Shown one piece after another: positions 1 to 64,000 of a stretch of 64,000 nt of DNA. Both the position numbers and the translations under genes were made by a program. This stretch comes from an uncultured Clostridia bacterium (GTDB lineage: Bacteria; Bacillota; Clostridia; Peptostreptococcales; Anaerovoracaceae): contig CAKQQT010000003.1 in NCBI GenBank assembly GCA_934271235.1, positions 97,400 through 161,399 of the forward strand. The letters run 5' to 3'. The notes below the pieces were generated by a model. That model made no database searches and had not been told where the DNA came from. It saw nothing but the letters and a program-made list of their open reading frames with translations. Numbering within the stretch: position 1 is the stretch's first letter; each line of letters begins with the position of its first letter.

Positions 1-1
1 T

Positions 2-1291
2 CTTATGATTGAAGGTGCCAGACGAATCGGAAAGTCTACCGTTGCAGAGGAATTCGGAAAAAAAGAATATAAATCCTATATTCTGATTGATTTTAACAAA
101 GCCTCAAAAAAGGTCAAAGATCTCTTTGATGATCTTACCGAACTTGATATTTTTTTCCAGTCCTTATCTTTAGAATATAATACCCGGCTGTATAAACGAG
201 AAAGCTTGATCATATTTGATGAAATACAAAAGTTTCCAAAAGCAAGGGAGTCCGTCAAGTACCTTGTGGCAGACGGCCGTTATGATTTCCTGGAAACCGG
301 CTCCCTGATTTCAATCAAAGAAAATGTCGAAAGTATTACCATACCTTCCGAAGAACGAAAAATCAGAATGTATCCGCTTGATTTTGAAGAATTTGCTTCG
401 TTCTTGGGCGAAGATCTTTTGCTTGCATATATCGCCGAATGTTGGAAAAAGAAAGAGCCTTTGGAAAGATCCATGCACAATAAGGCTTTGCGCCTTTTCA
501 AAGAATATCTTCTCGTCGGCGGTATGCCTCAGGCAGTTCTCGCATACAAACACGAAGGGCGCGATTTCGCGGCGGCAGATATAGAAAAACGCGATATTTT
601 GAACCTTTATCGCGATGATATCAAAAAAGCAGCCGGAAGATACAACTCCAAAGTTTCCGCAATCTTTGAAAATATCCCTGCTTATTTATCGACACATGAA
701 AAAAAAATCGTACTGAATGAAATCGATGCCGGCGGCACATTTGATAAATATGATGAACCACTTTTTTGGCTGGATGACTCTATGATTTGCAGCCTCTGCT
801 ATAAATGCAATGATCCTAATATTGGATTCGCATTAAACAAAAACGAGTCAGCGGTAAAATGTTATCTTGGAGATACTGGCTTGCTTGTCAGCCTTGCTTT
901 CAGCGAAAACGAGCTCTCCGAAAACAATTTGTATAAACAGATCATGGACGGAAAACTCTCGATTAATCAAGGGATGATTTATGAAAACGCGATTGCGCAA
1001 ATGATAACAGCGAAAGGGAAAAAATTATTTTTTTATACACGTTACAGCAAAGAAAAGCACAGAAACGATATTGAAATTGATTTCATGCTATCAAACGACA
1101 GCAAACTCAATCTCAAAATCATTCCTGTAGAAGTAAAATCCGCGAAAAACTATTCCACAACGTCACTGGACACATTTTATAATCTTTATCGTCAAAGGAT
1201 CAGCATGTCTTTCGTCATCCATCCGAAGAACCTCGTTGTGACGGAAAAAGTGATTAAACTCCCGCCTTATATGTTTTTTGCCGCGTTTTAG
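2..1291 (+). CDS. AAA ATPase with DUF4143-type C-terminus, 5' end outside window
   Basis: The reading frame is open to the window edge, and the first ATG (position 5) already lies in the Walker A region (GARRIGKST), so the true start is upstream and a short N-terminal piece is missing. A Walker B-like segment (LIIFDEIQ) follows at about residues 65-72, and the C-terminal part contains EVKSAK, the E-x-K element typical of the DUF4143 region that follows AAA_14 domains. This family of cytosolic P-loop ATPases is common in gut anaerobes and archaea. Its cellular role is not established, though members often sit among defence genes as here. The stop codon overlaps the stop region of convergent jetD by four bases, so the two transcripts meet tail to tail with no room for a separate terminator. 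Family call is good; function unknown. Confidence 0.85.
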   Translation, partial: LMIEGARRIGKSTVAEEFGKKEYKSYILIDFNKASKKVKDLFDDLTELDIFFQSLSLEYNTRLYKRESLIIFDEIQKFPKARESVKYLVADGRYDFLETGSLISIKENVESITIPSEERKIRMYPLDFEEFASFLGEDLLLAYIAECWKKKEPLERSMHNKALRLFKEYLLVGGMPQAVLAYKHEGRDFAAADIEKRDILNLYRDDIKKAAGRYNSKVSAIFENIPAYLSTHEKKIVLNEIDAGGTFDKYDEPLFWLDDSMICSLCYKCNDPNIGFALNKNESAVKCYLGDTGLLVSLAFSENELSENNLYKQIMDGKLSINQGMIYENAIAQMITAKGKKLFFYTRYSKEKHRNDIEIDFMLSNDSKLNLKIIPVEVKSAKNYSTTSLDTFYNLYRQRISMSFVIHPKNLVVTEKVIKLPPYMFFAAF

Positions 1292-2676
1292 CGCGTTTTT
1301 CTATCCTGCGCACGGTCGTCTTCCTCGCCGGATCTTCCAAGCAGCAGCTCCTGATACCCGGCGCGGCGGTATCTGCGGATCAATTCCGCCGCGCCCACAA
1401 GCTGCGGATGTGTGATCCGATCCAGCATTTTGAGCCTGCGGTCGCTGATGATCTCCCGGGACATGGACTGTTTGTAGTCTTCGGCGGACATCCCGACGAA
1501 GCGAAACGCGCCCGGATAGTATTCCGCGAGTTTCTGTCCGATCAAAAGTCCCTCCGGATCCAGGTCACCCGCATAAGAAACTCTGGTGCCGGAAGCCGCG
1601 AGCAGGTCCAGCGCCACCAAAGCCGCCAGGCGCGGCTGCCCGTTCATGCACAGATACGCGTGCCCGCCGTCATCCTCCGCGCAGAGCATCGCGAAGATCG
1701 AAGGGTTCTCCACAATCAGGATCCGCTGATCCGGACACAGGAGTTTCTCCCATTTCAGCATGACCGCAAGCGGTACCTGCACCATGTCTTTCTCCGCGCA
1801 AAAGCCCGCCATCCCCGGATGTGTTCCCGGATGTGCCTCTCCGGAACGCTCGTCCTCGCCGCGCGGTTCTCTTCTGCGCTGTACGGCCTGCACACCGTAC
1901 AGCATCACGTAATTGGATACGTCATCGATCAGCAGACCGACCGTCAAAAAACTGCGCTGTCGCTGATAAGCGTGCAGGATCTTCTCGTCACGGAGCACGA
2001 TCCCGCGATGCGCAAGATCGGCCTGTACCAGACGATACAGAAGGCTTCCTCCGGCTGTTCCCGCGTCAAAGGCATGCGGATTGCCGGTCAGCTTGGCTGC
2101 GAATACCGCCAGATACATTGTCCTTTCTTCCCGATAAGGGAACGCGCCGCAGATCCGCAGCGCAAGCCGCAAGGTTTCCTCCCACCGTCGCAGAGTCTCT
2201 TGCTGCCGTTCCCGCGACAGATCCGTGATCTCACCGGTTGTTTCCGGTTTGACCACCGCCAAGATCGGCTGCAAAAGCTCGATCGCGTAAGTACCCGCAA
2301 AATCCCGGCACACCGACTTGAGGATTTCCTGCTGTTCGTTCCGAAACCCCGCCCGAATCTCCTTTTTTCCCTGCAGTTCTTCGCCAAAAAACAGATGCAG
2401 CAGCCGTTCCGGCGCAAGATCCGCGTAGCGGCTTGCCGCCAAAGCCTTTTCAAAGGCCTGCGCGGAGATCGACACGCTCTTTTGTCCATGAAAATTTTTG
2501 CCGAAAAAACCTTCCAGCGTCTCGATCTCCTCCGCGGACAATCCGCGGAGTCTCACCGTTCCCGCGAAACGTCCGTAAGACTGATATTTTTCCCGGAAAC
2601 CGCGGAATAAACGCGTCCAGACCTTGCTTCCTCGAAAGTAAGCCAGCGCCCGCGCTTCTTCTCTTTGCAGATTCAT
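1288..2676 (-). CDS. jetD: Wadjet type II nuclease subunit JetD
   Basis: Last gene of the jetABCD operon. JetD is the Toprim-fold nuclease of Wadjet and cleaves plasmid DNA once the JetABC motor has judged it to be a small circle. The C-terminal half carries the expected Toprim/DUF2399 signatures: ILIVENPSIF, where the glutamate is the probable metal-binding residue, then a hydrophobic strand followed by GDLDPEGL, which supplies the acidic DxD-like pair. I chose the ATG at 2676 because it forms the ATGA overlap with the jetC stop and lies 10 nt after GGAGG (2691-2687). An ATG at 2682 is also possible but only 4 nt from that site, and the longer open frame up to 2736 has no support. About 462 residues, a normal length. 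Overlapping stops with the upstream ATPase gene mark the end of the operon. Confidence 0.9.
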   Translation of the reverse strand: MNLQREEARALAYFRGSKVWTRLFRGFREKYQSYGRFAGTVRLRGLSAEEIETLEGFFGKNFHGQKSVSISAQAFEKALAASRYADLAPERLLHLFFGEELQGKKEIRAGFRNEQQEILKSVCRDFAGTYAIELLQPILAVVKPETTGEITDLSRERQQETLRRWEETLRLALRICGAFPYREERTMYLAVFAAKLTGNPHAFDAGTAGGSLLYRLVQADLAHRGIVLRDEKILHAYQRQRSFLTVGLLIDDVSNYVMLYGVQAVQRRREPRGEDERSGEAHPGTHPGMAGFCAEKDMVQVPLAVMLKWEKLLCPDQRILIVENPSIFAMLCAEDDGGHAYLCMNGQPRLAALVALDLLAASGTRVSYAGDLDPEGLLIGQKLAEYYPGAFRFVGMSAEDYKQSMSREIISDRRLKMLDRITHPQLVGAAELIRRYRRAGYQELLLGRSGEEDDRAQDRKTR

Positions 2677-5600
2677 CGACATCTTTCCTCCATCTTGCTC
2701 TCGCTCTCCAGCGCTTCCCGACGGCTGCCGTTCCACAGATAGGACATGACGGTAACAAATTTCGCGTTGCCCGGCCGCTGCAGCTGGTAGATCGCCAGCG
2801 CGTCCAGCGTATCACAGTCTCCCCAGAGAACCTGCGAGTTGATGATAAAATCAAAACCAAATTCCGACATCAGGCGGAACATGTCCCGGATATTCCTGCT
2901 GTCCACGCCGGCGAACGCCTCGTCCAAGGAGATCAAACGCGGCGCGTCCTTGCTGCCACCCTCATATTTGGCGAAGACGGCCGAGAACAGCGGCACATAC
3001 ATGGCCATCGCCTTTTCGCCCCCGCTGAAGGTCCCGAAGACGCTGTTGGTCAGCTCGCGCTGCCGTTCCCCGGTCTTCTGCGTGAACAGCTGGAATTCAA
3101 ACCATTTGCGATAATCCAGCGTATCCTTCATCACCTGATAGAAGGATACCAGGCCGGCCTGCTCGCCGCTGCTTCTTCTTGCTTCCTCCACTTTGGAGCG
3201 AAAATGCGCGGACAGGCGGCGGCTTTCCTCTTCCGTCATCGAAAGATAATCTTTTTTGAGCAGCTGCACCAGTTCCCCGGTATCCAGCTGATCCTCCGCC
3301 TCCGCGGATCTGCTTCTCCATTTCAGGCTCAGCTTCAGCCCGCTGGACGTGTTCATGCTGCCCATCAGCTGATTCATATTGCTGACCCAGCTGCCGGCAG
3401 CGTTAATCTTGCCGCGGATCTTGCGGCTGACCGTATTGGATAAGATGTCCTCAAACAGCTCGCGGTCTTTTCCCGAGATCAGATCCTTTAATTCCGTGAT
3501 ATCCGCCTTCAGGCAGGCGATCAGCTGCGGGAACGGCATTTCATTGCCTTGGTACCGCGCCCGGATATCGTTGCGCTTGGCAGTCATAGCCGTTTCCGGC
3601 TGTCCCTCATCCTCCTCCGCGAAAAGGTCGGATTTCAGATTCGGCTGATATTCATTCAGGAAATCCCGCTGCTGGTAATAGACCTCATTGAGCCTTTGGT
3701 TCACGCTCTCCCAACTGAGTCCCTCCGCGTCATTTTTGAGATACTGCATGATCGCGCGGGCCTGCGTGCCAATCTCCTCCGGGATCTCCACATATGCCAG
3801 CTTCCGTTCTTTCTCACAGCATCTGGCCAGCCTTGTTTCGATCTTGTCCAGATCCGCGAGCTGACTCGCACAGGCTTCGATTTCCTGCTCTAAGATCTTG
3901 CATTCCTCCTGGCATCTCGTCATGCTTTTGGTATTTTCGGTCAGTTTCTTCGGAAAATCTTCCAGCCAGGCTGTGCAGGCGTCCAAGCGTTCTTTGATCG
4001 CCGCGTAGTCTGTCAGTTCCAGCTGGCTGCGCACCGAAGCAAGCTCCATCTGCTTTTTCAGACGATTGCGCTCCGCGTCGGCAAGTTCGTCCCGGACCGC
4101 CGCGATGTCTTCTTCGATGTCTTCCGCCTGCATCGCCAGACCGCGGATCTCCTGCACCGTCTTCAAATAGAGCTCGTGCGCGGATGTAAGCCGGACCAAC
4201 AATTTGTCGTATGCTTCCGCTGCTTCTTTCGCCTGCTTAAACACTGCGAAGGAAAGATCGAGATGCAGATTTTTTCCGGCTTCATAAGCCGCTTCCTGCT
4301 TCTCGCGGATCTGATTTTTGATCTGCTGCAGGTCGTCTTCCAGGTGATCCTTGTCCTTTTCCAAGCGACTGCAGTTATTCTCCGCATCCTGCACCTCCCG
4401 CCACGCGGCTTTGAGATCGCTATCCTGCGGGAATGCCCGGTACTCAGCCTCCAGCTGCACAAGACGCGCTTCGATCTGCTCGCAGAACGCTTGCAGCGTT
4501 TCCAGTTCCTGTTCCAGCCTTTCGATCTCGGCTTCACAGGCGCGGATCTTCGCAAGGCGCGCGTTTTCACGGGCTTTCGTGCCGAGGAACGCTGCCTTGT
4601 GCTGCCCGGTGATCGTACCCGACAGCACGCCGATCCGGTAGCTTCCGTCCGTCCTGACCGATGCCTGTCCATCTCCGTCATAAGCGATGCTGCCCAAAAT
4701 GCTCGTCAGCCTCTGATTGGAAAAAATATCGTTCACCTCATCGTTGAGCTGCAGGATATCGAGCAGGCTTTTGCCTGCCTGCGGACTTCCCGCGAACAGA
4801 TAGCGGTCCGCGCAGCCTTCCGCAAAGGTCATGACCCGCTCACGATACTGCTCTTCGATCACCAGCGCGTCCAGGATCCCCATCGCGAGCAGCGCCTCCT
4901 CGAGGCGGTCACAGGCGGCTTCCTCCAAGGTGTCGTCAAATTCGATCACTTTATAAAATTCCTGATACGGGATCCCTAGCGCCGTAAGTCTGGCTCTGTT
5001 TGCCAAAACCGCCTCACTGCGCTCCGGCTCTGGTTCTTTTTGATCCTCCCATTCTTTCAGTTCCCTGCGGACCGAAGTAAGCGCTTCTTCGGTTTCCGTA
5101 AGTAAGGCTGACTTTTCATGCTGCAGGCTCTGCAGGCCACTTCGCAGCGTCTGCTTCACATCCGCCGCGATCTGACGCGCCTGGCCGAAGTCCGCGTTTT
5201 CGTCGTAATCATCCGCAAAACGGCTGATCCTGCCTAAGACTGCCTGCGCAAGTTTCAACTCCGTGTTGCCCGCTTCCCAACGGTAGAGCGCTTCTTTCCA
5301 CTCACTTCCGACCCGGATCAGCAGATTTTCCGCTTCCGTTTGCTTGCGCTGCGCACGGTCCAGTTCGCGAACGACGCGATCGCGTTTTTCCGTAAGCGCG
5401 TCGTTCTCTTTTTTGAGCTGCTGTGTTTCCTCCAAGATCTGAAAGGTTTCTCCGATCCCCACCTTCGTCATGTGGAATTGTTTTTGATGCACTGTATAGT
5501 CGTATATCTCGTCAAGCCGGCCCAAAAGCTCATCTCGGAAGAAAGCATGCTCGTCGAAAGCCATATCGTCCGCTTCGTCTTCCATTTCTTCTAAGTATCG

Positions 5601-6761
5601 GCGGATCGTTTTTTCCCTGTCGTATTTTTCATTCTCGGTATCTTTACGCTTAGATTCCAGATCGCGCAGACGCTGCTGCTTCGTTTCCAGCATTTGCGTC
5701 TTTTCCAGCACCGTAGTGCCGAAGCTCTCGCTTTCTTTTTCCAGCTCGCTTTCCCGCTGTTTCAGCATCGCTGCGTCGCTTTTGCCCAGAGATTCCCGTT
5801 CTTTCTCCATGGCCTGCCGTGTGGCTTCCATTTCCTGCTGCGCGGTCTCGCACGCCGCGATCTGCTCCCTGCGGGACTGCAGGGTCTTTTCTTTCTGCGC
5901 CTTCTGCGTTTTGGTCTGCGCGAGCTTTTCCTGCGCTTCCTGACAGGCGGCCGCTTTCTTATACAGCATCAGCCGGTTATATTTATCGTAGGCCCGCTGG
6001 ATCTTTTCGGCGGCGGCGATGGCCGCTTCCTCGTCCTTAAGCTTGCGGCTCAGCTCGTCCATGTTCTCGATCGCCTCCGACATCGGCCGCAGATCGTCGT
6101 CCGAAAGGGGCTGCAGCGAATCGCTGAGGATCTCGTTGATCACAGATGGTTTAAAGTCCTTGGAAAGCTTCGGCGTCCGCAGCTGGATCAGAAGGTCGAT
6201 CAATTCCTTATATTCGTCCTTGCTCTCAAATCCAAAGACGTGGCTGTTCACATATTCCATGTAATCCGCCTGCTTATCGAACACGCGCCCGCCCTTTTCG
6301 ATACGGTTTTCCAATTCTTTCTTCGACAGCGTGATCTTCTCCCCAATGGATTTATATAAGAAAAAGTCTTTGCCGATCCGCCTGCCGTCCGAGATCGCGA
6401 AATACCACTTGTCCAGCGGTTTTCCCTTTCGCGCGCGGATGCCCATGCCGATCGTCAAATACTCTTCACTGTCTCCGCGCCGAAATTCCAGATAAAGATA
6501 GCCGGTCCGCTCTTCCCGATCATCGTCATCCTCCAAAAGGTAGCTGTTCATCTTACGGTCGCGGCTTCCGAACGGATCCAGCCGTTCCGGGCTCATGTTG
6601 CCGTCCAAAAGCAGCGGTACGACGCTCTGCATAGTAACGGATTTGCCGGAGCCGTTCGAGCCGCGGAGCAGCATCCTGCCCTTGGCGAACGTAAATTCCT
6701 GTTCATCGTAGTACCAAAAATTCACCAGTCCGATCTTATTTGCCTGCCATCTGCCGCTCAT
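2673..6761 (-). CDS. jetC: Wadjet type II SMC-like ATPase JetC
   Basis: JetC is the MukB/SMC-like motor that, with JetA (kleisin) and JetB (KITE), extrudes DNA loops to sense plasmid topology. The 1362 residues show Walker A GSNGSGKS at 34-41, long heptad-rich coiled-coil arms (roughly 230-500 and 750-1000), a hinge-like globular segment between them, an ABC signature (FSGGEKAMAM) and a Walker B (LISLDEAFAGVD) near the C-terminus. The start is fixed by a 4-base ATGA overlap with the jetB stop, and the stop overlaps jetD in the same way, so the four genes are translationally coupled. Length and motifs match the TIGR02680-like family as I remember it. No sign of decay. Confidence 0.93.
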   Translation of the reverse strand: MSGRWQANKIGLVNFWYYDEQEFTFAKGRMLLRGSNGSGKSVTMQSVVPLLLDGNMSPERLDPFGSRDRKMNSYLLEDDDDREERTGYLYLEFRRGDSEEYLTIGMGIRARKGKPLDKWYFAISDGRRIGKDFFLYKSIGEKITLSKKELENRIEKGGRVFDKQADYMEYVNSHVFGFESKDEYKELIDLLIQLRTPKLSKDFKPSVINEILSDSLQPLSDDDLRPMSEAIENMDELSRKLKDEEAAIAAAEKIQRAYDKYNRLMLYKKAAACQEAQEKLAQTKTQKAQKEKTLQSRREQIAACETAQQEMEATRQAMEKERESLGKSDAAMLKQRESELEKESESFGTTVLEKTQMLETKQQRLRDLESKRKDTENEKYDREKTIRRYLEEMEDEADDMAFDEHAFFRDELLGRLDEIYDYTVHQKQFHMTKVGIGETFQILEETQQLKKENDALTEKRDRVVRELDRAQRKQTEAENLLIRVGSEWKEALYRWEAGNTELKLAQAVLGRISRFADDYDENADFGQARQIAADVKQTLRSGLQSLQHEKSALLTETEEALTSVRRELKEWEDQKEPEPERSEAVLANRARLTALGIPYQEFYKVIEFDDTLEEAACDRLEEALLAMGILDALVIEEQYRERVMTFAEGCADRYLFAGSPQAGKSLLDILQLNDEVNDIFSNQRLTSILGSIAYDGDGQASVRTDGSYRIGVLSGTITGQHKAAFLGTKARENARLAKIRACEAEIERLEQELETLQAFCEQIEARLVQLEAEYRAFPQDSDLKAAWREVQDAENNCSRLEKDKDHLEDDLQQIKNQIREKQEAAYEAGKNLHLDLSFAVFKQAKEAAEAYDKLLVRLTSAHELYLKTVQEIRGLAMQAEDIEEDIAAVRDELADAERNRLKKQMELASVRSQLELTDYAAIKERLDACTAWLEDFPKKLTENTKSMTRCQEECKILEQEIEACASQLADLDKIETRLARCCEKERKLAYVEIPEEIGTQARAIMQYLKNDAEGLSWESVNQRLNEVYYQQRDFLNEYQPNLKSDLFAEEDEGQPETAMTAKRNDIRARYQGNEMPFPQLIACLKADITELKDLISGKDRELFEDILSNTVSRKIRGKINAAGSWVSNMNQLMGSMNTSSGLKLSLKWRSRSAEAEDQLDTGELVQLLKKDYLSMTEEESRRLSAHFRSKVEEARRSSGEQAGLVSFYQVMKDTLDYRKWFEFQLFTQKTGERQRELTNSVFGTFSGGEKAMAMYVPLFSAVFAKYEGGSKDAPRLISLDEAFAGVDSRNIRDMFRLMSEFGFDFIINSQVLWGDCDTLDALAIYQLQRPGNAKFVTVMSYLWNGSRREALESESKMEERCR

Positions 6762-7915
6762 GCCTTTTCCTCACTTTCCTCTTCCGTTTTATCCGTAAAG
6801 TCTTCCGGATAACGGCCTCGGAGCTTGCCCGCTGCCGGATAGATCCGCACCTGCCGCGTCTCCTTTAATTCTCTGCTGAACATCCAGCGTTCCATTTCCT
6901 CCGCGATCACGCGTACAAACTCGCCGTCCGGCATTTCTCGGTACTTCTTCGCGAAGCCGTGCGCGAAGTCCCGTTTGACCTTCCCGATAACCTGTCCAAA
7001 TTCCAGATCACTGACCACGCAGGTCTCGTCGTTTTCTGTCTTCCAAGCTCCGGCGCGGATCTTTTTCTGCATCTCGCCGAGCACTAAAAGCACGATATCG
7101 GCCAGCACGTTTGCGGATGGGAACTCCTTCCCGATGCGGCAGTCCTCGCCCAGCATCAGGTAAGCGCTCCCTTTGTGGATATGGACCCGGCAGTCGAAGA
7201 TCTTCTCGAGATCATCGCTGAGTCTGCGTCCGTAATACTTCAGATATTCGAAATCTTCCGGCGCGCCGTCCCCGCGGTACATACCGGGCGCGAAGAGCAG
7301 GCGTTTGTACACGCGCTGCCGTCTGGCGATGCCCTTGTCCTCGTCGATGTCAAACCAGTCGCTCTGCGCGAAGTCCTCCGGCTTGTCGTATCCCCGAATA
7401 TCCCGCGAAAACGTCCGCATAAAATAGCGCGACGCTCCGGTGCTTTCATAAAGGACCTCGCCAGTCACGTTGTCCATAAAGGCTTCATCGCTGCCGTCGG
7501 TGATCTTGAGCATATCCTGCGTGATCGCGTAGCGCAGCACCTTGATCAGTCTCCGCCGGTTGGTGTATACCGTCCAGTCCACCGCTTCGCCCGGCATGTG
7601 GACCGCCGTGTATTCCGTCAGCTGCGAAAGGATGAACTGCTCTCCGGCGTCCTTGTCTTCCAGGAACATCAGCAGCACGCACAAAAAGGCATACTCTTCC
7701 CGCGAGGTGAATTCCTGTACGCCCATGAAAGTCTCCGGAAGGACCGGTATTTTTTCCAGCTTGACCAAAAGCGCGTTTTCGATCAGCTGGCAGCCCATTT
7801 TTTCGGATGTGAATTTGCGGATCTCAGGTGCCGCGTCCCGGATCTTATAGTATAATTCTTTGTTTTCCGCCTTGAGCACCCAGCGGTTTCCAAGCAGGAT
7901 CTCCAGTTCTCTCAT
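6758..7915 (-). CDS. jetB: Wadjet type II KITE subunit JetB (DUF2398-like)
   Basis: Second gene of the operon, 385 residues. JetB proteins are winged-helix KITE partners that bind the kleisin JetA and help load the JetC SMC dimer. There are no catalytic motifs to check, so the call rests on gene order, on ATGA overlaps at both ends (with jetA upstream and jetC downstream), on length, and on a composition typical of the DUF2398/TIGR02678 group (alternating helical and wing segments, acidic C-terminus ending in a run of glutamates). Nothing looks broken. Confidence 0.88.
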   Translation of the reverse strand: MRELEILLGNRWVLKAENKELYYKIRDAAPEIRKFTSEKMGCQLIENALLVKLEKIPVLPETFMGVQEFTSREEYAFLCVLLMFLEDKDAGEQFILSQLTEYTAVHMPGEAVDWTVYTNRRRLIKVLRYAITQDMLKITDGSDEAFMDNVTGEVLYESTGASRYFMRTFSRDIRGYDKPEDFAQSDWFDIDEDKGIARRQRVYKRLLFAPGMYRGDGAPEDFEYLKYYGRRLSDDLEKIFDCRVHIHKGSAYLMLGEDCRIGKEFPSANVLADIVLLVLGEMQKKIRAGAWKTENDETCVVSDLEFGQVIGKVKRDFAHGFAKKYREMPDGEFVRVIAEEMERWMFSRELKETRQVRIYPAAGKLRGRYPEDFTDKTEEESEEKA

Positions 7916-9462
7916 TCCACCGCCTCCTCAAATACCAGCGCGAAGCGCGGCATCGTCAGATTGCCGTCGCACGCGCGCAGTACGCACTTCTGCCCGCTGC
8001 CGCTCTCATCCAGATGAAACAGCCTACCATCATCGGTCCTTGCCGTTTTCGCGGTATCCTCCAGCGCATTTGAAAGCCAGGTCAGGAGGATCTCCCGGAT
8101 CTCCGGCTCGACCACAGGCAGCGCGCCAAAGTCGATCCTGCCGTCCTGTTCCAAGGCTCTGAGTTTTTCCATGTGTGCCTGCTGCACTTGCATCAACGCC
8201 TCGCGCGCGGCCTCTTTTTCGCGGCTCATATCGCGGATCGCGCTGCGGCCCGCGCGTTCCTTATACGTACGGACTCGCGGCTTCAGCGTGATCTCAAACG
8301 GCGCTTCGTCATATACGCTGCCGTTCATGGTGTCTGTTTCCCGTATCATATCCGCCTTCATATGCGCTGTCGCTTCCAGCCCGAACACCATCGCCGACAG
8401 CTTATGCGCCTGCTTGATATCTTCACATCTGAGGAAAATCTCCGCGACTCGGCGATATTCCTCACGCCGGTTCGCTCCCAACGCGTTCTTTTCGGAGATC
8501 TGCGCCGCGTATCGGGTGATCTTGCGGATGATGTCGTTGGTCTTGTCGAACAGCTTCGCAGCCTCGTTATCCTCACTGCCGTTCCCGCAGAACCACTCAA
8601 AGATGCTCTGCCAGCGGTCGTAGATCTTCTGTTCGATCTCCTGCCGGGTGATTTCTTCCCCGATACGCGGGATCGCCAGTTCATAGTCGATCACCTTTTC
8701 CAAGATCGCCTGTTTTTGCTGCTCGGTGATCCTGCGCAGCTGTTCCTCGATCGCGCCTACATTTCGCTGCAGGTTCTTGATAAAATTGCGCAGATATTCC
8801 ACCAGCTGATCCTTAAAGGTAAGGAACGCCCGCGTCTGCATCATCTGCTCGGCTTTGACGCTGCTCAGGCTGCTCATATAGTCCTTGTAGTTCTGATTCA
8901 GACGCACAAAGTCATTGCTGAGATCGTTCCACCACGCATAGACTTTGCTGCCTTCCTGCTCGTCCTCCGCCATCTGTGCGAACACGGCAAGATAGCTCCG
9001 GATACGTTCCAGCAGACTCGGCTCCAGCGACGCGCCCTCGATGTGCAGATTTTCCAGTCGCTGCACCAGACGCTCTACCTCGACGCCGACATCCGTCATG
9101 CTGTACTCAAACTTTTTGTTCTTGAATTCTTCAATGGAGTTCACATGGCGTGTGTCCTGATAAGCCTCTAAATTCTTCCATTCTGTCAGCATATCCAGGT
9201 CCTGCCGGCACTGCTCGATCCGATAGTCCGCGAACAGTCCTGTCTCCTGCATGGCTTCATAAACATCTTCCTGATACAATTTGTATTTTAATTTATCGTA
9301 ATGCATTAAAAAAATGCGCATAATGGCGCGATATCGGCTCACATTATCCGCATTCAAATATTTTGCCTCAGTCAAAGGCCGCATCGTCTTGTCCGTGATC
9401 TGCATGAATCTTGCTTCCTCGTTTACTCTCTTTGGTTTTTCTTCTCGTTTTCCGGTCAGCAT
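7912..9462 (-). CDS. jetA: Wadjet type II kleisin subunit JetA (DUF2397-like)
   Basis: First gene of the Wadjet operon, up to 516 residues, largely helical with several coiled stretches, as expected for the MukF-like kleisin that bridges the two JetC heads. The start is uncertain. The upstream ATG (9462) has only a weak AGAG upstream. An ATG at 9405, where the protein would begin MQITDK, follows GAGGAAG and also fits the usual N-terminus of the family. The promoter at 9489-9518 precedes both. The stop overlaps jetB by four bases. Identity comes from operon position and size, plus resemblance to the DUF2397/TIGR02677 group. Confidence 0.88.
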   Translation of the reverse strand: MLTGKREEKPKRVNEEARFMQITDKTMRPLTEAKYLNADNVSRYRAIMRIFLMHYDKLKYKLYQEDVYEAMQETGLFADYRIEQCRQDLDMLTEWKNLEAYQDTRHVNSIEEFKNKKFEYSMTDVGVEVERLVQRLENLHIEGASLEPSLLERIRSYLAVFAQMAEDEQEGSKVYAWWNDLSNDFVRLNQNYKDYMSSLSSVKAEQMMQTRAFLTFKDQLVEYLRNFIKNLQRNVGAIEEQLRRITEQQKQAILEKVIDYELAIPRIGEEITRQEIEQKIYDRWQSIFEWFCGNGSEDNEAAKLFDKTNDIIRKITRYAAQISEKNALGANRREEYRRVAEIFLRCEDIKQAHKLSAMVFGLEATAHMKADMIRETDTMNGSVYDEAPFEITLKPRVRTYKERAGRSAIRDMSREKEAAREALMQVQQAHMEKLRALEQDGRIDFGALPVVEPEIREILLTWLSNALEDTAKTARTDDGRLFHLDESGSGQKCVLRACDGNLTMPRFALVFEEAVE

Positions 9463-9488
9463 ATCTCTAAGTCCGCTGCCCTGCTTTC

Positions 9489-9518
9489 ATTATAGCCGAC
9501 TCGCAGCGATCCGGTCAA
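9489..9518 (-). promoter_or_regulatory. Promoter of the Wadjet operon
   Basis: On the minus strand TTGACC (9518-9513) and TATAAT (9494-9489) are separated by 18 bp, a near-consensus sigma-A promoter. Predicted transcription starts near 9482, 20 nt before the first possible jetA start and about 77 nt before the alternative one. No obvious operator palindrome overlaps it, so constitutive expression is plausible. Confidence 0.7.
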
Positions 9519-9554
9519 TTGTTTCCGTGAAAAAAGGGGATGCTTTTTCTTTTT

Positions 9555-9794
9555 CTACGCACGATCCCTGTTGGATACTTCTTCCCGATACAGCTCCGCA
9601 AGGTACGACGGCCCATTCCGCCAAAGTCCGATTTCTTCATTATATAATGCCTTTCCCGTCTTTGAGCTTAAAAAATCGGTCAAGACATCCTTTCTCGCTT
9701 TTCCGGTTTCTTCCGCAATTTCTTCAACGGTCATGGTGATGAGCAGATCAATTGTAAAATTCATTTTTTCTTTTGACAGCGTCACTTCAGCCAT
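9555..9794 (-). CDS. Small hypothetical protein, 79 aa
   Basis: Small acidic helical protein with the motif YNEEIGLWRNGPSYL near its C-terminus. From memory it resembles short proteins that accompany DUF3791/DUF3990 genes in clostridial genomes, a group suspected of toxin-antitoxin roles, but neither of those partners is beside it here. It is the last of a run of small genes (10743 to 9555) that read in one direction. The ribosome binding site is modest (GAGG 10 nt before the ATG). Function unknown. Confidence 0.6.
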   Translation of the reverse strand: MAEVTLSKEKMNFTIDLLITMTVEEIAEETGKARKDVLTDFLSSKTGKALYNEEIGLWRNGPSYLAELYREEVSNRDRA

Positions 9795-9816
9795 ACCTTC
9801 TCATCCTCTATAAATC

Positions 9817-9978
9817 TCACACGTTGATCGCGATTTCCTTCCCCTTAAGGAACTCTGTGATATCCTCAAGCACCGTCTCGTCACCTTCACAGTGAAAGAT
9901 TCCATATCCCTTTTCAATATATCCGAGAACATCAAACTTTTTGCCTGCCGCAAAGTCGCCCGGCTCACAGACCTGCAA
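9817..9978 (-). pseudogene. Short open frame, probably a gene remnant
   Basis: A 54-codon frame can be read from a TTG at 9978 to the TGA at 9817, containing VCEPGDFAAGKKFDVLGYI and ending EIAINV. It overlaps the 3' end of the neighbouring 105-residue gene by 14 bases and is preceded by an in-frame stop. There is no ATG and no convincing ribosome binding site. The composition is protein-like and the frame fits neatly between two real small genes, so it is either a coupled TTG-start gene or the tail of a gene that lost its start. Confidence 0.35.
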
Positions 9979-10282
9979 AATATTTCACGGTATCTTTCAA
10001 GTCATCGCTGAAATCTTCCAGATCTTCCAGCGTGATCGCACCTTCCTTCAGTAGTGACAGCATAACAAAAAGCTGTTTGGACCTGCTCATTTCGCACTGC
10101 ACGCCGCAGTTTTTCTTATCCTTGCGGATTCGATTTTCTAATGCCCAGAATTTGTCTGAGGCATTCCCTTCCCCGCTCAAAATCTCGATATATTCTTTGT
10201 TAAGCCGATCCATATAAGCTTCCTGCCAACCGGCGATCTTGCTCCGAAACAGCTTCCAATCCTTTTCTGAAAAACGCTGCAT
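9965..10282 (-). CDS. Hypothetical protein, 105 aa
   Basis: Starts at an ATG preceded by AGGAG with a spacing of nine. The protein is charged and helical, with motifs WQEAYMDRLNKEYIEIL and DLEDFSDDLKDTV. Proteins of this pattern recur in many copies in gut Firmicutes accessory regions, usually in short strings of small genes, but I know of no function. It follows the 133-residue gene by about 60 nt and probably shares its transcript. Confidence 0.7.
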   Translation of the reverse strand: MQRFSEKDWKLFRSKIAGWQEAYMDRLNKEYIEILSGEGNASDKFWALENRIRKDKKNCGVQCEMSRSKQLFVMLSLLKEGAITLEDLEDFSDDLKDTVKYFAGL

Positions 10283-10341
10283 CCTAAATTTCTCCTTATT
10301 ATCAAAAGCATTTTAAAAAAAGTTTACGTTTTTTTCTTTCT

Positions 10342-10743
10342 TTAAAACGTGAGTCCGTTTTTCTCCGCCCATTCGCGGAACATTTGATTATACACGTTTT
10401 CAGAGAAGATCACAAACTCATCGTATAATTCCAGTTCTTTCAGCGCGGCAACAAACGGTTCCACGTACTCATGCCGCCTAAGCGTATAGAACAGTTTTTT
10501 TCTTTTTTCCTTGTCATCCACACATTCGTGCACGAAAAAACTCATTATCTCTTTGTGCTCAATTTCCGCAAACGTAAGGAACGGAACATTGTTTATGGAT
10601 CGATCCGAGATTTTTGCGTTCCAGTCAACATTCTCCAGTTCGATTTCTGAAACCGGCATAAAATCAAAGGTTTCCGTATCCTTATGATAATAAATCTTCG
10701 CGCGTGGTTCTGTTACATACAGCATCAGTTCTAAAGCGGTCAT
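10342..10743 (-). CDS. UPF0158-like hypothetical protein, 133 aa
   Basis: A good site (GAGGAG, spacing 8) precedes the ATG. The C-terminal half has the pattern LFYTLRRHEYVEPFV then a helix ending FREWAEKNGLTF, which resembles the UPF0158 family. Function is unknown for the family. It is the first of the small-gene string 10743-9555, starting just downstream of the HTH-AAA gene's stop, so it could be read from that gene's promoter. Confidence 0.6.
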   Translation of the reverse strand: MTALELMLYVTEPRAKIYYHKDTETFDFMPVSEIELENVDWNAKISDRSINNVPFLTFAEIEHKEIMSFFVHECVDDKEKRKKLFYTLRRHEYVEPFVAALKELELYDEFVIFSENVYNQMFREWAEKNGLTF

Positions 10744-10786
10744 GTTTTTTCTCCTCTTTTCTCAATCTCTGCACGAAGCGATATTT

Positions 10787-12664
10787 TTACACGATTTCAC
10801 TCATCAGTTTGACATGTTTTTTATAGAAAGAAACGCCTACCTTGAAAAATCGTGTGATGCCATCCTGCTTCATTGCTGTGATATATTGCTGTCTCTCAAT
10901 CTGTGCCAGAGCATCCCTTGCAGAGTTCTCAAGCTCACGATCGATGCGAGTTTCGGCAATGCCGTCCTTTAACACTTTGAGTTCTATGATAATGCCCGGC
11001 ATTTTTTTATCATATGGGCTTAGCTGAATGTCGTATCTGCCGTGGCCGGATTCTCTGTTGGAGTCCACGCGATATAAGTTGTTCATGATCGCGCAGATCC
11101 CAAGGATCAGTCCGTGATAGAAATTCTCATGAGCATAGTCGAAGGAACTGATGGAATTCAGCAGCAGCTTCTGCAGATTATCCTGCAATTTTGGAGCATC
11201 CTGCCTTATAATGGCCTGTCGGATCGCAATTGCGGTTGACTGAGAGAACATATTTGCAAACGCAGAAAGGATCTCTCTTTCATAAACATAAGTGATTTCT
11301 TTGTTTGGTATGGCAATGTCGCAGATTGCATTTCCGTCATGCAGTTCTTCCTTTTTTACAACTTTCAGATAGCCGGCAGAAAGCAGGAAACTATAAATCG
11401 TTGTCGGATCATTCTTGATTTCCGGATAGATAACAGAGGTATCCACATAAGAGGAAACCTTTTGACCCTGCATCAATTTGCGAAGATTATCGGCAGTCTC
11501 ATCGTCTGCTTTCGCAACGATCTGGCGGATGATGCTGTTATCTCCGGTGAATTGCCAATAGGCTTTTGCCGTGCAATTCTCGTCCATATAGTTGAGAACT
11601 GACCAAGGGTTAAAAATGTCCGTGTCGCCGAAACGATATCCGTCATACCACTCGCTGATCTCGTCGTACTTATCCGTTCTGCCGTAATACTCCGTGATGT
11701 CTCGGATCTCGTCTTTGGTAAAACCGAAGTATTCGCTGCAGCGATCTTCGAGAATAGAGTTTACTTTCAAATTATTGAGGCTGCTAAAAATGCTTTCCTT
11801 CGCCACACGAAGGATCCCAGTCAGGAATCCGTAGGAAAGATTTGAATTATCTTTGAAGGCTCCGGACAGCAAATTACGCATAAAAGCGGTGATTTGTCCG
11901 TAGTACCCCTCCATATAGCCCTGTTGGATCGGCGTATCGTATTCGTCAATGATAATGACAGCAGGACGACCATAGTGTTTATGGAGCATACGTGAAAGTT
12001 CCAGGAAGGCTCTTGTCATACTGACTTCCGTGATCGTGCCGTCAACGACTTTACGAAAATAAGCTTTCTCAAATTCATTGCATTTGTCGCTCATCAGCAA
12101 AACATCGTGACGCAGATATTCGTTTGCGACAATCTCACGGATCGCTGTATAGGTCTCTTTCCATGTTGCGAACTTGATATCTTTAAAGGTGACAAAAATG
12201 ACCGGGTATTTGCCTTGCTCACGGCGATATATTTCACCGCAGCTCCATATCTTTTTATTCGTAAAATACTTGGAAGTATCCGTGTCGCTGATTTCGAAGA
12301 AGGTTTTCAGCATATCCATCGCCAACGTTTTCCCGAAACGTCTCGGGCGGGTAAAAAGAGAAACTTTTGGTTTCGAATCGATAAACTCCTTGATCATCAA
12401 GGTCTTATCCACATAATAGTATTGCGAAACCAATTCTTTGAAATCAGACACGCCAATCGGCACAGGCAATCCGGCATCTATTTTCGTAACTCGCAAAGAC
12501 TTATTTCTGCGCCCATCTTTCGGCTTTTCGGTGCTGTCAGGAATCAGCCACATGCCCGCTTCCTTTTTTGCTCCCTCAATCCGTCCGTCTCTGCAGAGCG
12601 CAGTAATTCTTCTTTCGGTCAATTCCCAACGATCAGCTGCAGTTTTCACATCTATATATCTCAC
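10787..12664 (-). CDS. HTH + AAA-ATPase-like + PD-(D/E)XK nuclease fusion
   Basis: I place the start at the GTG at 12664 because GGAGG lies five bases before it. The longer frame (12694) would start almost at the transcription start and has no binding site. About 625 residues. Residues 1-60 form a DNA-binding helix-turn-helix ending in a tyrosine-free wing (TAADRWELTERRITALC). Next comes the AAA-ATPase_like domain with a Walker A-like RPRRFGKTLAMDML and an Asp-rich Walker B (VIIIDEYDTP). The C-terminus has a PD-(D/E)XK nuclease-like core (D in YDIQL, then IIELK). Such proteins are abundant in gut anaerobes and of unknown role; an HTH at the N-terminus suggests a DNA-targeted or self-regulating member. 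It has its own promoter (12706-12734). Confidence 0.8.
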   Translation of the reverse strand: MRYIDVKTAADRWELTERRITALCRDGRIEGAKKEAGMWLIPDSTEKPKDGRRNKSLRVTKIDAGLPVPIGVSDFKELVSQYYYVDKTLMIKEFIDSKPKVSLFTRPRRFGKTLAMDMLKTFFEISDTDTSKYFTNKKIWSCGEIYRREQGKYPVIFVTFKDIKFATWKETYTAIREIVANEYLRHDVLLMSDKCNEFEKAYFRKVVDGTITEVSMTRAFLELSRMLHKHYGRPAVIIIDEYDTPIQQGYMEGYYGQITAFMRNLLSGAFKDNSNLSYGFLTGILRVAKESIFSSLNNLKVNSILEDRCSEYFGFTKDEIRDITEYYGRTDKYDEISEWYDGYRFGDTDIFNPWSVLNYMDENCTAKAYWQFTGDNSIIRQIVAKADDETADNLRKLMQGQKVSSYVDTSVIYPEIKNDPTTIYSFLLSAGYLKVVKKEELHDGNAICDIAIPNKEITYVYEREILSAFANMFSQSTAIAIRQAIIRQDAPKLQDNLQKLLLNSISSFDYAHENFYHGLILGICAIMNNLYRVDSNRESGHGRYDIQLSPYDKKMPGIIIELKVLKDGIAETRIDRELENSARDALAQIERQQYITAMKQDGITRFFKVGVSFYKKHVKLMSEIV

Positions 12665-12683
12665 AAACCCCTCCGTTTCCACT

Positions 12684-12995
12684 CTATGGACCATATGATA
12701 TCAATATTATGGCAGAAATCAAAATAGATGTCAAGATAGAAAGAACAATGCGCATGTTATCATCATTTTTTTCTCCGGAATCAAGGGCCGGCGTTCCCTT
12801 TGCAAAGCGAAAAACAGCCTGTCCATGCGTACCGAAGCCCTGCATATCGGTCACCGGATGCCTCTCCAGTTCTTCTCCGGACAAGAATTCCACCGGTATG
12901 CCCAAGGCATCCCCTACCGCGAACCCGAGCACCGATGCCCGGATGACTTCTCTTGGATTTTTATATTGATTTTTCAACAAGAAACATTCGCTCAT
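12684..12995 (-). pseudogene. ADP-ribosylglycohydrolase N-terminal fragment
   Basis: The first 55 residues read as the start of an ADPRH/DraG family enzyme: SVLGFAVGDALGIPVEF followed by TDMQGFGTHGQ. The family then needs a Thr/Ser-Asp-Asp-Thr metal motif, which is missing; after HGQ the reading changes to unrelated residues and ends in a hydrophobic tail. An intact enzyme is around 250-350 residues, so this 103-residue frame is a truncated remnant. Confidence 0.75.
12706..12734 (-). promoter_or_regulatory. Promoter of the HTH-AAA-nuclease gene
   Basis: TTGACA (12734-12729) and CATAAT (12711-12706) on the minus strand are separated by 17 bp. Transcription would start near 12699, 35 nt before the GTG start. 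The promoter lies inside the frame of the neighbouring ADP-ribosylglycohydrolase fragment, which supports that fragment being dead. Confidence 0.65.
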
Positions 12996-13010
12996 TCCAT
13001 TGTTCTCCAG

Positions 13011-14009
13011 CTAATGCATCATAACATTTATATAATTTTTAAGTCCTGTCTCTGATGAAAAGTCGTACTTTGCGTTCATTGCGCGATAATATGTTTCAAT
13101 GTTTTCCAGTGGAATGATCTCATTGGACGGTATACTGTCATCATATCCTTTTCGAGCTTCTTTCCAAGGTTCCTCTTTATGTGTAATACGTTCCAACGCT
13201 CTTCCTCCGTATTCACCAAAAGTGTTTATGACTAAATCTAAAACTTTACGCTCATTTCGATTCAGTTCATCGTCAGCCCCGTCAAAGATTGCAAAGCGCG
13301 CGTCTTCAATCGGATTATACTTAAAATCCTTAAACATATCATATACTTCCGGATATACCGGTCCATGCACCCACGCTTGGCAATTTTCGAGGAAAATAGG
13401 TTCCCCGTTAAGTGCATAAGATACCCCCTGTGTGAAATAGAGCAGCTTTTGGAGCATAAGCGGTGTGACTTCTCTCAACTTTTTAAAAATATACGAAATG
13501 ACACTTAACATTTTTTTTGAAACAGAAAAGAGATTCTCAAGCCGCAGAACTGCATCCATTGCTTTATTATACGCTGCTGCTGCTATCTTTTCTTTATTTT
13601 CATTTAGTTTTTTCCCCATGAATGCCGGTGACGACAATGCAGTTCTCAAAATATCCGAGTACTCTCTCGACGGTATCTGGCCCAAAAGATATCTGGTAAT
13701 CGTTACTTCACCGAATCCGAGAGCCAACGACAAAGGCGCCTTGCCAATCTTGTAAATCTTCATGATCTTTTCGATATCATCAATCGAAACAATGTTTTCA
13801 TATGTTCTATATTGCTCATCCATTTCATGGATATTTTTGTCGATTAACCCCGGAATACTCATCTCTTCGCCGCATTCTTTGCATATGGCAACCGTAATGC
13901 TGAACGTGTACTCCTTCTCTTTTATCATTTTCGTGATATTTCGTTTTTGTAAAGTATACTCTGTCTGTTTTCTGCATGTCGTGCAAAAGTCACGTCTTAC
14001 TTCTGTCAT
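13011..14009 (-). CDS. MqsA-type zinc finger + HTH + Panacea antitoxin
   Basis: I start at the ATG at 14009, five bases after GGAGG; the longer frame to 14081 would overlap the upstream gene without need. The 332 residues show a YgiT/MqsA-like zinc finger near the N-terminus (CTTC and CKEC pairs), an HTH in the middle (LALGFGEVTITRYLLG), and a C-terminal Panacea (DUF4065/SocA-like) domain with LMLQKLLYFTQG and HGPVYPEVY. Panacea domains act as antitoxin modules for many unrelated toxins, and MqsA-type fingers pair with MqsR. Here both are in one protein 22 nt downstream of an MqsR-like toxin gene, so the pair is best read as an operon with an autoregulating antitoxin. Confidence 0.85.
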   Translation of the reverse strand: MTEVRRDFCTTCRKQTEYTLQKRNITKMIKEKEYTFSITVAICKECGEEMSIPGLIDKNIHEMDEQYRTYENIVSIDDIEKIMKIYKIGKAPLSLALGFGEVTITRYLLGQIPSREYSDILRTALSSPAFMGKKLNENKEKIAAAAYNKAMDAVLRLENLFSVSKKMLSVISYIFKKLREVTPLMLQKLLYFTQGVSYALNGEPIFLENCQAWVHGPVYPEVYDMFKDFKYNPIEDARFAIFDGADDELNRNERKVLDLVINTFGEYGGRALERITHKEEPWKEARKGYDDSIPSNEIIPLENIETYYRAMNAKYDFSSETGLKNYINVMMH

Positions 14010-14031
14010 ATTTTCCTCCATCACCACTGCT

Positions 14032-14418
14032 CTATTTAAAATAGTATTGCATCGGATATTTTTGTTCATGAAGCGATACAACTATTACATAGCAGTTATC
14101 CAACTTATTAAATTTTATGTATAAAGAAACAGTCTTGCTGTTGTCGCCGATTCTCTCCAAAAGTTCAACATTCTTGCCAAAAACATATAATCGTTCATGT
14201 TCATAGCCTACATGCTCATTTTGTAATATCTCAGAAAAATCATTCACAGCTAAACTGATCAAAATTTCTTTTGCCTTTTCCTCATCAATTACGTAGTCCA
14301 TAAACAGATTTAAATTATCCCGTCTGTGTGAATTGCGTTCTATTCGGTATTGATTATTTCGAATCGCACTTTTTACTTCATTCAGATAAATCTCAATCTC
14401 CTCTTTTGTTATGTTCAA
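14032..14418 (-). CDS. MqsR-like toxin, 128 aa
   Basis: First gene of a toxin-antitoxin operon. MqsR toxins are RelE-fold mRNA interferases. The conserved C-terminal pattern of the family is visible: a short helix (DFSEILQNEH), then strands ending with SLYIKFNKL and VIVVSLHEQKYP. The start is a TTG at 14418; AGGGGG lies five to six bases upstream, and no in-frame ATG fits. A weak start codon would keep toxin output low relative to the antitoxin, which begins at a strong site. The family match is by pattern, so I call it MqsR-like rather than MqsR. Confidence 0.8.
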   Translation of the reverse strand: MNITKEEIEIYLNEVKSAIRNNQYRIERNSHRRDNLNLFMDYVIDEEKAKEILISLAVNDFSEILQNEHVGYEHERLYVFGKNVELLERIGDNSKTVSLYIKFNKLDNCYVIVVSLHEQKYPMQYYFK

Positions 14419-14441
14419 AGCATCCCCCTATACGCCCATCA

Positions 14442-14502
14442 ATATGATCGTTTTTTTGATTTTTTCTATCATTTATTATAGCATATGATCGAATTTTGTC
14501 AA
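14442..14502 (-). promoter_or_regulatory. Promoter and repeated operator of the mqsR-like/panA operon
   Basis: TTGACA (14502-14497), a 16-bp spacer and TATAAT (14480-14475) on the minus strand form a near-perfect promoter. The nonamer CGATCATAT occurs twice in the same orientation, once inside the spacer (14491-14483) and once downstream of the start site (14450-14442). This placement suits a repressor site, most simply for the HTH of the antitoxin. Confidence 0.7.
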
Positions 14503-14596
14503 TATCCCATCATTTAATTTTCACAGAATCCCTGTCAAAGTATAAGACTTCGTTAAGAAAGTCGGCTTCGCCGATTAGATTTTTGGCGGTAGACTT

Positions 14597-14633
14597 TTTT
14601 ATTATATAAAAAGCCCGCGTCTTGCGGCGCGGG
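14597..14633 (-). terminator. Rho-independent terminator
   Basis: CCCGCG (14614-14619) pairs with CGCGGG (14628-14633) around an 8-nt loop; on the minus strand the stem is followed by CTTTTTAT and further U-rich sequence. It ends transcription of the zinc-ribbon gene at 14708-15034 and shields the toxin-antitoxin operon. Confidence 0.8.
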
Positions 14634-14707
14634 AACTGCACAAAAATATCAGCTATATTTCCTCTTTCATGATGATCTTCATCGTGTCCTCTTGAAAAGC
14701 CATTCAT

Positions 14708-15034
14708 TTAAACCGGTTCACTACAGCTTGCGCTTTGCTGTTCGGTAAATCTCTGCTTATTGTTTTCCCTTTTCCATTGCGTCAGATTTAATTTCCGATT
14801 GCCCTCTTCATCAAAATTTCCTGATTGAAATTCCTCCATAAAGTTTTTTGCACTATATGCCGATCCGCTGATACACTCTGCGTGATTTGTTACTTTTCCG
14901 CAAAATATGCAATACAGCATTTTTAAATGTCCGCATTCTCTAAGGTATCCGAGTTTACGCGGTACGGGGATTCCGCATTTCCCGCATTGCGTACAATAGA
15001 ATTCATGAATGTCTGCAGCATTCTGATAACTCAT
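14708..15034 (-). CDS. Small zinc-ribbon-like protein, 108 aa
   Basis: Cysteine pairs CTQC and CIFC, about 30 residues apart, sit in the N-terminal half and would form a zinc ribbon or knuckle. The rest is polar and ends in a disordered tail. Similar short proteins (YCTQCGK ... YCIFCGK) are frequent in clostridial mobile regions, with no function known to me. It stands alone: a terminator follows about 75 nt downstream, and the relic peptide module lies upstream. Confidence 0.65.
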   Translation of the reverse strand: MSYQNAADIHEFYCTQCGKCGIPVPRKLGYLRECGHLKMLYCIFCGKVTNHAECISGSAYSAKNFMEEFQSGNFDEEGNRKLNLTQWKRENNKQRFTEQQSASCSEPV

Positions 15035-15058
15035 AAGGCAGCTCCCTTTGTCCTAAAT

Positions 15059-15173
15059 TCAACCGTTTATGCTTTAGGCTTTATGTCTTGCCGCTCTTGG
15101 TTGTCGCCGGAGCGGCTTTTTTAATACTTGAAATCGTGATCCTTAAACGTTTTAGCGTTATCTTAGTCTTCAT
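15059..15173. repeat. Direct repeat, copy A of the type I TA module (relic)
   Basis: About 115 bp nearly identical to 16620-16735. It contains the terminator hairpin of the small RNA (CCGCTC ... GAGCGG then T6 on plus) and, on minus, the peptide frame. It lacks the conserved small-RNA promoter and the LexA box seen in the two intact modules, so it is a decayed copy. Confidence 0.85.
15081..15173 (-). pseudogene. Relic of the ITIT/RITI peptide gene
   Basis: A 30-codon frame starting MKTKITLKRLRITISSIKK, clearly a copy of the peptide at 16628-16735. The frame is open, but its ribosome binding site has decayed (GGGCGG only), the C-terminus stops five codons earlier, and no LexA box or promoter precedes it. 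It lies 50 nt downstream of the zinc-ribbon membrane gene, whose transcript could in principle still carry it. Confidence 0.6.
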
Positions 15174-15223
15174 TGCCGCCCAATTGCTGAATCGCTCGCA
15201 GGGCTGCCGCATTCTTCACAGCG

Positions 15224-16027
15224 TTACTCTATGTACACCTGCATCTCATACAACAGTTCCACTGTCTCCTTATCGATTTCCTCAAAGTCTTCCGCAAAAG
15301 AGTTCAGTGATCCGTTCGGACTTAACGCCATATTGGTAAACTTCAAATAGGCTTCATATAATTCTGTGATCTTCTGATAGCCTGCCTGATATTTTTGAGG
15401 CGGGTTCTGTAAATCTTTCATGCAAGTATTTACATGGCTTTGATTTTCCGCGATCTCTTGCAGCTGGGCAGCAAAGTCCTCATCTTCAAATAAGCGGTCA
15501 AGTGCATCGTTAAAATCAGAAACGAAAACGCCGTTTGATTTTGTATAGCGGTTGGTCTCTTGATCGGACTTTTTCCAAATCGCATTGTGCCATGTTTTTT
15601 GGATCAGGTTGCAGGCTGTTTCCGCTTTTATGCACCCATCCTGCATGAAATAAGTCGCCAGATAGAGGTTCACGGCATAGTCGCTTTTTTGTTTCTGCAC
15701 AAAGCCAAAGCCCACCGCCGCGATCAAAAGCACGGAAAAGATCACAAGCGTAACGTTCTTCTTTCGCTGCGTTTTCTCACTTTTACTCTTATTTGCCTTG
15801 TCATTTCCGGCGCCGTCCGGTGTTTCTTCTGCCGCAGGTCCCTGCATCTCTGCCGCATCCATCGGATACCCGCAGTTCGGACAGGCCGACATATCTTGCT
15901 CGGTTTCGTTTCCGCATTCCGGGCAGATCTTCTTTGTTTCTTGAGAAAATACGCAGCCGCAGTGCACGCAGCTTCTCGCTTTATCGGATATTTCTTTGCC
16001 GCAGTTCGGACATGGGATCAGTGCCAT
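15224..16027 (-). CDS. Zinc-ribbon membrane-anchored protein, 267 aa
   Basis: A strong AGGAGG precedes the ATG. Residues 1-60 hold two zinc ribbons (CPNC/CVHC and CPEC/CPNC pairs). A low-complexity charged linker follows, then one membrane span around residues 92-112 (VTLVIFSVLLIAAVGFGF), and an extracytoplasmic helical domain of about 150 residues. The layout is common in Firmicutes: cytosolic ribbons with a surface-exposed domain of unknown role. Orientation follows the positive-inside rule, with the Lys/Arg-rich linker before the span. Confidence 0.75.
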   Translation of the reverse strand: MALIPCPNCGKEISDKARSCVHCGCVFSQETKKICPECGNETEQDMSACPNCGYPMDAAEMQGPAAEETPDGAGNDKANKSKSEKTQRKKNVTLVIFSVLLIAAVGFGFVQKQKSDYAVNLYLATYFMQDGCIKAETACNLIQKTWHNAIWKKSDQETNRYTKSNGVFVSDFNDALDRLFEDEDFAAQLQEIAENQSHVNTCMKDLQNPPQKYQAGYQKITELYEAYLKFTNMALSPNGSLNSFAEDFEEIDKETVELLYEMQVYIE

Positions 16028-16102
16028 AGAAAACCTCCTGTCGCGTGTTTCTTTCGTAAATACCTGTCATGATTTTAATTCTATCTCTCTTTTACCGGAC
16101 TT

Positions 16103-16468
16103 TCAGCAAGCGATCACCTGTGCGCCAAACGGCATCAGCGACAACTGCGCCAGCTTAAAAAACTGTTTCCCGAACGGGATCCCGATGATCGTAATGCACC
16201 ACAGGCAGCCGATGATCAGATAAAAGATCGCCATTTCCAAACCGAAGCTTGCGATCCAAATGATATTGATCAAAAAGGAAAACGTCCCGCTGCCGTAAAC
16301 AATTTCTTTTCCAAACGGCCATGCCGCCAGTGGTGCAAACTTAAAGCACTGCAGGCCGACCGGTATCCCGATGATCGTCAGACACCAGATGCACCCGGAC
16401 AGCAGCCAGAGGATCCCGCCAAGCAATCCGCCGAAAAGAAACCATAGAATATTGCCAAATGTGTTCAT
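16103..16468 (-). CDS. YccF (DUF307) family membrane protein
   Basis: 121 residues when started at the ATG at 16468, which follows GGGAGG by four bases; the frame up to 16495 is less likely. The protein contains two copies of the YccF unit with the motif WCLTIIGIPVG / WCITIIGIPFG and hydrophobic spans on either side. YccF proteins are small inner-membrane proteins of unknown role. Its upstream region abuts the promoter of the small RNA at 16600. Confidence 0.9.
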   Translation of the reverse strand: MNTFGNILWFLFGGLLGGILWLLSGCIWCLTIIGIPVGLQCFKFAPLAAWPFGKEIVYGSGTFSFLINIIWIASFGLEMAIFYLIIGCLWCITIIGIPFGKQFFKLAQLSLMPFGAQVIAC

Positions 16469-16564
16469 CTTTCCTCCCGTATATACATCTTTCATTTAAT
16501 CCGTATGATCCTGTACCAAGCAAAGCGTCTGCTGCAATTTTTGCAAAATTCTCAATTGAAAGCC

Positions 16565-16593
16565 TTGCATCTTTCGCTTGCTTGTGTTAACAT
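16565..16593 (+). promoter_or_regulatory. Promoter of antisense RNA B
   Basis: TTGCAT (16565-16570) and TAACAT (16588-16593) with a 17-bp spacer. The surrounding 66 bp (16539-16604) are almost identical to 18279-18344 in front of the second small RNA, although the sequences downstream diverge. That is strong evidence that this block is functional. Confidence 0.65.
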
Positions 16594-16599
16594 TAGGTC

Positions 16600-16684
16600 A
16601 AGAGAACGAGCCTTACGGCTCAACCGTTTAGTTTTTAGGCTTTATAGCCTTGCCGCTCTTGGTTGGTGCTGGAGCGGCTTTTTT
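16600..16684 (+). ncRNA. Small RNA B, candidate type I antitoxin
   Basis: Predicted transcript of about 85 nt with three stem-loops: GAGCC/GGCTC around TTAC (16608-16621), AGGCT/AGCCT around TTAT (16637-16650), and a terminator with stem GCCGCTC/GAGCGGC (16652-16678) followed by six T. It is fully complementary to the last 57 bases of the peptide gene on the other strand and to the mRNA beyond its stop. This is the arrangement of 3'-overlapping antisense antitoxins such as those of Bacillus txpA and bsrG. Ends are predicted, not mapped. Confidence 0.65.
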
Positions 16685-16735
16685 AATACTTGAAATCGTG
16701 ATCCGTAAACGTTTTAGCGTTATCGTAATCTTCAT
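16620..16735. repeat. Direct repeat, copy B of the type I TA module
   Basis: Partner of the relic at 15059-15173, about 1.56 kb apart in the same orientation. Identity is high through the terminator hairpin and the peptide frame, and stops sharply at the peptide's ATG. Confidence 0.85.
16628..16735 (-). CDS. Small basic peptide, candidate type I toxin B
   Basis: A 35-residue peptide beginning MKITITLKRLRITISSIKK and ending in a Lys/Pro-rich tail. The ribosome binding site is excellent (GGGAGG at 16749-16744, spacing 8). A paralogous peptide with the same ITIT-x4-RITI pattern occurs at 18376-18468. The 5' leader is about 76 nt from a promoter covered by a LexA box. Alternating hydrophobic and polar residues suggest an amphipathic strand rather than the single membrane helix of most type I toxins. 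No match to a family I know; toxicity is inferred from the gene arrangement only. Confidence 0.7.
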   Translation of the reverse strand: MKITITLKRLRITISSIKKAAPAPTKSGKAIKPKN

Positions 16736-16817
16736 TCTCGCAGCCTCCCTTCTCCAAATCCATACGGACCTTTTGAACAGTGGCCAAGCCGCTCGACTCC
16801 ATTCTCCTGACACTTTT

Positions 16818-16852
16818 AGTTTATCATATTCTCGTGCAAAGAACGAGCGTTC
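16818..16852 (-). promoter_or_regulatory. LexA-box promoter of peptide B
   Basis: The palindrome GAAC-GAGC-GTTC (16841-16852), extended to AAAGAAC...GTTCTTT, matches the Firmicutes SOS box. On the minus strand TCGTTC inside the box can act as the -35, with TAAACT (16823-16818) 17 bp downstream as the -10, so LexA binding would block polymerase. The same layout occurs at 18548-18582. The box begins only a few bases after the stop of the RNase III gene. Confidence 0.75.
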
Positions 16853-16855
16853 TTT

Positions 16856-17935
16856 TTATTCGTTTTGGTCATCAATAAGAAATTTCAGCATCTTTAATGC
16901 TGCCTGCTTCTTCGCGTCCTTTTTTGATGATGAATTAGAAGTAAAAAATTGCTTATATTCTTTATTCTTGCATGTACAGCTCCAAATTGGATTGCCATCT
17001 TCGTCATGTGTCTCTTCGAAAGCATAGGTAGGAATGGAAAAATATCCTCTGCGTGCAAGAATTTCAAGTTGGTTTATCGCAAAGTCTTTGCTTGGTTCGC
17101 CAATTTCATCTTTCATCGTGAACTCTTGAATATATTCGTTTTCTTCCAGATATTCGTACGCTAATTTGCAAACGTTCATTCGTGCTTCACTTTTTGATTC
17201 CCCGAATCCGCGAAAAATCGGAAGCTCATCCAATAATTTTAATTCGCAATGATATTTTATGCGGTCGTAATCGTAAGGCGAAGATATATTCTGAGAGATT
17301 CCATTAAATTCTGTATACCACGTTAACTGGTATGGTTGTTCTTTAAACCAAAACCAAGGCACTACATGGTTGTTTTCCATTTCCCAATCTTGAATCAAAC
17401 GAACATAATTATCATCTTCGTCATTTTCAATAAAATCTTCTATTACCAGCATGGCCTCGACTACCGACTGAATTATCGCAAAATTCCATCCGCTGTCTAT
17501 TGTCACAGCGCCAACAATTGCCTCAAATAAATCCTCTTTTACGGACTTCTCATTTGAAACATGATTTTTAATATCACTTTTTCCCATGAGTAAAAGCTCT
17601 GCAAATCCCAGTTCTTCAATTCGTTGTGCCAGATTTTTCTTTTGCACGATTCGACTTTTCAGTTTTGTGAGGTCACCCTCTGCATATTCACAGAAAAACT
17701 CCCTTGGCCCTTTCGTCGAATTGTTGCTTTCCACTTCTCCAAATTTCTCTATCAGTATTTTTATTACTGCGAAATCAAGTGCTTTATCTCCGATAAATTC
17801 CAGCACCTCATTATTTTCTCCGCCATTCTCTTCTGTGTAAGAACGACGTGTAAATGCTTGGTTCAGCAGATCAATGTTCTTAAAAGTATAGCCGATCTGA
17901 GCTTGAACCATTTTAAATCCTAATTCTCTTTCCAT
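16856..17935 (-). CDS. Second-type RNase III with two dsRNA-binding regions
   Basis: I start at the ATG at 17935 (protein begins MERELGFK), which leaves 359 residues; an in-frame start 39 bases upstream is possible. The RNase III domain has the signature NNEVLEFIGDKALDF with E43 and D50, and KEDLFEAIVGA with D135 and E138, so all four catalytic positions are kept. Two dsRNA-binding-like regions follow (about 165-250 and 275-350, the last rich in Lys). Housekeeping RNase III is about 230 residues with one such domain, so this is a longer, divergent, accessory enzyme. It processes double-stranded RNA in the cytosol. Its position between two sense/antisense modules suggests those duplexes as substrates. 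Confidence 0.85.
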   Translation of the reverse strand: MERELGFKMVQAQIGYTFKNIDLLNQAFTRRSYTEENGGENNEVLEFIGDKALDFAVIKILIEKFGEVESNNSTKGPREFFCEYAEGDLTKLKSRIVQKKNLAQRIEELGFAELLLMGKSDIKNHVSNEKSVKEDLFEAIVGAVTIDSGWNFAIIQSVVEAMLVIEDFIENDEDDNYVRLIQDWEMENNHVVPWFWFKEQPYQLTWYTEFNGISQNISSPYDYDRIKYHCELKLLDELPIFRGFGESKSEARMNVCKLAYEYLEENEYIQEFTMKDEIGEPSKDFAINQLEILARRGYFSIPTYAFEETHDEDGNPIWSCTCKNKEYKQFFTSNSSSKKDAKKQAALKMLKFLIDDQNE

Positions 17936-18304
17936 AACAAAAAATCCTTTCAGTAAATAATTACCAAAAGGCATAATAAATAATTACAATCCGACAGATA
18001 GTATCTCTCGCATAACAGCACACAAAAAATATTGTCAGACCCGATAGATTAAATTTGATCCTTTGTTTTCTTTTGTTTACTCAAGTTCACTTGCATAAAC
18101 AGGAATAAACACCAAAATACAATGTCTGAAATTTAATTTATTATGCCTCCAAGCATTTGTATTATAGCACTAATATTTATTTTTGTAAACAAAAATAAAA
18201 TGTTCACACTTGGATTTGTTCATTCGAGCCCGAAGGTATCAAACTTCCGGAAATGGCTACTTTTCCTGTACTGCATGTTTTGCAAATTTCTCAATCGAAA
18301 ACCT
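17936..18304. other. Non-coding AT-rich region
   Basis: No credible gene in any frame. The right end contains the 66-bp block shared with the promoter region of small RNA B. The left part must hold the RNase III promoter, but no element is close to consensus. Confidence 0.5.
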
Positions 18305-18333
18305 TGCATCTTTCGCTTGCTTGTGTTAACATA
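18305..18333 (+). promoter_or_regulatory. Promoter of antisense RNA C
   Basis: TTGCAT (18305-18310), 17-bp spacer, TAACAT (18328-18333): the same elements and spacing as in front of small RNA B, inside a nearly identical 66-bp block (18279-18344). Confidence 0.65.
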
Positions 18334-18339
18334 AAGTCA

Positions 18340-18418
18340 AGAGGAAACCGTTGAAAACGGCTAACCTATTGGGATTAAAATAATCGCCTCAGATTGCAAG
18401 CCGGGCGATTATTTTTTT
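18340..18418 (+). ncRNA. Small RNA C, candidate type I antitoxin
   Basis: Predicted transcript of about 80 nt. It has a small hairpin CCGTT/AACGG (18349-18361) and a strong terminator with arms AATAATCGCC and GGCGATTATT (18380-18414) running into a T tract. The body is unlike small RNA B although the promoter is the same. It is complementary to the 3' half of the peptide frame on the other strand, so the RNA and its target have diverged together. Confidence 0.65.
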
Positions 18419-18468
18419 ATGTAAATGGTAATCCGCACTTTACCGAAGGTAATTGTGATTCGCACCAT
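18376..18468 (-). CDS. Small basic peptide, candidate type I toxin C
   Basis: Starts MVRITITFGKVRITIY and aligns with peptide B over the ITIT-x4-RITI core. GGAAGG (18481-18476) lies seven bases before the ATG, and the leader is about 73 nt, almost the same as for peptide B. As read here the frame runs through the terminator stem to a TAA at 18376 (30 residues). The exact end depends on the length of the A/T run at 18411-18420: one base more or less would end the peptide after about 16-19 residues. Transcribed from the LexA-box promoter at 18548-18582. Not a family I recognise. Confidence 0.65.
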
Positions 18469-18547
18469 ATTACCACCTTCCTTCCATCCAAAATCCCTTT
18501 TGCATTTCGGAAGGTTAACCGCTTTCGCTTGTCCTCTTGACCTCTCT

Positions 18548-18582
18548 ATTTTATCACAATCCCGCACAAAGAACAAGCGTTC
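18548..18582 (-). promoter_or_regulatory. LexA-box promoter of peptide C
   Basis: GAAC-AAGC-GTTC (18571-18582) within AAAGAAC...GTTCTTT. On minus, TTGTTC in the box serves as -35 and TAAAAT (18553-18548) as -10 with a 17-bp spacer. The box covers the -35, so repression by LexA and release on DNA damage is expected. It lies 13 bp past the stop of the decayed helicase gene. Confidence 0.75.
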
Positions 18583-18595
18583 TTTTCAGGTTTTC

Positions 18596-20628
18596 TCATA
18601 CTCTTCGCAGCGCCGCTTCCAGCCGTTCTTTCTCGCTGCTTCCGGTCGTGGCAAACCGCTCTAGAGGGATGTTGTATTTTTTTAGGATTTCGTTTTTCTT
18701 CGCATCTCGCTCCAACTGCCTTTCGTTTGCCGCATGGAATGCATAGCCGTCCACTTCTACCGCAAGGACCGGTTGGTAATCCAGCTTCGAAAAGATCAAA
18801 AAGTCGATATGCGTGTTTCGGTTTCCTGCGAACCTGCGCTCCTCATCTGTCAATTTGCTGTCGTCCGAGATCAAATGCTTCAGCGGGACATGGGAGGCAG
18901 CCGCATATTTTGCAAATTCCTCCTTAGTAAGAACCTCTTGTATGACGGCATGCATCAAGTTTTCACTGTCGTAATCGGAGCTGCGTCCGTACCTATTCAG
19001 CACGTTTTCCCGCGCCTGTTCATAACCTTGATACAAATAATCGAACACCGACCGGACCTCGCTGTCCACGATCTCGTAATTGTGATACTGAATATAGCCA
19101 ATCAAATCATGGATCGGTGACGTCTTATCGTTGTCATTGCCGTCCGTTACCACAATAAACTGCCGGATTGCCCGCGAAACCGCTACATTCAAGCGATTCG
19201 GATCCGAAGCAAAGTCACCGATCTCGTTATCGACTGTGCTGAAGATCATCGCTGTCCGCTCATGTCCCTGGAACTTATCCACAGTATCGGACTTGATGTT
19301 TTCCTGCTTTTGATCAAAGCGCTGCTTGAGAGCTTCCGCCTGCCTGCGATACGGCGTCACGATACCGAGATTTTCCCCTGCCGCCAGATGCAGCGACGGC
19401 AAGACCTCTTTTTCGATCACATCCATCTGCCGCTCATTGCGGTGATTTCTCGCGTGATTGCCGGGTGCCGTCCGATAGACCGCCAGCGGCCGCTCCCCCT
19501 CGCTTTTCGTTAGGACGATCAGCTGATCGTTGTAGAAGCGTTTGTTGCAGAACCCGATGATCTCCGGGTGACAGCGGTAATGCTCCCGCAGCAAAACGCG
19601 CGGCGCATCCGAGAAAATATCGCGTCCGCAGTTTCGTCGTTCTGCACCGGAGCGCTGCTCGTATAGTGCTGAGATTCTCGTTTCAGTTCGTCCAGTTCCG
19701 CGTTCAAGACCGCCATCCGGTTTTTTGCTTCCAGCATACGATCCAGTTCCGCTTCGGAAGCGGCCAGTTTTCGTTCCAAGTCGGTGAAGGATTCCTGTTC
19801 CATATTCCACCCTTGCACGTTTGGGATCTCCACCTGCTGGTTCATCAGAAAACGCTCGCGGTTTTCCCAATTTCCAAGCTGTGCCGCGATAAAGGAAAGC
19901 CCGTACTTTTGGAGTTTTTCATAGACATTTTCAGTTGCCGTATTGTTGTTCGAAACAACGGCAACCGTCTCCCCGTTCATGACCGCGTTGGCGAGAATAT
20001 TCAAGATCATCTGCGTCTTGCCGGTTCCCGGCGGCCCTTCGATCAAGCTGACCTTGCTTCGCATCGCGTTCTCGACCGCCGCCTTTTGGCTCAGGTTGAA
20101 GCCGAACGGATAGAGGATCGTTCGCGCATGGTTTCCCTGTACCGGCACCGGTCTCCGCTCCAGATAATCGTACAGCACGCTGGTGCCCGGAATGACCTTC
20201 ACTTTGTCATAATTTGCTTTCAGAATGTTTTTGTCTTCCACCTACAGCCCAATCTTTTCGGCCAGCTCGCAGAGGTATCGGAACCCATCCCGGCTGCGGC
20301 AAGCCGTTTGCTCGGTCACGCGTACCCGCCGGTGCTGCACGGTCCGATAACTGCCGTCGGTAAAAATGACGCGCGTATACTTGCCGAATTCCTGCACGCC
20401 GTACGCATCCAGCCGCAGATCGTCGTCCAGAAGCAAGGCTTTCCCATCAAGCAGCTTCGTTTCCACTCCTTTGAAGGCGGCAAAATTGGACGCGTTGTAC
20501 CGAAACGTACCGCCGTTTCGAAAAGTTACCAGCACAAACGGCCTGCCTTTTTCATATGTAAACTTTGCAACTTCCTCCGTCCGATCCTCCCCTTTGAGAA
20601 GGATCAGATGCGATGGGTATCTTTTCAT
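18596..20628 (-). pseudogene. Decayed SF1 helicase with C-terminal DUF2726-like nuclease region
   Basis: Three frames make up one broken gene. The first (20628-20242, starting MKRYPSHLI after AGGGGG) ends with an in-frame TAG after EKIGL; the same frame continues directly with VEDKNIL, the Walker A (EGPPGTGKTQ) and a coiled segment to 19519. A different frame then carries on from DAPRVLLREHYRCHPEI through late helicase motifs (VDKFQGHE, NVAVSRA) to a C-terminal domain with VEVDGYAFH at 18596. The DEAD-type Walker B region is missing between them, so there is an internal deletion plus a frameshift. It cannot make a working helicase. Confidence 0.85.
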
Positions 20629-20689
20629 AAAATTGCCCCCTGCTCCTTCTGCTCCGTTATCCGATGACCTGCACGCCAAATGACATCCA

Positions 20690-20716
20690 TGGTTGTTGCA
20701 TTTTCTGCAACAACCA
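20690..20716. repeat. Perfect inverted repeat 1
   Basis: Arms TGGTTGTTGCA (20690-20700) and TGCAACAACCA (20706-20716), 11 bp, 5-nt loop. Confidence 0.9.
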
Positions 20717-20816
20717 CTGTTTCCACATCATGTTTTTGCATTTATTGCAATAAGCAAATCGATTTTATTACGACATTTATTACGACATCAATCCGGCGAT
20801 CACATTCGGCGAATCC

Positions 20817-20844
20817 ACGATTTTGCTGATCCCAGCAAAATCGT
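20817..20844. repeat. Perfect inverted repeat 2
   Basis: Arms ACGATTTTGCTG (20817-20828) and CAGCAAAATCGT (20833-20844), 12 bp, loop ATCC. The arm shares GATTTT-x-CTG with inverted repeat 3. Confidence 0.9.
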
Positions 20845-20862
20845 TAGAACTGATATCACAAT

Positions 20863-20886
20863 GATTTTCCTGAAGTCAGGAAAATC
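20863..20886. repeat. Perfect inverted repeat 3
   Basis: Arms GATTTTCCTGA (20863-20873) and TCAGGAAAATC (20876-20886), 11 bp with a two-base centre. A related but not identical version of inverted repeat 2, found 19 bp after it. Confidence 0.9.
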
Positions 20887-21011
20887 GGCAGGACGATGCT
20901 TGCAACTATTCTCTTTGCTTTAGCTCAATTCTTTGATTCTAAAGATTTAAGATTTCATTGCTGCCTTGGATCATTTTTTATTGCATCAATTTTCATATTT
21001 ACGCTTCTTTC

Positions 21012-22163
21012 CTAACTCTTTATTTGCTTTGCAATTTCCAATAGTGCCTTGAAATTATGAAGCACCTCTTCCTTATCAGTATCAGGCCCCCAACTAATTC
21101 TTATAGAGCTTTCGATTTGTTCTGTTGCAATCCCCATGGCAACCAACACATAGCTCGGGGAATAGCTTTTTGATGTGCACGCTGATCCATTTGATACTCC
21201 ACAAAACTGTTTTGTCGATATCATAAGCGCCTCCGATGACACTCCATCAATACATATATTCAATGTATTTGGGACACAATAGTTCTGTTCTCCATTAAAG
21301 TGATATTGTATGCCAGATTCATCAAACACCATTAACAGTTCATTTTTAAGATCTTGGGAATGTTTAGTATTCCTTTGATATTCAGATTCAGCTATTTCAC
21401 ATGCCTTTCCACATCCAGCGACCAATGCAACAGGTATTGTTCCCGGACGGATGCCTCGTTCCTGCTGCCCACCATATAAAATTGCTTTCACCGGAGGCAA
21501 TTTGTATGATTTTTTTCGTAGTACCAGAACACCAACGCCCTGCGGTCCCATCAATTTATGTGCACTGAAAGAAAGCATGTCATATTTTATGCGTCTGATC
21601 TCTTCTACCAATTTTCCACAACTTTGCGTTGCATCTATGTGAAAAAGAATTCCTCTTTCTTGCAGTTTTTCGCCGATTTCTTCCACTGGCTGAATAATAC
21701 CAGTTTCATTATTTACATGCATTACGCTCACAAGAAGAGTATTGTCTTTAACCTTTCCCAAAATCTTTTCTTCACTCACTCGTCCTGTTAAATCAGGGAA
21801 AACAATATCTACTTCAAATCCTTCTGACTCAAGATGCTTTACTGTCTCCAACACCGCCTTGTGCTCAATAGCTGTAGTAATAATATGCTTTCTGTTACTT
21901 TTTTCTGCATACTCTTTAAGTCCCTGAATTGCGATATTATTGCTTTCTGTCGCACCGCTAGTAAAAAAAATTTCATCCGGTTTAACCTGCAGCAGACTTG
22001 CAACTTGCTTCCTTGCATTTTCAACAATACTACGTGCATTCTCACCAAAATTATGTGTCCGACTATCAGCGTTACCCATACTATTTTTATACACTTCGAC
22101 CATCAGATCCAAAACTCTTTCATCAATAGGAGCCGAGGCATTATAATCTAAGTACACACTCAT
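21012..22163 (-). CDS. dndA: Cysteine desulfurase DndA
   Basis: PLP enzyme of 383 residues that takes sulfur from cysteine and passes it, as a persulfide, to DndC for DNA phosphorothioation. The PLP lysine is K203 in SFSAHKLMGPQG, and the catalytic cysteine is C329 in SNGSACTSKS on the flexible loop near the C-terminus. The N-terminal YLDYNASAPID is typical of IscS/NifS class enzymes. It is the last gene of the dnd operon, two bases after dndE, an unusual order since dndA usually leads or is detached. Alone it could be taken for a general IscS; the position makes DndA the better call. Confidence 0.92.
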   Translation of the reverse strand: MSVYLDYNASAPIDERVLDLMVEVYKNSMGNADSRTHNFGENARSIVENARKQVASLLQVKPDEIFFTSGATESNNIAIQGLKEYAEKSNRKHIITTAIEHKAVLETVKHLESEGFEVDIVFPDLTGRVSEEKILGKVKDNTLLVSVMHVNNETGIIQPVEEIGEKLQERGILFHIDATQSCGKLVEEIRRIKYDMLSFSAHKLMGPQGVGVLVLRKKSYKLPPVKAILYGGQQERGIRPGTIPVALVAGCGKACEIAESEYQRNTKHSQDLKNELLMVFDESGIQYHFNGEQNYCVPNTLNICIDGVSSEALMISTKQFCGVSNGSACTSKSYSPSYVLVAMGIATEQIESSIRISWGPDTDKEEVLHNFKALLEIAKQIKS

Positions 22164-22165
22164 AT

Positions 22166-22549
22166 CTACTTCTCCTTTATTGCAAGCTTTGCCAAATCTT
22201 CCTTTTTTTTAATGAAACCTGTTCCACATAGATGCGCAATTCCTCTTTCTAAATTTAGACGAAAATATTTTGCCACAGTATCGTCATCGGTAGGAAGATT
22301 CATCTTAATACACCAAGCTTTCACTAAAGCCTCATATATTTCATAATATTCTCCACCAAATGTGAACCAAGACATCTCCAAATTACTATCAGCCACAATA
22401 GGAATATCTGTAGGTAATGTTTTCTCGCTTAACGAATAGCAAAGAGACCATCTACAAAGAATATTCCAATTTTTTATTCCCGTTTTTCCCTTTAATCGGG
22501 ACAATTGATCTTTGGCCTGTTGTGACAGGCGTACTTGTTTCATTATCAT
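22166..22549 (-). CDS. dndE: DNA phosphorothioation protein DndE
   Basis: 127 residues, basic N-terminal half (KQVRLSQQAKDQLSRLK), as in DndE, a small protein that binds nicked DNA in the modification complex. The start ATG overlaps the dndD stop (ATGA) and lies seven bases after GGAG; a second ATG two codons later would also work. Short length, basic start and position between dndD and dndA are all typical. Confidence 0.9.
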   Translation of the reverse strand: MIMKQVRLSQQAKDQLSRLKGKTGIKNWNILCRWSLCYSLSEKTLPTDIPIVADSNLEMSWFTFGGEYYEIYEALVKAWCIKMNLPTDDDTVAKYFRLNLERGIAHLCGTGFIKKKEDLAKLAIKEK

Positions 22550-24498
22550 AATTTTGCTCCAATCAAATAACCTCTCTCGATAGAGGTGCTCTTTGAATTT
22601 TCATCATAGTTAAGTGTAAACTCATCTCCTATGTTTTCTTTCATCAACTGATAATACCCTGCATCTATTTCTGAATCTGTTGATAAAATAATAGTCTGCT
22701 CTCCAGCATTTGGAAAATATGTTGTAATCAACGCTGTTCGATGCAATGAATCCAATCTTGACAATGGCGTATCAATTATTACCGGCAACTTTTTCTTTGA
22801 ACATATTGCTAATGCCCAGAGAATTGAAATAACCATAAGCTGTTGCTCGCCTGCTGATAATGAGTCTTTCGGAACCTCCGCACCATCTTCAGATAAATAC
22901 CTAAGATCTAAAGATTCCGGATCCATTACTATCGTTTGAATTAAATTTTTCTTATTGGCTAGTTTCAAATAACAATCAGTAATTGTTGCAGCCAATATAT
23001 TCGTTTTCCTCTTTTGCAACTCAATCTGGTATTTTTCAATAACATTCAATGCAATATTGGAATACTTTATAACTCTATCCGAACTATCTTTAAATTCTGC
23101 AGTTGATAAATACGCTTCAACATATTTGCTAAATTCTGAAGTTGCAGTCATCACTCGTGAATTTGCTGCACTACGTCTTTGTTCCAGTTCAGCAATCTTT
23201 ACCTGATCATCAATAATCGTCTGCTCTGCTGCTTTTATTTTCTTATAAATATCCTTCAGTTCTTTATCATTAATATCCAGAGTTAAATAACTATCAAGCT
23301 CACTGATTTGCTTCACTAATTTTTTCTTTTTCTTTATAATTGCCTTCGTTTCATCCGCAGTATTCTTCAATACTCCTTCAACTAAATTATTAGTTTGAAA
23401 TAGAGCTTGTTCCGATAAACCATACACTGTTTCAATCTGATTATCTTCTGTATGTTTTTTTACATATTCTATGAAATCTATTCCTGCTTTTTTATCTCCT
23501 AAATACCCTTCAGCAAAATCCTCAAAAATATTATCTAACTGGAGCACCGCTTCTTGCATAATCAGGTCTGTATGCTCATCAGTCGCTTGCAACTTAATGT
23601 CAACCACTAAATCTTCAACCAGCAACAGTGGCAATGCATCTGCCATCAATTCATGTAGCCTATCTTCTACATTTGATAGTTCGGCCACCAAATTGGCTCT
23701 CTTTTTTAATGTTTCTTGTCTCTTTTCAACTGCATCTCCCCCCTTCGCTGTATACAGCTGATGCAATGTCTCTAACGAGTCGTTATCCTTGATAAGCTTT
23801 TGATTCGTTTTTTCTATTTCGGCATCAATAACAGTTAGAGCTTCTATTGCCGATTCCTTTTCCTCACGCAATACCTGAATTTCCTCTACGGATTTTTCCT
23901 CACTTCCAGTTTTGTTTACTTTTTTTAAGTTACGCAGAATATCATTACTCAACACGTCAAGAACTGATATACCAAGCATGGAACGAATGGAATTTTTCAA
24001 TTGTATATTCGTATTGTCAACCGCTAACTCAGCTATTTTTTCTCCGTCAAAAAAGAAGAAACTAGATAAGGCACTTGGCAAAATATTCTCAACAAACATC
24101 GGCCAATTGTTGGTCAGGAATTCATTATATGTCCCATCCTTATATACAAGTATCTGCTCTTTCGTTCGTTTACTAACGGCATTCCATTCTCTTCTTACGA
24201 TATAATTTTCTTTTATCCCGTTATTAATCTCAAATTCAAGTTCGACGCTGCAGGTTTGATCATCTGATCCTCTATTAACAAAAGATCTTAAATATTGTAG
24301 GTATGATTTCAGTTTGCTTTCTGAATATGCAAAAGAATTAGAACCATATAGTGCTAGTAGAACAGCTTCTAAAAAAGTTGTTTTACCCCTTCCATTCATA
24401 CCGCCTATTAAAACCACCGGTTTGTTTCCTTCAAAGATAAATTCACTATTTCCGGCGTATACACCAAAATTATGTAATTGAAGCTTTTTTATTATCAT
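22546..24498 (-). CDS. dndD: DNA phosphorothioation ATPase DndD
   Basis: SMC/Rad50-like ATPase of 650 residues. Walker A GGMNGRGKT at 32-40, a central coiled-coil region (about 200-480), ABC signature SLSAGEQQLM and Walker B LPVIIDTPLSRLD near the C-terminus. DndD is thought to open or nick the DNA backbone in the DndCDE complex during sulfur insertion. Three bases separate it from dndC, and its stop overlaps dndE. Confidence 0.94.
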   Translation of the reverse strand: MIIKKLQLHNFGVYAGNSEFIFEGNKPVVLIGGMNGRGKTTFLEAVLLALYGSNSFAYSESKLKSYLQYLRSFVNRGSDDQTCSVELEFEINNGIKENYIVRREWNAVSKRTKEQILVYKDGTYNEFLTNNWPMFVENILPSALSSFFFFDGEKIAELAVDNTNIQLKNSIRSMLGISVLDVLSNDILRNLKKVNKTGSEEKSVEEIQVLREEKESAIEALTVIDAEIEKTNQKLIKDNDSLETLHQLYTAKGGDAVEKRQETLKKRANLVAELSNVEDRLHELMADALPLLLVEDLVVDIKLQATDEHTDLIMQEAVLQLDNIFEDFAEGYLGDKKAGIDFIEYVKKHTEDNQIETVYGLSEQALFQTNNLVEGVLKNTADETKAIIKKKKKLVKQISELDSYLTLDINDKELKDIYKKIKAAEQTIIDDQVKIAELEQRRSAANSRVMTATSEFSKYVEAYLSTAEFKDSSDRVIKYSNIALNVIEKYQIELQKRKTNILAATITDCYLKLANKKNLIQTIVMDPESLDLRYLSEDGAEVPKDSLSAGEQQLMVISILWALAICSKKKLPVIIDTPLSRLDSLHRTALITTYFPNAGEQTIILSTDSEIDAGYYQLMKENIGDEFTLNYDENSKSTSIERGYLIGAKL

Positions 24499-24501
24499 AA
24501 G

Positions 24502-26001
24502 TTATTCTTCCTCGTCATCTTCAAATTCAGAATCAAGCGGTTGGTAATCCAAAAATTTCTCATTATATTTACCACCATGTTCTTTTTTACGCCTCATCAT
24601 ATCTGAATAAAATTGAGTTGCATCTTCCTCATCTTTATAGAAAGTCTTGCTTATTGTATTATTAATGTCGTCAAGGATTCCTTTTCTCTGGTTTACTCCT
24701 GATGCTTTGTTCTCCAGATCTATTAACGTATACATCATTTCAAAAGCTAATTTTTCATCTGGATACATCTCTTGACAAACTCTTTGCAATATTTTCCATT
24801 CTTCATATTCAAAATTTTCATTGTGAATCCACTCTGGATCTTCAAATTGCTTTCCCATTACACGCTCATATATTCTCGGTAATGCATCATCAAATTCATG
24901 TTTGTCGTTTACCCATATTCTGCGAATAGCCATTAGTTCTGGCATTCTAATAAGCTCAAGTTCACGAAATTCTTCAGGACCATTTTCATTTATATCTTTC
25001 TGAATACTTAATAATCGTTCAAGCCATTGTTCTCTGAACTCTTTCTTATATGGTCCATGAAAAAGTTTTCCATAATTCCCCTGCAAGTTACCTTTCATTC
25101 GCCGAAAACTTCTTCTCTCTCGATCACCATCTTCATTTCCAAATTCATTTCTAAACTCGAGAAGCGGAGTCATCCACTCTTTCTCTTGATCATTTGCTAT
25201 CATTGCTTCCATAGATTTGTCTTTTTCGACCATTGTACACACCCAACATCCAAATCTACTTTTGCCACACGATGGAGCAGATTTATCTATCTGCAAAGGA
25301 CATTCATTATCAGCTGTAGCTCCTCGATACATGGTCATAAGATCCATGTTAGAATAACCCCATGGATTTTTATACTGCATCAGGAATGCCCAAACATCAT
25401 CATCTGTCCAATCTTCCATTGGAGAGAATACCAATTCATTTGCAAGCGTTGGATTTGGACTCAACAATTCTCTAACTCTCTTTTTTTCAAGATTGGTCAT
25501 GGTTCTATTTCGCCTTGAGCTTTCTTGCTTTCTTGTTCCAAGAACCAGAATCACTTCCCCATGCTCAGCTATTTTATTCTTAATAAAGTTATTTACTGGC
25601 TGAATCTTCAATCGATCTGTGCACCAACGATATTTCATTCTTGGATACGGATATCCTCTTCCTATCAGATTCACCCAAAAAGTATTATTGTAATCGGGAA
25701 CCAATCGTTCTGGAACAAAAGGTAACTTCTTTTTATCAGCTTCTATCCTCATATGTTCTAATGATTTCTCTACCCACTTTGACACCACCGGTGATTCCAC
25801 CAATGTGTCTGTATTCATAATATGAATCGGCTTATTTCTTTCCTCTACTGGGAGTTTTTCCATTGCCATCCATACAAGCTGAACAGCTGCAGTACTATCC
25901 TTACCGCCAGAATAACCTATCATCCATGGGATATCATCTGCCAAATATAGATTCTGTATTGTGACGATCAATCCATCTATTCGTTCTTTTGTAATTGCCA
26001 T
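24502..26001 (-). CDS. dndC: DNA phosphorothioation sulfurtransferase DndC
   Basis: 499-residue PP-loop ATP pyrophosphatase of the PAPS-reductase fold: SGGKDS at 31-36 activates the DNA phosphate by adenylation. Four cysteines (C234, C245, C252, C255) would hold the 4Fe-4S cluster, and the order CPLQ ... CGKSRFGCWVC is the usual DndC pattern. It receives sulfur from DndA. Ten bases after dndB, three before dndD. Confidence 0.95.
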   Translation of the reverse strand: MAITKERIDGLIVTIQNLYLADDIPWMIGYSGGKDSTAAVQLVWMAMEKLPVEERNKPIHIMNTDTLVESPVVSKWVEKSLEHMRIEADKKKLPFVPERLVPDYNNTFWVNLIGRGYPYPRMKYRWCTDRLKIQPVNNFIKNKIAEHGEVILVLGTRKQESSRRNRTMTNLEKKRVRELLSPNPTLANELVFSPMEDWTDDDVWAFLMQYKNPWGYSNMDLMTMYRGATADNECPLQIDKSAPSCGKSRFGCWVCTMVEKDKSMEAMIANDQEKEWMTPLLEFRNEFGNEDGDRERRSFRRMKGNLQGNYGKLFHGPYKKEFREQWLERLLSIQKDINENGPEEFRELELIRMPELMAIRRIWVNDKHEFDDALPRIYERVMGKQFEDPEWIHNENFEYEEWKILQRVCQEMYPDEKLAFEMMYTLIDLENKASGVNQRKGILDDINNTISKTFYKDEEDATQFYSDMMRRKKEHGGKYNEKFLDYQPLDSEFEDDEEE

Positions 26002-26011
26002 ATTATTGTCC

Positions 26012-27082
26012 CTACTCTTCGATTATTTTTTTCAATGCCTCTTCTGCATTTAATTCTTCTTGCGATAATGGTATCCCTATCTGCTGTTTAATAACATTTG
26101 CAATTAGTAATGCTGCTTTTTTATTGGTAATAATACGTCCATTTTTACCAACTGCACGCATATACCATTGTCTTGCATTTCGGCTCCAATTTATTTTTTC
26201 AATATTAGCCATTTTTTTTTCCATTTCATTCTGATGTGAATACAAATAACTTCCTACCCTGCCAAACGCCTGAATTACAATACTTTGCGTTGCAATAAAA
26301 TTCTCTCTAAGATCGACTTTCGTAATTTCTCTGTTTTGTAATTCCTGCCACAATTTCATATGTTTTGCTACCAGTGTCCAGAAGCTCAAAAGGAAGTGCT
26401 CGCTTTCACTCACATCATTTCTACCCACAATACTCTTATTGGCTGTGTAAAAAGTATTTAATGTGAAAAGACTCGACGAATATTTTCCTAAAATATCCTT
26501 TTCTTTATCTATATAGGTATTCAAAAATTCAATATTCCAAATAACATTTCTCGTAGCAACAGCCATTTCATCCCTAGAGTCATACAATTCTGAAATGGAA
26601 TTTGATGTCTTTACTGCATTTTTATTAAGATCAGTAAATATCTGCTGGCTTCGTTTCAAACCCTGATCAGAATAAAAAACAATTGAAATGGTTTCTTCTT
26701 CAAGTGAAGAATCCTCTTTTAGCGCAGCTAAAAGAGCTGATTTTCTATGCTGTCCATCATTTATTAAAAAATGGGCATCCATAGAAACTTCTAAAACACC
26801 TATATCTGCATTTTGACTGCTAGGCTCATAAAAGAACATACCATCAATAGATGCTGCCAATGCCGAGAATACATAGGAATCCCTATTATCCAATATATAT
26901 TTGCTGATAATTGGAATTCTGGCTTCATTTAACTTTCTTTGTGCTCGATACTCCGGCAGCACAAATTCTTCTTCATCTGCCGGAAACAATTTAGATAACA
27001 TTTTTAATGGAACCATTGCTATATAATATTCTGTCCCGGCTTGAAGTCCTCTAACTACAGGAAATCTATATACAAAATCCAT
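26012..27082 (-). CDS. dndB: DndB, regulator of phosphorothioation
   Basis: 356 residues with the family hallmark DGQHR at 109-113. DndB is a ParB-like ATPase that in other bacteria represses the dnd promoter and tunes modification level. First gene of dndBCDEA; GGAGG is four bases before the ATG. The large palindrome on its promoter is the natural candidate binding site, so autoregulation is likely. Confidence 0.94.
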   Translation of the reverse strand: MDFVYRFPVVRGLQAGTEYYIAMVPLKMLSKLFPADEEEFVLPEYRAQRKLNEARIPIISKYILDNRDSYVFSALAASIDGMFFYEPSSQNADIGVLEVSMDAHFLINDGQHRKSALLAALKEDSSLEEETISIVFYSDQGLKRSQQIFTDLNKNAVKTSNSISELYDSRDEMAVATRNVIWNIEFLNTYIDKEKDILGKYSSSLFTLNTFYTANKSIVGRNDVSESEHFLLSFWTLVAKHMKLWQELQNREITKVDLRENFIATQSIVIQAFGRVGSYLYSHQNEMEKKMANIEKINWSRNARQWYMRAVGKNGRIITNKKAALLIANVIKQQIGIPLSQEELNAEEALKKIIEE

Positions 27083-27106
27083 AACTCCTCCATAAAGCGA
27101 AAATAA

Positions 27107-27138
27107 GGGTATACTTAAGTACCTACTTAAGTATACCC
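27107..27138. promoter_or_regulatory. 32-bp palindromic operator on the dnd promoter
   Basis: Perfect 15-bp arms, GGGTATACTTAAGTA and its complement, around a two-base centre CC. Each arm contains a smaller palindrome, TACTTAAGTA. The element covers the -10 and the start site of dndB, a classic repressor position. Confidence 0.8.
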
Positions 27139-27158
27139 CATGTGTGTTACTCTGTCAA
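27130..27158 (-). promoter_or_regulatory. Promoter of dndBCDEA
   Basis: TTGACA (27158-27153), 17 bp, TATACT (27135-27130) on minus: almost consensus. The start near 27123 falls in the centre of the palindrome. The upstream operon ends at 27171, so modification genes are separately transcribed from the restriction-type genes. Confidence 0.85.
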
Positions 27159-27170
27159 CGAGTGACGTTT

Positions 27171-27830
27171 TTACTTTGCCTTCACAAATGATATTCTTAT
27201 TTTTCTTTCTAACTGTTCATCCCGAATCCAGGCTAATACTTTGTTATTTAAGTCTTGTAATGTTGCCTTACCAGAATTTGTATTCTGTAGAAATGTTATT
27301 ATTTCGTCATCTAATCCCAACTCCATTATCAGATGATCAGCCTCATTTAGACCATTATGCATTGTTTGATATCTTTCTACACCCAAGTCCCAATTCTCTG
27401 CAGGTTGAATTTTTTGCAAACAACTTCCAACATTATCCGGATCTATCCCTCTGATAGCCTCCAAAGTACTGACTGTAGCACCTGTCAAATCCGCATATTG
27501 CTTCGACCATTCTTTTTTCATACTGCTTTGAAGAGTCTTAAATGTATTATCTGCATTTATAATACCATCAGGTGAAGCCAAACCAGAGGCAACAATTTGC
27601 TCTAAAACATTCATTAGCTCAGATGTTGACATCAAAATTTCATGATTCTTTGGCACACTAAGATCAGTATATAAATACACTATTACATCTACAAAATGAT
27701 TTACCTGGGTAAGCAATAAACGATACTTAGTGTCCGCATTATCCTGCATGGCTTTATTTTTTTTTATTGCAGTTTTTTTCTGAAGATCCTGCATGGCTTT
27801 TGTCGTTGTAACTAAATCATCAAAGATCAT
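27171..27830 (-). CDS. Unknown helical protein linked to dnd, 219 aa
   Basis: Entirely helical in appearance, with a Lys/Gln-rich coiled N-terminus (TTTKAMQDLQKKTAIKK) and no catalytic motif I can name. Its ATG overlaps the stop of the large ATPase gene (ATGA), so the two are coupled and probably form a complex. Last gene of the seven-gene operon. It does not look like DptG or any dnd gene I know. Confidence 0.8.
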   Translation of the reverse strand: MIFDDLVTTTKAMQDLQKKTAIKKNKAMQDNADTKYRLLLTQVNHFVDVIVYLYTDLSVPKNHEILMSTSELMNVLEQIVASGLASPDGIINADNTFKTLQSSMKKEWSKQYADLTGATVSTLEAIRGIDPDNVGSCLQKIQPAENWDLGVERYQTMHNGLNEADHLIMELGLDDEIITFLQNTNSGKATLQDLNNKVLAWIRDEQLERKIRISFVKAK

Positions 27831-30800
27831 ACATTCACCATCCCTTCAATCTTTTGTCTGCTTTTATTAATACTTTTCAGTTCTGCAGAATATCTATTAT
27901 TATCAACAGAATCTTCGCCATCCGGTCCTAATGCATCTTTTTTATTTGCAATGATTGTATTCGCTTTCGCTATCTCGGTTTCAAGGGCATCTATAATATC
28001 GATTAACGGCTTTATAGTTGTAACAGGATCCCCAGAAAATGCCATTATAACGGTTAACGGATCATCTTCATCTAGCACCGCAGCAATATCCGAAATAGCT
28101 TTTTCAAGAATTGACACCTTCTTAATTCCATCCAGAGAAATCTCTTTCACATTAACCTGCGCTTTATTGGCTTCCTCATAAAATTTTTTTACTCTAGAAA
28201 TAAATTCTGTTAATTCATCTTCTCCTATCTCATTATCTCCAAATGCATCATATATTTTCTGAAGCTTAGCTTTTCCATTTTCCAGTTCAGATTTAGCAAC
28301 ACTTTCAATACGTTCCTCTATATCATTTAAGAAGGTATATGCATCTCTACGTTGTTTAATCCTATCGTCGTTTTGTTTTTCTTCAGGCTCAATGATAAGC
28401 CGGCTTTTCTTAACCTTTCCAAAAACTTTTGAAAGAGCAATTGCATCCAGAACAACATTCGTACTTGCGCCACCCTGCCCTATGTTAAAATATCTTCTCA
28501 CTGTCTGTTGATTATTTACATCTGCACTCTTTTGGGACATTACACTAACTAAAGATTTCCATTCACTGCAATGTGAATTTGATGTTGCTTTATTAGGCTT
28601 GCTTGCAAGTAAGGTCTGCAGATTAAAATTTTTTAAACTTTTTTCTCTAAATTCACCTGCAAGGATAGTCCGATATATTTCCGCTGATACAGCCGCCTCA
28701 ATATATTTTGTTTCAATTCCGCTTTTGTATTCTGATACCTTTGTTACCAACATTTTCTTAATAGATTCTGTCCACGTCGTAATCAAATATGCATCAAAAT
28801 CTGCGTCTGGATAATTCCAACTTTTATTTCCATATTCTTTCCAACGAATAAAAGCAAGAATAATATTTATACTATTCCAATTGGCAGGCAGAACATAGAG
28901 CCCTTCCTTTTTAGTTTGACCTTCAAGCGCTACCAAAAGCACTGCAGAATCTTTAACTTTTCTTGCATTATCCATCGATATTCCTTCTACTTGCCAGTTA
29001 ATTGCAGTAAACAGATAGTCTGGAATCTCATCATATATTGCCGAATGTACCGTTCCCGCTGCTCCTACCGTAGCAGAAATATCAATTTTCTTTTCATTCG
29101 TCCATTTTGTAAGTAGCGTATTAGCATCATTAACCTTTTTAATCTTTGCTGCAGGAACCACAACTTCACTTGCATCAATACTAACTTCAGATGTAACTTT
29201 TGGTGTTGTAGCATTGTTTGAGGCTTTATTTTGAGGTGAAGTTTTGGGTGCTTTAACCTTATCCATCTGCAAAACTGGAAAATTAAAATCATCATACATA
29301 TCTTTGCTAATTGCTGAAATATATATTTTTCTGTTTTCTTCGTATTGATCTGGGGTCCCATTTCCCCATACGCTCATAAACTTAAGTAATCTATCCGCTG
29401 TATCCTGGTCGTCTACTTGTGAATGAATTCTAAAACTTAACGTAGTATTAACATTTACAATCTTAACATCTATGCTCGGAAAATTTTCTTTATTAAAAAT
29501 AGCATCACGAACAACCGGTTCAATAATATCACGGATAATGTATCTCGGTGTCTGATGTCCTTTTTCTAACACATTATTATAAAAATATAGGATACTGTTC
29601 TTAGTAAACGGATAAATATTTATCTTTTTCCCATGTCCAACATTGATATATTCCCAATTTTTTCCTTCAACAACATCATGAATAGGATAATCCTCTGGAT
29701 TAGCATGACCATTTACCCAATCAGATATAATATCTTCATTGAGAGACATTGTATTCACGTATCTAGCAACAAATTCATACAGTCCATCTTCATCAAGAAC
29801 ATCACTCGGAATATAAACATATTTTGTAATTCTATCCTTATGATTATCCTTAAAATTATGTTGCAAATAGTTATTTGTAGTACCTACAACAGATGATATT
29901 CTACAAAGACTCTCTCCATCTCTTTTACCTGTATGTTCTTCAATTAATGCATCAAGCAATGCAGTATCTACTCCAGTAAAAGAAGTTACATCCTCAATAA
30001 AAAGAGTTAACTTCTTATCTAATCTGAAGAGTTCCTTTCGAATATCTAAAAATATTTGTTTAAAATCTCCCGGCTCAATGCCTGCGCATCTTTGAATGAC
30101 ATCATTTCTAAACTGGTTCAAATAATCTGCAATCTTCTTCGCTGTAGTTGCTCCTTTTTCATCAGATAAAAGTTCTAACGCCAATCTTTCCGCTTTTCGA
30201 TCACCACCAGCACGCCGAATGCTCTCATATAAATCTTGGGAGACTAAAAAGTCTTCTTTTTCAAATTGCGCAATTGTATCTCTATCAACCGTTGAATGCT
30301 CTGCTATCTTAGAATACATCCTTTCGATTGGACCCTTTTTTCTTAATAGAAAATCATGCACAATTTCGTTATTAAGAAAAGCCACTACCCTTCTTTTCAT
30401 CACATTTCCCAATTGAATATCATGTTCATCCAAATCATGATCGATTTCAATGATAAAATTGTGATAGATCAAGTCTTTTAACTTATTTTCTTCAATGGAG
30501 ACCGATGCTTTCACCAAGCGCTCGTATATTTCCTTATTACTGATCCCTTGCACTTCCGGTTTTTCCAATAATTGCCGGATTGTTCCCTTTAAAGTATTAT
30601 CGCTACGCCTAATAAACAGTACTACTTCATCTTTAGGTTTACTCTGTTCATAACGTGCTGCAAACCATCTGATCAAATGAGATTTTCCTGTACCACTTTG
30701 TCCGTATATAGCTATAAACTGATGTCTATCTTCCGGATTAAAAATATACTTTTTAAATATATCCTCCTCTGAAAAAGACTTTCCACCTGTTGGAGCGATA

Positions 30801-30928
30801 TCAAATTTTTCCAAAACTTTTAATTTTTTTATCGCTACGTGGGTTGCCAGGAAATCCCCTTCAGATGTAGTAATAGAGTCCGGTCTAGCTACATATGCTA
30901 TTCTCTCTTTTGCTATTTCAGAATTCAT
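27827..30928 (-). CDS. Large P-loop ATPase of the dnd-associated module, 1033 aa
   Basis: AAA-type ATPase with Walker A GQSGTGKS at 76-83 and a hydrophobic-acidic Walker B around KLTLFIEDVTSF (about 310), followed by VVGTTN, a sensor-like segment. The second half is helical with a Ser/Thr/Lys-rich linker near 580-600. It is much longer than DptF (about 500 residues in the canonical system). By size and neighbours it recalls the DpdH-type ATPase of 7-deazaguanine clusters, the PbeABCD proteins of archaeal Dnd systems, or a BrxC-like protein; I cannot decide between them by eye. Likely couples sensing of unmodified DNA to a block on replication. Confidence 0.85.
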   Translation of the reverse strand: MNSEIAKERIAYVARPDSITTSEGDFLATHVAIKKLKVLEKFDIAPTGGKSFSEEDIFKKYIFNPEDRHQFIAIYGQSGTGKSHLIRWFAARYEQSKPKDEVVLFIRRSDNTLKGTIRQLLEKPEVQGISNKEIYERLVKASVSIEENKLKDLIYHNFIIEIDHDLDEHDIQLGNVMKRRVVAFLNNEIVHDFLLRKKGPIERMYSKIAEHSTVDRDTIAQFEKEDFLVSQDLYESIRRAGGDRKAERLALELLSDEKGATTAKKIADYLNQFRNDVIQRCAGIEPGDFKQIFLDIRKELFRLDKKLTLFIEDVTSFTGVDTALLDALIEEHTGKRDGESLCRISSVVGTTNNYLQHNFKDNHKDRITKYVYIPSDVLDEDGLYEFVARYVNTMSLNEDIISDWVNGHANPEDYPIHDVVEGKNWEYINVGHGKKINIYPFTKNSILYFYNNVLEKGHQTPRYIIRDIIEPVVRDAIFNKENFPSIDVKIVNVNTTLSFRIHSQVDDQDTADRLLKFMSVWGNGTPDQYEENRKIYISAISKDMYDDFNFPVLQMDKVKAPKTSPQNKASNNATTPKVTSEVSIDASEVVVPAAKIKKVNDANTLLTKWTNEKKIDISATVGAAGTVHSAIYDEIPDYLFTAINWQVEGISMDNARKVKDSAVLLVALEGQTKKEGLYVLPANWNSINIILAFIRWKEYGNKSWNYPDADFDAYLITTWTESIKKMLVTKVSEYKSGIETKYIEAAVSAEIYRTILAGEFREKSLKNFNLQTLLASKPNKATSNSHCSEWKSLVSVMSQKSADVNNQQTVRRYFNIGQGGASTNVVLDAIALSKVFGKVKKSRLIIEPEEKQNDDRIKQRRDAYTFLNDIEERIESVAKSELENGKAKLQKIYDAFGDNEIGEDELTEFISRVKKFYEEANKAQVNVKEISLDGIKKVSILEKAISDIAAVLDEDDPLTVIMAFSGDPVTTIKPLIDIIDALETEIAKANTIIANKKDALGPDGEDSVDNNRYSAELKSINKSRQKIEGMVNV

Positions 30929-30942
30929 AAATCAACCTCTCT

Positions 30943-31716
30943 TTACATAATGGTAATATGTGTAATTGTCGAATCATTCGAATAAGCTTTCAAAGGATAC
31001 AATGTCCACATGTCTTCTTGGTCATGAATATGTTCCATCTTTATTTTCCCCGCATCCTGTAATGCTCTTAAACCATTTGATACTCCATAGTTAAATTTTT
31101 TAGCTGCAATGTCTGATATAACAATATTTGCCATAGGCGTAATTTCATCTACAAATTCGCTTACCGAATACATTCTTTTCTTTTCTAGATTCGTGGAACT
31201 GATCACATCTCCCAAAAAAACATTGGCATTTGGAATTACGAACATTTCTTGTAAATATCCAAAGCCTAAAAATGACGCCCAAAATCTCCATGCTCTCATA
31301 GCTACCGCATCTACCGGCACACCAGTCATTTCGCTAAACATCGGACCTAAATTTGCAATATTCTTATCTTCCTTAAAAATGTCATTTCCCTTATCGAAAT
31401 ATGCATTTGTAACCAAATAGAATTGTCCTGTATTATACAACTCCAAATGAGAATTTATATGCGCCCTCATTGATTCTATACTTCTTACAATCTTTGGATC
31501 AACTGCCAGAGAAATAAGATCATCCGATATTGTAACGAGACCTAATTCTTCAGCTGCATTTTTATAATCATTAAAATATACTGATCCGTTCCCTAAAAAT
31601 TCCGGTTCCATTTTGTTTTTCAATTCACTTGAATATATGGATCCTTTTTCAACGATTTTACACAACGCAAATACTCTTTCCGGAATTGCAGTTGTAACCA
31701 TTTTTTCTTTAAACAT
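30943..31716 (-). CDS. DpdG-like/Pbe-like protein of the dnd-associated module, 257 aa
   Basis: Mixed alpha/beta protein without known catalytic residues. The first 70 residues look like a winged helix (IVEKGSIYSSELKNKM ... AAEELGLVTI), and a second one may sit near the C-terminus. AAAGGA precedes the ATG. It lies between a RecQ-like helicase and a large ATPase, the same place a small protein of this size occupies in dpd clusters as I recall them. Function unknown; the name is a positional guess. Confidence 0.75.
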   Translation of the reverse strand: MFKEKMVTTAIPERVFALCKIVEKGSIYSSELKNKMEPEFLGNGSVYFNDYKNAAEELGLVTISDDLISLAVDPKIVRSIESMRAHINSHLELYNTGQFYLVTNAYFDKGNDIFKEDKNIANLGPMFSEMTGVPVDAVAMRAWRFWASFLGFGYLQEMFVIPNANVFLGDVISSTNLEKKRMYSVSEFVDEITPMANIVISDIAAKKFNYGVSNGLRALQDAGKIKMEHIHDQEDMWTLYPLKAYSNDSTITHITIM

Positions 31717-31728
31717 TATCGTTCCTTT

Positions 31729-34200
31729 CTATGTGTAGACTATGTTAGGTTGCAAGCTTGGTCCATCCACAAGCTCAACAAGTGTCTTTCCTGCTTGAAC
31801 AATATACGCATTTTTCTCAACTATATGAACAACCTTAGTTGAAGATCTTCCACATAAGTTATTCTTAACAATCACGTATTGTTGCCCTATTTCATTTTCT
31901 TCTTTAGGATAGACTACTGCAATCAACCCAGAAATGAAATAGAATCCTCTCATCTTAATTAACTGATATGCTTCATCCAAACTGAAAATCATCATGTTTC
32001 TGTTCGGTTTTATTTTCAGCAACATATCCTCTCTGTTAAAGTGATCTGGCACAATAATCAATGACACGCCTTTCTCTACCAACTTGCTTATCAGATTTTT
32101 CTGCTCGCTTTCATCGGCAACGACAATCAACTCATTAGCTGTTCCAAATGGAGCCATCTGTTCATCTGATAAAGTTTTTAATGGTTCAGATACTCGATTT
32201 TTAAGCGGAAATTTAGGCATATCACCTACAATTGCTTCACTATGTGCATTACATCCCGCACAGTATTCAAATACTTTGGAATAAGTATCCGTAAACAATT
32301 CAGAAATACATTCCTTGCAATTTGCCCGTACAGCATTTGATATTGCATTATAAGATCTACTGTAATAGTTCCACTCTTGTTCACGTATCTTTTTAATATA
32401 TTCAACAAGTTCATTGTCCACTATTCGAAGCCGATCATCTTCAATTTTAATCAAAATCATATAACGGTCATGGTCAATCTTGACTTCAAGAATCTGAATC
32501 ATATTATATCTACGCAAAAAGAGAAGTACGTACACATTCCAGTTCATATCAGTATCACTTGTCGGAGAATCATCAAATTCATCCACATCTGCATAATAGG
32601 GTTTTATGGACGTATCTATAAAAACCCTATTATCCGACAATCGGACAGACTTTTGATTGTTATATAAACTATCCCATCGACCTATTATCTTTTCAGATGT
32701 CAATACTTTTTTGATAATACGATCCCTACCGATTGTTGTATCTTCTGGTTGTAAGCACATTACACTTAAGCACGGCAAGCAGTCTCGCCCCCCTCGCCCT
32801 AATTCCTGATAATAGGTGTTTGCATTTTGTGGAATATATGTATGAATAACTGTCCTAACGTCACTCTTGTCCACACCTACCCCAAATGCTGAAGTGGCAA
32901 TAATAATCTCATATTCGTTATCCACCCATTCATCTATCAATTTTTTTCTCTGTGATTTCCCGGTCAATCCAGTAAATGTTCTCACATTATTGATTCCAAC
33001 ATTCGCCAGAGACTTCTTAATATTGTCTGCATCCAAAGGTCTAGCCACATAAATAATCATAGGATGTGGTAATTTTCTTACCATCTCAATTAAGCATTTT
33101 TGTTTTTCACTGTTATTTCGCAATCGAACAATACTGTATCTCGGTTCGTGCCTAAGTGCATCACATCTGATTTCAATCCATCTTCCGGATACCTCAAAAA
33201 AGTTTTTTAGTATTTCTACACATTTATCCTCGAAAGTAGCTGATAAGAGTATTGTTCGCAGAGATGGATTTGTCATTAATAGCATATTTCTCCAGGCCTC
33301 TAGACACTGATAGTCCACTCTGAATGCTGCCCCCCAATCAACAACAATGTGGGCTTCATCTATCACAATATTTTTTAAGTACCTGCCTTTGTTTGCCTCT
33401 CTAATCACATTTGCAAATGCTGGATTTTCCAGAAGAGCTTCTGGTGAAATGAAAAGCATTCTAGCTTTCTTTTCTTTAATTGCAGATAATATAGGTTCTA
33501 CATCAACTCCACTTGAATACGAAAAGATTTCTCGATCCTTATTATCTCTTTTTATTACTTCTTTTGCTACTCGTTCTTGATCAATCGCTAAAGATACAGT
33601 AGGTACAATAACTATTGTTAATCCTTCTTTTTGAAAGGCAATAGTCTGTGTAATAAGACTCTTACCTCCACCAGTAGGTAAAGATACCAGTGTTGTAAAT
33701 CCTTCTGGTGTATTTAACGCACCATATACTGCTAACTTCTGATCTAAAGACTTAAATTTTGAATACCCTGTCAAATTTAAAATCATTGAATCAGTAGTCA
33801 AATTATCATTATCATTGCCTGATTTCTTATTCTGAATTCCCCTTAAAAAAGCCTCTTTGACGAACTTCTCATTAACATCAAAAGATAGTTGGTATGATGC
33901 GAAATATTTACGTTCCACATCATCGAACGATATTCCAAATTTGTTGTTTTTTAGGAATTCATCCTGATTTATTCTTACTGATACATCAAAAGTAATAAGA
34001 AAATCTCTTAAGGCTAATATGTAATCATTCTTGAAAATATTATTTTTCTTATATAACGAGTACGCCTTAGTCAACCTTTTTACGGTATTCAAGTAAAACC
34101 GTTCATTCGCCGTTTCTTTCTCTCCGTACTCTATTTGGATATAAAAAATTTCGTCATTTATAAACTGCTCTGTTTCACTTATGATTAACTCTTTATTCAT
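31729..34200 (-). CDS. RecQ-like DEAH helicase (DpdF-like)
   Basis: I start at the ATG at 34200, six bases after GGAG, rather than 34212; the protein is then 823 residues. Walker A PTGGGKS at 175-181, DEAH box IVIDEAHIVVDWG, LLSATF, and motif VI YYQELGRGGRDC are RecQ-type. The C-terminal part has cysteines (CKEC ... CAGC) that may bind zinc. A long N-terminal region of 140 residues precedes the helicase core. The start overlaps the SNF2 gene by eight bases. SF2 helicases of this shape accompany DpdE in deazaguanine clusters. Confidence 0.88.
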   Translation of the reverse strand: MNKELIISETEQFINDEIFYIQIEYGEKETANERFYLNTVKRLTKAYSLYKKNNIFKNDYILALRDFLITFDVSVRINQDEFLKNNKFGISFDDVERKYFASYQLSFDVNEKFVKEAFLRGIQNKKSGNDNDNLTTDSMILNLTGYSKFKSLDQKLAVYGALNTPEGFTTLVSLPTGGGKSLITQTIAFQKEGLTIVIVPTVSLAIDQERVAKEVIKRDNKDREIFSYSSGVDVEPILSAIKEKKARMLFISPEALLENPAFANVIREANKGRYLKNIVIDEAHIVVDWGAAFRVDYQCLEAWRNMLLMTNPSLRTILLSATFEDKCVEILKNFFEVSGRWIEIRCDALRHEPRYSIVRLRNNSEKQKCLIEMVRKLPHPMIIYVARPLDADNIKKSLANVGINNVRTFTGLTGKSQRKKLIDEWVDNEYEIIIATSAFGVGVDKSDVRTVIHTYIPQNANTYYQELGRGGRDCLPCLSVMCLQPEDTTIGRDRIIKKVLTSEKIIGRWDSLYNNQKSVRLSDNRVFIDTSIKPYYADVDEFDDSPTSDTDMNWNVYVLLFLRRYNMIQILEVKIDHDRYMILIKIEDDRLRIVDNELVEYIKKIREQEWNYYSRSYNAISNAVRANCKECISELFTDTYSKVFEYCAGCNAHSEAIVGDMPKFPLKNRVSEPLKTLSDEQMAPFGTANELIVVADESEQKNLISKLVEKGVSLIIVPDHFNREDMLLKIKPNRNMMIFSLDEAYQLIKMRGFYFISGLIAVVYPKEENEIGQQYVIVKNNLCGRSSTKVVHIVEKNAYIVQAGKTLVELVDGPSLQPNIVYT

Positions 34201-37200
34201 TACGCTCTCCAATCATCATTATAAAAGAAACAGATTCCAAATGGATCTTTGGATGCTTTATTGCATCTAATACTATTTTTTGTGTCTGTTTTAATTGCTC
34301 AATGCCTTCGTCATTTAATCCATAAAATTCGCTATTTGCAACACGTGCAGACAACGTTCTTTCCATTTCTTCTCTAGCACCTCGGATATTTGATCTTTTC
34401 TTTAATATCTCGAATGCTTTTTCGTGAGAATATTTACGAGCACTTAGAACATAATCTTCCCAATTTTCTCCACCAAATTTTTCTTTAAACCAATCTATAT
34501 TACGGCCTTTGATTGTATCTTTTAAAAATCTAGCTTCATGACTTCTCTTTCCCAAATGTACTAGATTCGACTTGGCGTTAAATCCACGATTAATAATTGC
34601 TGTATATTCTCTAATAATAGTCTCATCATCTAGTTCGTCCGCATTGCTAATCGAAACAGGAATTATAACCTGTTCTGAGAATAAATAATTACGGTAAGGA
34701 CTCATTGCATATATCGAAACTCCATTATCAAGCAAATACGAAGTGTCCGGTGCAATCGACCAGGTAAATATCAAACCAATCCAGTTAATCCTACAAACCG
34801 TTGCGAACGCACTTGAACACCCTTTGCATGAATTAATTGCATTATCAACAATACAGTCAAACACCTCATCTCCAGGTGCAAAAAAATGCAAATAATCATT
34901 TTCAATCGCAAGTTTTCTTGAGAATGTTCCGCGTATTGCTCTGTCTTGTGTTTTTCTTGCTATGCTTTTATCATAAGCGTTCTGAACATTCATCAGAAAT
35001 TGATTCTGTGCAGTATTCAGGTACTCATTCCAACGTGGTGGTATTAATTGTGAATTAATGGCAGATTTAGGAGAAAACGAAGTTGCAGAATACGTAATCT
35101 CCCCCTTCTTTTTTTCACTTCCTCGAAATCCAGCCAAGCTTGCCCAATTAGACATGGTCGAAGCAAACAATACATTCTCATTTTGTGAATAATATTCTAT
35201 TAACCTTCTTAATTCTACATACATAGGGCGATATATAAATCCCGCAGCATCAAAGTTTTGCTCTTTTCTTATCGCATCTCGCATTGTGTTTGCAAGTTCT
35301 ACTATTTTAGGTATTCTATCGAATAATCCATATTTGAAATCATCATTAATTGCGGATATTATTTCATCATTTATTTCCTTCATGATAATTTCCATTCCAC
35401 TCAATGAATGATTAAATATCTTCAAACCATCCTTGAAAAAGCTAAATAACGCTTCTTCAAAAGTATCCTTGGTATGAACAACAACAGAATATACAACCGG
35501 TCTCGACATATCTCTTTCCAGTCGATCTAATCTTCCTATACGTTGTTCAATCGCGCTTGCATCCCACGGAAGATCAATATGAACAATGTAATCTGCACAT
35601 TGAAAATTACGTCCCTCGCCACCTGTACTGTCACATAGCATTATTCTACATTCATCTTGAGTTTGAAAGCGATATGCATTCAACTCGATTTCTTCTGTCG
35701 ACATACTAGCACCAAAGAAACTTACTTCTTCCTCTGGAAAAACTTTTGTCAGCGCTTTCCGATATACATCAAATGTTTCTGCATAATTTGTAAACAACAC
35801 AATTTTTTGATCATAAAAATCATCATACAATGCATTTATTACTATAACCAATCTTGAAGCATAGCTATCTGCATATTTATCCGGATCATCCAAAATATCA
35901 TTGATGTGGTCAACATTGAACTGTTCTGATTCTAGCCATTTTCTAATATTATCTAAAACACTCCCGTCCATCTTGCTTGATTTAGCCTGCTTGTAAAAAG
36001 CCCAAGGCGAACTAAAAAATCTGGATAAAAGTGGTTTTATATCTAGTTCTACATCTAGTATGCCACTCTCCAATCCTTTAATAATCCAATTAGCAAAACC
36101 ATTATATGACAATTGTTCATACGGGTTCACTTCGTTATCTGTCAAATATGTTAATTCAACCAAATCTCTGCTAGCCATCAGTCGAACATCTTCATCTGTT
36201 GACTCTAAGATTTTCCTTCTATTTCGGATGATATTACTTTCAATCTGATAATTGCTACATATATATGAAATAATAACTTTTATTGTATAAACACCTAAAT
36301 CATCATTTTCATACTTAACTTGTTGCAATAACTCATTCAATTTATCATCATCTAATTCATCACATATCTCTTCTAAATCCTCATGTATTTCCTCAAACAG
36401 TTCTTCACATTCTTCAGAATCATGTGCATTTTCACCACTTTCAACAAGACTGTTTATTTCTTCTTCAAAATCTCCAAGATCATCTAAAATCAAAGCGGTT
36501 TTTTGAATTATTTTACTCTGTTTAGCAATGAGTTTTCCAAATTTTTCCACGCTAAAGGAATTGTATTTTTGTGGTAAAAGGAGCCTTAATAAATCCAAAT
36601 ATTCTTCTTTTTTCTGCTGAACTGGTGTAGCACTTAATAAAAGTATATTTTTTGCTAGTGTACTTATTTTATGAAGCTTTTCATATTCACTCTGTGAAAA
36701 CAAATATTTATGCACTTCATCAACAATTACAAAATCCCAAACAGTAAACAAATCCTTTTCACTAAGTTCTTGTAATGTTTTTACTGTTACAGAATTATTA
36801 TTTTTCCCCATTCCATTAGGTATATTGAATTTCAGTAACAGTTCTGAAATCCATTGTTCTTTTAATGCTTGAGGAACCACAATCAACGCCTTCTTATTAC
36901 TCTGATTCATAGTATATATCTTGTATACTGATATAGCCTCAATTGTTTTTCCCATGCCTACTTCGTCAGCTAGCATATATCGACATGGTGACTCCTGCAG
37001 GCATCTCATAATCGTATTAACCTGATGTGGCATTAAATATATTTTGGATCCAGCCAATTCTTTAAAACCATAAATAGAATTTTCAAGAATATCCATACTT
37101 TTTGCCACAACAGCCCTTCCAAGATACCATGCTGGATTTTGGAACTCGCACTTTTTCAACTGGACGCAAGGATCTACCTGACCGTTATTGAAAGCAGCTA

Positions 37201-37555
37201 TAACTTCAGCCTCTGGCACCTTAACAACACTCTTGTCATCAAAGTTTTGGATATAGTACTTATAATAATCATCTTTGCATTTTTGACATGATAATACTTT
37301 ATAGCTGGATCCCTTATACACAACTATCGATCCGATAAAAAAACTGCATCTATCTACACTTCCTAATGGCAACTCTATAGCACCCTTCGGTAAATCTTCA
37401 AAAAATAGAAGATGCCCAAATGGATCATGAACTTTGACCGATACAGTCCGTTTAAACTCATCAATATTAATTATTTGTCCGCATACAAAGACTCGTGGTT
37501 CATACATGCTCTCTTGATCCGCTGGACATCTAACATACATCTTTGTTTTTAACAT
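34193..37555 (-). CDS. SNF2-family helicase (DpdE-like)
   Basis: 1120 residues. After an N-terminal region of about 190 residues comes Walker A ADEVGMGKT at 196-204, motif II IVDEVHKYLF, motif III LLLSATPVQQ, and late motifs LFTNYAETF, GEGRNFQCAD and QRIGRLDRLER. A patch of repeated Glu/Asp lies between motifs III and IV. RapA/HepA-like SNF2 translocases of this kind act on DNA-bound proteins, and similar ones occur in Dpd and Dnd-associated clusters. The family is clear; the role in this system is inferred from context. Confidence 0.9.
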   Translation of the reverse strand: MLKTKMYVRCPADQESMYEPRVFVCGQIINIDEFKRTVSVKVHDPFGHLLFFEDLPKGAIELPLGSVDRCSFFIGSIVVYKGSSYKVLSCQKCKDDYYKYYIQNFDDKSVVKVPEAEVIAAFNNGQVDPCVQLKKCEFQNPAWYLGRAVVAKSMDILENSIYGFKELAGSKIYLMPHQVNTIMRCLQESPCRYMLADEVGMGKTIEAISVYKIYTMNQSNKKALIVVPQALKEQWISELLLKFNIPNGMGKNNNSVTVKTLQELSEKDLFTVWDFVIVDEVHKYLFSQSEYEKLHKISTLAKNILLLSATPVQQKKEEYLDLLRLLLPQKYNSFSVEKFGKLIAKQSKIIQKTALILDDLGDFEEEINSLVESGENAHDSEECEELFEEIHEDLEEICDELDDDKLNELLQQVKYENDDLGVYTIKVIISYICSNYQIESNIIRNRRKILESTDEDVRLMASRDLVELTYLTDNEVNPYEQLSYNGFANWIIKGLESGILDVELDIKPLLSRFFSSPWAFYKQAKSSKMDGSVLDNIRKWLESEQFNVDHINDILDDPDKYADSYASRLVIVINALYDDFYDQKIVLFTNYAETFDVYRKALTKVFPEEEVSFFGASMSTEEIELNAYRFQTQDECRIMLCDSTGGEGRNFQCADYIVHIDLPWDASAIEQRIGRLDRLERDMSRPVVYSVVVHTKDTFEEALFSFFKDGLKIFNHSLSGMEIIMKEINDEIISAINDDFKYGLFDRIPKIVELANTMRDAIRKEQNFDAAGFIYRPMYVELRRLIEYYSQNENVLFASTMSNWASLAGFRGSEKKKGEITYSATSFSPKSAINSQLIPPRWNEYLNTAQNQFLMNVQNAYDKSIARKTQDRAIRGTFSRKLAIENDYLHFFAPGDEVFDCIVDNAINSCKGCSSAFATVCRINWIGLIFTWSIAPDTSYLLDNGVSIYAMSPYRNYLFSEQVIIPVSISNADELDDETIIREYTAIINRGFNAKSNLVHLGKRSHEARFLKDTIKGRNIDWFKEKFGGENWEDYVLSARKYSHEKAFEILKKRSNIRGAREEMERTLSARVANSEFYGLNDEGIEQLKQTQKIVLDAIKHPKIHLESVSFIMMIGERNE

Positions 37556-37573
37556 AATCGGCCCCCCTATTGT

Positions 37574-40237
37574 TTATTCTATGCATGCATAATAATCAAC
37601 GCATATTTCTCTATTTGTGCAGTATTTACACCAGAGATTGGTACTGCCACCAAACCCGAGTTTCTTTAATTTTTCTTCTGACAACTCCTCTTCTATTTTC
37701 TGCTGCTTTACATCTGGAAACATATCTTTTAATACGTCTTGATTAAATTTCCTTGGGTCTTTCAATTGCTTATATATAAACAATTCGCGTATCATCATAA
37801 ATTTCCGATCATCTTCTAATAAAACAGGAAAAGCTTTTCCAGTATTCAATCGATTTTTCACATTGTTAATGATATCAATTCTATTTACATTAACCGCAAA
37901 TGGGAAATACTTTTTTAGCTCATCATACAACTCATTCAGTTTATCCAAGAGAAGAATTTCACTATGTGGAAGTCCTTGCAGGCTCTCTTTTGTTTCATTT
38001 TCTAGCCAAACTTCCAGATACTTTGCAAGTAAAAAATTATCTTTATATATTGTATTTCCTTCTACAAGACTTTCTAATAAAAATCTTTTTTTACATATCT
38101 TAAATCTATAATAATCACAATTCCGATATTTTCCAGGAATACCATTCTTAATCTGTATGTCTGAAAGTGGCTCCATCCTATGATTTATTCTTCTATCTAT
38201 ATTCCGCTCTTTTTTTACCCCGAGAATTTTCAACAGATAATATGGTTCTCTTTCCTGATCTCCATCCCTCTTTACGAAACTCAGTTTGTAATTTCCCCTG
38301 TTAAATTCTAGTCCATAAAACAGAGCATATCTTTTAAAATTCTTATACTCTTTTCTAGCTTTAACGTATACCTGATATTTCCAGTCAACTGGATTTTGTG
38401 CTACTTCAAAGAAATCTCCATTTAACGGCCAAGTGAATTCTCTCTGCTTAACAGAATCAATATCTTCATCCGTTAGACAAGCAAAATGTAATATGCTGTT
38501 ATCCTTTTCCTTATAAGTTCTTAGCACATCACCATCAATCTGCTCGAAATTACGAACAATCCAATTGGCACTTTTCCCTGGTTTGCTTTCCTGAACCAAG
38601 TACAATGACATAGTAGACTTAAGACATTCAAAAGATGCGGAAGCATCAATATTTTCCACCTCATCCAATCTAGATAACACCCTGCTGATTATATCAGTAA
38701 ACTCTTCTGACAGTTCTCGTTCTTCAAGGATTTCCTCTTGCAGATATTGTTTTAGTTTTTTATAAAATCTTCTAAAATTACTTGGTCTTTTTTCAAAATC
38801 TTCATAAAAGAAAGAAGCCAATTCTTCAAGTTCACTAAGTGCCTCTTCTAACTCTTTTAACTCAATCGAAGAAACTAAATAATAAGAAATGTGTCCAAGA
38901 TACTCTTGCCTCTTCTCATCTGAGACATATTTTTTATTTTTCCTCACTTTCTTTATTCTGGACAGCATATCATCAATTGACGCACATCCATCAAACAGCG
39001 CTTCTAATTTGCCAAATGTTGACACCAGTCTTCCTGTTGTTGCCTCCGCTAAAATTCCAGCCCCTAAACATTCTCTGATATCATTAATATCTGAAATAAT
39101 AATGCCATTTGTTTCTGAATCCCACATATTGGCAATTGCAATAAAGAAATGTCCTAATGGATAATTTAAGAACTGCCGTTCTCCGAACTGTTCCGGAAAA
39201 TATACTTTCAAAATATCATTGGCAGAACTATCTGCAGCGTAAATTTGTTCTTTCATTGCATTCATTGGATGTTCTGAATCTTTCTTTTCTGCATCCTCAA
39301 ATACTTTAGCTACGTAACTTGCGAATTCTGTCATATTATCAAACTCTATTATTTCGTATGGCTTTCTGACAGAAATATCTTCCTTGTGTCCACCTATAAG
39401 TTTACCTATGTTATGAGCCAATAAATTTCCATCATAACTTACTGCCGAAACATCTACCGGATAATATTCAATGCCATCAAAATTCTGCATCTCGCAGTCA
39501 AATGCAGAATAAATATCAATCCATGTCTGATATATATTTTTATACTGTTCCTGATAATTAATTAATAAAATTACTTTTTTATATTTCGCTATCTCCTCAA
39601 TAGCTCTCAGCAACAGTGGCGAAAACTGGTGTACTCCATGAATAACAATATGATCCAGTGTTTCCACTTCTAGCTCATTTTTCGTAGAAGAATTATCCTT
39701 TGCTGTGGTCATGGCTTTGGTAATTGCTTGATTTATTTGCTCTTCTGTAAAATCCTGCTCCAAACAAAAATCTTTCACCTTCTCAGATGCTCTAATTTTC
39801 TTATAAACAGATACTATAAATCTTTGTTCTGGTGTTAAATATTTGTCTACAATATTTTGCGGTTCCATCTTCAATTCAAACATTGTACGTATACTTGTAA
39901 AAACCTCATCCCTATTAAATAAAAATGATTTTTTTACATTATCCAACTCCATTCCTGACATTCCTGTAATATCCGAAGAATTAACAATAATATTATCGAT
40001 ATCTGCATGCTGCTTAACAGCACATGCCGTTCCGTTCCATTTCTCATATAAAACATCTGTAAGGCTTTTAACGGTAGTAACACGTCCTATTTGAAAAGCC
40101 GCTCCATAAATCGCTTTCAGACCATTTACCAGTGTCTGCGCAGCACAGAAATATGGACATGAAGATATTTCCTTCCATAATTCTTTATTTTCTTTCAATT
40201 TATATGGATCGCGATATGTGTATATAATGACTGACAT
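37574..40237 (-). CDS. AddB/RexB-like protein, 887 aa
   Basis: Partner of the UvrD-like gene directly upstream (one base between them). There is no Walker A; the segment IVIHGVHQFSPLLLRAIEE resembles the dead-helicase core of AddB, which scans DNA without hydrolysing ATP. The C-terminus ends with cysteines C870, C873, C879 and C885, the spacing used in AddB to hold an iron-sulfur cluster around its nuclease domain. The nuclease motif itself is hard to see by eye. Together with the upstream gene it looks like a private AddAB-type end-processing machine. Confidence 0.72.
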   Translation of the reverse strand: MSVIIYTYRDPYKLKENKELWKEISSCPYFCAAQTLVNGLKAIYGAAFQIGRVTTVKSLTDVLYEKWNGTACAVKQHADIDNIIVNSSDITGMSGMELDNVKKSFLFNRDEVFTSIRTMFELKMEPQNIVDKYLTPEQRFIVSVYKKIRASEKVKDFCLEQDFTEEQINQAITKAMTTAKDNSSTKNELEVETLDHIVIHGVHQFSPLLLRAIEEIAKYKKVILLINYQEQYKNIYQTWIDIYSAFDCEMQNFDGIEYYPVDVSAVSYDGNLLAHNIGKLIGGHKEDISVRKPYEIIEFDNMTEFASYVAKVFEDAEKKDSEHPMNAMKEQIYAADSSANDILKVYFPEQFGERQFLNYPLGHFFIAIANMWDSETNGIIISDINDIRECLGAGILAEATTGRLVSTFGKLEALFDGCASIDDMLSRIKKVRKNKKYVSDEKRQEYLGHISYYLVSSIELKELEEALSELEELASFFYEDFEKRPSNFRRFYKKLKQYLQEEILEERELSEEFTDIISRVLSRLDEVENIDASASFECLKSTMSLYLVQESKPGKSANWIVRNFEQIDGDVLRTYKEKDNSILHFACLTDEDIDSVKQREFTWPLNGDFFEVAQNPVDWKYQVYVKARKEYKNFKRYALFYGLEFNRGNYKLSFVKRDGDQEREPYYLLKILGVKKERNIDRRINHRMEPLSDIQIKNGIPGKYRNCDYYRFKICKKRFLLESLVEGNTIYKDNFLLAKYLEVWLENETKESLQGLPHSEILLLDKLNELYDELKKYFPFAVNVNRIDIINNVKNRLNTGKAFPVLLEDDRKFMMIRELFIYKQLKDPRKFNQDVLKDMFPDVKQQKIEEELSEEKLKKLGFGGSTNLWCKYCTNREICVDYYACIE

Positions 40238-40238
40238 A

Positions 40239-43200
40239 TTATCCCTCCAATAGTGATCCCCAACTAATTTGTGGAGTACTATCTATATTATTAATCCAAA
40301 TGCAATTCCGTATCGACCTTGTCAATGCAACATATAGAATCCGGGCTTCTTCAGCAATTTGCTCATCGACTTCCTTACCCTCACTGTAATTTGAATTTCT
40401 TTCTCGAATACCATTTTCAAACACTACAGTGTACGACAAACTATTATCGTTATAGTTTGCCTCTAATTTAACCTTTTTTATATCGCTTATATCCTCGAAA
40501 GTATATGGTAAAATCACCGTTCCGTATTCTAACCCCTTTGATTTATGAACTGTACTGCAAATCACATGCACACCTTCATCGTCAACTTCTACTGATCTTG
40601 AAAGTTGTCTCTGACCGGTCAAAATATTTATCCCAAGATATTCAATAATCTGATTCAATGTCAATGTATCTACACGTGTAAATTTGATCATTTTCTCCAT
40701 CAGATACTCATGATTAGCAATGTATAATCTCTTCTTCTCCGGAATCTGGGTATAATTATCCCAAGGTCGCAAAGATTCAATTATATTCTTTAATGCATAC
40801 AGAACCGGTTGCGTATATACCTCATTCAAAACACTTTCCCAACTCATATTCATCCGTTTTACAAAGAAAGCATTTAATATATTTTTTAATTCTTTTAGTT
40901 TTTCTTCCTCAGACATACAATGAAGTTTTTGATAATCAAGTTTCAAATCCGTATAATTGGATTCAATAAAATTCACCAAATAGACCGGGCTAGTATTATG
41001 GCTAATAGCTAAAACTAATTTATACAAATCCAATGTCGATGGAAGTTGAAACAAATCGCCGCCAGTGCTTATTTCTACGTTAATATTCTTTTTTGCCGCT
41101 GCCTTTACAACATTTTCAACTTGCCAATTACTTCTAACCAAAATAGCAATTGTTCGTTCTTCTTTACTAAGCGACTTATTTTTCATCAGTTCTTTTAGCT
41201 TTGTAACTTCCGAAAGAATAGTTTCATTCAGCAATTCTAGAATCTTCTCATTCTCTTTGCCATGACAAGGCAGTTCAACCAACAATTCATCATCCTTTGC
41301 ATCTGAAATAACATCACTCATTAACCGATCTGCTTTTCTAGAATATGGTAATATATTCTTACTCCCCATTTCCGCAAATATTTCATCAAACATGCTGAGT
41401 AATCTTTGATCTGTACGATAGTTACGATTTAATCTATGGTGGCTCCACTCCTTTTCCTTGCCATTCTGAAGTTTCTGAAAAGCATTTAATCTAGCACCTC
41501 TAAATCTATAAATGCTTTGCTTTAAGTCACCGACCACGAACAACTTACATTCCGCATTGATGCTTTTTTGCAACTTCTGAAATATTTCAATCTGTACGTC
41601 ATCTGTATCCTGAAATTCATCAATGAATAAATATTTAAAATGTAAATCTTCTAATTTTTCACATCCACCTGACAATATTTTTTCCAATTCAATAAGGCTT
41701 TCCTTTAAGTCAATATCGTTACCATCTCTCAATGTTTCCAAATACAATGTTTCTGCTGGAAATACAACGCTTGTAAGCAATTCATTAAAATACGGAATAT
41801 TATTGTCAACAGTGACACCCATTTCGGATGTTTTTATTTGTTCCAGATTAATGCTCTTATCAAAAAGCCTATCCGCAATACTCATAAGTTTCTTTTTTAA
41901 ATCATAGATTGGAATAGGTAGTTCATTTACAAAATTTGCATTCTCACATTCTTTTTCTTCCAGAAATTCACCTAGGAACAAATCATAGGTCTTTCCTCTC
42001 TTATGTTCATTTTCTGTAATTCTAAAATTGGTTCCCAGTCCTGTATATAAGGATTCTCCTCTCAAAATTCCTATAGCAAACTTATGGATTGTTGAAATAT
42101 TTGAACGATCAATATCCTCTACAAATTTGAGATATTTTTCTCTTCCCGTTAATATGAAATAGTTCACAAACATTTGCTTTAATCTTTTTTTCATATTAAT
42201 TGCTGCATCGTTTGTAAACGTCACCATTGCTATCTCATCTGCTATATTGGAAACAGCATCCACTTCTTTATTACAGAGATATGCAATTCTAGAGACCATC
42301 GAAAATGTCTTTCCTGTTCCTGCCCCGGCCTCAACTAAAATATCATGCAAAGTAGATGCGTGCTCTACTTCGTATTGCTGCAGATTGAATGCAGAACTTT
42401 CTGAAAGTATTCTTAACACATCGTATGTTTGAGGTGTCATTTTTCCTTCTTTAACAACAATTTTTTCAGAACATTTTGACCCCAACGAATCAATACGGTA
42501 TATTTCAAAATTAAACATTCTAAAACAATCATCAACTTTCTCTTCTGAAATTCCCTTGTAATACCCCAAATATAAATTATTTTTTTTGTAATCCACGTTA
42601 CGTTTTCTTAAACCGTCATTTAAGCATCTAATAATATTTTTGTAGCAAGCACTATTCCCAACAAAAATAATGCTCTTTACACCCATAAAATAAGTATCAA
42701 TCATCTCTTCAACTTCTGTTGTATTAGGCATATCTGGTATAATATACAATTTCGAATAGGGTAACACCTTGCCGTCTTCAACATTCTCTTTAATATCGGG
42801 TTCAAGGCTTCTTCTAATGCGAAGCATTAAATCATAAGAAAAATCAGAATGTGGAATAACGCTATTAACTTGAAAAACATTTATTATTTTATTATTTAAC
42901 CGTTCACGATCCTCTAAGTCTTCTTTAAAAATAGTATATTGTTCCTCCGAAATAATATCTAAACGACTGCTTTCATACTCGGCTTTACTGATAAATGGGT
43001 AACATACCATGTCTAAAACCAATGGGCTTACATTATATTTCTCGCTTATTTTATTGAGTATGGCAAATCTATAAGCTCTCGCTTGCTTTTTCGGCGATGT
43101 CTGTGGCTTCTCATAACCTTCTACATCAATATTATCAATACCGTTTACTATAATCTTTTCAGCAAGCCACCCCTTAACCTCAATTACAACAATACCAAGG

Positions 43201-43349
43201 TTTTCTGCCATAACACAAAAATCATACTCTCTACCATTGATTTCTCTCTGGTTATACACAACCATATCACTTGGCAAGTATTCACTTAATTTATCCCAAA
43301 CTTTCCCTTCCCCTTTGAAGGATGGTTTTTCATCAATCATTTTTGCCAT
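40239..43349 (-). CDS. NERD nuclease domain + UvrD/AddA-like helicase
   Basis: 1036 residues. N-terminal NERD domain (about 8-125) with D43 in REYDFCVM and E57/K59 in VVIEVKGW, the nuclease core. Then SF1 helicase: Walker A AGAGTGKT at 341-348, DEFQDTDD (motif II), VVGDLKQSIYRFRGA (III), NRNYRT (IV), TVHKSKGLEY (V) and YVALTRS (VI). First gene of the operon, beginning ATGGCAAAA after GAGGG with a spacing of nine. The fusion of NERD and UvrD is unusual for a Dnd partner; DndFGH has nothing like it. Confidence 0.9.
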   Translation of the reverse strand: MAKMIDEKPSFKGEGKVWDKLSEYLPSDMVVYNQREINGREYDFCVMAENLGIVVIEVKGWLAEKIIVNGIDNIDVEGYEKPQTSPKKQARAYRFAILNKISEKYNVSPLVLDMVCYPFISKAEYESSRLDIISEEQYTIFKEDLEDRERLNNKIINVFQVNSVIPHSDFSYDLMLRIRRSLEPDIKENVEDGKVLPYSKLYIIPDMPNTTEVEEMIDTYFMGVKSIIFVGNSACYKNIIRCLNDGLRKRNVDYKKNNLYLGYYKGISEEKVDDCFRMFNFEIYRIDSLGSKCSEKIVVKEGKMTPQTYDVLRILSESSAFNLQQYEVEHASTLHDILVEAGAGTGKTFSMVSRIAYLCNKEVDAVSNIADEIAMVTFTNDAAINMKKRLKQMFVNYFILTGREKYLKFVEDIDRSNISTIHKFAIGILRGESLYTGLGTNFRITENEHKRGKTYDLFLGEFLEEKECENANFVNELPIPIYDLKKKLMSIADRLFDKSINLEQIKTSEMGVTVDNNIPYFNELLTSVVFPAETLYLETLRDGNDIDLKESLIELEKILSGGCEKLEDLHFKYLFIDEFQDTDDVQIEIFQKLQKSINAECKLFVVGDLKQSIYRFRGARLNAFQKLQNGKEKEWSHHRLNRNYRTDQRLLSMFDEIFAEMGSKNILPYSRKADRLMSDVISDAKDDELLVELPCHGKENEKILELLNETILSEVTKLKELMKNKSLSKEERTIAILVRSNWQVENVVKAAAKKNINVEISTGGDLFQLPSTLDLYKLVLAISHNTSPVYLVNFIESNYTDLKLDYQKLHCMSEEEKLKELKNILNAFFVKRMNMSWESVLNEVYTQPVLYALKNIIESLRPWDNYTQIPEKKRLYIANHEYLMEKMIKFTRVDTLTLNQIIEYLGINILTGQRQLSRSVEVDDEGVHVICSTVHKSKGLEYGTVILPYTFEDISDIKKVKLEANYNDNSLSYTVVFENGIRERNSNYSEGKEVDEQIAEEARILYVALTRSIRNCIWINNIDSTPQISWGSLLEG

Positions 43350-43369
43350 AATAAAATCCCTCGTTTTAT

Positions 43370-43438
43370 CTATTTGTCTGAATCATCCGAAATAATCTCT
43401 ATTACATCATCCATTTTACAATCAAGCGCCTTACATAT
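43370..43438 (-). pseudogene. C-terminal stub of an XRE-type regulator
   Basis: Twenty-two codons reading ICKALDCKMDDVIEIISDD and ending with TAG match the usual end of a Cro/C1-type HTH protein. The codon before is a stop and no HTH remains, so only the tail survives. It sits 20 bp upstream of the first gene of the seven-gene operon; it was probably that operon's regulator before the IS insertions. Confidence 0.6.
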
Positions 43439-43566
43439 TTATTCCCCGTCTTTCTGCGAAAGACTCCAATGTGTCATGAAACAGAATGGTTCCTTTCGCT
43501 TTTTATTTTCTATTCTTGTTTTCTTCTGATATTATTTACCTATAAGACTATAATGTTCCCTCTTGT

Positions 43567-44834
43567 CAAGACATTTGTTCACGAATTTATCGTGAATTTT
43601 TACAACTGTTTTGAGCGCATCGTTATGCCGCATCCTGTTTTGTTTCCGCTCGGAACATCCCATAATAGACGCTGCCCGGTGTGGCGTAATCGTGAGCCAT
43701 ATGTGGTCTCTCAGCGTTGTATTCCCGAATATAGGCGCGGATACCGGCTCTCAGTTCCTTCGGCGTTCGGAACTCCTCAATGTAGATTTTCTCGGTCTTG
43801 AGGCTGCGGAACCAACGCTTGATCATAACGTTGTCAGCCCAACGGCTTTTGCCGTCCATGCTTTGACGGATATGTAAAGATTTCAGAAGCGCTTTATACT
43901 CGCCTGGTGAACTGTGTGCCTTGATCACTGTTGATAATTCCGAGGATACCATGCTTCGTGGTGACTTTTTCTACCGCATGGATGACATGGACGGTATCAA
44001 GGGTGTCTGACAGGTTCCAACCGACGATTTTACGGCTGTACCAGTCTATAATCGCAGTCAGGTACATATGTCCATGCAGCATCTTGATGTAGGTGATATC
44101 GATGGACCTTACCTGATTCGGCATGTATATGGGCATGTTGCGAAGCAGATACGGAACTACGGATTGGTTGAAGTTTCACTTTGACAGATTTGGCTTAGGA
44201 TAGATTGGATAAATTTCCATTTCGCGTATCAGCTTTCGGCCCACACGAAAACCCGCCTCCCGCAGTTTTTCTTTGATTCTGCGTTGACCCATGTATGGAT
44301 ATTTCGTATGGATTTCATCAATCTTTGCCATGATCTGTTCCCGGCGCTCTGCTTCCTTTGGATCCGGTTTAACTGGCTCGTAGTAGTAGGTTGATCGGTG
44401 AATTCCCAGCAACTCGCACCGCCTGGAGATGGGAAGCTCACTCTCTCTATTTATCTTGTGTTGGAACCGGATATCCGTTTCTGCGAAACACGTTCTGGAG
44501 AAAATCGCGTTCCAATGTGAGTTACCCGATGGCCTTCAGCATTTTGTCGCGTTCCTGCTCCAGTTCAGTCTCCTTCCTGCGGATTTCCTTTTCGGATTGA
44601 CTTTGATTGAAGACGTGATTCGCATTCTTTACAAACTCCGCTTCTCTGGTTCGACGCATGTTTGGATTCAGCTTATTGTCGGCAGCAATCTCGCCGAGTT
44701 CCCGATCGTCCTGAAGAACCTCAAGGACGATCTTGGCTTTGAATTCTGAGATGTACTTTCGTGACATGGTGTTTGCCTCCTTTTGCTTGACTCTACTGTA
44801 TCATGTTCACGATAAATTCGCCATCACTTGTCCA
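43567..44834 (-). mobile_element. Degenerate IS3-family element
   Basis: Imperfect inverted ends share the core CGAATTTATCGTGAA, at about 43580-43595 on the left and reverse-complemented at about 44806-44821 on the right; the right end seems to start TGGACAAG. Inside are the two overlapping transposase genes, broken. The right end lies against a cut IS110 gene. Exact ends are estimated. Confidence 0.75.
43623..44767 (-). pseudogene. IS3-family transposase OrfA/OrfB, frameshifted
   Basis: OrfA begins at 44767 (MSRKYISEFKAKIVLEVL, an HTH). OrfB is spread over three frames: MLGIHRSTYYYEPVKP (44412), IDITYIKMLHGHMYL with the first Asp (44136), and a C-terminal part from 43952. The second Asp is in NSDQGTQF. 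The glutamate of the DDE triad, expected in DN-x3-ERW, is a lysine here (DNVMIKRW), a single G-to-A change. The element is dead both by frameshift and by the catalytic change. Confidence 0.85.
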
Positions 44835-44837
44835 ACC

Positions 44838-45306
44838 TTATGCATTATATGTCTGCTTTACCGCGTAAGTATTTACCTGCACTACGCTGATTCCGTTTGC
44901 GATCAGCCAGCTTGCCAGACAGAACCAGTAATGTCCGGTTGGTTCTAAACCCAGCATGATCTGCTTCTTTTCGTTATGCACGGCAAGTTCCGCTGCCCAA
45001 GTCTTCATGCTTTGAAATCCTTCGAAGCTATTGCTGAAAGGAAAGGCTGTCTTGCTGAGTTCTCTGCCTCTGGTGTCGATGGCTCCGACGTAATGCGTTT
45101 CGCTTCTTACATCGGAGCCGATGATGAGCATATCATCACTGACAAACGACAGCTTTTTGTTCTTGTCGAACTCTCCGACCGTTTCCAGCTCATGCCATGT
45201 ATACGACTGCAAGCTTTTTATGAGTTCTTCTATTTTTTGAATTTGTTGCTGTTTTTCAAAAATATTTGCGCAAGTGACTTGATTTTTTCTTTGTTCCTGT
45301 AAGATG
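44838..45306 (-). pseudogene. IS110-family transposase, N-terminal fragment
   Basis: Reads QQQIQKIEELIKSLQSYTW at the 5' end, then IIGSDVRSETHYVGAID with the first Asp of the DEDD catalytic set, and LGLEPTGHYW with the Glu. It stops at VNTYAVKQT, exactly where the IS3 element begins, so the rest was removed or displaced by that insertion. No ATG precedes the frame in register, so the 5' end is also damaged. Confidence 0.8.
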
Positions 45307-45696
45307 ATTCATGTTAGATACCTCTTGTTTTTTTAGATTTTACCAATGGTTAGGTCAGTAATACTCTAAATTTACTTGAGGTATTTTTTATTGCAAAGCT
45401 CTTGACCTATTTAAATTATACAGGAAGCTTTCATGTCCTTATTTTATGTTTTATGCACCAAAACCAGAGCCTCTTCATTCCTATATCCCGCATGTTTGTG
45501 CGACCTGATCGGCTCTGGTTTCGATTCTTTTTTGTTCGGTTTTGGTATTTCGGTTCTTCACGAATGCACACTCCCTCGCAGATTATCTTGGTGTTTATCT
45601 CTAAGGGTCACGTTTCATTTTCAATTTTATCACATTTGTCGAAAGATGTCTATTTGTTCCATCATTTTCAATGATTTTCTTTCTTTCGATGCGGTC
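45307..45696. other. Non-coding remnant between IS110 fragment and next gene
   Basis: AT-rich sequence with an IR (ATACCTC at 45318-45324, GAGGTAT at 45378-45384) followed by a T run, a TATAAT on minus near 45412, and a wide 11-bp inverted repeat with arms AAACCAGAGCC and GGCTCTGGTTT near 45458-45520. No convincing gene. Confidence 0.4.
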
Positions 45697-45921
45697 CTAT
45701 TCCCCTCCGCCTTTTCCTTTGCCAAAGCCGCTGAATCCGCTGTAGTCATCGAAGCCGAAGATGTCACTGCTGATATGCATGTCCCAGGCTTGATCCAGAG
45801 AAGACATCGAATCCTTGCTTCCCCAGCCAGGGGTTTTGGAGTTTGGATCTTCTGTGGATTTATCGTCCGGAACATCCTTGAGCAGCCATTTAAAGAATCC
45901 GTAAAATACGGCGATCGTCAA
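45697..45921 (-). CDS. Small hypothetical protein, 74 aa
   Basis: Read from a TTG at 45921; the protein starts with a short hydrophobic segment (TIAVFYGFFKWLL), then a polar stretch, and ends in a Gly/Lys-rich tail (GFSGFGKGKGGGE). A TATAAT on minus (45935-45930) lies 8 bp before the TTG, so the message would be almost leaderless, and no ribosome binding site is seen. It may instead be a gene fragment. Function unknown. Confidence 0.35.
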   Translation of the reverse strand: MTIAVFYGFFKWLLKDVPDDKSTEDPNSKTPGWGSKDSMSSLDQAWDMHISSDIFGFDDYSGFSGFGKGKGGGE

Positions 45922-46151
45922 TTTTCTCTATTATACCGTTTTTTCGGTTTCCGAAAATGCAAATATTTGTCGTTTTGATTATTTTGGGGGTCGTTTTCTT
46001 TTGCTGCGCAGCTTTTCGGTATCTTCATATTACAACCGTTTTCGACAGAATTCTATGACAGATTCTGTACAAAAAATTGCAGATTGGCTTCTCGATTTCC
46101 AAAAATAAATTTTTTTCGTTTTTGGTAAATAGGGATAAACCCTAAGCACGC

Positions 46152-46207
46152 AAAAAACGCCGCATCCCTGCGTCTGTCTTTTTGGCAGAGCCGGGTGGGC
46201 GTTTTTT
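46152..46207 (-). terminator. Bidirectional terminator hairpin
   Basis: Arms AAAAAACGCC (46152-46161) and GGCGTTTTTT (46198-46207) give a U tract on either strand. It ends the aminotransferase operon on minus. A second hairpin around 46221-46248 (CCGG ... CCGG) lies between it and the gene. Confidence 0.75.
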
Positions 46208-46276
46208 GTCTGCGGTTTTATCCGGTGCATTCGTGCCAATGCGCCGGACGGTTTTATGAGTAAAGGGGAAATTTAA

Positions 46277-47443
46277 CTATCTTTGAAAAATCTCCATTTT
46301 TTCGATGCGGTCAAAGGCTTCTTTCAGTTTGTCCATGCCGACGGTGCAGGCGATGCGCAGATAGCCCTGCCCGCATGTGCCGAAGGTGCTGCCCGGAAGC
46401 AGCGCCACGTGAGCTTCGCGCAGGATCTGTTCGCTGACCGCCTCGGAAGTCAGACCGGTTTCCTTGATGTTCGGGAACAGATAGAACGTTCCTTTTGGCG
46501 GCTCCAAGACGCTCATCTTCGGAATACGGTTGATCCTGGCCGCCGCGTAGGATACTCGCTTCTTGTATTCCTCGATGATCGGCGGCTGCAGCTCTTTGCG
46601 GTGCTGCAAGGCATAGATCGCCGCCCGCTGCGAGATCGACGGGGTCGTAAAGCATACGTTTTCGTTGATCTCCTGAATCACCCCGGTGAGATAGTCCGGC
46701 GCGACGATATGCCCGACACGCCATCCGGTCATATTAAAACCCTTGGAAAAGCTGTTCAGCGTGATCGTCCGCTCCCTCATACCGTCGATTTTGGCAAATG
46801 GCGTAAACGGATTCTCATAGCTGTAATCGGTGTAGATATCATCCGCAATAACGATCAGATCATACTTTTTTACAACTGCCGCAATCTGATGCATTGTCTG
46901 CAGACTGAGACAGCTTCCGGTCGGATTATTCGGTGTATTGATGACTAGCGCCTTGGTGCGCGCGCTAATCAAACTTTCCAGTCGTTCCACGTTGATCTGA
47001 AAATCTTCTTCTTCATATGTCGGCAACTCCACCGGGATGCCCCGGGAAAGTCTGACCTGCTGCGGATACGGTGTGAAATACGGGGTCTGCAGGATCACTT
47101 CGTCGCCGTCATCTAAAATGGCTTCCAGAGCCAGATGCATGCCGACCGTCGCCGAAGATGTCACAAATACCTCTGCCGGTGAAATCTGCATCTCATATTC
47201 TTCCTGATAGAATCGGCAGATTTCTGCGATCAGTTCCGGATCTCCGCGAAAATCGGTATATTTGGTATGTCCGGCCTTTGCGTCTTCAAAAGCCTTTTGA
47301 ATGATGGACTGCGGAGTGTTCAGATCCGGATCGCCGAGGCTCAGATTGATCACATCATCAAAACTTTTGGCCAGGATATCAGACTGCCCCATCGCGGTCT
47401 GCTGCGCCTTCCAGTAACGCTTCGATACATATTTATGCTTCAT
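46277..47443 (-). CDS. Class I/II aminotransferase (fold type I PLP)
   Basis: 388 residues from the ATG at 47443, which overlaps the end of nhaC and has GGAG nine bases upstream. The PLP lysine is in NSFSKGFNMTGWRVG, the substrate/cofactor region in NTPNNPTGS, and the C-terminal arginine in GYLRIACT. These are aspartate/aromatic-type aminotransferase features; the substrate is not readable. It is a close paralogue of the gene at 54979-56154 on the opposite strand of the same locus. Last gene of the rpiR operon. Confidence 0.92.
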   Translation of the reverse strand: MKHKYVSKRYWKAQQTAMGQSDILAKSFDDVINLSLGDPDLNTPQSIIQKAFEDAKAGHTKYTDFRGDPELIAEICRFYQEEYEMQISPAEVFVTSSATVGMHLALEAILDDGDEVILQTPYFTPYPQQVRLSRGIPVELPTYEEEDFQINVERLESLISARTKALVINTPNNPTGSCLSLQTMHQIAAVVKKYDLIVIADDIYTDYSYENPFTPFAKIDGMRERTITLNSFSKGFNMTGWRVGHIVAPDYLTGVIQEINENVCFTTPSISQRAAIYALQHRKELQPPIIEEYKKRVSYAAARINRIPKMSVLEPPKGTFYLFPNIKETGLTSEAVSEQILREAHVALLPGSTFGTCGQGYLRIACTVGMDKLKEAFDRIEKMEIFQR

Positions 47444-48809
47444 GACTGATCTCTCCGCCGCGTTTTTCAAATTTTCTGCCGACACCGGTAAGAATGCTGA
47501 GCAGGAATATCAGGACCAGGAAGATCGGATGGAGGACCCATTTGATGATACTCAGGTAAGAGTAGTCATCCGGAATGCCTTCGATCTCCGGACCGATACT
47601 CAGGGAAAGCAGATACGGGGTGCAGATCGGCACAAAGCCGCAGGTCGCGCAGGCCGTCGCGTCCAGGATGTTTGCCGCTCTGGTACCGGCAAGGTCGTAT
47701 TCCTTGGCGATCTTGTTGGCGATCGGACCCGCAAAAAGGATCCCCGTCGAGCTTCCGGCGGTTACGATCGTGCCCAGTGCGGAGGAGATCATGATGATCA
47801 GTTCCACGGATCTTGCGCTCTTGCAGTGTTTGAGCAGCCCTTCTCCAAGGCGCTCCAGCGCGCCGCATTCCTTGATTGTTTGGATCACGATGAACAGGAA
47901 GAAGCAGAAGATGATAATGTCGATCATGCCATTCATGCCGTTAACAATCGGACCATCACCGCTGAACATCACTGCCGGACTGATCAGTCCCAGTGCCAGG
48001 TTGATGACCACTGCGAGCAGGTCACAGACGATCAGCGTGCCGCCCAGATCCCATCCTTTCCGCATCATGATGATCATTAGTACCGGTACCAGCAGGAGCA
48101 GCAGTGCTTTTGGTTCTGCCGTTGCGGTATCAATAGTTGTAGACACATCTTGACTGGTAAGCTTGCCAAAAATGATGAACAGTACTGCGGAAATTCCTCC
48201 CGCGATCAGAGAATACGGGAGTCTGGTCCGTACAACATCGTTGATTTTGGACTCCTGTGTCAGGGCCGAGGCAATCGTGGTATCGGAGATCGGGGCCAGA
48301 TTATCGCCGAAAAGCGCGCCGCTGATGACTGCCCCGGTCAGAAGGGAAGCGTCGCAGCCAAGCTGAATCCCGATCGGCAGCATGACCGGAAGCACGGCTA
48401 CAATTGAACCAGAAGATGTTCCACAGGATGTAGAAATCAAAACGCACACCAGGAACGCAATGACCGGAATAAAACCTGCATCGAGGTTCATTTCTCCCGA
48501 AAGCCATACCAGAGCTTCTACCAGTCCACTGCCACGCAGCAGCTTGGAAAGGATGCCGGCCAGCATGAACGCGATAATCAGGATAGAAAGCATCGAATCC
48601 TGCAAACCTCGAATGGCAACGTCACCAAACTGCTTCTTTTGTTTTACGAGCAGGAAACAGATGACAACAGCTCCCAGCATCAATAAGTTATAAACCCAAA
48701 AATCCGTATAGTTAAATAAAACAGCAATGACCATACCGATCACTAAAAGTATCATTGAGATCCATGGTCCGGCTGCTCCGCCGTAAAAATCTATTCTTTT
48801 GTTTTCCAT
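47433..48809 (-). CDS. NhaC-family Na+/H+ antiporter-like transporter
   Basis: 458 residues, about eleven to twelve membrane spans, with conserved loops CGTSSGSIVAVLPVMLP and FGDNLAPISDTTIASA, typical of the NhaC group. Members exchange sodium for protons, or for organic acids (malate/lactate type), across the membrane. The placement between two PLP enzymes suggests metabolite uptake or exchange rather than pH homeostasis. AGGAG precedes the ATG; ten bases separate it from the upstream gene. Confidence 0.88.
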   Translation of the reverse strand: MENKRIDFYGGAAGPWISMILLVIGMVIAVLFNYTDFWVYNLLMLGAVVICFLLVKQKKQFGDVAIRGLQDSMLSILIIAFMLAGILSKLLRGSGLVEALVWLSGEMNLDAGFIPVIAFLVCVLISTSCGTSSGSIVAVLPVMLPIGIQLGCDASLLTGAVISGALFGDNLAPISDTTIASALTQESKINDVVRTRLPYSLIAGGISAVLFIIFGKLTSQDVSTTIDTATAEPKALLLLLVPVLMIIMMRKGWDLGGTLIVCDLLAVVINLALGLISPAVMFSGDGPIVNGMNGMIDIIIFCFFLFIVIQTIKECGALERLGEGLLKHCKSARSVELIIMISSALGTIVTAGSSTGILFAGPIANKIAKEYDLAGTRAANILDATACATCGFVPICTPYLLSLSIGPEIEGIPDDYSYLSIIKWVLHPIFLVLIFLLSILTGVGRKFEKRGGEISHEA

Positions 48810-48819
48810 GTCGCATCTC

Positions 48820-50106
48820 CTATCTCTTTAACGCGATAATTTCTTTGGTAACATCTAAAAATTCATCCACTTCCGCAAAGCTGTTGCAGTGAAGCGGAGA
48901 TACACGAATAATGCCTTTCAGTCCGAAAGATTCGACCATTCTTCTGGAATATTCGCTTTCCGCGATCCTTTCGTAGACGATGATGCCGCGTTTTTCATAT
49001 GCTCTTGTCGTTTCAAAGAAATCGTAATCATCCAATTTCATCGCCAGGATCAGGTCACGGTTTACCAGGTCGGAATAGTCAAAGAACGTGTCAACGCCGT
49101 CCATCGTGAGAAGACCGGAGTTTCCGTCAGCGCCGTGAAGCATACGGGCAAGCAGTGCCTGTTCCTGCATATGAATGCGGTGCATACCCTCTTCTACCAG
49201 TTTCCTCTTGTCTTGTGTGTCGGTAAAGTGCTCACCGATCCACGCAATATAGTTTACGATCTCACTCATGGCCGCATAATGTGCCGGTATGATGCTTCCG
49301 GTTTCCCATGCGTCATCGCCGTCTGCCAGAATATGTGGATGCGGCAGCTTCTTGACACGGTCGGAAACGTAACCGAACGAAATGCCGCGATTGCCAAAGA
49401 ATTTGTACGGCGCAAGGTTCAGTGCGTCGATACCAAGTTTTTCTACGTCAAGCAATCCATGCGGCGCGTGCTGCACTGCGTCGGTGACGATGTAGATGTC
49501 CGGATTGATGCTTCTGGCTTCTTGGATAATGGTTTCCAGATCGGTCATCGCGCCTGTCATATTGGAGGCTGACGTAACGTTCAGCATCAGGGTATCGCGG
49601 TCGATCAAGTTCAGTACGTTTTCGGTAGAAACCCCGCCGGTTCGCTTGTCGGAATCCGCGACACGTACTTTTTTATCATATTTTGCTGCGAAATATCGGC
49701 AGGAATCAAACGCAGACGGGTGTTCCAATACGGTCGTGACAATATTTTTTCCCTCTACTGCTGCCACGATCGGCTCTACCATGCGGAACATCAGCATGGA
49801 TGCCGTCAGTGCGGTCGCTACCGCGCCGCCTTTCGCATTTGCAAGGGTACGAAAATCTTCTCTTCCGCGTTCTTCATAGGCATGCAAGACCTTGGATGAC
49901 TTGTGGTCTCTGGCAAAGCAGTCCGGATACTGATTGAGTTCGTTCGAGATATCTACGACGCTCTGCAGCCGCAGGGAACCGCCTGCGTTTTCAAAGAACA
50001 GCCGCCGGCTGCCGTCCGCGTCGGTATCAATCCTGCAAAATTTTCTCCGCACTTCTGCCAGAAGGTTTTCATCAAAGTACATGCTGTCAGGGGTATTTTT
50101 TTTCAT
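48820..50106 (-). CDS. Class V aminotransferase / cysteine desulfurase-like PLP enzyme
   Basis: Started at the ATG at 50106 (MKKNTPDS), nine bases after GGAG; 428 residues. The PLP lysine is in NLAPYKFFGNRG, the cofactor aspartate in IVTDAVQHAPHG, and LFFENAGGSLRL is a class V N-terminal motif. The group includes selenocysteine lyase, kynureninase-like and isopenicillin epimerase-like enzymes. No catalytic cysteine loop like that of IscS is seen, so sulfur transfer is unlikely. Second gene of the operon. Confidence 0.85.
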   Translation of the reverse strand: MKKNTPDSMYFDENLLAEVRRKFCRIDTDADGSRRLFFENAGGSLRLQSVVDISNELNQYPDCFARDHKSSKVLHAYEERGREDFRTLANAKGGAVATALTASMLMFRMVEPIVAAVEGKNIVTTVLEHPSAFDSCRYFAAKYDKKVRVADSDKRTGGVSTENVLNLIDRDTLMLNVTSASNMTGAMTDLETIIQEARSINPDIYIVTDAVQHAPHGLLDVEKLGIDALNLAPYKFFGNRGISFGYVSDRVKKLPHPHILADGDDAWETGSIIPAHYAAMSEIVNYIAWIGEHFTDTQDKRKLVEEGMHRIHMQEQALLARMLHGADGNSGLLTMDGVDTFFDYSDLVNRDLILAMKLDDYDFFETTRAYEKRGIIVYERIAESEYSRRMVESFGLKGIIRVSPLHCNSFAEVDEFLDVTKEIIALKR

Positions 50107-50122
50107 TTTTATCAACTCCATG

Positions 50123-50995
50123 CTAATATAATCCATGCATCGTAATGTATTTTTCCAGTTCTTTCATTCGTATGCGTTCTTTTTCACCGATGGAGCGGTA
50201 GATCGTTCCGAGCAGCATTTCGGCGGTCACGACAGGCGCTACATAAGAGTTATTGATGCTCATGCTGTCGACGCCGCAGATCAGGACTGCGTCTGCTCCT
50301 TCTGTAAACGGCGCTGTGATCTTGTCTGTCATGACGACCAGTTTCGCGCCTTTTGCCCTTGCAATCTCCGCGACGGTGATCGCCATCTCCGCATAGCGTG
50401 GAAAGCTGATCAGGATCAGGCAGTCCTCTTCCGTGATGTCCATGATGGTCTCCAGTGCTCGTGAATCGGCTTCGCTCACGCAGCGGACATCGGTATACAC
50501 ATCGCCCAGGGAAAGGCCAATCAGATTCGCAATGATGCCGGTGCCGCGAAATCCCATCACAAACTTGCGTTTGGAACCCAGGATCAGCTCGCTTGCTTTT
50601 TGAAACGTCTGCGGTGTATTCCGCTGCAAAATGGTCCCGATGTTTTCATTTGCCTTATGCAGCATCTGTTCATACAGATCATCGGATTCGATCGTCTGTT
50701 TCTTACGCTCATATCTGGCATTCGGCGGCAGGAAGTTCACGCCTCCGTTGGCTGCCAGATCGGTCTTCATAAAGTCGGCAATGGACTTCTGCATGTCGGT
50801 GTATCCTTGGAATCCGAGTTTTCTGGATGTACGGATCACCGAGGCGTCGCTGGTACCGATCATTTCCGCCAGATCAAGTGCGGAACTCAAGCAGACATTA
50901 AAATAATGCTTGGAAATATACTCCGCGATCTTTGCTTCGGTCAGTGTTAAATTTGCATTCTGAATTCTGATATCGATATCTTTGTTCATGATCAT
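50123..50995 (-). CDS. RpiR/MurR-family transcriptional regulator
   Basis: N-terminal HTH_6 (about 15-75, with EMIGTSDASVIRTSRKLGF) and C-terminal SIS sugar-phosphate-binding-like domain (FVMGFRGTGIIANL, LISFPRY). Two ATGs two codons apart can serve as start, behind AGGAAA. First gene of the operon that also makes the class V enzyme, antiporter and aminotransferase. Its likely sites are the palindromes just upstream. Confidence 0.92.
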   Translation of the reverse strand: MIMNKDIDIRIQNANLTLTEAKIAEYISKHYFNVCLSSALDLAEMIGTSDASVIRTSRKLGFQGYTDMQKSIADFMKTDLAANGGVNFLPPNARYERKKQTIESDDLYEQMLHKANENIGTILQRNTPQTFQKASELILGSKRKFVMGFRGTGIIANLIGLSLGDVYTDVRCVSEADSRALETIMDITEEDCLILISFPRYAEMAITVAEIARAKGAKLVVMTDKITAPFTEGADAVLICGVDSMSINNSYVAPVVTAEMLLGTIYRSIGEKERIRMKELEKYITMHGLY

Positions 50996-51001
50996 TTTCC
51001 T

Positions 51002-51074
51002 TTTGTAGTCACTACAAACTTTTTTTAAACAATTGTTGTAAATACAATCTAGCCTTTGTAGTGGCTGTTGTAAA
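51002..51074 (-). promoter_or_regulatory. Promoter and operator cluster of the rpiR operon
   Basis: On minus TTTACA (51074-51069), 17 bp, TAGATT (51051-51046). A palindrome TTTGTAG-TCA-CTACAAA (51002-51018) lies in the leader, ATTGT ... ACAAT (51032-51048) overlaps the -10, and a further TTTGTAGTGG half-site begins at 51055. TTGTAGT/ACTACAA half-sites fit an RpiR-type dimer. Confidence 0.6.
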
Positions 51075-51306
51075 TACCTTTTTTTCTTTTTTCATAAAAA
51101 AACGTCACCGCATGGTTGACTCACCACTATCTCCATGAATGGGAGAGACGGAAACCGACAAAAAAGCAACCAGCCTAGAAAACAAGCGTCTGCACGAAAA
51201 CTTCTTGAAATACAATCATTTTTCCGATACAATATTTAAATACTATAAAACCACAATATCATTACAAGCATCAAAAAAAGGGTGCAAGAGACAAGGAGGG
51301 ACGCGG

Positions 51307-52449
51307 ATGTCGATCACAATGAGAGAGCTGCTTCAGGTGGAAGAATTACAGAGTGCGGTCGTGCTTGCCGGTACGGGCGGGCTGGATAAGACCGTATGCC
51401 GGATCGCGACGATTGAAAAGCCGTTCGTCGATCATCCGGACTACTGCTACCGAGTTGTGAAACCGCATGACGTTTATTTTTCAATGCTTTACGCATTTCA
51501 TGACGCAAAAGAAAAGCTGCATGCGGAGCTGGAATTCATGCGCGAAACCGCCTGCAGCGGATTGATTACCCATCAAGAGGATGTTGGGGTTTTGGATGCG
51601 GATTTTTTGCAAAAAGCAAACGCTTATCACATCCCGATCGTCGCCATCAGCAACGAGGTTGGCCTCACGGAACTGACTTACCATATCATTGATCTAATCA
51701 TTCAAGATGGAATCACGCAAATCCGAACTGCCAATTTGGAAAATCTTCTTTGTAGGGATGCTGCGGAGTCGGACTATCATCGTCAAATCACAGAACTGGC
51801 AGGCGTGCTAGAACCATTTTCACAAAGTGTTTTTGTACGGACAAAAGAAAACATCCCGCTCAACTCTTTTCGAATCGCCTCAGAAGATTTCCTGCTCCCA
51901 CTGTTTGACGGCATGCTGTATTTTATAAACGGAAAAAATGAACAGCATCTAAATGAAAAACGCAGCGCGTTTGTGCACAAGCTCCGCTCCTCTTCGACTT
52001 CTTATCGTCTGGGGATCGGCAGCATCCATGAAAGCGATGCGCTGAAACGTACCCTGCAGGAAAGCCTGCACGCATTCAGCTTTGCGGATTTTCTTAAAAA
52101 AAACAGCTGCCACTACGCTGATCTGCGGGAATACCGACTTCTGCTGCAGCTGAACGGTTCTGACTGTCTGAGGGAGTGGCGAGATGTCTTTTATTTACCG
52201 CTGCAAGAATCAGACCTTAATGCGAAACTTGATTTGCTTCACTTGATGGAGCTTTATGTAAAAAAAGACGGCGATTACACCAGCATCAGCAATGAGCTTT
52301 TTATTCACGAAAGCACCGTGCGCTACCGTTTGAACAAGATCTATGAAATTCTCGGACTGCATTCCTCTGCGCAGTTTTACGCCGAGGCAAAACTGGCGGT
52401 TTACGCAAACTGGATCCTGCAAGATCCTCTGCTGCGCAGATTAAAGTAA
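51307..52449 (+). CDS. PucR-family transcriptional regulator
   Basis: Starts at the ATG at 51307 behind AAGGAGGG (spacing six); the open frame further upstream is not coding. 380 residues: N-terminal PucR domain (about 1-125; MRELLQVEELQSAVVLAG), a GGDEF-like central region, and the C-terminal HTH_30 (SISNELFIHESTVRYRL). PucR proteins activate purine or amino-acid catabolic genes. It faces away from rpiR and lies upstream of the creatininase operon, with a terminator between. Confidence 0.92.
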   Translation: MSITMRELLQVEELQSAVVLAGTGGLDKTVCRIATIEKPFVDHPDYCYRVVKPHDVYFSMLYAFHDAKEKLHAELEFMRETACSGLITHQEDVGVLDADFLQKANAYHIPIVAISNEVGLTELTYHIIDLIIQDGITQIRTANLENLLCRDAAESDYHRQITELAGVLEPFSQSVFVRTKENIPLNSFRIASEDFLLPLFDGMLYFINGKNEQHLNEKRSAFVHKLRSSSTSYRLGIGSIHESDALKRTLQESLHAFSFADFLKKNSCHYADLREYRLLLQLNGSDCLREWRDVFYLPLQESDLNAKLDLLHLMELYVKKDGDYTSISNELFIHESTVRYRLNKIYEILGLHSSAQFYAEAKLAVYANWILQDPLLRRLK

Positions 52450-52464
52450 TAACCTGAAACATGC

Positions 52465-52527
52465 GGGGATTTTCGTACCGCTGACCGAATCGGTCAGGCA
52501 AGGCGAAATCCCCTTTTCTATTTTTTT
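52465..52527 (+). terminator. Terminator of pucR
   Basis: Stem GGGGATTT.CG / CGAAATCCCC with an inner hairpin CTGACCG/CGGTCAG, followed by TTTTCTATTTTTTT. Confidence 0.8.
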
Positions 52528-52649
52528 GAAAAAAAATCCGTTTCTTTTCTGTTTTTTTGAAAAGATCTCATGCTAATTTTTAATTACAAAGCAAGCTTGT
52601 TTCGTTCTTGCCTGATCCGCAAGAGAAAAAATGCAGGAGGAGAATTTTT

Positions 52650-53411
52650 ATGAGAACAAAAAAAATGTGGGAAATGACGTGGCCTGAAGTGCAGGAGGCG
52701 ATTGAAAACGGTATGGGTGTGATGCTCCCGGTCGGTGCCATTGAGCAGCATGGCTGTCATCTTCCGTTAGTGACCGATACCATCATTCCGACACGTTTAT
52801 GTACGGAGATTGCTGAGAATACGAATATGATCGTGGCTGCTCCGGTTTCCTATGGCACCTATTCCAGACCACAGAGCGGCGGCGGACAAGGCTTCATCGG
52901 AACAACTTCCGTGACCGGCATCACACTGGTTCATCAGGTTGAAGATATTCTGCGCGAGTTTCTTCGCCACGGCTTCAAAAAAATAGTCATCTTTAACTGG
53001 CATATGGAGAATTCCAATTTTCTGTATGAAGCAGCTTATCGCGCAACGGAACGCGGCACTCGCATGGATGTCAAAGTCGTAGTCATGGAGACTCCATTTG
53101 ACAGCTTTGACGATGAAACCATGGCAGTACTCTATCCGGATGGATTCCCTGGCTGGGGATTGGAGCATGCGGCTATGTTCGAAACAGCAATCATGCTGCA
53201 CATCGCACCGGAATTGGTACACATGGAACGTGCTGTCGACGGTGAAGTAGAAGATAAAGCATTCTACGATGTGCTTCCGATCGAACAGCGTTTCACAACG
53301 CCGAGCGGCAGTCTGTGGAAAGCGACCTTAGCGACAAAGGAAAAAGGCGCCTGTGCATGGAATGCGCTTCTGAATACTTTGATTCCGGTCATCCGCAAAG
53401 AATTTGAATAG
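52650..53411 (+). CDS. Creatininase-family amidohydrolase
   Basis: 253 residues from the ATG at 52650, which follows AGGAGG. Metal ligands of the family are in place: E32 and H34 in GAIEQHG, D43 in LVTD, and H118/E120 in FNWHMEN. The family hydrolyses cyclic amides or acts on peptides (creatininase, MftE, ArfB). The substrate here is not known, but the gene sits with a symporter and an aminotransferase, so breakdown of an imported nitrogen compound is likely. Confidence 0.88.
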   Translation: MRTKKMWEMTWPEVQEAIENGMGVMLPVGAIEQHGCHLPLVTDTIIPTRLCTEIAENTNMIVAAPVSYGTYSRPQSGGGQGFIGTTSVTGITLVHQVEDILREFLRHGFKKIVIFNWHMENSNFLYEAAYRATERGTRMDVKVVVMETPFDSFDDETMAVLYPDGFPGWGLEHAAMFETAIMLHIAPELVHMERAVDGEVEDKAFYDVLPIEQRFTTPSGSLWKATLATKEKGACAWNALLNTLIPVIRKEFE

Positions 53412-53427
53412 TATGGAGGGAAAAGAT

Positions 53428-53514
53428 ATGACTGTCTTACTGAAATTTATCGTTTATTTTTCACCTCTTTGGGGAGGTTTTCTGCTAGCACTCGCAAATT
53501 TCTTAAAAAAATAG
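53428..53514 (+). CDS. Small membrane peptide of a symporter operon, 28 aa
   Basis: MTVLLKFIVYF begins a single membrane span (about residues 3-24) ending in NFLKK. GGAGGG lies seven bases before the ATG, and the next gene's AGGAGG overlaps its stop codon, so it is translated as part of the operon. Short single-span peptides are known beside some sodium/solute symporters as small accessory subunits, and this fits that position. Confidence 0.75.
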   Translation: MTVLLKFIVYFSPLWGGFLLALANFLKK

Positions 53515-53523
53515 GAGGACGTC

Positions 53524-54978
53524 ATGGTTATTAGAATTATCGTACTGATATTATATTTCGCCATTCTTCTGGGAATTGGCGTTTATACATCAAAAAAAGC
53601 AAAATCATACGCAGAATACAATCTGGCAGCAAGAGGAAACAACAAATGGATCGCCGGAATTTCCACGCAATCCTCTTCTACCAGCGGCTGGATGCTTTTA
53701 GCCATGCCAGGTCTGGCATTCACTTACGGTTTTGCCGCCATCTGGTGGCTGATCGGATGGATGAGCGGCTCCCTCTTCAACTGGATCGTCTTAGCGAAGC
53801 GGCTCCGTATCGCAACCGAAAGCTATGATTCCGTAACTGTTGTTGAATTCTTTGAGAAAAGAACCGGTGACAAAAAAGGTCTCATCGGCCTGGTCTCCGG
53901 TATTTCCATCATCATTTTGATGACCATCAATTCTTCCGGAGAACTGATCGGCTGCGGCAAGCTCATTCAGGCTGCATTCGGCATCAATTTTACGACTGCG
54001 GTAACCATCGGTTTGGTTATCGTCGTGGTCTATACCTTCCTCGGCGGATATATGGCCGTCAGCTGGAGTAATCTGCTTCAGGGCGCGCTGATGTTTGTCG
54101 CACTGCTGCTGGTTCCTCTCTATGCGATCTTCCACATGGGTGGCTTCGGTGTCCTCGCACAAAATCTCGCGTCTCTGGATCCGGAATTTTTCAATTTCCT
54201 GCATGGGACAACCGATCCGGTACAGATCGTTGTTCTAGTATCCGGCGGTCTGGGCATCGGCTTCATGTATCCGGGCATGGTACACGCACTGACTGGTCTA
54301 ATTGCGATCAAAGATCCTCAGGAGATTAAGGATGCCGGTCTAATCGCAACCATCTGGGGCTGCGCTGCGCTCGGTGGTGCTTCTCTGATTGGCTTTGCAG
54401 GAAGAGCTTTGCTTTCCGATATTGCCGATCCGGAGCAGACTTTCCTGGTATTGTCGGAGACCTACTTTAACAATGCCCTCTTTGCAGTTATGGCAGCAGC
54501 GGTCATGGCAGCGATTCTTTCTTCAGTCTGTGCTTATCTGATTGTGGCAACGGCTTCCCTTGGCGGCAGTGTCATCAAAAACTTTACAAAGATTGAGGAC
54601 GAACACAAAATCGTCAAAATTGAAAAGATTTCCATGGTAATCATTGCACTGCTTGCGTATTATCTAGCCTTTAATGGAGGAAGTGTTCATACGGTCGCTA
54701 TGTTTGCAGCTTCCGGTCTTGGTGCTTCTTTCGGACCGACGGTCATTGCCAGCCTGTACGGAAACAAGATCAATTACAAGGGTGCTGTTGCCAGCATCTT
54801 GACCGGCCTGATTGTAGTCATCGTCTGGTTCTACTCCGGTCTGTCCAATTATCTGTTTGAAGTATTCCCGGGCTGGATTGCAAGCACTCTGGTGCTTTTC
54901 CTGGTCAGCAAGGCTACCGGCGGTGCAACGGAAGAGATCACACAGGATTATGAAGCTTACAGAAAGGTTCTGAAATAA
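53524..54978 (+). CDS. Sodium:solute symporter (SSS family)
   Basis: 484 residues, about thirteen spans, start ATG five bases after AGGAGG. Conserved patches include YNLAARGNNKWIAGIS, SSTSGWMLLAMPG, EFFEKRTGD and the loop VVYTFLGGYMAVSWSNLLQG, which match the PutP/PanF group. It would import an amino-acid or carboxylate-like solute with sodium. Substrate unknown. Confidence 0.92.
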   Translation: MVIRIIVLILYFAILLGIGVYTSKKAKSYAEYNLAARGNNKWIAGISTQSSSTSGWMLLAMPGLAFTYGFAAIWWLIGWMSGSLFNWIVLAKRLRIATESYDSVTVVEFFEKRTGDKKGLIGLVSGISIIILMTINSSGELIGCGKLIQAAFGINFTTAVTIGLVIVVVYTFLGGYMAVSWSNLLQGALMFVALLLVPLYAIFHMGGFGVLAQNLASLDPEFFNFLHGTTDPVQIVVLVSGGLGIGFMYPGMVHALTGLIAIKDPQEIKDAGLIATIWGCAALGGASLIGFAGRALLSDIADPEQTFLVLSETYFNNALFAVMAAAVMAAILSSVCAYLIVATASLGGSVIKNFTKIEDEHKIVKIEKISMVIIALLAYYLAFNGGSVHTVAMFAASGLGASFGPTVIASLYGNKINYKGAVASILTGLIVVIVWFYSGLSNYLFEVFPGWIASTLVLFLVSKATGGATEEITQDYEAYRKVLK

Positions 54979-56154
54979 ATGAGAAGTAAGAAAGTTGCAG
55001 AGCGTTACCGCATTTCCAAACAGACCGCCATGGGAGCTTCCGATGAAGCTGCAAAGCAATATGACGATTGCATTGATCTGAGTCTGGGGGATCCGGATTT
55101 CACAACTCCGGAACCGATTATTGCGCAGGCCTTTGCTGATGCAAGGGCCGGGCACACCAAATATACGGATTTTCGCGGCGATCCGCAGCTGCGTGAAGAG
55201 ATCCGAAAGTTCTACGCGGAAGAATATCAGATCCCGCTTTCGGATGAGGAGATCTTTGTAACAGCCTCCGGCTGTCTCGGTATGTATCTGGCGTTAGAAG
55301 CAATTCTAAACGACGGGGACGAGGTGATCCTTCAAGCGCCTTACTTCACGCCTTATCCGCAGCAGGTTACACTGGCACGCGGTGTTCCAATAGAACTGCC
55401 AACCTACGAAGAAGAAGATTTTCAGATCAACATTACCAGACTGGAATCCTTGATCACGCCAAAGACCAAAGCTCTGGTTCTCAATTCACCCTCGAATCCG
55501 ACCGGTATGTGTCTCAGTATGGATACCCTGCAGAGAATTTCGGAAGTCGTTATCAAACACGACCTGCTTGTGATCGCGGACGATATTTACACCGCTTTCA
55601 GCTATGAGCAGCCGTTCCGTCCGCTCTTGGGTATAGACGGCATGCGGGAGCGAACGATTGTCATCAACTCTTTTTCTAAGAATTTTGCGATGACCGGCTG
55701 GCGGATCGGCAATCTGATCGCTCCGAAAGAAATCATTGATGTCGTGCAGGAGATCAACGAAAATGTAGTGTTTACCGCTCCATCGATCTCGCAGCGCGCT
55801 GCCATCTTTGCTCTGCAGCACCATAAAGAACTGGAATCGGAAGTCCGTGAAATTTTTCGTGAGCGCATGTTCTTTGCCGCTGAGCAGATTCAGGAAACTC
55901 CGAATATGAGTATCCTTTATCCGCCAAAGGGCAGCATCTATCTTTTTATCAATATCAAGCGCACCGGCCTTTCTTCCGAAGAAGTCTGTGCCAGAATTTT
56001 GGAACAGGCTCATGTTCTGTTTCTCCCCGGAAACTGCTTTGGCGCATGCGGTGAGGGCTATATCCGTATGGCCTGTACGGTTTCTGTCGATAGAATCGCA
56101 GAAGCGTTTCGGCGAATCAAGAAAATGCCGCTATTTCAAACGCTGCAGAACTAA
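54979..56154 (+). CDS. Class I/II aminotransferase, paralogue of 46277-47443
   Basis: 391 residues; the ATG directly follows the symporter's TAA. PLP lysine in NSFSKNFAMTGWRIG, cofactor region in NSPSNPTGM, arginine in GYIRMACT. Long identical stretches (DGDEVILQ, YFTPYPQQV, YEEEDFQIN) show a recent common origin with the aminotransferase at the far end of the divergent operon. Last gene of its operon. Confidence 0.92.
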   Translation: MRSKKVAERYRISKQTAMGASDEAAKQYDDCIDLSLGDPDFTTPEPIIAQAFADARAGHTKYTDFRGDPQLREEIRKFYAEEYQIPLSDEEIFVTASGCLGMYLALEAILNDGDEVILQAPYFTPYPQQVTLARGVPIELPTYEEEDFQINITRLESLITPKTKALVLNSPSNPTGMCLSMDTLQRISEVVIKHDLLVIADDIYTAFSYEQPFRPLLGIDGMRERTIVINSFSKNFAMTGWRIGNLIAPKEIIDVVQEINENVVFTAPSISQRAAIFALQHHKELESEVREIFRERMFFAAEQIQETPNMSILYPPKGSIYLFINIKRTGLSSEEVCARILEQAHVLFLPGNCFGACGEGYIRMACTVSVDRIAEAFRRIKKMPLFQTLQN

Positions 56155-56193
56155 AAAACGATGTTTTGATTTTACCTAAATCACAATATTAAT

Positions 56194-56224
56194 GAACCCC
56201 ACGATATGCCATATCGTGGGGTTC
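56194..56224 (+). terminator. Inverted repeat between convergent operons
   Basis: Arms GAACCCCACGATAT and ATATCGTGGGGTTC around GCC. Only weakly followed by T on either strand, but it sits between convergent genes and can stop both. Confidence 0.6.
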
Positions 56225-56239
56225 GTTTACTGCGTAAGT

Positions 56240-56641
56240 TTACTTCCCTTCCGCTTCCATCAGCTTGTCTATCAGCTCGATGGATTCCAGGATCAGGCCG
56301 TCGCAGTGTGCCTTTTTGTTTCCGCCTTTTTCCATGTTCGCTTTGAGCAGGTCGGCGCAGCAGAGCATACCGTCATGCTTTTGGGCAAACGCTGTCTGAA
56401 ACTGTTGGACAGATGCCGCGTCAGTGATGCCGGCTGCGCCAAGTACCATCAGAGCCGCGGTCACAGCGCCACACACGCTGCCGCGTTTCATGCCGCCGCC
56501 AAAATTCGCGGCGATGGCTACTGCCTGCTCCTCTGAAAGTCCCAGCTCTGCAGCGTAAACCCGCAGGATCGTTTGCGCGCAATTACCGGCAGGCGGCACC
56601 TGCGCGCGAAGTGCTTTCGCTTTTTCGATGTGTTGATTCAT
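56240..56641 (-). CDS. C_GCAxxG_C_C family redox-type protein
   Basis: 133 residues with the family pattern NCAQ ... GSVCGAVTAALMVLG ... MLCC ... HCDG. These proteins probably bind a cofactor or carry redox cysteines; function is not established. AAGGA precedes the ATG. It follows pyrI by about 48 nt and may ride on the pyr transcript. Confidence 0.88.
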   Translation of the reverse strand: MNQHIEKAKALRAQVPPAGNCAQTILRVYAAELGLSEEQAVAIAANFGGGMKRGSVCGAVTAALMVLGAAGITDAASVQQFQTAFAQKHDGMLCCADLLKANMEKGGNKKAHCDGLILESIELIDKLMEAEGK

Positions 56642-56689
56642 ATCTTTTCCTTTTTCGTTTTGGGGCGATTCCTCTGTACGCTCGCTCTC

Positions 56690-57112
56690 CTATTTTACCC
56701 GGTGCTCCGCGTCGCAGTAGATGCAGCGATATGCCTTTTTGCTGCGGTCTGTGAGGCGGAAGGTGTGGACGATCTCCTGCTCGACAGTGGTGATACAGCG
56801 CGGGTTCTTGCACTTGATCACGTTGCGCAGGGTCTGCGGCAGCTCGAGGTGCAGCTTCTTTTCCAGCTGACCGTCTTTGACCAGATTGACAGTGATGTTG
56901 CTGTCGATGTAGCCGAGCACGTCGAGGTCGATATCGATACGGTCATCGATCTTGATGATGTCCTTCTTGCCATATTTCGCGCTGTCCGCGTTCTGAATGA
57001 CCGCGACACAGTTATCCACCTTGTCAAGCCCCAAAAGTTCATATACCATCATACTCTTGCCCGCCTTGATATGGTCGAGCACGATTCCGTTTTTCACGCC
57101 ATCTATATTCAT
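56690..57112 (-). CDS. pyrI: Aspartate carbamoyltransferase regulatory subunit
   Basis: 140 residues from the ATG at 57112 (GGAGG, spacing six); the longer frame is not needed. The nucleotide-binding domain is N-terminal, and the zinc site near the C-terminus shows CKNPRC ... CIYC. PyrI binds CTP/ATP and assembles with PyrB to make allosteric ATCase. It follows pyrB by about 100 nt. Confidence 0.95.
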   Translation of the reverse strand: MNIDGVKNGIVLDHIKAGKSMMVYELLGLDKVDNCVAVIQNADSAKYGKKDIIKIDDRIDIDLDVLGYIDSNITVNLVKDGQLEKKLHLELPQTLRNVIKCKNPRCITTVEQEIVHTFRLTDRSKKAYRCIYCDAEHRVK

Positions 57113-57210
57113 AATTTGCCTCCGTTCTGATTCACATAGTTCATTTACCCAAGAAAATATCTTCGCATGGTTCTTGCGGCTTGCCGCACGTTTTGCGCGC
57201 ACACCGCCCC

Positions 57211-58140
57211 TTATGCCTCTCTCTTGATGCCGAGCAGGAAAAGGATCAGTGCCATGCGGATGTGCTTACCGCAGAGTGCCTGGAAGAAATAGCAGGCGCG
57301 CGGATCGTCATCGACTTCGACCGAGATCTCGTTGACACGCGGCAGCGGATGCATGATCGTCAGGTCTTCCTTGGCTGTCTCCAGTTTTTCGAGATTCAAG
57401 ATGTAGCTGTCCTTGAGTCTGACATAATCCTCTTCATTGAAGAAACGCTCTTTCTGTACGCGGGTCATGTAGAGAATGTCGAGCTCCGGCATTGCCTCTT
57501 CGAGAGACTCCACCTCTTTCCACTCCGCGCCTGCCGCGTCCATCTTTTCCTTGACGTAATCCGGCACCTGCAGCTCCTGCGGAGAGATCAGCACGAAGCG
57601 AATGCCCTCGTAGCGCAGCATCGCCTCGATGAGGGAATGTACGGTACGGCCGAATTTGAGGTCGCCGCAAAGACCGATGGTCATGTCGGACAGACGGCCT
57701 TTTTTGCGTTTGATGGTCAAGAGGTCGGTCAGGGTCTGCGTCGGGTGAAAATGTCCGCCGTCGCCGCCGTTGATGATCGGTACGGTCGTGCGCTGTGCCG
57801 CCACGATCGGCGCGCCCTCCTTCGGGTGGCGCATGGCGATGATATCCGCGTAGCAGCCGACGGTGCGTACCGTATCACTCACGCTTTCGCCCTTGGCCGC
57901 GGAACTGGAATTTGCCTCTGAGAAGCCCAGTACGCTGCCGCCGAGCTCCAGCATCGCTGCCTCAAAGCTCAATCTGGTTCTGGTGCTCGGTTCGAAGAAC
58001 AGCGTCGCCAGCTTCTTGTGCGCGCAGATATCCTCATACGCGCTGTGATTCGCGACAATATCATCGGCCACCGCGATCAGTCGGTCGATTTCCTCTACTG
58101 TCAGGTCGGTAATGTTGATCAGGTTTCTGATTTCACTCAT
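57211..58140 (-). CDS. pyrB: Aspartate carbamoyltransferase catalytic subunit
   Basis: 309 residues. Carbamoyl-phosphate site [12 protein letters not shown] at about 52-63, second motif HPLPRVNEI at about 265. Condenses carbamoyl phosphate and aspartate. The ATG follows the pyrE stop directly, with the AGGAG inside the end of pyrE, so the two are coupled. With pyrI it should form the allosteric enzyme. Confidence 0.97.
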
Positions 58141-58785
58141 TTATTTATCTCCTCTCATCCATCCTTCATCGGAAGGGTTATCTCTGAACTTTAAGATTTT
58201 TTCCTTGTCCTCCGGCCGAATATAGCCGCTTGCCGCCGCAACCTCCACAAGCGCGTCAAGGTCGCACAGGCTGACATTCTTCACGTTGTTTGCTGCCAGG
58301 CGGCCAAGCCCCTTTTGCATACCATAGGTGAAGATGCTGACAATGCCGAGCACCTCCGCGCCTGCTTCCCGCAGCACCTTGACGGTATCGACAGCGGATC
58401 CTGCGGTAGAGATCAGATCTTCGACAACCACCACCTTCTGTCCCGGGATCAGCTTTCCTTCGATCTGGTTGGTGCGTCCGTGATCCTTCGCGGAACCTCT
58501 GACATAGCCCATCGGCAGATCCATCAGATGTCCGACGATCGCCGCATGCGCGATGCCGGCCGTACTGGTGCCCATCAGCACCTCACAGTCCGGATAATTC
58601 GCGCGGATCAGCTGCACCAGACCGTTCTCGATCATCGTGCGCACATCCGGCGCGGTCAGCGTCAGGCGGTTATCGCAGTAAATCGGGCTTTTGATGCCGC
58701 TTGCCCAGGTGAACGGCTCTTCCGGTCTTAAAAAGACGGCCTCGATCGACAAGAGGCCTTTAGCGATTTCTTGTTTCAAATCCAT
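58141..58785 (-). CDS. pyrE: Orotate phosphoribosyltransferase
   Basis: 214 residues; I use the ATG at 58785 ([10 protein letters not shown]) because GGAG is seven bases before it, whereas the ATG at 58791 is too close. The PRPP-binding motif is [15 protein letters not shown], and the orotate-side loop is [16 protein letters not shown]. Makes OMP from orotate. About 106 nt separate it from pyrF, a gap with a possible stem but no clear element. Confidence 0.96.
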
Positions 58786-58891
58786 TTTCATTCTCCTTTC
58801 CCATCTATCTCAATACAATTTCTATCTGTCTATCATATCATTCTTGCACGCTGTTTGCAGTCGCTGTCTGCTGCACTGATGCACGATCGGT

Positions 58892-59590
58892 CTAGCCGAC
58901 AAATTCGCGCACGCATCTGCGGTAGGCTGCCACCGGGTCGGCGGCCTGTGTGATCGGACGGCCGACCACGATGTAGTCGGAGCCGATCTCCTTGGCGCGG
59001 GCCGGAGTCGTAATGCGTACCTGATCGCCTGCCTCGCCGTCCGCAAAACGCACGCCCGGCGTCACTGTCAGGAAATCTCTGCCGCAGGTCTCATGCACCC
59101 GCGCGGCCTCCAGCGGTGAGCAGACCACGCCGTCCAGCCCGGCTTTTTTGGCGTTGGCTGCATAGTGATCGACCACCTGCTCCAGCGGCTTTTCGATCCA
59201 CAGATCTTCTTCCATGCGCTTTTGGTCGGTGGACGTCAGCTGCGTGACCGCGATCAGCAGCGGCCGACTGCCGTCCTCGCGCGTCAGGCCCTCGAGCGCG
59301 GCCTCCATCATCGCGATGGTGCCGCCCGCGTGCAGGTTGCACATATCCACGTCCAGTCCGGAGAGGACTTTCATGGCTTTTTTGACCGTATTCGGTATGT
59401 CGTGCAGCTTCAGATCCAGGAAGATCCGATGTCCTCTGGCTTTGATCTCCCGAACGATCTGCGGTCCCTCGGCATAAAAAAGCTCCATGCCGATCTTGAC
59501 GTAAGGTTTTTCTTCGGTGAACTGATCCAAAAAGCGGAACGTCTCCGCCGCGGACGCAAAGTCACACGCAATGATCACATCTTTTCCCAT
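58892..59590 (-). CDS. pyrF: Orotidine-5'-phosphate decarboxylase
   Basis: 232 residues from the ATG at 59590 (GGAGG, spacing eight). Active-site motif DLKLHDIPNTV with the catalytic Asp-Lys-Asp array, and the phosphate loop VGRPIT near the C-terminus. Starts one base after the pyrD stop. Converts OMP to UMP. Confidence 0.96.
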   Translation of the reverse strand: MGKDVIIACDFASAAETFRFLDQFTEEKPYVKIGMELFYAEGPQIVREIKARGHRIFLDLKLHDIPNTVKKAMKVLSGLDVDMCNLHAGGTIAMMEAALEGLTREDGSRPLLIAVTQLTSTDQKRMEEDLWIEKPLEQVVDHYAANAKKAGLDGVVCSPLEAARVHETCGRDFLTVTPGVRFADGEAGDQVRITTPARAKEIGSDYIVVGRPITQAADPVAAYRRCVREFVG

Positions 59591-59591
59591 A

Positions 59592-60515
59592 TCAATGTCC
59601 TCCCCCAATAATTTCTTCTATATTAGTAATTCCATATTGTTCGCAGGCGGCCGGCAATGCCTCGATGATCTGCCTGCAGGCAAACGGGTCGACGAGGTTT
59701 GCGGCGCCGATCTCGACGGCCGCCGCGCCGGCCATCATCATTTCGATGACTTCTTCCGCGCTGCTGACGCCGCCCATGCCGACGATCGGGATCTTAACGG
59801 CCTCATAGACCTGCCATACCATGCGCAGCGCGACCGGCAGGATCGCGTGCCCCGAGAAGCCACCCATCTTGTTGGCGATCACCGGCTTTTTGGTCTTGAG
59901 GTCGATGCGCATCCCGAGCAGGGTGTTGATCAGGCTGATGCCGTCTGCCCCTGCCGCTTCGCAGGCTTTGGCGATCTCGGTAATGTCCGTCACGTTCGGT
60001 GAAAGCTTGAGCAGCAGCGGTTTGTCGGTCGCTTTGCGGACCGCCGCGGTCACTTCTGCCGCGGCCTGCGCGCTGGTGCCGAAGGCCATGCCGCCGCCGT
60101 GCACGTTCGGGCAGCTGATGTTGATCTCGTACCAGCCGATCTGACTGCTTGCTGCTTCATCCGCTTCGAATTTCGCGACCGTCTCGACATAGTCGCTGAC
60201 AGAAAAGCCGCTGACGTTCGCCATGACCGGTTTCCTGAATATCTCACGCAGTGCCGGCAGTTCCTCGCGGATCACCGCCTCCACGCCCGGATTCTGCAGG
60301 CCGACGGCGTTGATCATCCCGTCCGGGCACTCCGCGATGCGCGGCGTCGGATTGCCGAAGCGCGGCTCCAAGGTCGTTCCCTTAAAGGAAAACGTCCCCA
60401 AACAGTTGATATCATAAAGTTCTGCGTATTCTCTGCCGTAACCGAAGGTACCGCTGGCCGGGATCACCGGATTGTCGAGCTCGATGCCGCAGAGTTTCAC
60501 TTTCAGGTTTACCAT
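59592..60515 (-). CDS. pyrD: Dihydroorotate dehydrogenase B, catalytic subunit
   Basis: 307 residues from the ATG at 60515 (GGAGG, spacing seven), overlapping pyrK by seven bases; the open frame upstream is a shadow of pyrK. FMN-binding barrel of class 1B: IPASGTFGYG at the start, NISCPNVHGGG with the substrate Asn/Cys loop, and VGMGGVSSAEE near the phosphate site. Works with PyrK to pass electrons to NAD. Confidence 0.96.
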   Translation of the reverse strand: MVNLKVKLCGIELDNPVIPASGTFGYGREYAELYDINCLGTFSFKGTTLEPRFGNPTPRIAECPDGMINAVGLQNPGVEAVIREELPALREIFRKPVMANVSGFSVSDYVETVAKFEADEAASSQIGWYEINISCPNVHGGGMAFGTSAQAAAEVTAAVRKATDKPLLLKLSPNVTDITEIAKACEAAGADGISLINTLLGMRIDLKTKKPVIANKMGGFSGHAILPVALRMVWQVYEAVKIPIVGMGGVSSAEEVIEMMMAGAAAVEIGAANLVDPFACRQIIEALPAACEQYGITNIEEIIGGGH

Positions 60516-61303
60516 AGGATCTCCTCCCTTTCCAGCACCGGACCGTCTTTGCAGATTCGCTTGCTGCCGTATCTGGTCTTGCAGGAACAGCCCATGCAGG
60601 CACCGAATCCGCAGCCCATGCGCTCCTCGAAGCTGTACTGTCCGGAAGTTTTGGCGATGCGTTCGATCGCCCGGAACATCGCTTCCGGTCCGCAAGTGTA
60701 AAAATAGCTGTAATCCAGCTCCGCGAGGACGTCAGTCACGAAACCTTTCGTGCCTGCGGATCCGTCCGCGGTCGCAAGGAGCACTTCCGCCCCGGCTGCT
60801 GCAAACTCTTCCTGATAGAAAATTTCTTCTTTCGTGTTGAATCCCAGGATCACGCGGATCTTGTCCGCTCCGGCAGTCTCGCCGTCTGCCGATTCGTCTC
60901 CTGTGCAAGCTTCAGCCGCATCCGCCGCGCGCTGCCGGTTCAGGGCCTTGAGCAGTCCGTACAGCGGCGGGATCCCTACGCCCCCGCCGATCAGCACCGG
61001 GCTTGCGCCTGCTTTGCTGACGTCATAGCCGTTGCCTAGCCCGGTCAGCACGTCCAGCGTTTGTCCCGGCTGCATCGCGGCCATCGCCTGCGTCCCCTTG
61101 CCGACGATCTTGTAAAGGATCTTGATCTCTTTATCGTCGTAATCGCAGACCGAGATCGGCCGCCGCAGGAAGAAGCCGTCCAGCTTGATGTTGATAAACT
61201 GGCCCGGCCTCTGGCAGGCTGAAGTATCGCCCGCCAATACCATTTCGCAGACGGTCTGCGTCAGTTTGCGGTTTGATTGGATCGTGAACATACCTTGTTT
61301 CAT
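60509..61303 (-). CDS. pyrK: Dihydroorotate dehydrogenase B, electron-transfer subunit
   Basis: 264 residues. FAD-binding (RPISVCDYD), NAD-binding (VLIGGGVGIPPLYGL) and the C-terminal 2Fe-2S cysteines (CGFGACMGCSC plus a later C). A short low-complexity insertion (residues about 130-150, rich in Ala, Glu and Gly) lies between the NAD motifs and is unusual for the family. Five bases after pyrC. Confidence 0.95.
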   Translation of the reverse strand: MKQGMFTIQSNRKLTQTVCEMVLAGDTSACQRPGQFINIKLDGFFLRRPISVCDYDDKEIKILYKIVGKGTQAMAAMQPGQTLDVLTGLGNGYDVSKAGASPVLIGGGVGIPPLYGLLKALNRQRAADAAEACTGDESADGETAGADKIRVILGFNTKEEIFYQEEFAAAGAEVLLATADGSAGTKGFVTDVLAELDYSYFYTCGPEAMFRAIERIAKTSGQYSFEERMGCGFGACMGCSCKTRYGSKRICKDGPVLEREEILW

Positions 61304-61308
61304 TTTTT

Positions 61309-62541
61309 TTAAACCCCTTTATCTTCCCAGACGGTCTTGCCGCCCAGCACATTGCGCACACATTTGCCGTAGACGTGTTCGCCTGCGAACGGTGTGGCTC
61401 TGCCCTTGGAATAAAATGTTTCCGGATCGATCTCATAAGCCTGCGTCAGATCCCAGACTACATAGTCGCCTGCTGCTTCCGCGTCCGGCAGGCCGAAGCG
61501 CCGGCGCGGGACGACCGCCATCAGTTCGACCAGGCGGTCGAGACTAAGAACGCCGGCGCGCACCAGTTTCGTATACAGCAGCGGGAAGGCGGTTTCCAGT
61601 CCGACGATCCCCATCGCGCTGCCTGCAAGGCCTTTGGCCTTTTCCTCCCGGCTGTGCGGTGCGTGGTCGGTGGCGATCATATCGATGGTGCCATCGAGCA
61701 CGCCCTGCAACAGGGCTTCTTGGTCTTCCCGGCTGCGGATCGGCGGATTCATCTTGAACCTGCCGTCTTCTTGTAAGTCCTCATCGCAAAGAAGCAGGTA
61801 ATGCGGCGCGGTCTCACAGCTCACATCGAGTCCGCTCGCTTTGGCCTCCGCGATCAGCGCCACGCTTTCCTTCGTGGAAATGTGGCAGACGTGGTATTTG
61901 CATCCGGTCTCTTTGACCAGCGCAAGATCTCTTTGGACCGGCCGCCATTCGCTCTCGGAGGAGATTCCCTTGTGTCCATGTCTGCGGGCATAGCTGCCGT
62001 CGTGAATATAGCCGCCGTTTCGCAAGGTCAGATCCTCGCAGTGTGCCACGATCGGCAGGTCCAGCTGTCTTGCGATGCGCATCGCTTCTTTCATCAGAGC
62101 CGGGTCGTTCAGCCCAACCCCGTCGTCACTGAAGCCGATCACATAAGGCGCCATCGCCGCAAGATCCGCCAGCTTTTCACCTTTTTCCCCGATGGTGATT
62201 GCTCCGTACGGCCGCACATCGATACGCGCGTCTCTTTGGATGATCTCCCTTTGGACGTTGAGATTTTCCAAGGTATCCGGCACCGGATCGAGATTCGGCA
62301 TCGCAAAGATGTGGCCGTAGCCGGAGGCTGCCGCCGCCGTCGTGCCGCTCAAGATGGTTTCCTTATAAAAAAATCCCGGCTCTCTCAGATGTACATGCAC
62401 ATCCACAAAAGAGGGGATCGTCAAAAATGATTCTTTGGATGAATCGCGAAATACGCCCTCGCCGCGGGCCGCAGACTCCGCCGCAAAAGCATTTTTTCCT
62501 TTCGGTTTGTTGTTTGGAAGCTGGTATCTGCTGTCTTTCAT
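61309..62541 (-). CDS. pyrC: Dihydroorotase
   Basis: 410 residues, type I class. Metal ligands DVHVHLREPG, HCED, HVCHIS and ATDHAPHS are present, and the bridging Lys is in YKETI. The usual N-terminal strand with an NGRVID-like motif is missing; the protein starts with a polar 30-residue piece before the first metal motif, which may be a lineage feature. First gene of the operon; GGAG precedes the ATG with a spacing of seven. Confidence 0.93.
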   Translation of the reverse strand: MKDSRYQLPNNKPKGKNAFAAESAARGEGVFRDSSKESFLTIPSFVDVHVHLREPGFFYKETILSGTTAAAASGYGHIFAMPNLDPVPDTLENLNVQREIIQRDARIDVRPYGAITIGEKGEKLADLAAMAPYVIGFSDDGVGLNDPALMKEAMRIARQLDLPIVAHCEDLTLRNGGYIHDGSYARRHGHKGISSESEWRPVQRDLALVKETGCKYHVCHISTKESVALIAEAKASGLDVSCETAPHYLLLCDEDLQEDGRFKMNPPIRSREDQEALLQGVLDGTIDMIATDHAPHSREEKAKGLAGSAMGIVGLETAFPLLYTKLVRAGVLSLDRLVELMAVVPRRRFGLPDAEAAGDYVVWDLTQAYEIDPETFYSKGRATPFAGEHVYGKCVRNVLGGKTVWEDKGV

Positions 62542-62605
62542 GGTCGTTCTCCGTCATTCTTCGTGATGTTCTCCGCTATGATGCCAGAAACGCTTTGCAC
62601 ACTAC

Positions 62606-62667
62606 AAAAAAACTGCCGTGGCGGCAGGTTACAGATCAAATTGCAGGAAACAGAAGCCTCTCTCCGA
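62606..62667 (-). promoter_or_regulatory. PyrR-type attenuator in the pyr leader
   Basis: On minus a terminator stem CTGCCG/CGGCAG (62627-62613) with seven T follows, about 65 nt before pyrC. Upstream, GGAGAGAGGCTTC (62667-62655) matches the PyrR binding-loop consensus GnGAGGY. UMP-bound PyrR would free the terminator and stop transcription. Confidence 0.7.
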
Positions 62668-62822
62668 ACTCTTTTTTTATCATCTTTCACAGATTCCGCA
62701 TATCCCACATATCCCATATGCTTCTATATGCAAAATCCGCAGAGTCCTTCCGCTTCTCTTTCTTCCTTATGTCCACCTTGCCGACATCTCTGTATCGTGC
62801 TTAAAGATTTCTTTCGTTTGAG

Positions 62823-62852
62823 ATTCTACCACACAAATGCCGTCGGTGTCAA
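62823..62852 (-). promoter_or_regulatory. Promoter of the pyr operon
   Basis: TTGACA (62852-62847), 18 bp, TAGAAT (62828-62823) on minus. The leader to pyrC is about 275 nt, enough for the attenuator. Confidence 0.8.
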
Positions 62853-63313
62853 GAAAAAAATTCCGCAAACCATTCACGCGGGCCATCACGCAAAAAGACC
62901 CCATGCAGCCGCCGGATCTTCCGCTGAAAGAGCCCGGTTCAGCCTCCAGATCCTCTGCTGGCAAAACCGGATGCATAATGTACTGCTTTTCAGCGGTTTT
63001 TAGAAAAACTGCACGCGGCAGGAGAAAACGAATGGACTATTTTTACAAATATAGAAAGAATTTATTGTCGCCGAAGAACTTCCGGTGAACCTCTGGTGGG
63101 CCTCTTTTGTCTTCTTTTGTCGAACCTTGTCGAAAATGCTCGATACGTGTCACTGCAAATGCGCAGCAGAAACTTCTCAGTCCGACTCCCCTTGAAAAAA
63201 ATGCAAAAAAAGTATGAAAATGTACTGAGTCAAGCGAAAATCGCCACACAAGGCTGTGCAGATTTTGAAAAAAGGGCGCTTAGGCAGTACATTATACATA
63301 CTTTTTGCTGACC
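62853..63313. other. Intergenic region between pyr promoter and CRISPR array
   Basis: No credible gene. It contains an imperfect inverted pair with the core GCAGTACATTAT at 62969-62986 (reverse) and 63284-63301. The right end runs directly into the degenerate last CRISPR repeat. Confidence 0.5.
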
Positions 63314-64000
63314 ACCTCTACTCACGCACCCTTGCGGAGTGCGACGACAAGGAAACGGAATTCATTGAATTTGCGGTGAATTTCTACTCACGCACCCTTG
63401 CGAGGTGCGACCCGCATTTCTTTGCCAGAATGTTCAGCGCAGTCTTTATTTCTACTCACGCACCCTTGCGAGGTGCGACTCTTGCGAATATCGGCGAACA
63501 GCCGGTTTTGAATATTTCTACTCACGCACCCTTGCGAGGTGCAACTTCAAAATTCTGCTACGACTACTACTTCTCCGCATTTCTACTCACGCACCCTTGC
63601 GAGGTGCGACGGCGTACATGGCTTATCCCCGTTCGGCTGTATCTAATTTCTACTCACGCACCCTTGCGAGGTGCGACTGGTGCAAAAGGTGGCCTGCCGT
63701 TTACAGCTGCGATTTCTACTCACGCACCCTTGCGAGGTGCGACTACGGACGGCATGTTAGACCCTTATCCATGTCTTATTTCTACTCACGCACCCTTGCG
63801 AGGTGCGACGCGAGAAGCGGGGTTGTATTTGTTTGGTTATGAATTTCTACTCACGCACCCTTGCGAGGTGCGACGTTGGTGGAGAAGTATTTATGAGTGG
63901 TTAGGATAGATTTCTACTCACGCACCCTTGCGAGGTGCGACACGCGCAGCCTATGCTGTCTAGTGCTTGGATTGATATTTCTACTCACGCACCCTTGCGA
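63314..64000 (-). CRISPR. CRISPR array, type I-C-like repeats, distal end; continues beyond window
   Basis: Eleven repeats of 32 bp. On plus each starts ATTTCTACTCACGCACC and ends TTGCGAGGTGCGAC. Starts: 63314, 63380, 63448, 63514, 63579, 63646, 63712, 63778, 63843, 63910, 63977 (cut by the window). Ten spacers of 33-36 bp, all different. On minus the repeat begins GTCGCACC and ends GTAGAAAT, the type I-C form, so the array is read on minus. The repeat at 63314 is degenerate, and the one at 63514 has one G-to-A change; degeneration at the left marks the leader-distal end. The leader and cas genes should lie to the right of the window. Confidence 0.97.

Follow-up and report, generated by a model that had tools for sequence, protein, structure and literature searches.

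The window, the whole 64,000-nt stretch of DNA analysed here, carries three paralogous copies (A, B and C) of a small genetic element, all of them lying between Wadjet genes and a set of Dnd genes. Inspection of the window sequence found the elements of copy B in their places, and its arrangement of SOS-type box, peptide gene and predicted antisense RNA is real and conserved. The features of the region are as follows.

1288-9462, minus strand: Wadjet genes (JetA2-D2 models)
15059-15179, minus strand: copy A, apparently decayed, with peptide MKTKITLKRLRITISSIKKAAPATTKSGKT (15081-15173); 89% identity to copy B over 122 aligned columns
16565-16593, plus strand: copy B antisense promoter TTGCAT-N17-TAACAT with extended -10 (TG-T), conserved in copy C
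16600-16684, plus strand: predicted 85-nt antisense RNA of copy B, with three hairpins in the predicted fold
16628-16735, minus strand: copy B peptide ORF, 35 residues, basic, net charge +10, MKITITLKRLRITISSIKKAAPAPTKSGKAIKPKN
16679-16735, minus strand: conserved 19-residue core MKITITLKRLRITISSIKK, from the alignment of relatives and the synonymous differences between B and C
16744-16749, minus strand: Shine-Dalgarno sequence GGGAGG, 8 nt 5' of the ATG, mostly paired in the predicted leader
16818-16846, minus strand: putative copy B peptide promoter, from the sequence and its retention between B and C
16838-16855, palindrome: copy B LexA/SOS-type operator AAAGAAC-N4-GTTCTTT, immediately 3' of the stop codon of the RNase III-like gene
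16856-17974, minus strand: RNase III homologue of 372 residues with a dsRNA-binding domain, directly upstream of the copy B box
18304-18585: copy C module, on the same plan as copy B, with a 19-residue peptide
18304-18332, plus strand: copy C antisense promoter, from identity with copy B
18339-18418, plus strand: predicted antisense RNA of copy C, 80 nt (fold computed over 18338-18418)
18409-18468, minus strand: copy C peptide MVRITITFGKVRITIYIKK (19 residues), from comparison with copy B and the profile search
18568-18585, palindrome: copy C SOS-type operator, a full-length box match
18596-20667, minus strand: helicase-like gene with a DUF2726 domain and its AAA parts in different frames, followed by copy C
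21012-43349, minus strand: Dnd set (DndB, DndC and DndD tested), then a DpdH-like ATPase and several helicases

The scanned neighbours are a YccF-domain protein, a zinc-ribbon protein, which copy A follows, and the RNase III homologue, which scores 130 bits against the NCBIfam ribonuclease III cut-off of 166. The helicase-like gene at 18596-20667 appears to be broken.

A basic peptide of 35 residues with a ribosome binding site had been proposed for copy B in the preliminary description, and this is borne out by the ORF, by the GGGAGG that precedes its ATG and by the relatives found for its product. The core of this ORF is under coding selection, which makes it a small protein-coding gene. Between B and C, six of the eight third positions in the ITIT/RITI codons differ, compared with none of the 16 first and second positions (Fisher p 0.0002), and over the 17-codon core 13 of 17 third positions differ (Fisher p 0.0025). 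Reading frame matters as well: across 13 codons eight residues are kept, versus 1/12 in each of the other two frames. Within the core only the two lysine codons lie opposite the predicted antisense RNA, so the conservation of the core is best explained by the peptide.

The peptides form a family. The first protein search returned 25 candidates at E up to 10, all of them retained, with 24 relatives at E up to 1.5e-5; the profile search retained 65 of 139 candidates under the same limit, 55 of them with E no higher than 1e-3, and a profile built for copy C retained 15 of 336 (nine at E up to 1e-3). The collected set comprises 77 distinct proteins at E up to 10, weak matches included, of which 71 align to the core under a loose rule. 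A strict motif, [RK][IV]TIT[LFIMV]xx[ILVWF][RK]IT[IV], is present in 55 of the 77 and defines 24 distinct cores; many of the 69-residue relatives are near-identical. Because the shortest protein listed has 29 residues, short-tailed members such as copy C are under-counted. Only three of the 77 bear a source name, in each case 'hypothetical protein' (P0049 from a Clostridia MAG, P0069 from Caudoviricetes and P0065 from JGI, a weak match with E 7), probably because such short genes escape annotation. An insert lies directly after the core in 14 of the 77, 35 residues long in P0049, and is possibly a repeat insertion. The inserted relatives (P0025, P0041, P0042, P0046-P0054, P0058 and P0064) share the pattern KAVxSxES...LLREPxHKEFPS, and P0049 itself, insert included, was seen on 235 contigs.

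The peptide had also been described as matching no known type I toxin, and the family models agree: NCBIfam and PHROGs gave no match for copy B and five relatives, PADLOC gave none for copy B and the relatives scanned, and Pfam gave none apart from one weak, unrelated viral match in one of 26 members. The 19-residue copy C peptide was too short for these domain scans. In the NCBIfam, PHROGs and Pfam searches no homology to TxpA or Fst was detected, and it is these family models, rather than a direct alignment, that set the peptide apart from both. A profile search of PDB sequences gave no matches, and no tandem repeats were detected. Among the open-licence PubMed Central papers listed by literature searches, none showed a description of this peptide family.

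Beyond position 19 the picture changes. The tail of copy B, AAPAxTKSGKA, is the antisense terminator read in frame, with AAPA and KSGKA corresponding to its two stems and the KK codons to its U-tract. In P0055-P0057 the tail is read in another frame, KKPLLL, and the C-type relatives carry several unlike tail types that resemble terminator arms when judged from back-translated codons. Since these tails are frame-shifted in the former and unlike one another in the latter, the tail is not a conserved product, and the working part of the peptide is probably its first 16 to 19 residues. An apparent second gene, MDLEKGG..., in P0060 and P0063 was rejected and is better read, from the protein sequences, as the other frame of the shifted-tail variants.

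The core follows the pattern [RK]-[IV]-T-I-T-phi-x-x-phi-R-I-T-I, in which hydrophobic and polar residues alternate on either side of a two-residue turn that varies; this turn is KR in 30 of the 55 strict cores, KY in six, GR in five and GK in four, with others in the remainder. Two-strand amphipathicity exceeds that of composition shuffles, with p values of 0.007 (B) and 0.0004 (C) that are optimistic because the strand split was chosen after the pattern had been seen. The helical moment of the B and C cores is no higher than in shuffles (p 0.60 and 0.74). The absence of a single membrane helix, as first proposed, was confirmed: no hydrophobic alpha-helical transmembrane segment was found, the highest 19-residue Kyte-Doolittle mean being 0.49 for copy B and 0.58 among the three copies. 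The peptide is insufficiently hydrophobic for a classical membrane type I toxin, which counts against a toxin-antitoxin reading. To judge by this pattern, the core is most likely an amphipathic two-stranded beta-hairpin with a turn, not a membrane helix.

Upstream of the peptide gene, the claim of a perfect SOS box withstood comparison with shuffled sequence. The window has two instances of AAAGAAC-N4-GTTCTTT, one at copy B and one at copy C, where 100 shuffles gave a mean of 0.00, and the copy B box has 17 of its 18 bases in common with that of copy C. The short form GAAC-N4-GTTC is weak evidence when taken alone, as three are found in the window against 0.75 expected, and three of 100 shuffles reach three. 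Box and peptide motif are 111 nt apart in both B and C, and the combined box-plus-motif pattern matches twice in the window and never in 100 shuffles. In passages of PMC4234289, the GAAC-N4-GTTC that the copy B box contains is given as the Bacillus subtilis box and is among the motifs used for searching Clostridioides difficile.

The preliminary description had placed the -35 element of the peptide promoter within this box. The position stands: the putative promoter has its -35, TCGTTC (16841-16846), inside the box, followed by a 17-nt spacer and an extended -10, TGA-TAAACT (-10 at 16818-16823), with a transcript start predicted near 16811. As a promoter it is less secure, TCGTTC being a poor match to consensus. 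A consensus scan of copies B and C detected neither the peptide promoter, the antisense promoter nor the antisense terminator. That both promoters are weak by consensus and escaped the scan counts against a toxin-antitoxin reading; what supports them is their conservation between B and C. At copy B the same scan reported other sites, namely a plus-strand promoter-like sequence at 16482-16509, a plus-strand terminator-like hairpin at 16831-16847 and a minus-strand terminator-like hairpin at 16622-16607; the last could end the peptide mRNA, which would then overlap nearly the whole antisense RNA.

The box and both promoters are conserved together in copies B and C. In ungapped comparison, the block of box, promoter and transcript start is identical at 43 of 60 positions and the antisense promoter with its start at 63 of 70 (16535-16604), including 29 of 30 from 16565, making the antisense promoter the best-conserved DNA of the module between the two copies. 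The leader (22/70) and the antisense body (22/80) are near random. Copy A looks decayed: it keeps the peptide and terminator region, with ITIT changed to TKIT, and has neither an exact GAAC-N4-GTTC box nor a stretch resembling the antisense promoter.

A LexA-type operator at the peptide promoter is thus present by sequence in two paralogues, and is inferred in one relative. P0066, a close relative of copy C, has an ORF that reads through the copy C promoter with a single residue change (R to H) in the box stretch. One altered base in the degenerate middle of the box is enough to account for this change, and 16 of 192 possible codon sets keep the box exact, so that an exact box in P0066 would be support rather than proof. 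The proposed search of other genomes for ITIT-x4-RITI plus the box did not bear out a wider distribution. A slightly relaxed motif with the box at a spacing of 95-125 nt gave one match in 84,980 species genomes, although protein relatives are numerous; that match comes from a gammaproteobacterial MAG, where it sits at one end of a 7.2-kb contig; it does not resemble the module and was judged to be chance. For this reason the box is counted in two paralogues and, putatively, in one close relative, and it may vary or be absent in other members. The scarcity may mean that carriers fall outside the species set or that their box or spacing is different. Some viral scans for the pattern gave no matches, and in another none of 56 matches was confirmed as a relative; a further 22 viral matches all lacked the exact box over the up to 200 nt 5' of them, and these were judged from their frames to be chance. 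DNA and protein searches of phages and plasmids gave nothing convincing.

On the opposite strand, sequence, fold and B/C conservation support, as a prediction, the proposed 85-nt RNA with its own promoter, three hairpins and a terminator, covering the last half of the peptide gene. The terminator has a stem, GCCGCTC/GAGCGGC, followed by six T, with its U-tract opposite codons 18-19, and of the 108-nt ORF the RNA overlaps 57 nt. The fold of the copy B RNA, computed over 16600-16685, gives three hairpins at -31.3 kcal/mol (z -2.83, with 2/300 shuffles equally stable), and that of copy C gives z -2.75 (3/300); both are stabler than shuffles despite their unlike bodies. The antisense RNA stops short of the ribosome site, and in copy C the overlap takes in only the last 10 nt of the ORF, which again counts against a toxin-antitoxin reading.

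Binding of the leader by the antisense RNA in trans was tested as a model and dropped. Pairing of the RNA with its own leader is within the shuffle range (75, 269, 168 and 82 of 300 shuffles were equal to or better than the cognate pairs), and of two non-cognate pairs one gave 269/300 and the other, C RNA with B leader, 14/300, which we treated as chance. For this reason antisense action would most likely depend on the overlapping 3' ends, the route taken by txpA/RatA. Structure in the B leader does not exceed that of shuffles (z -0.35), its Shine-Dalgarno sequence being mostly paired and its start codon open; the C leader is structured (z -2.19, 7/300), with both Shine-Dalgarno sequence and start codon mostly paired. 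At the gathering score Rfam gave no match. Two weak matches at a loose threshold, one of them over the antisense RNA (RF02883, 20.4 vs 40 bits), lie far under their cut-offs and were rejected.

Taken with these features, a DNA-damage-triggered type I toxin-antitoxin module, with a layout like TxpA/RatA or Fst and a LexA logic like that of TisB, is the reading we consider probable. LexA bound to the box at 16838-16855 would cover the -35 of the peptide promoter, and its cleavage would allow transcription of a leader of about 76 nt and the short ORF. The product would be a cationic peptide; its functional part, the core MKITITLKRLRITISSIKK, most likely folds as a beta-hairpin and damages the membrane of the cell that makes it. 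The convergent RNA, about 85 nt long and expressed constitutively from a conserved promoter of its own, would have full complementarity to the 3' half of the ORF and, should the mRNA extend further, to the 3' UTR as well. Any mRNA arising from leaky transcription would most likely be passed by it to RNase III for degradation, in the way that RatA deals with txpA. The tail AAPAxTKSGKA would then be a by-product of the antisense terminator, its A-run encoding the lysine pair.

TxpA is a membrane-type toxin. Among the closest layouts is that of TxpA/RatA from the Bacillus subtilis skin element, which has the same convergent genes with overlapping 3' ends and an RNA without an ORF, features seen here in the sequence only. 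Passages of PMC4147584 and PMC3531473 describe RatA and txpA as overlapping at their 3' ends, with RatA acting mainly via decay of the mRNA by RNase III. TxpA has 59 residues according to PMC4147584, in the part concerned with it, whereas the peptide here has 35; the RatA overlap spares the txpA coding region, whereas here it enters the ORF; and the passages on txpA in PMC4147584 and PMC3531473 mention no LexA box, where here a LexA-type box is present. Fst, from the RNA I-RNA II system of pAD1, is likewise a short toxic peptide (PMC4147584, in part) encoded with a convergent 3' overlap, again a likeness of sequence arrangement. It is a helical membrane peptide (in a passage of PMC8309996), unlike the peptide here, and its overlap spares the coding region that ours enters. 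RNA II also pairs via direct repeats and blocks ribosome binding, whereas no such pairing rises above shuffles here.

The logic of tisB/istR, invoked in the preliminary description, holds in one part and fails in another. By sequence there is a LexA-type operator at the peptide promoter, as in TisB/IstR-1 of Escherichia coli, which part of PMC8309996 describes as a LexA-repressed 29-residue toxin with a constitutive RNA. The layout differs, since IstR-1 is divergent and pairs with a standby site in the 5' UTR (PMC4147584, in the section on it), where here the overlap is at the 3' end; TisB is also a membrane helix, and its LexA box is of another type. YonT/SR6 of Bacillus subtilis SP-beta shares the 3'-end overlap, and a passage of PMC3531473 reports its induction by mitomycin C, which makes yonT a partial Gram-positive precedent for damage control; YonT differs in being a 58-residue, polycistronic, prophage-borne toxin (PMC5848175, in part). 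According to a passage of PMC4147584, 3'-end overlap is common to every Gram-positive type I system described by 2014, and according to one in PMC8309996 most type I toxins are helical membrane peptides, RalR and SymE being cytosolic exceptions. The copy B module shares the 3' overlap of the Gram-positive systems and does not share the helical membrane peptide. In a review of Clostridia (PMC6563280), LexA appears 0 times and SOS three times, and an SOS passage there deals with Escherichia coli systems; some C. difficile toxins in the same review have 34-35 residues, a likeness in length.

The strongest competitor, which we regard as unlikely, is that the peptide is SOS-induced without being part of a toxin-antitoxin module. 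It would then be an antimicrobial that is released, or a regulator, and the antisense RNA would do no more than tune leak. SOS-controlled bacteriocins and division inhibitors exist, and cationic amphipathic cores are of a kind known from antimicrobial peptides; both the LexA-type operator and such a core are present here. Against this, the scanned neighbours are not export genes, and the antisense promoter is the best-conserved DNA of the module between B and C.

Less likely still, the module is of the type I toxin-antitoxin kind but has a repressor other than LexA, such as a phage-type or local one, acting at the palindrome. The box has A/T at positions where the Bacillus consensus has C/G, outside GAAC, and the C-type relative P0069 is filed under Caudoviricetes. 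Against these points stands the central GAAC-N4-GTTC, the box of Bacillus and also among the motifs applied to Clostridia (PMC4234289, in part). That the copies are instead a spreading repeat element, or a recombination site between defence genes with peptide and RNA as passengers, is very improbable: three copies do lie within 3.5 kb, each after a gene of the same direction, and transcripts at both ends start near GTCARGAG in an inverted arrangement, but the core shows coding selection, the blocks of conservation fall on promoter elements, and the three inverted pairs of at least 20 nt in 14000-20000 do not flank any copy.

Returning to the damage-triggered toxin-antitoxin reading, the peptide belongs to an unnamed family and the module is probably one of self-poisoning. 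More tentatively, we suggest as a possibility, and a rather doubtful one, that this is the first beta-hairpin family of type I toxins: cationic and two-stranded, resembling neither the helical membrane toxins nor the cytosolic RalR and SymE, under direct LexA control in a Gram-positive, and scattered among defence genes, where DNA damage from phage or failed defence would kill or stall the cell. If the damage-triggered reading is right, type I toxins would gain a peptide family of new shape, the Gram-positive 3'-overlap design would be tied to direct SOS control, and such modules would have defence genes of the Wadjet and Dnd types in the same stretch.

Some further observations concern the surrounding DNA. 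A plus-strand terminator-like stretch at 14550-14610, without an adjacent peptide core, reads KSASPIRFLAVDFFII and is similar to the tails of P0061 and P0071. All four predicted transcripts of copies B and C start near GTCARGAG. The start of the C-type leader (18513-18541, minus strand) reads SRGQAKAVNL in P0062, P0066 and P0067 and SRGQAKAVGL in P0076; as the same reading arises from different ORF starts, what is conserved here seems to be an element of the DNA or RNA. Within this stretch CAAGCGAAAG recurs, on the same strand, in both antisense promoters.
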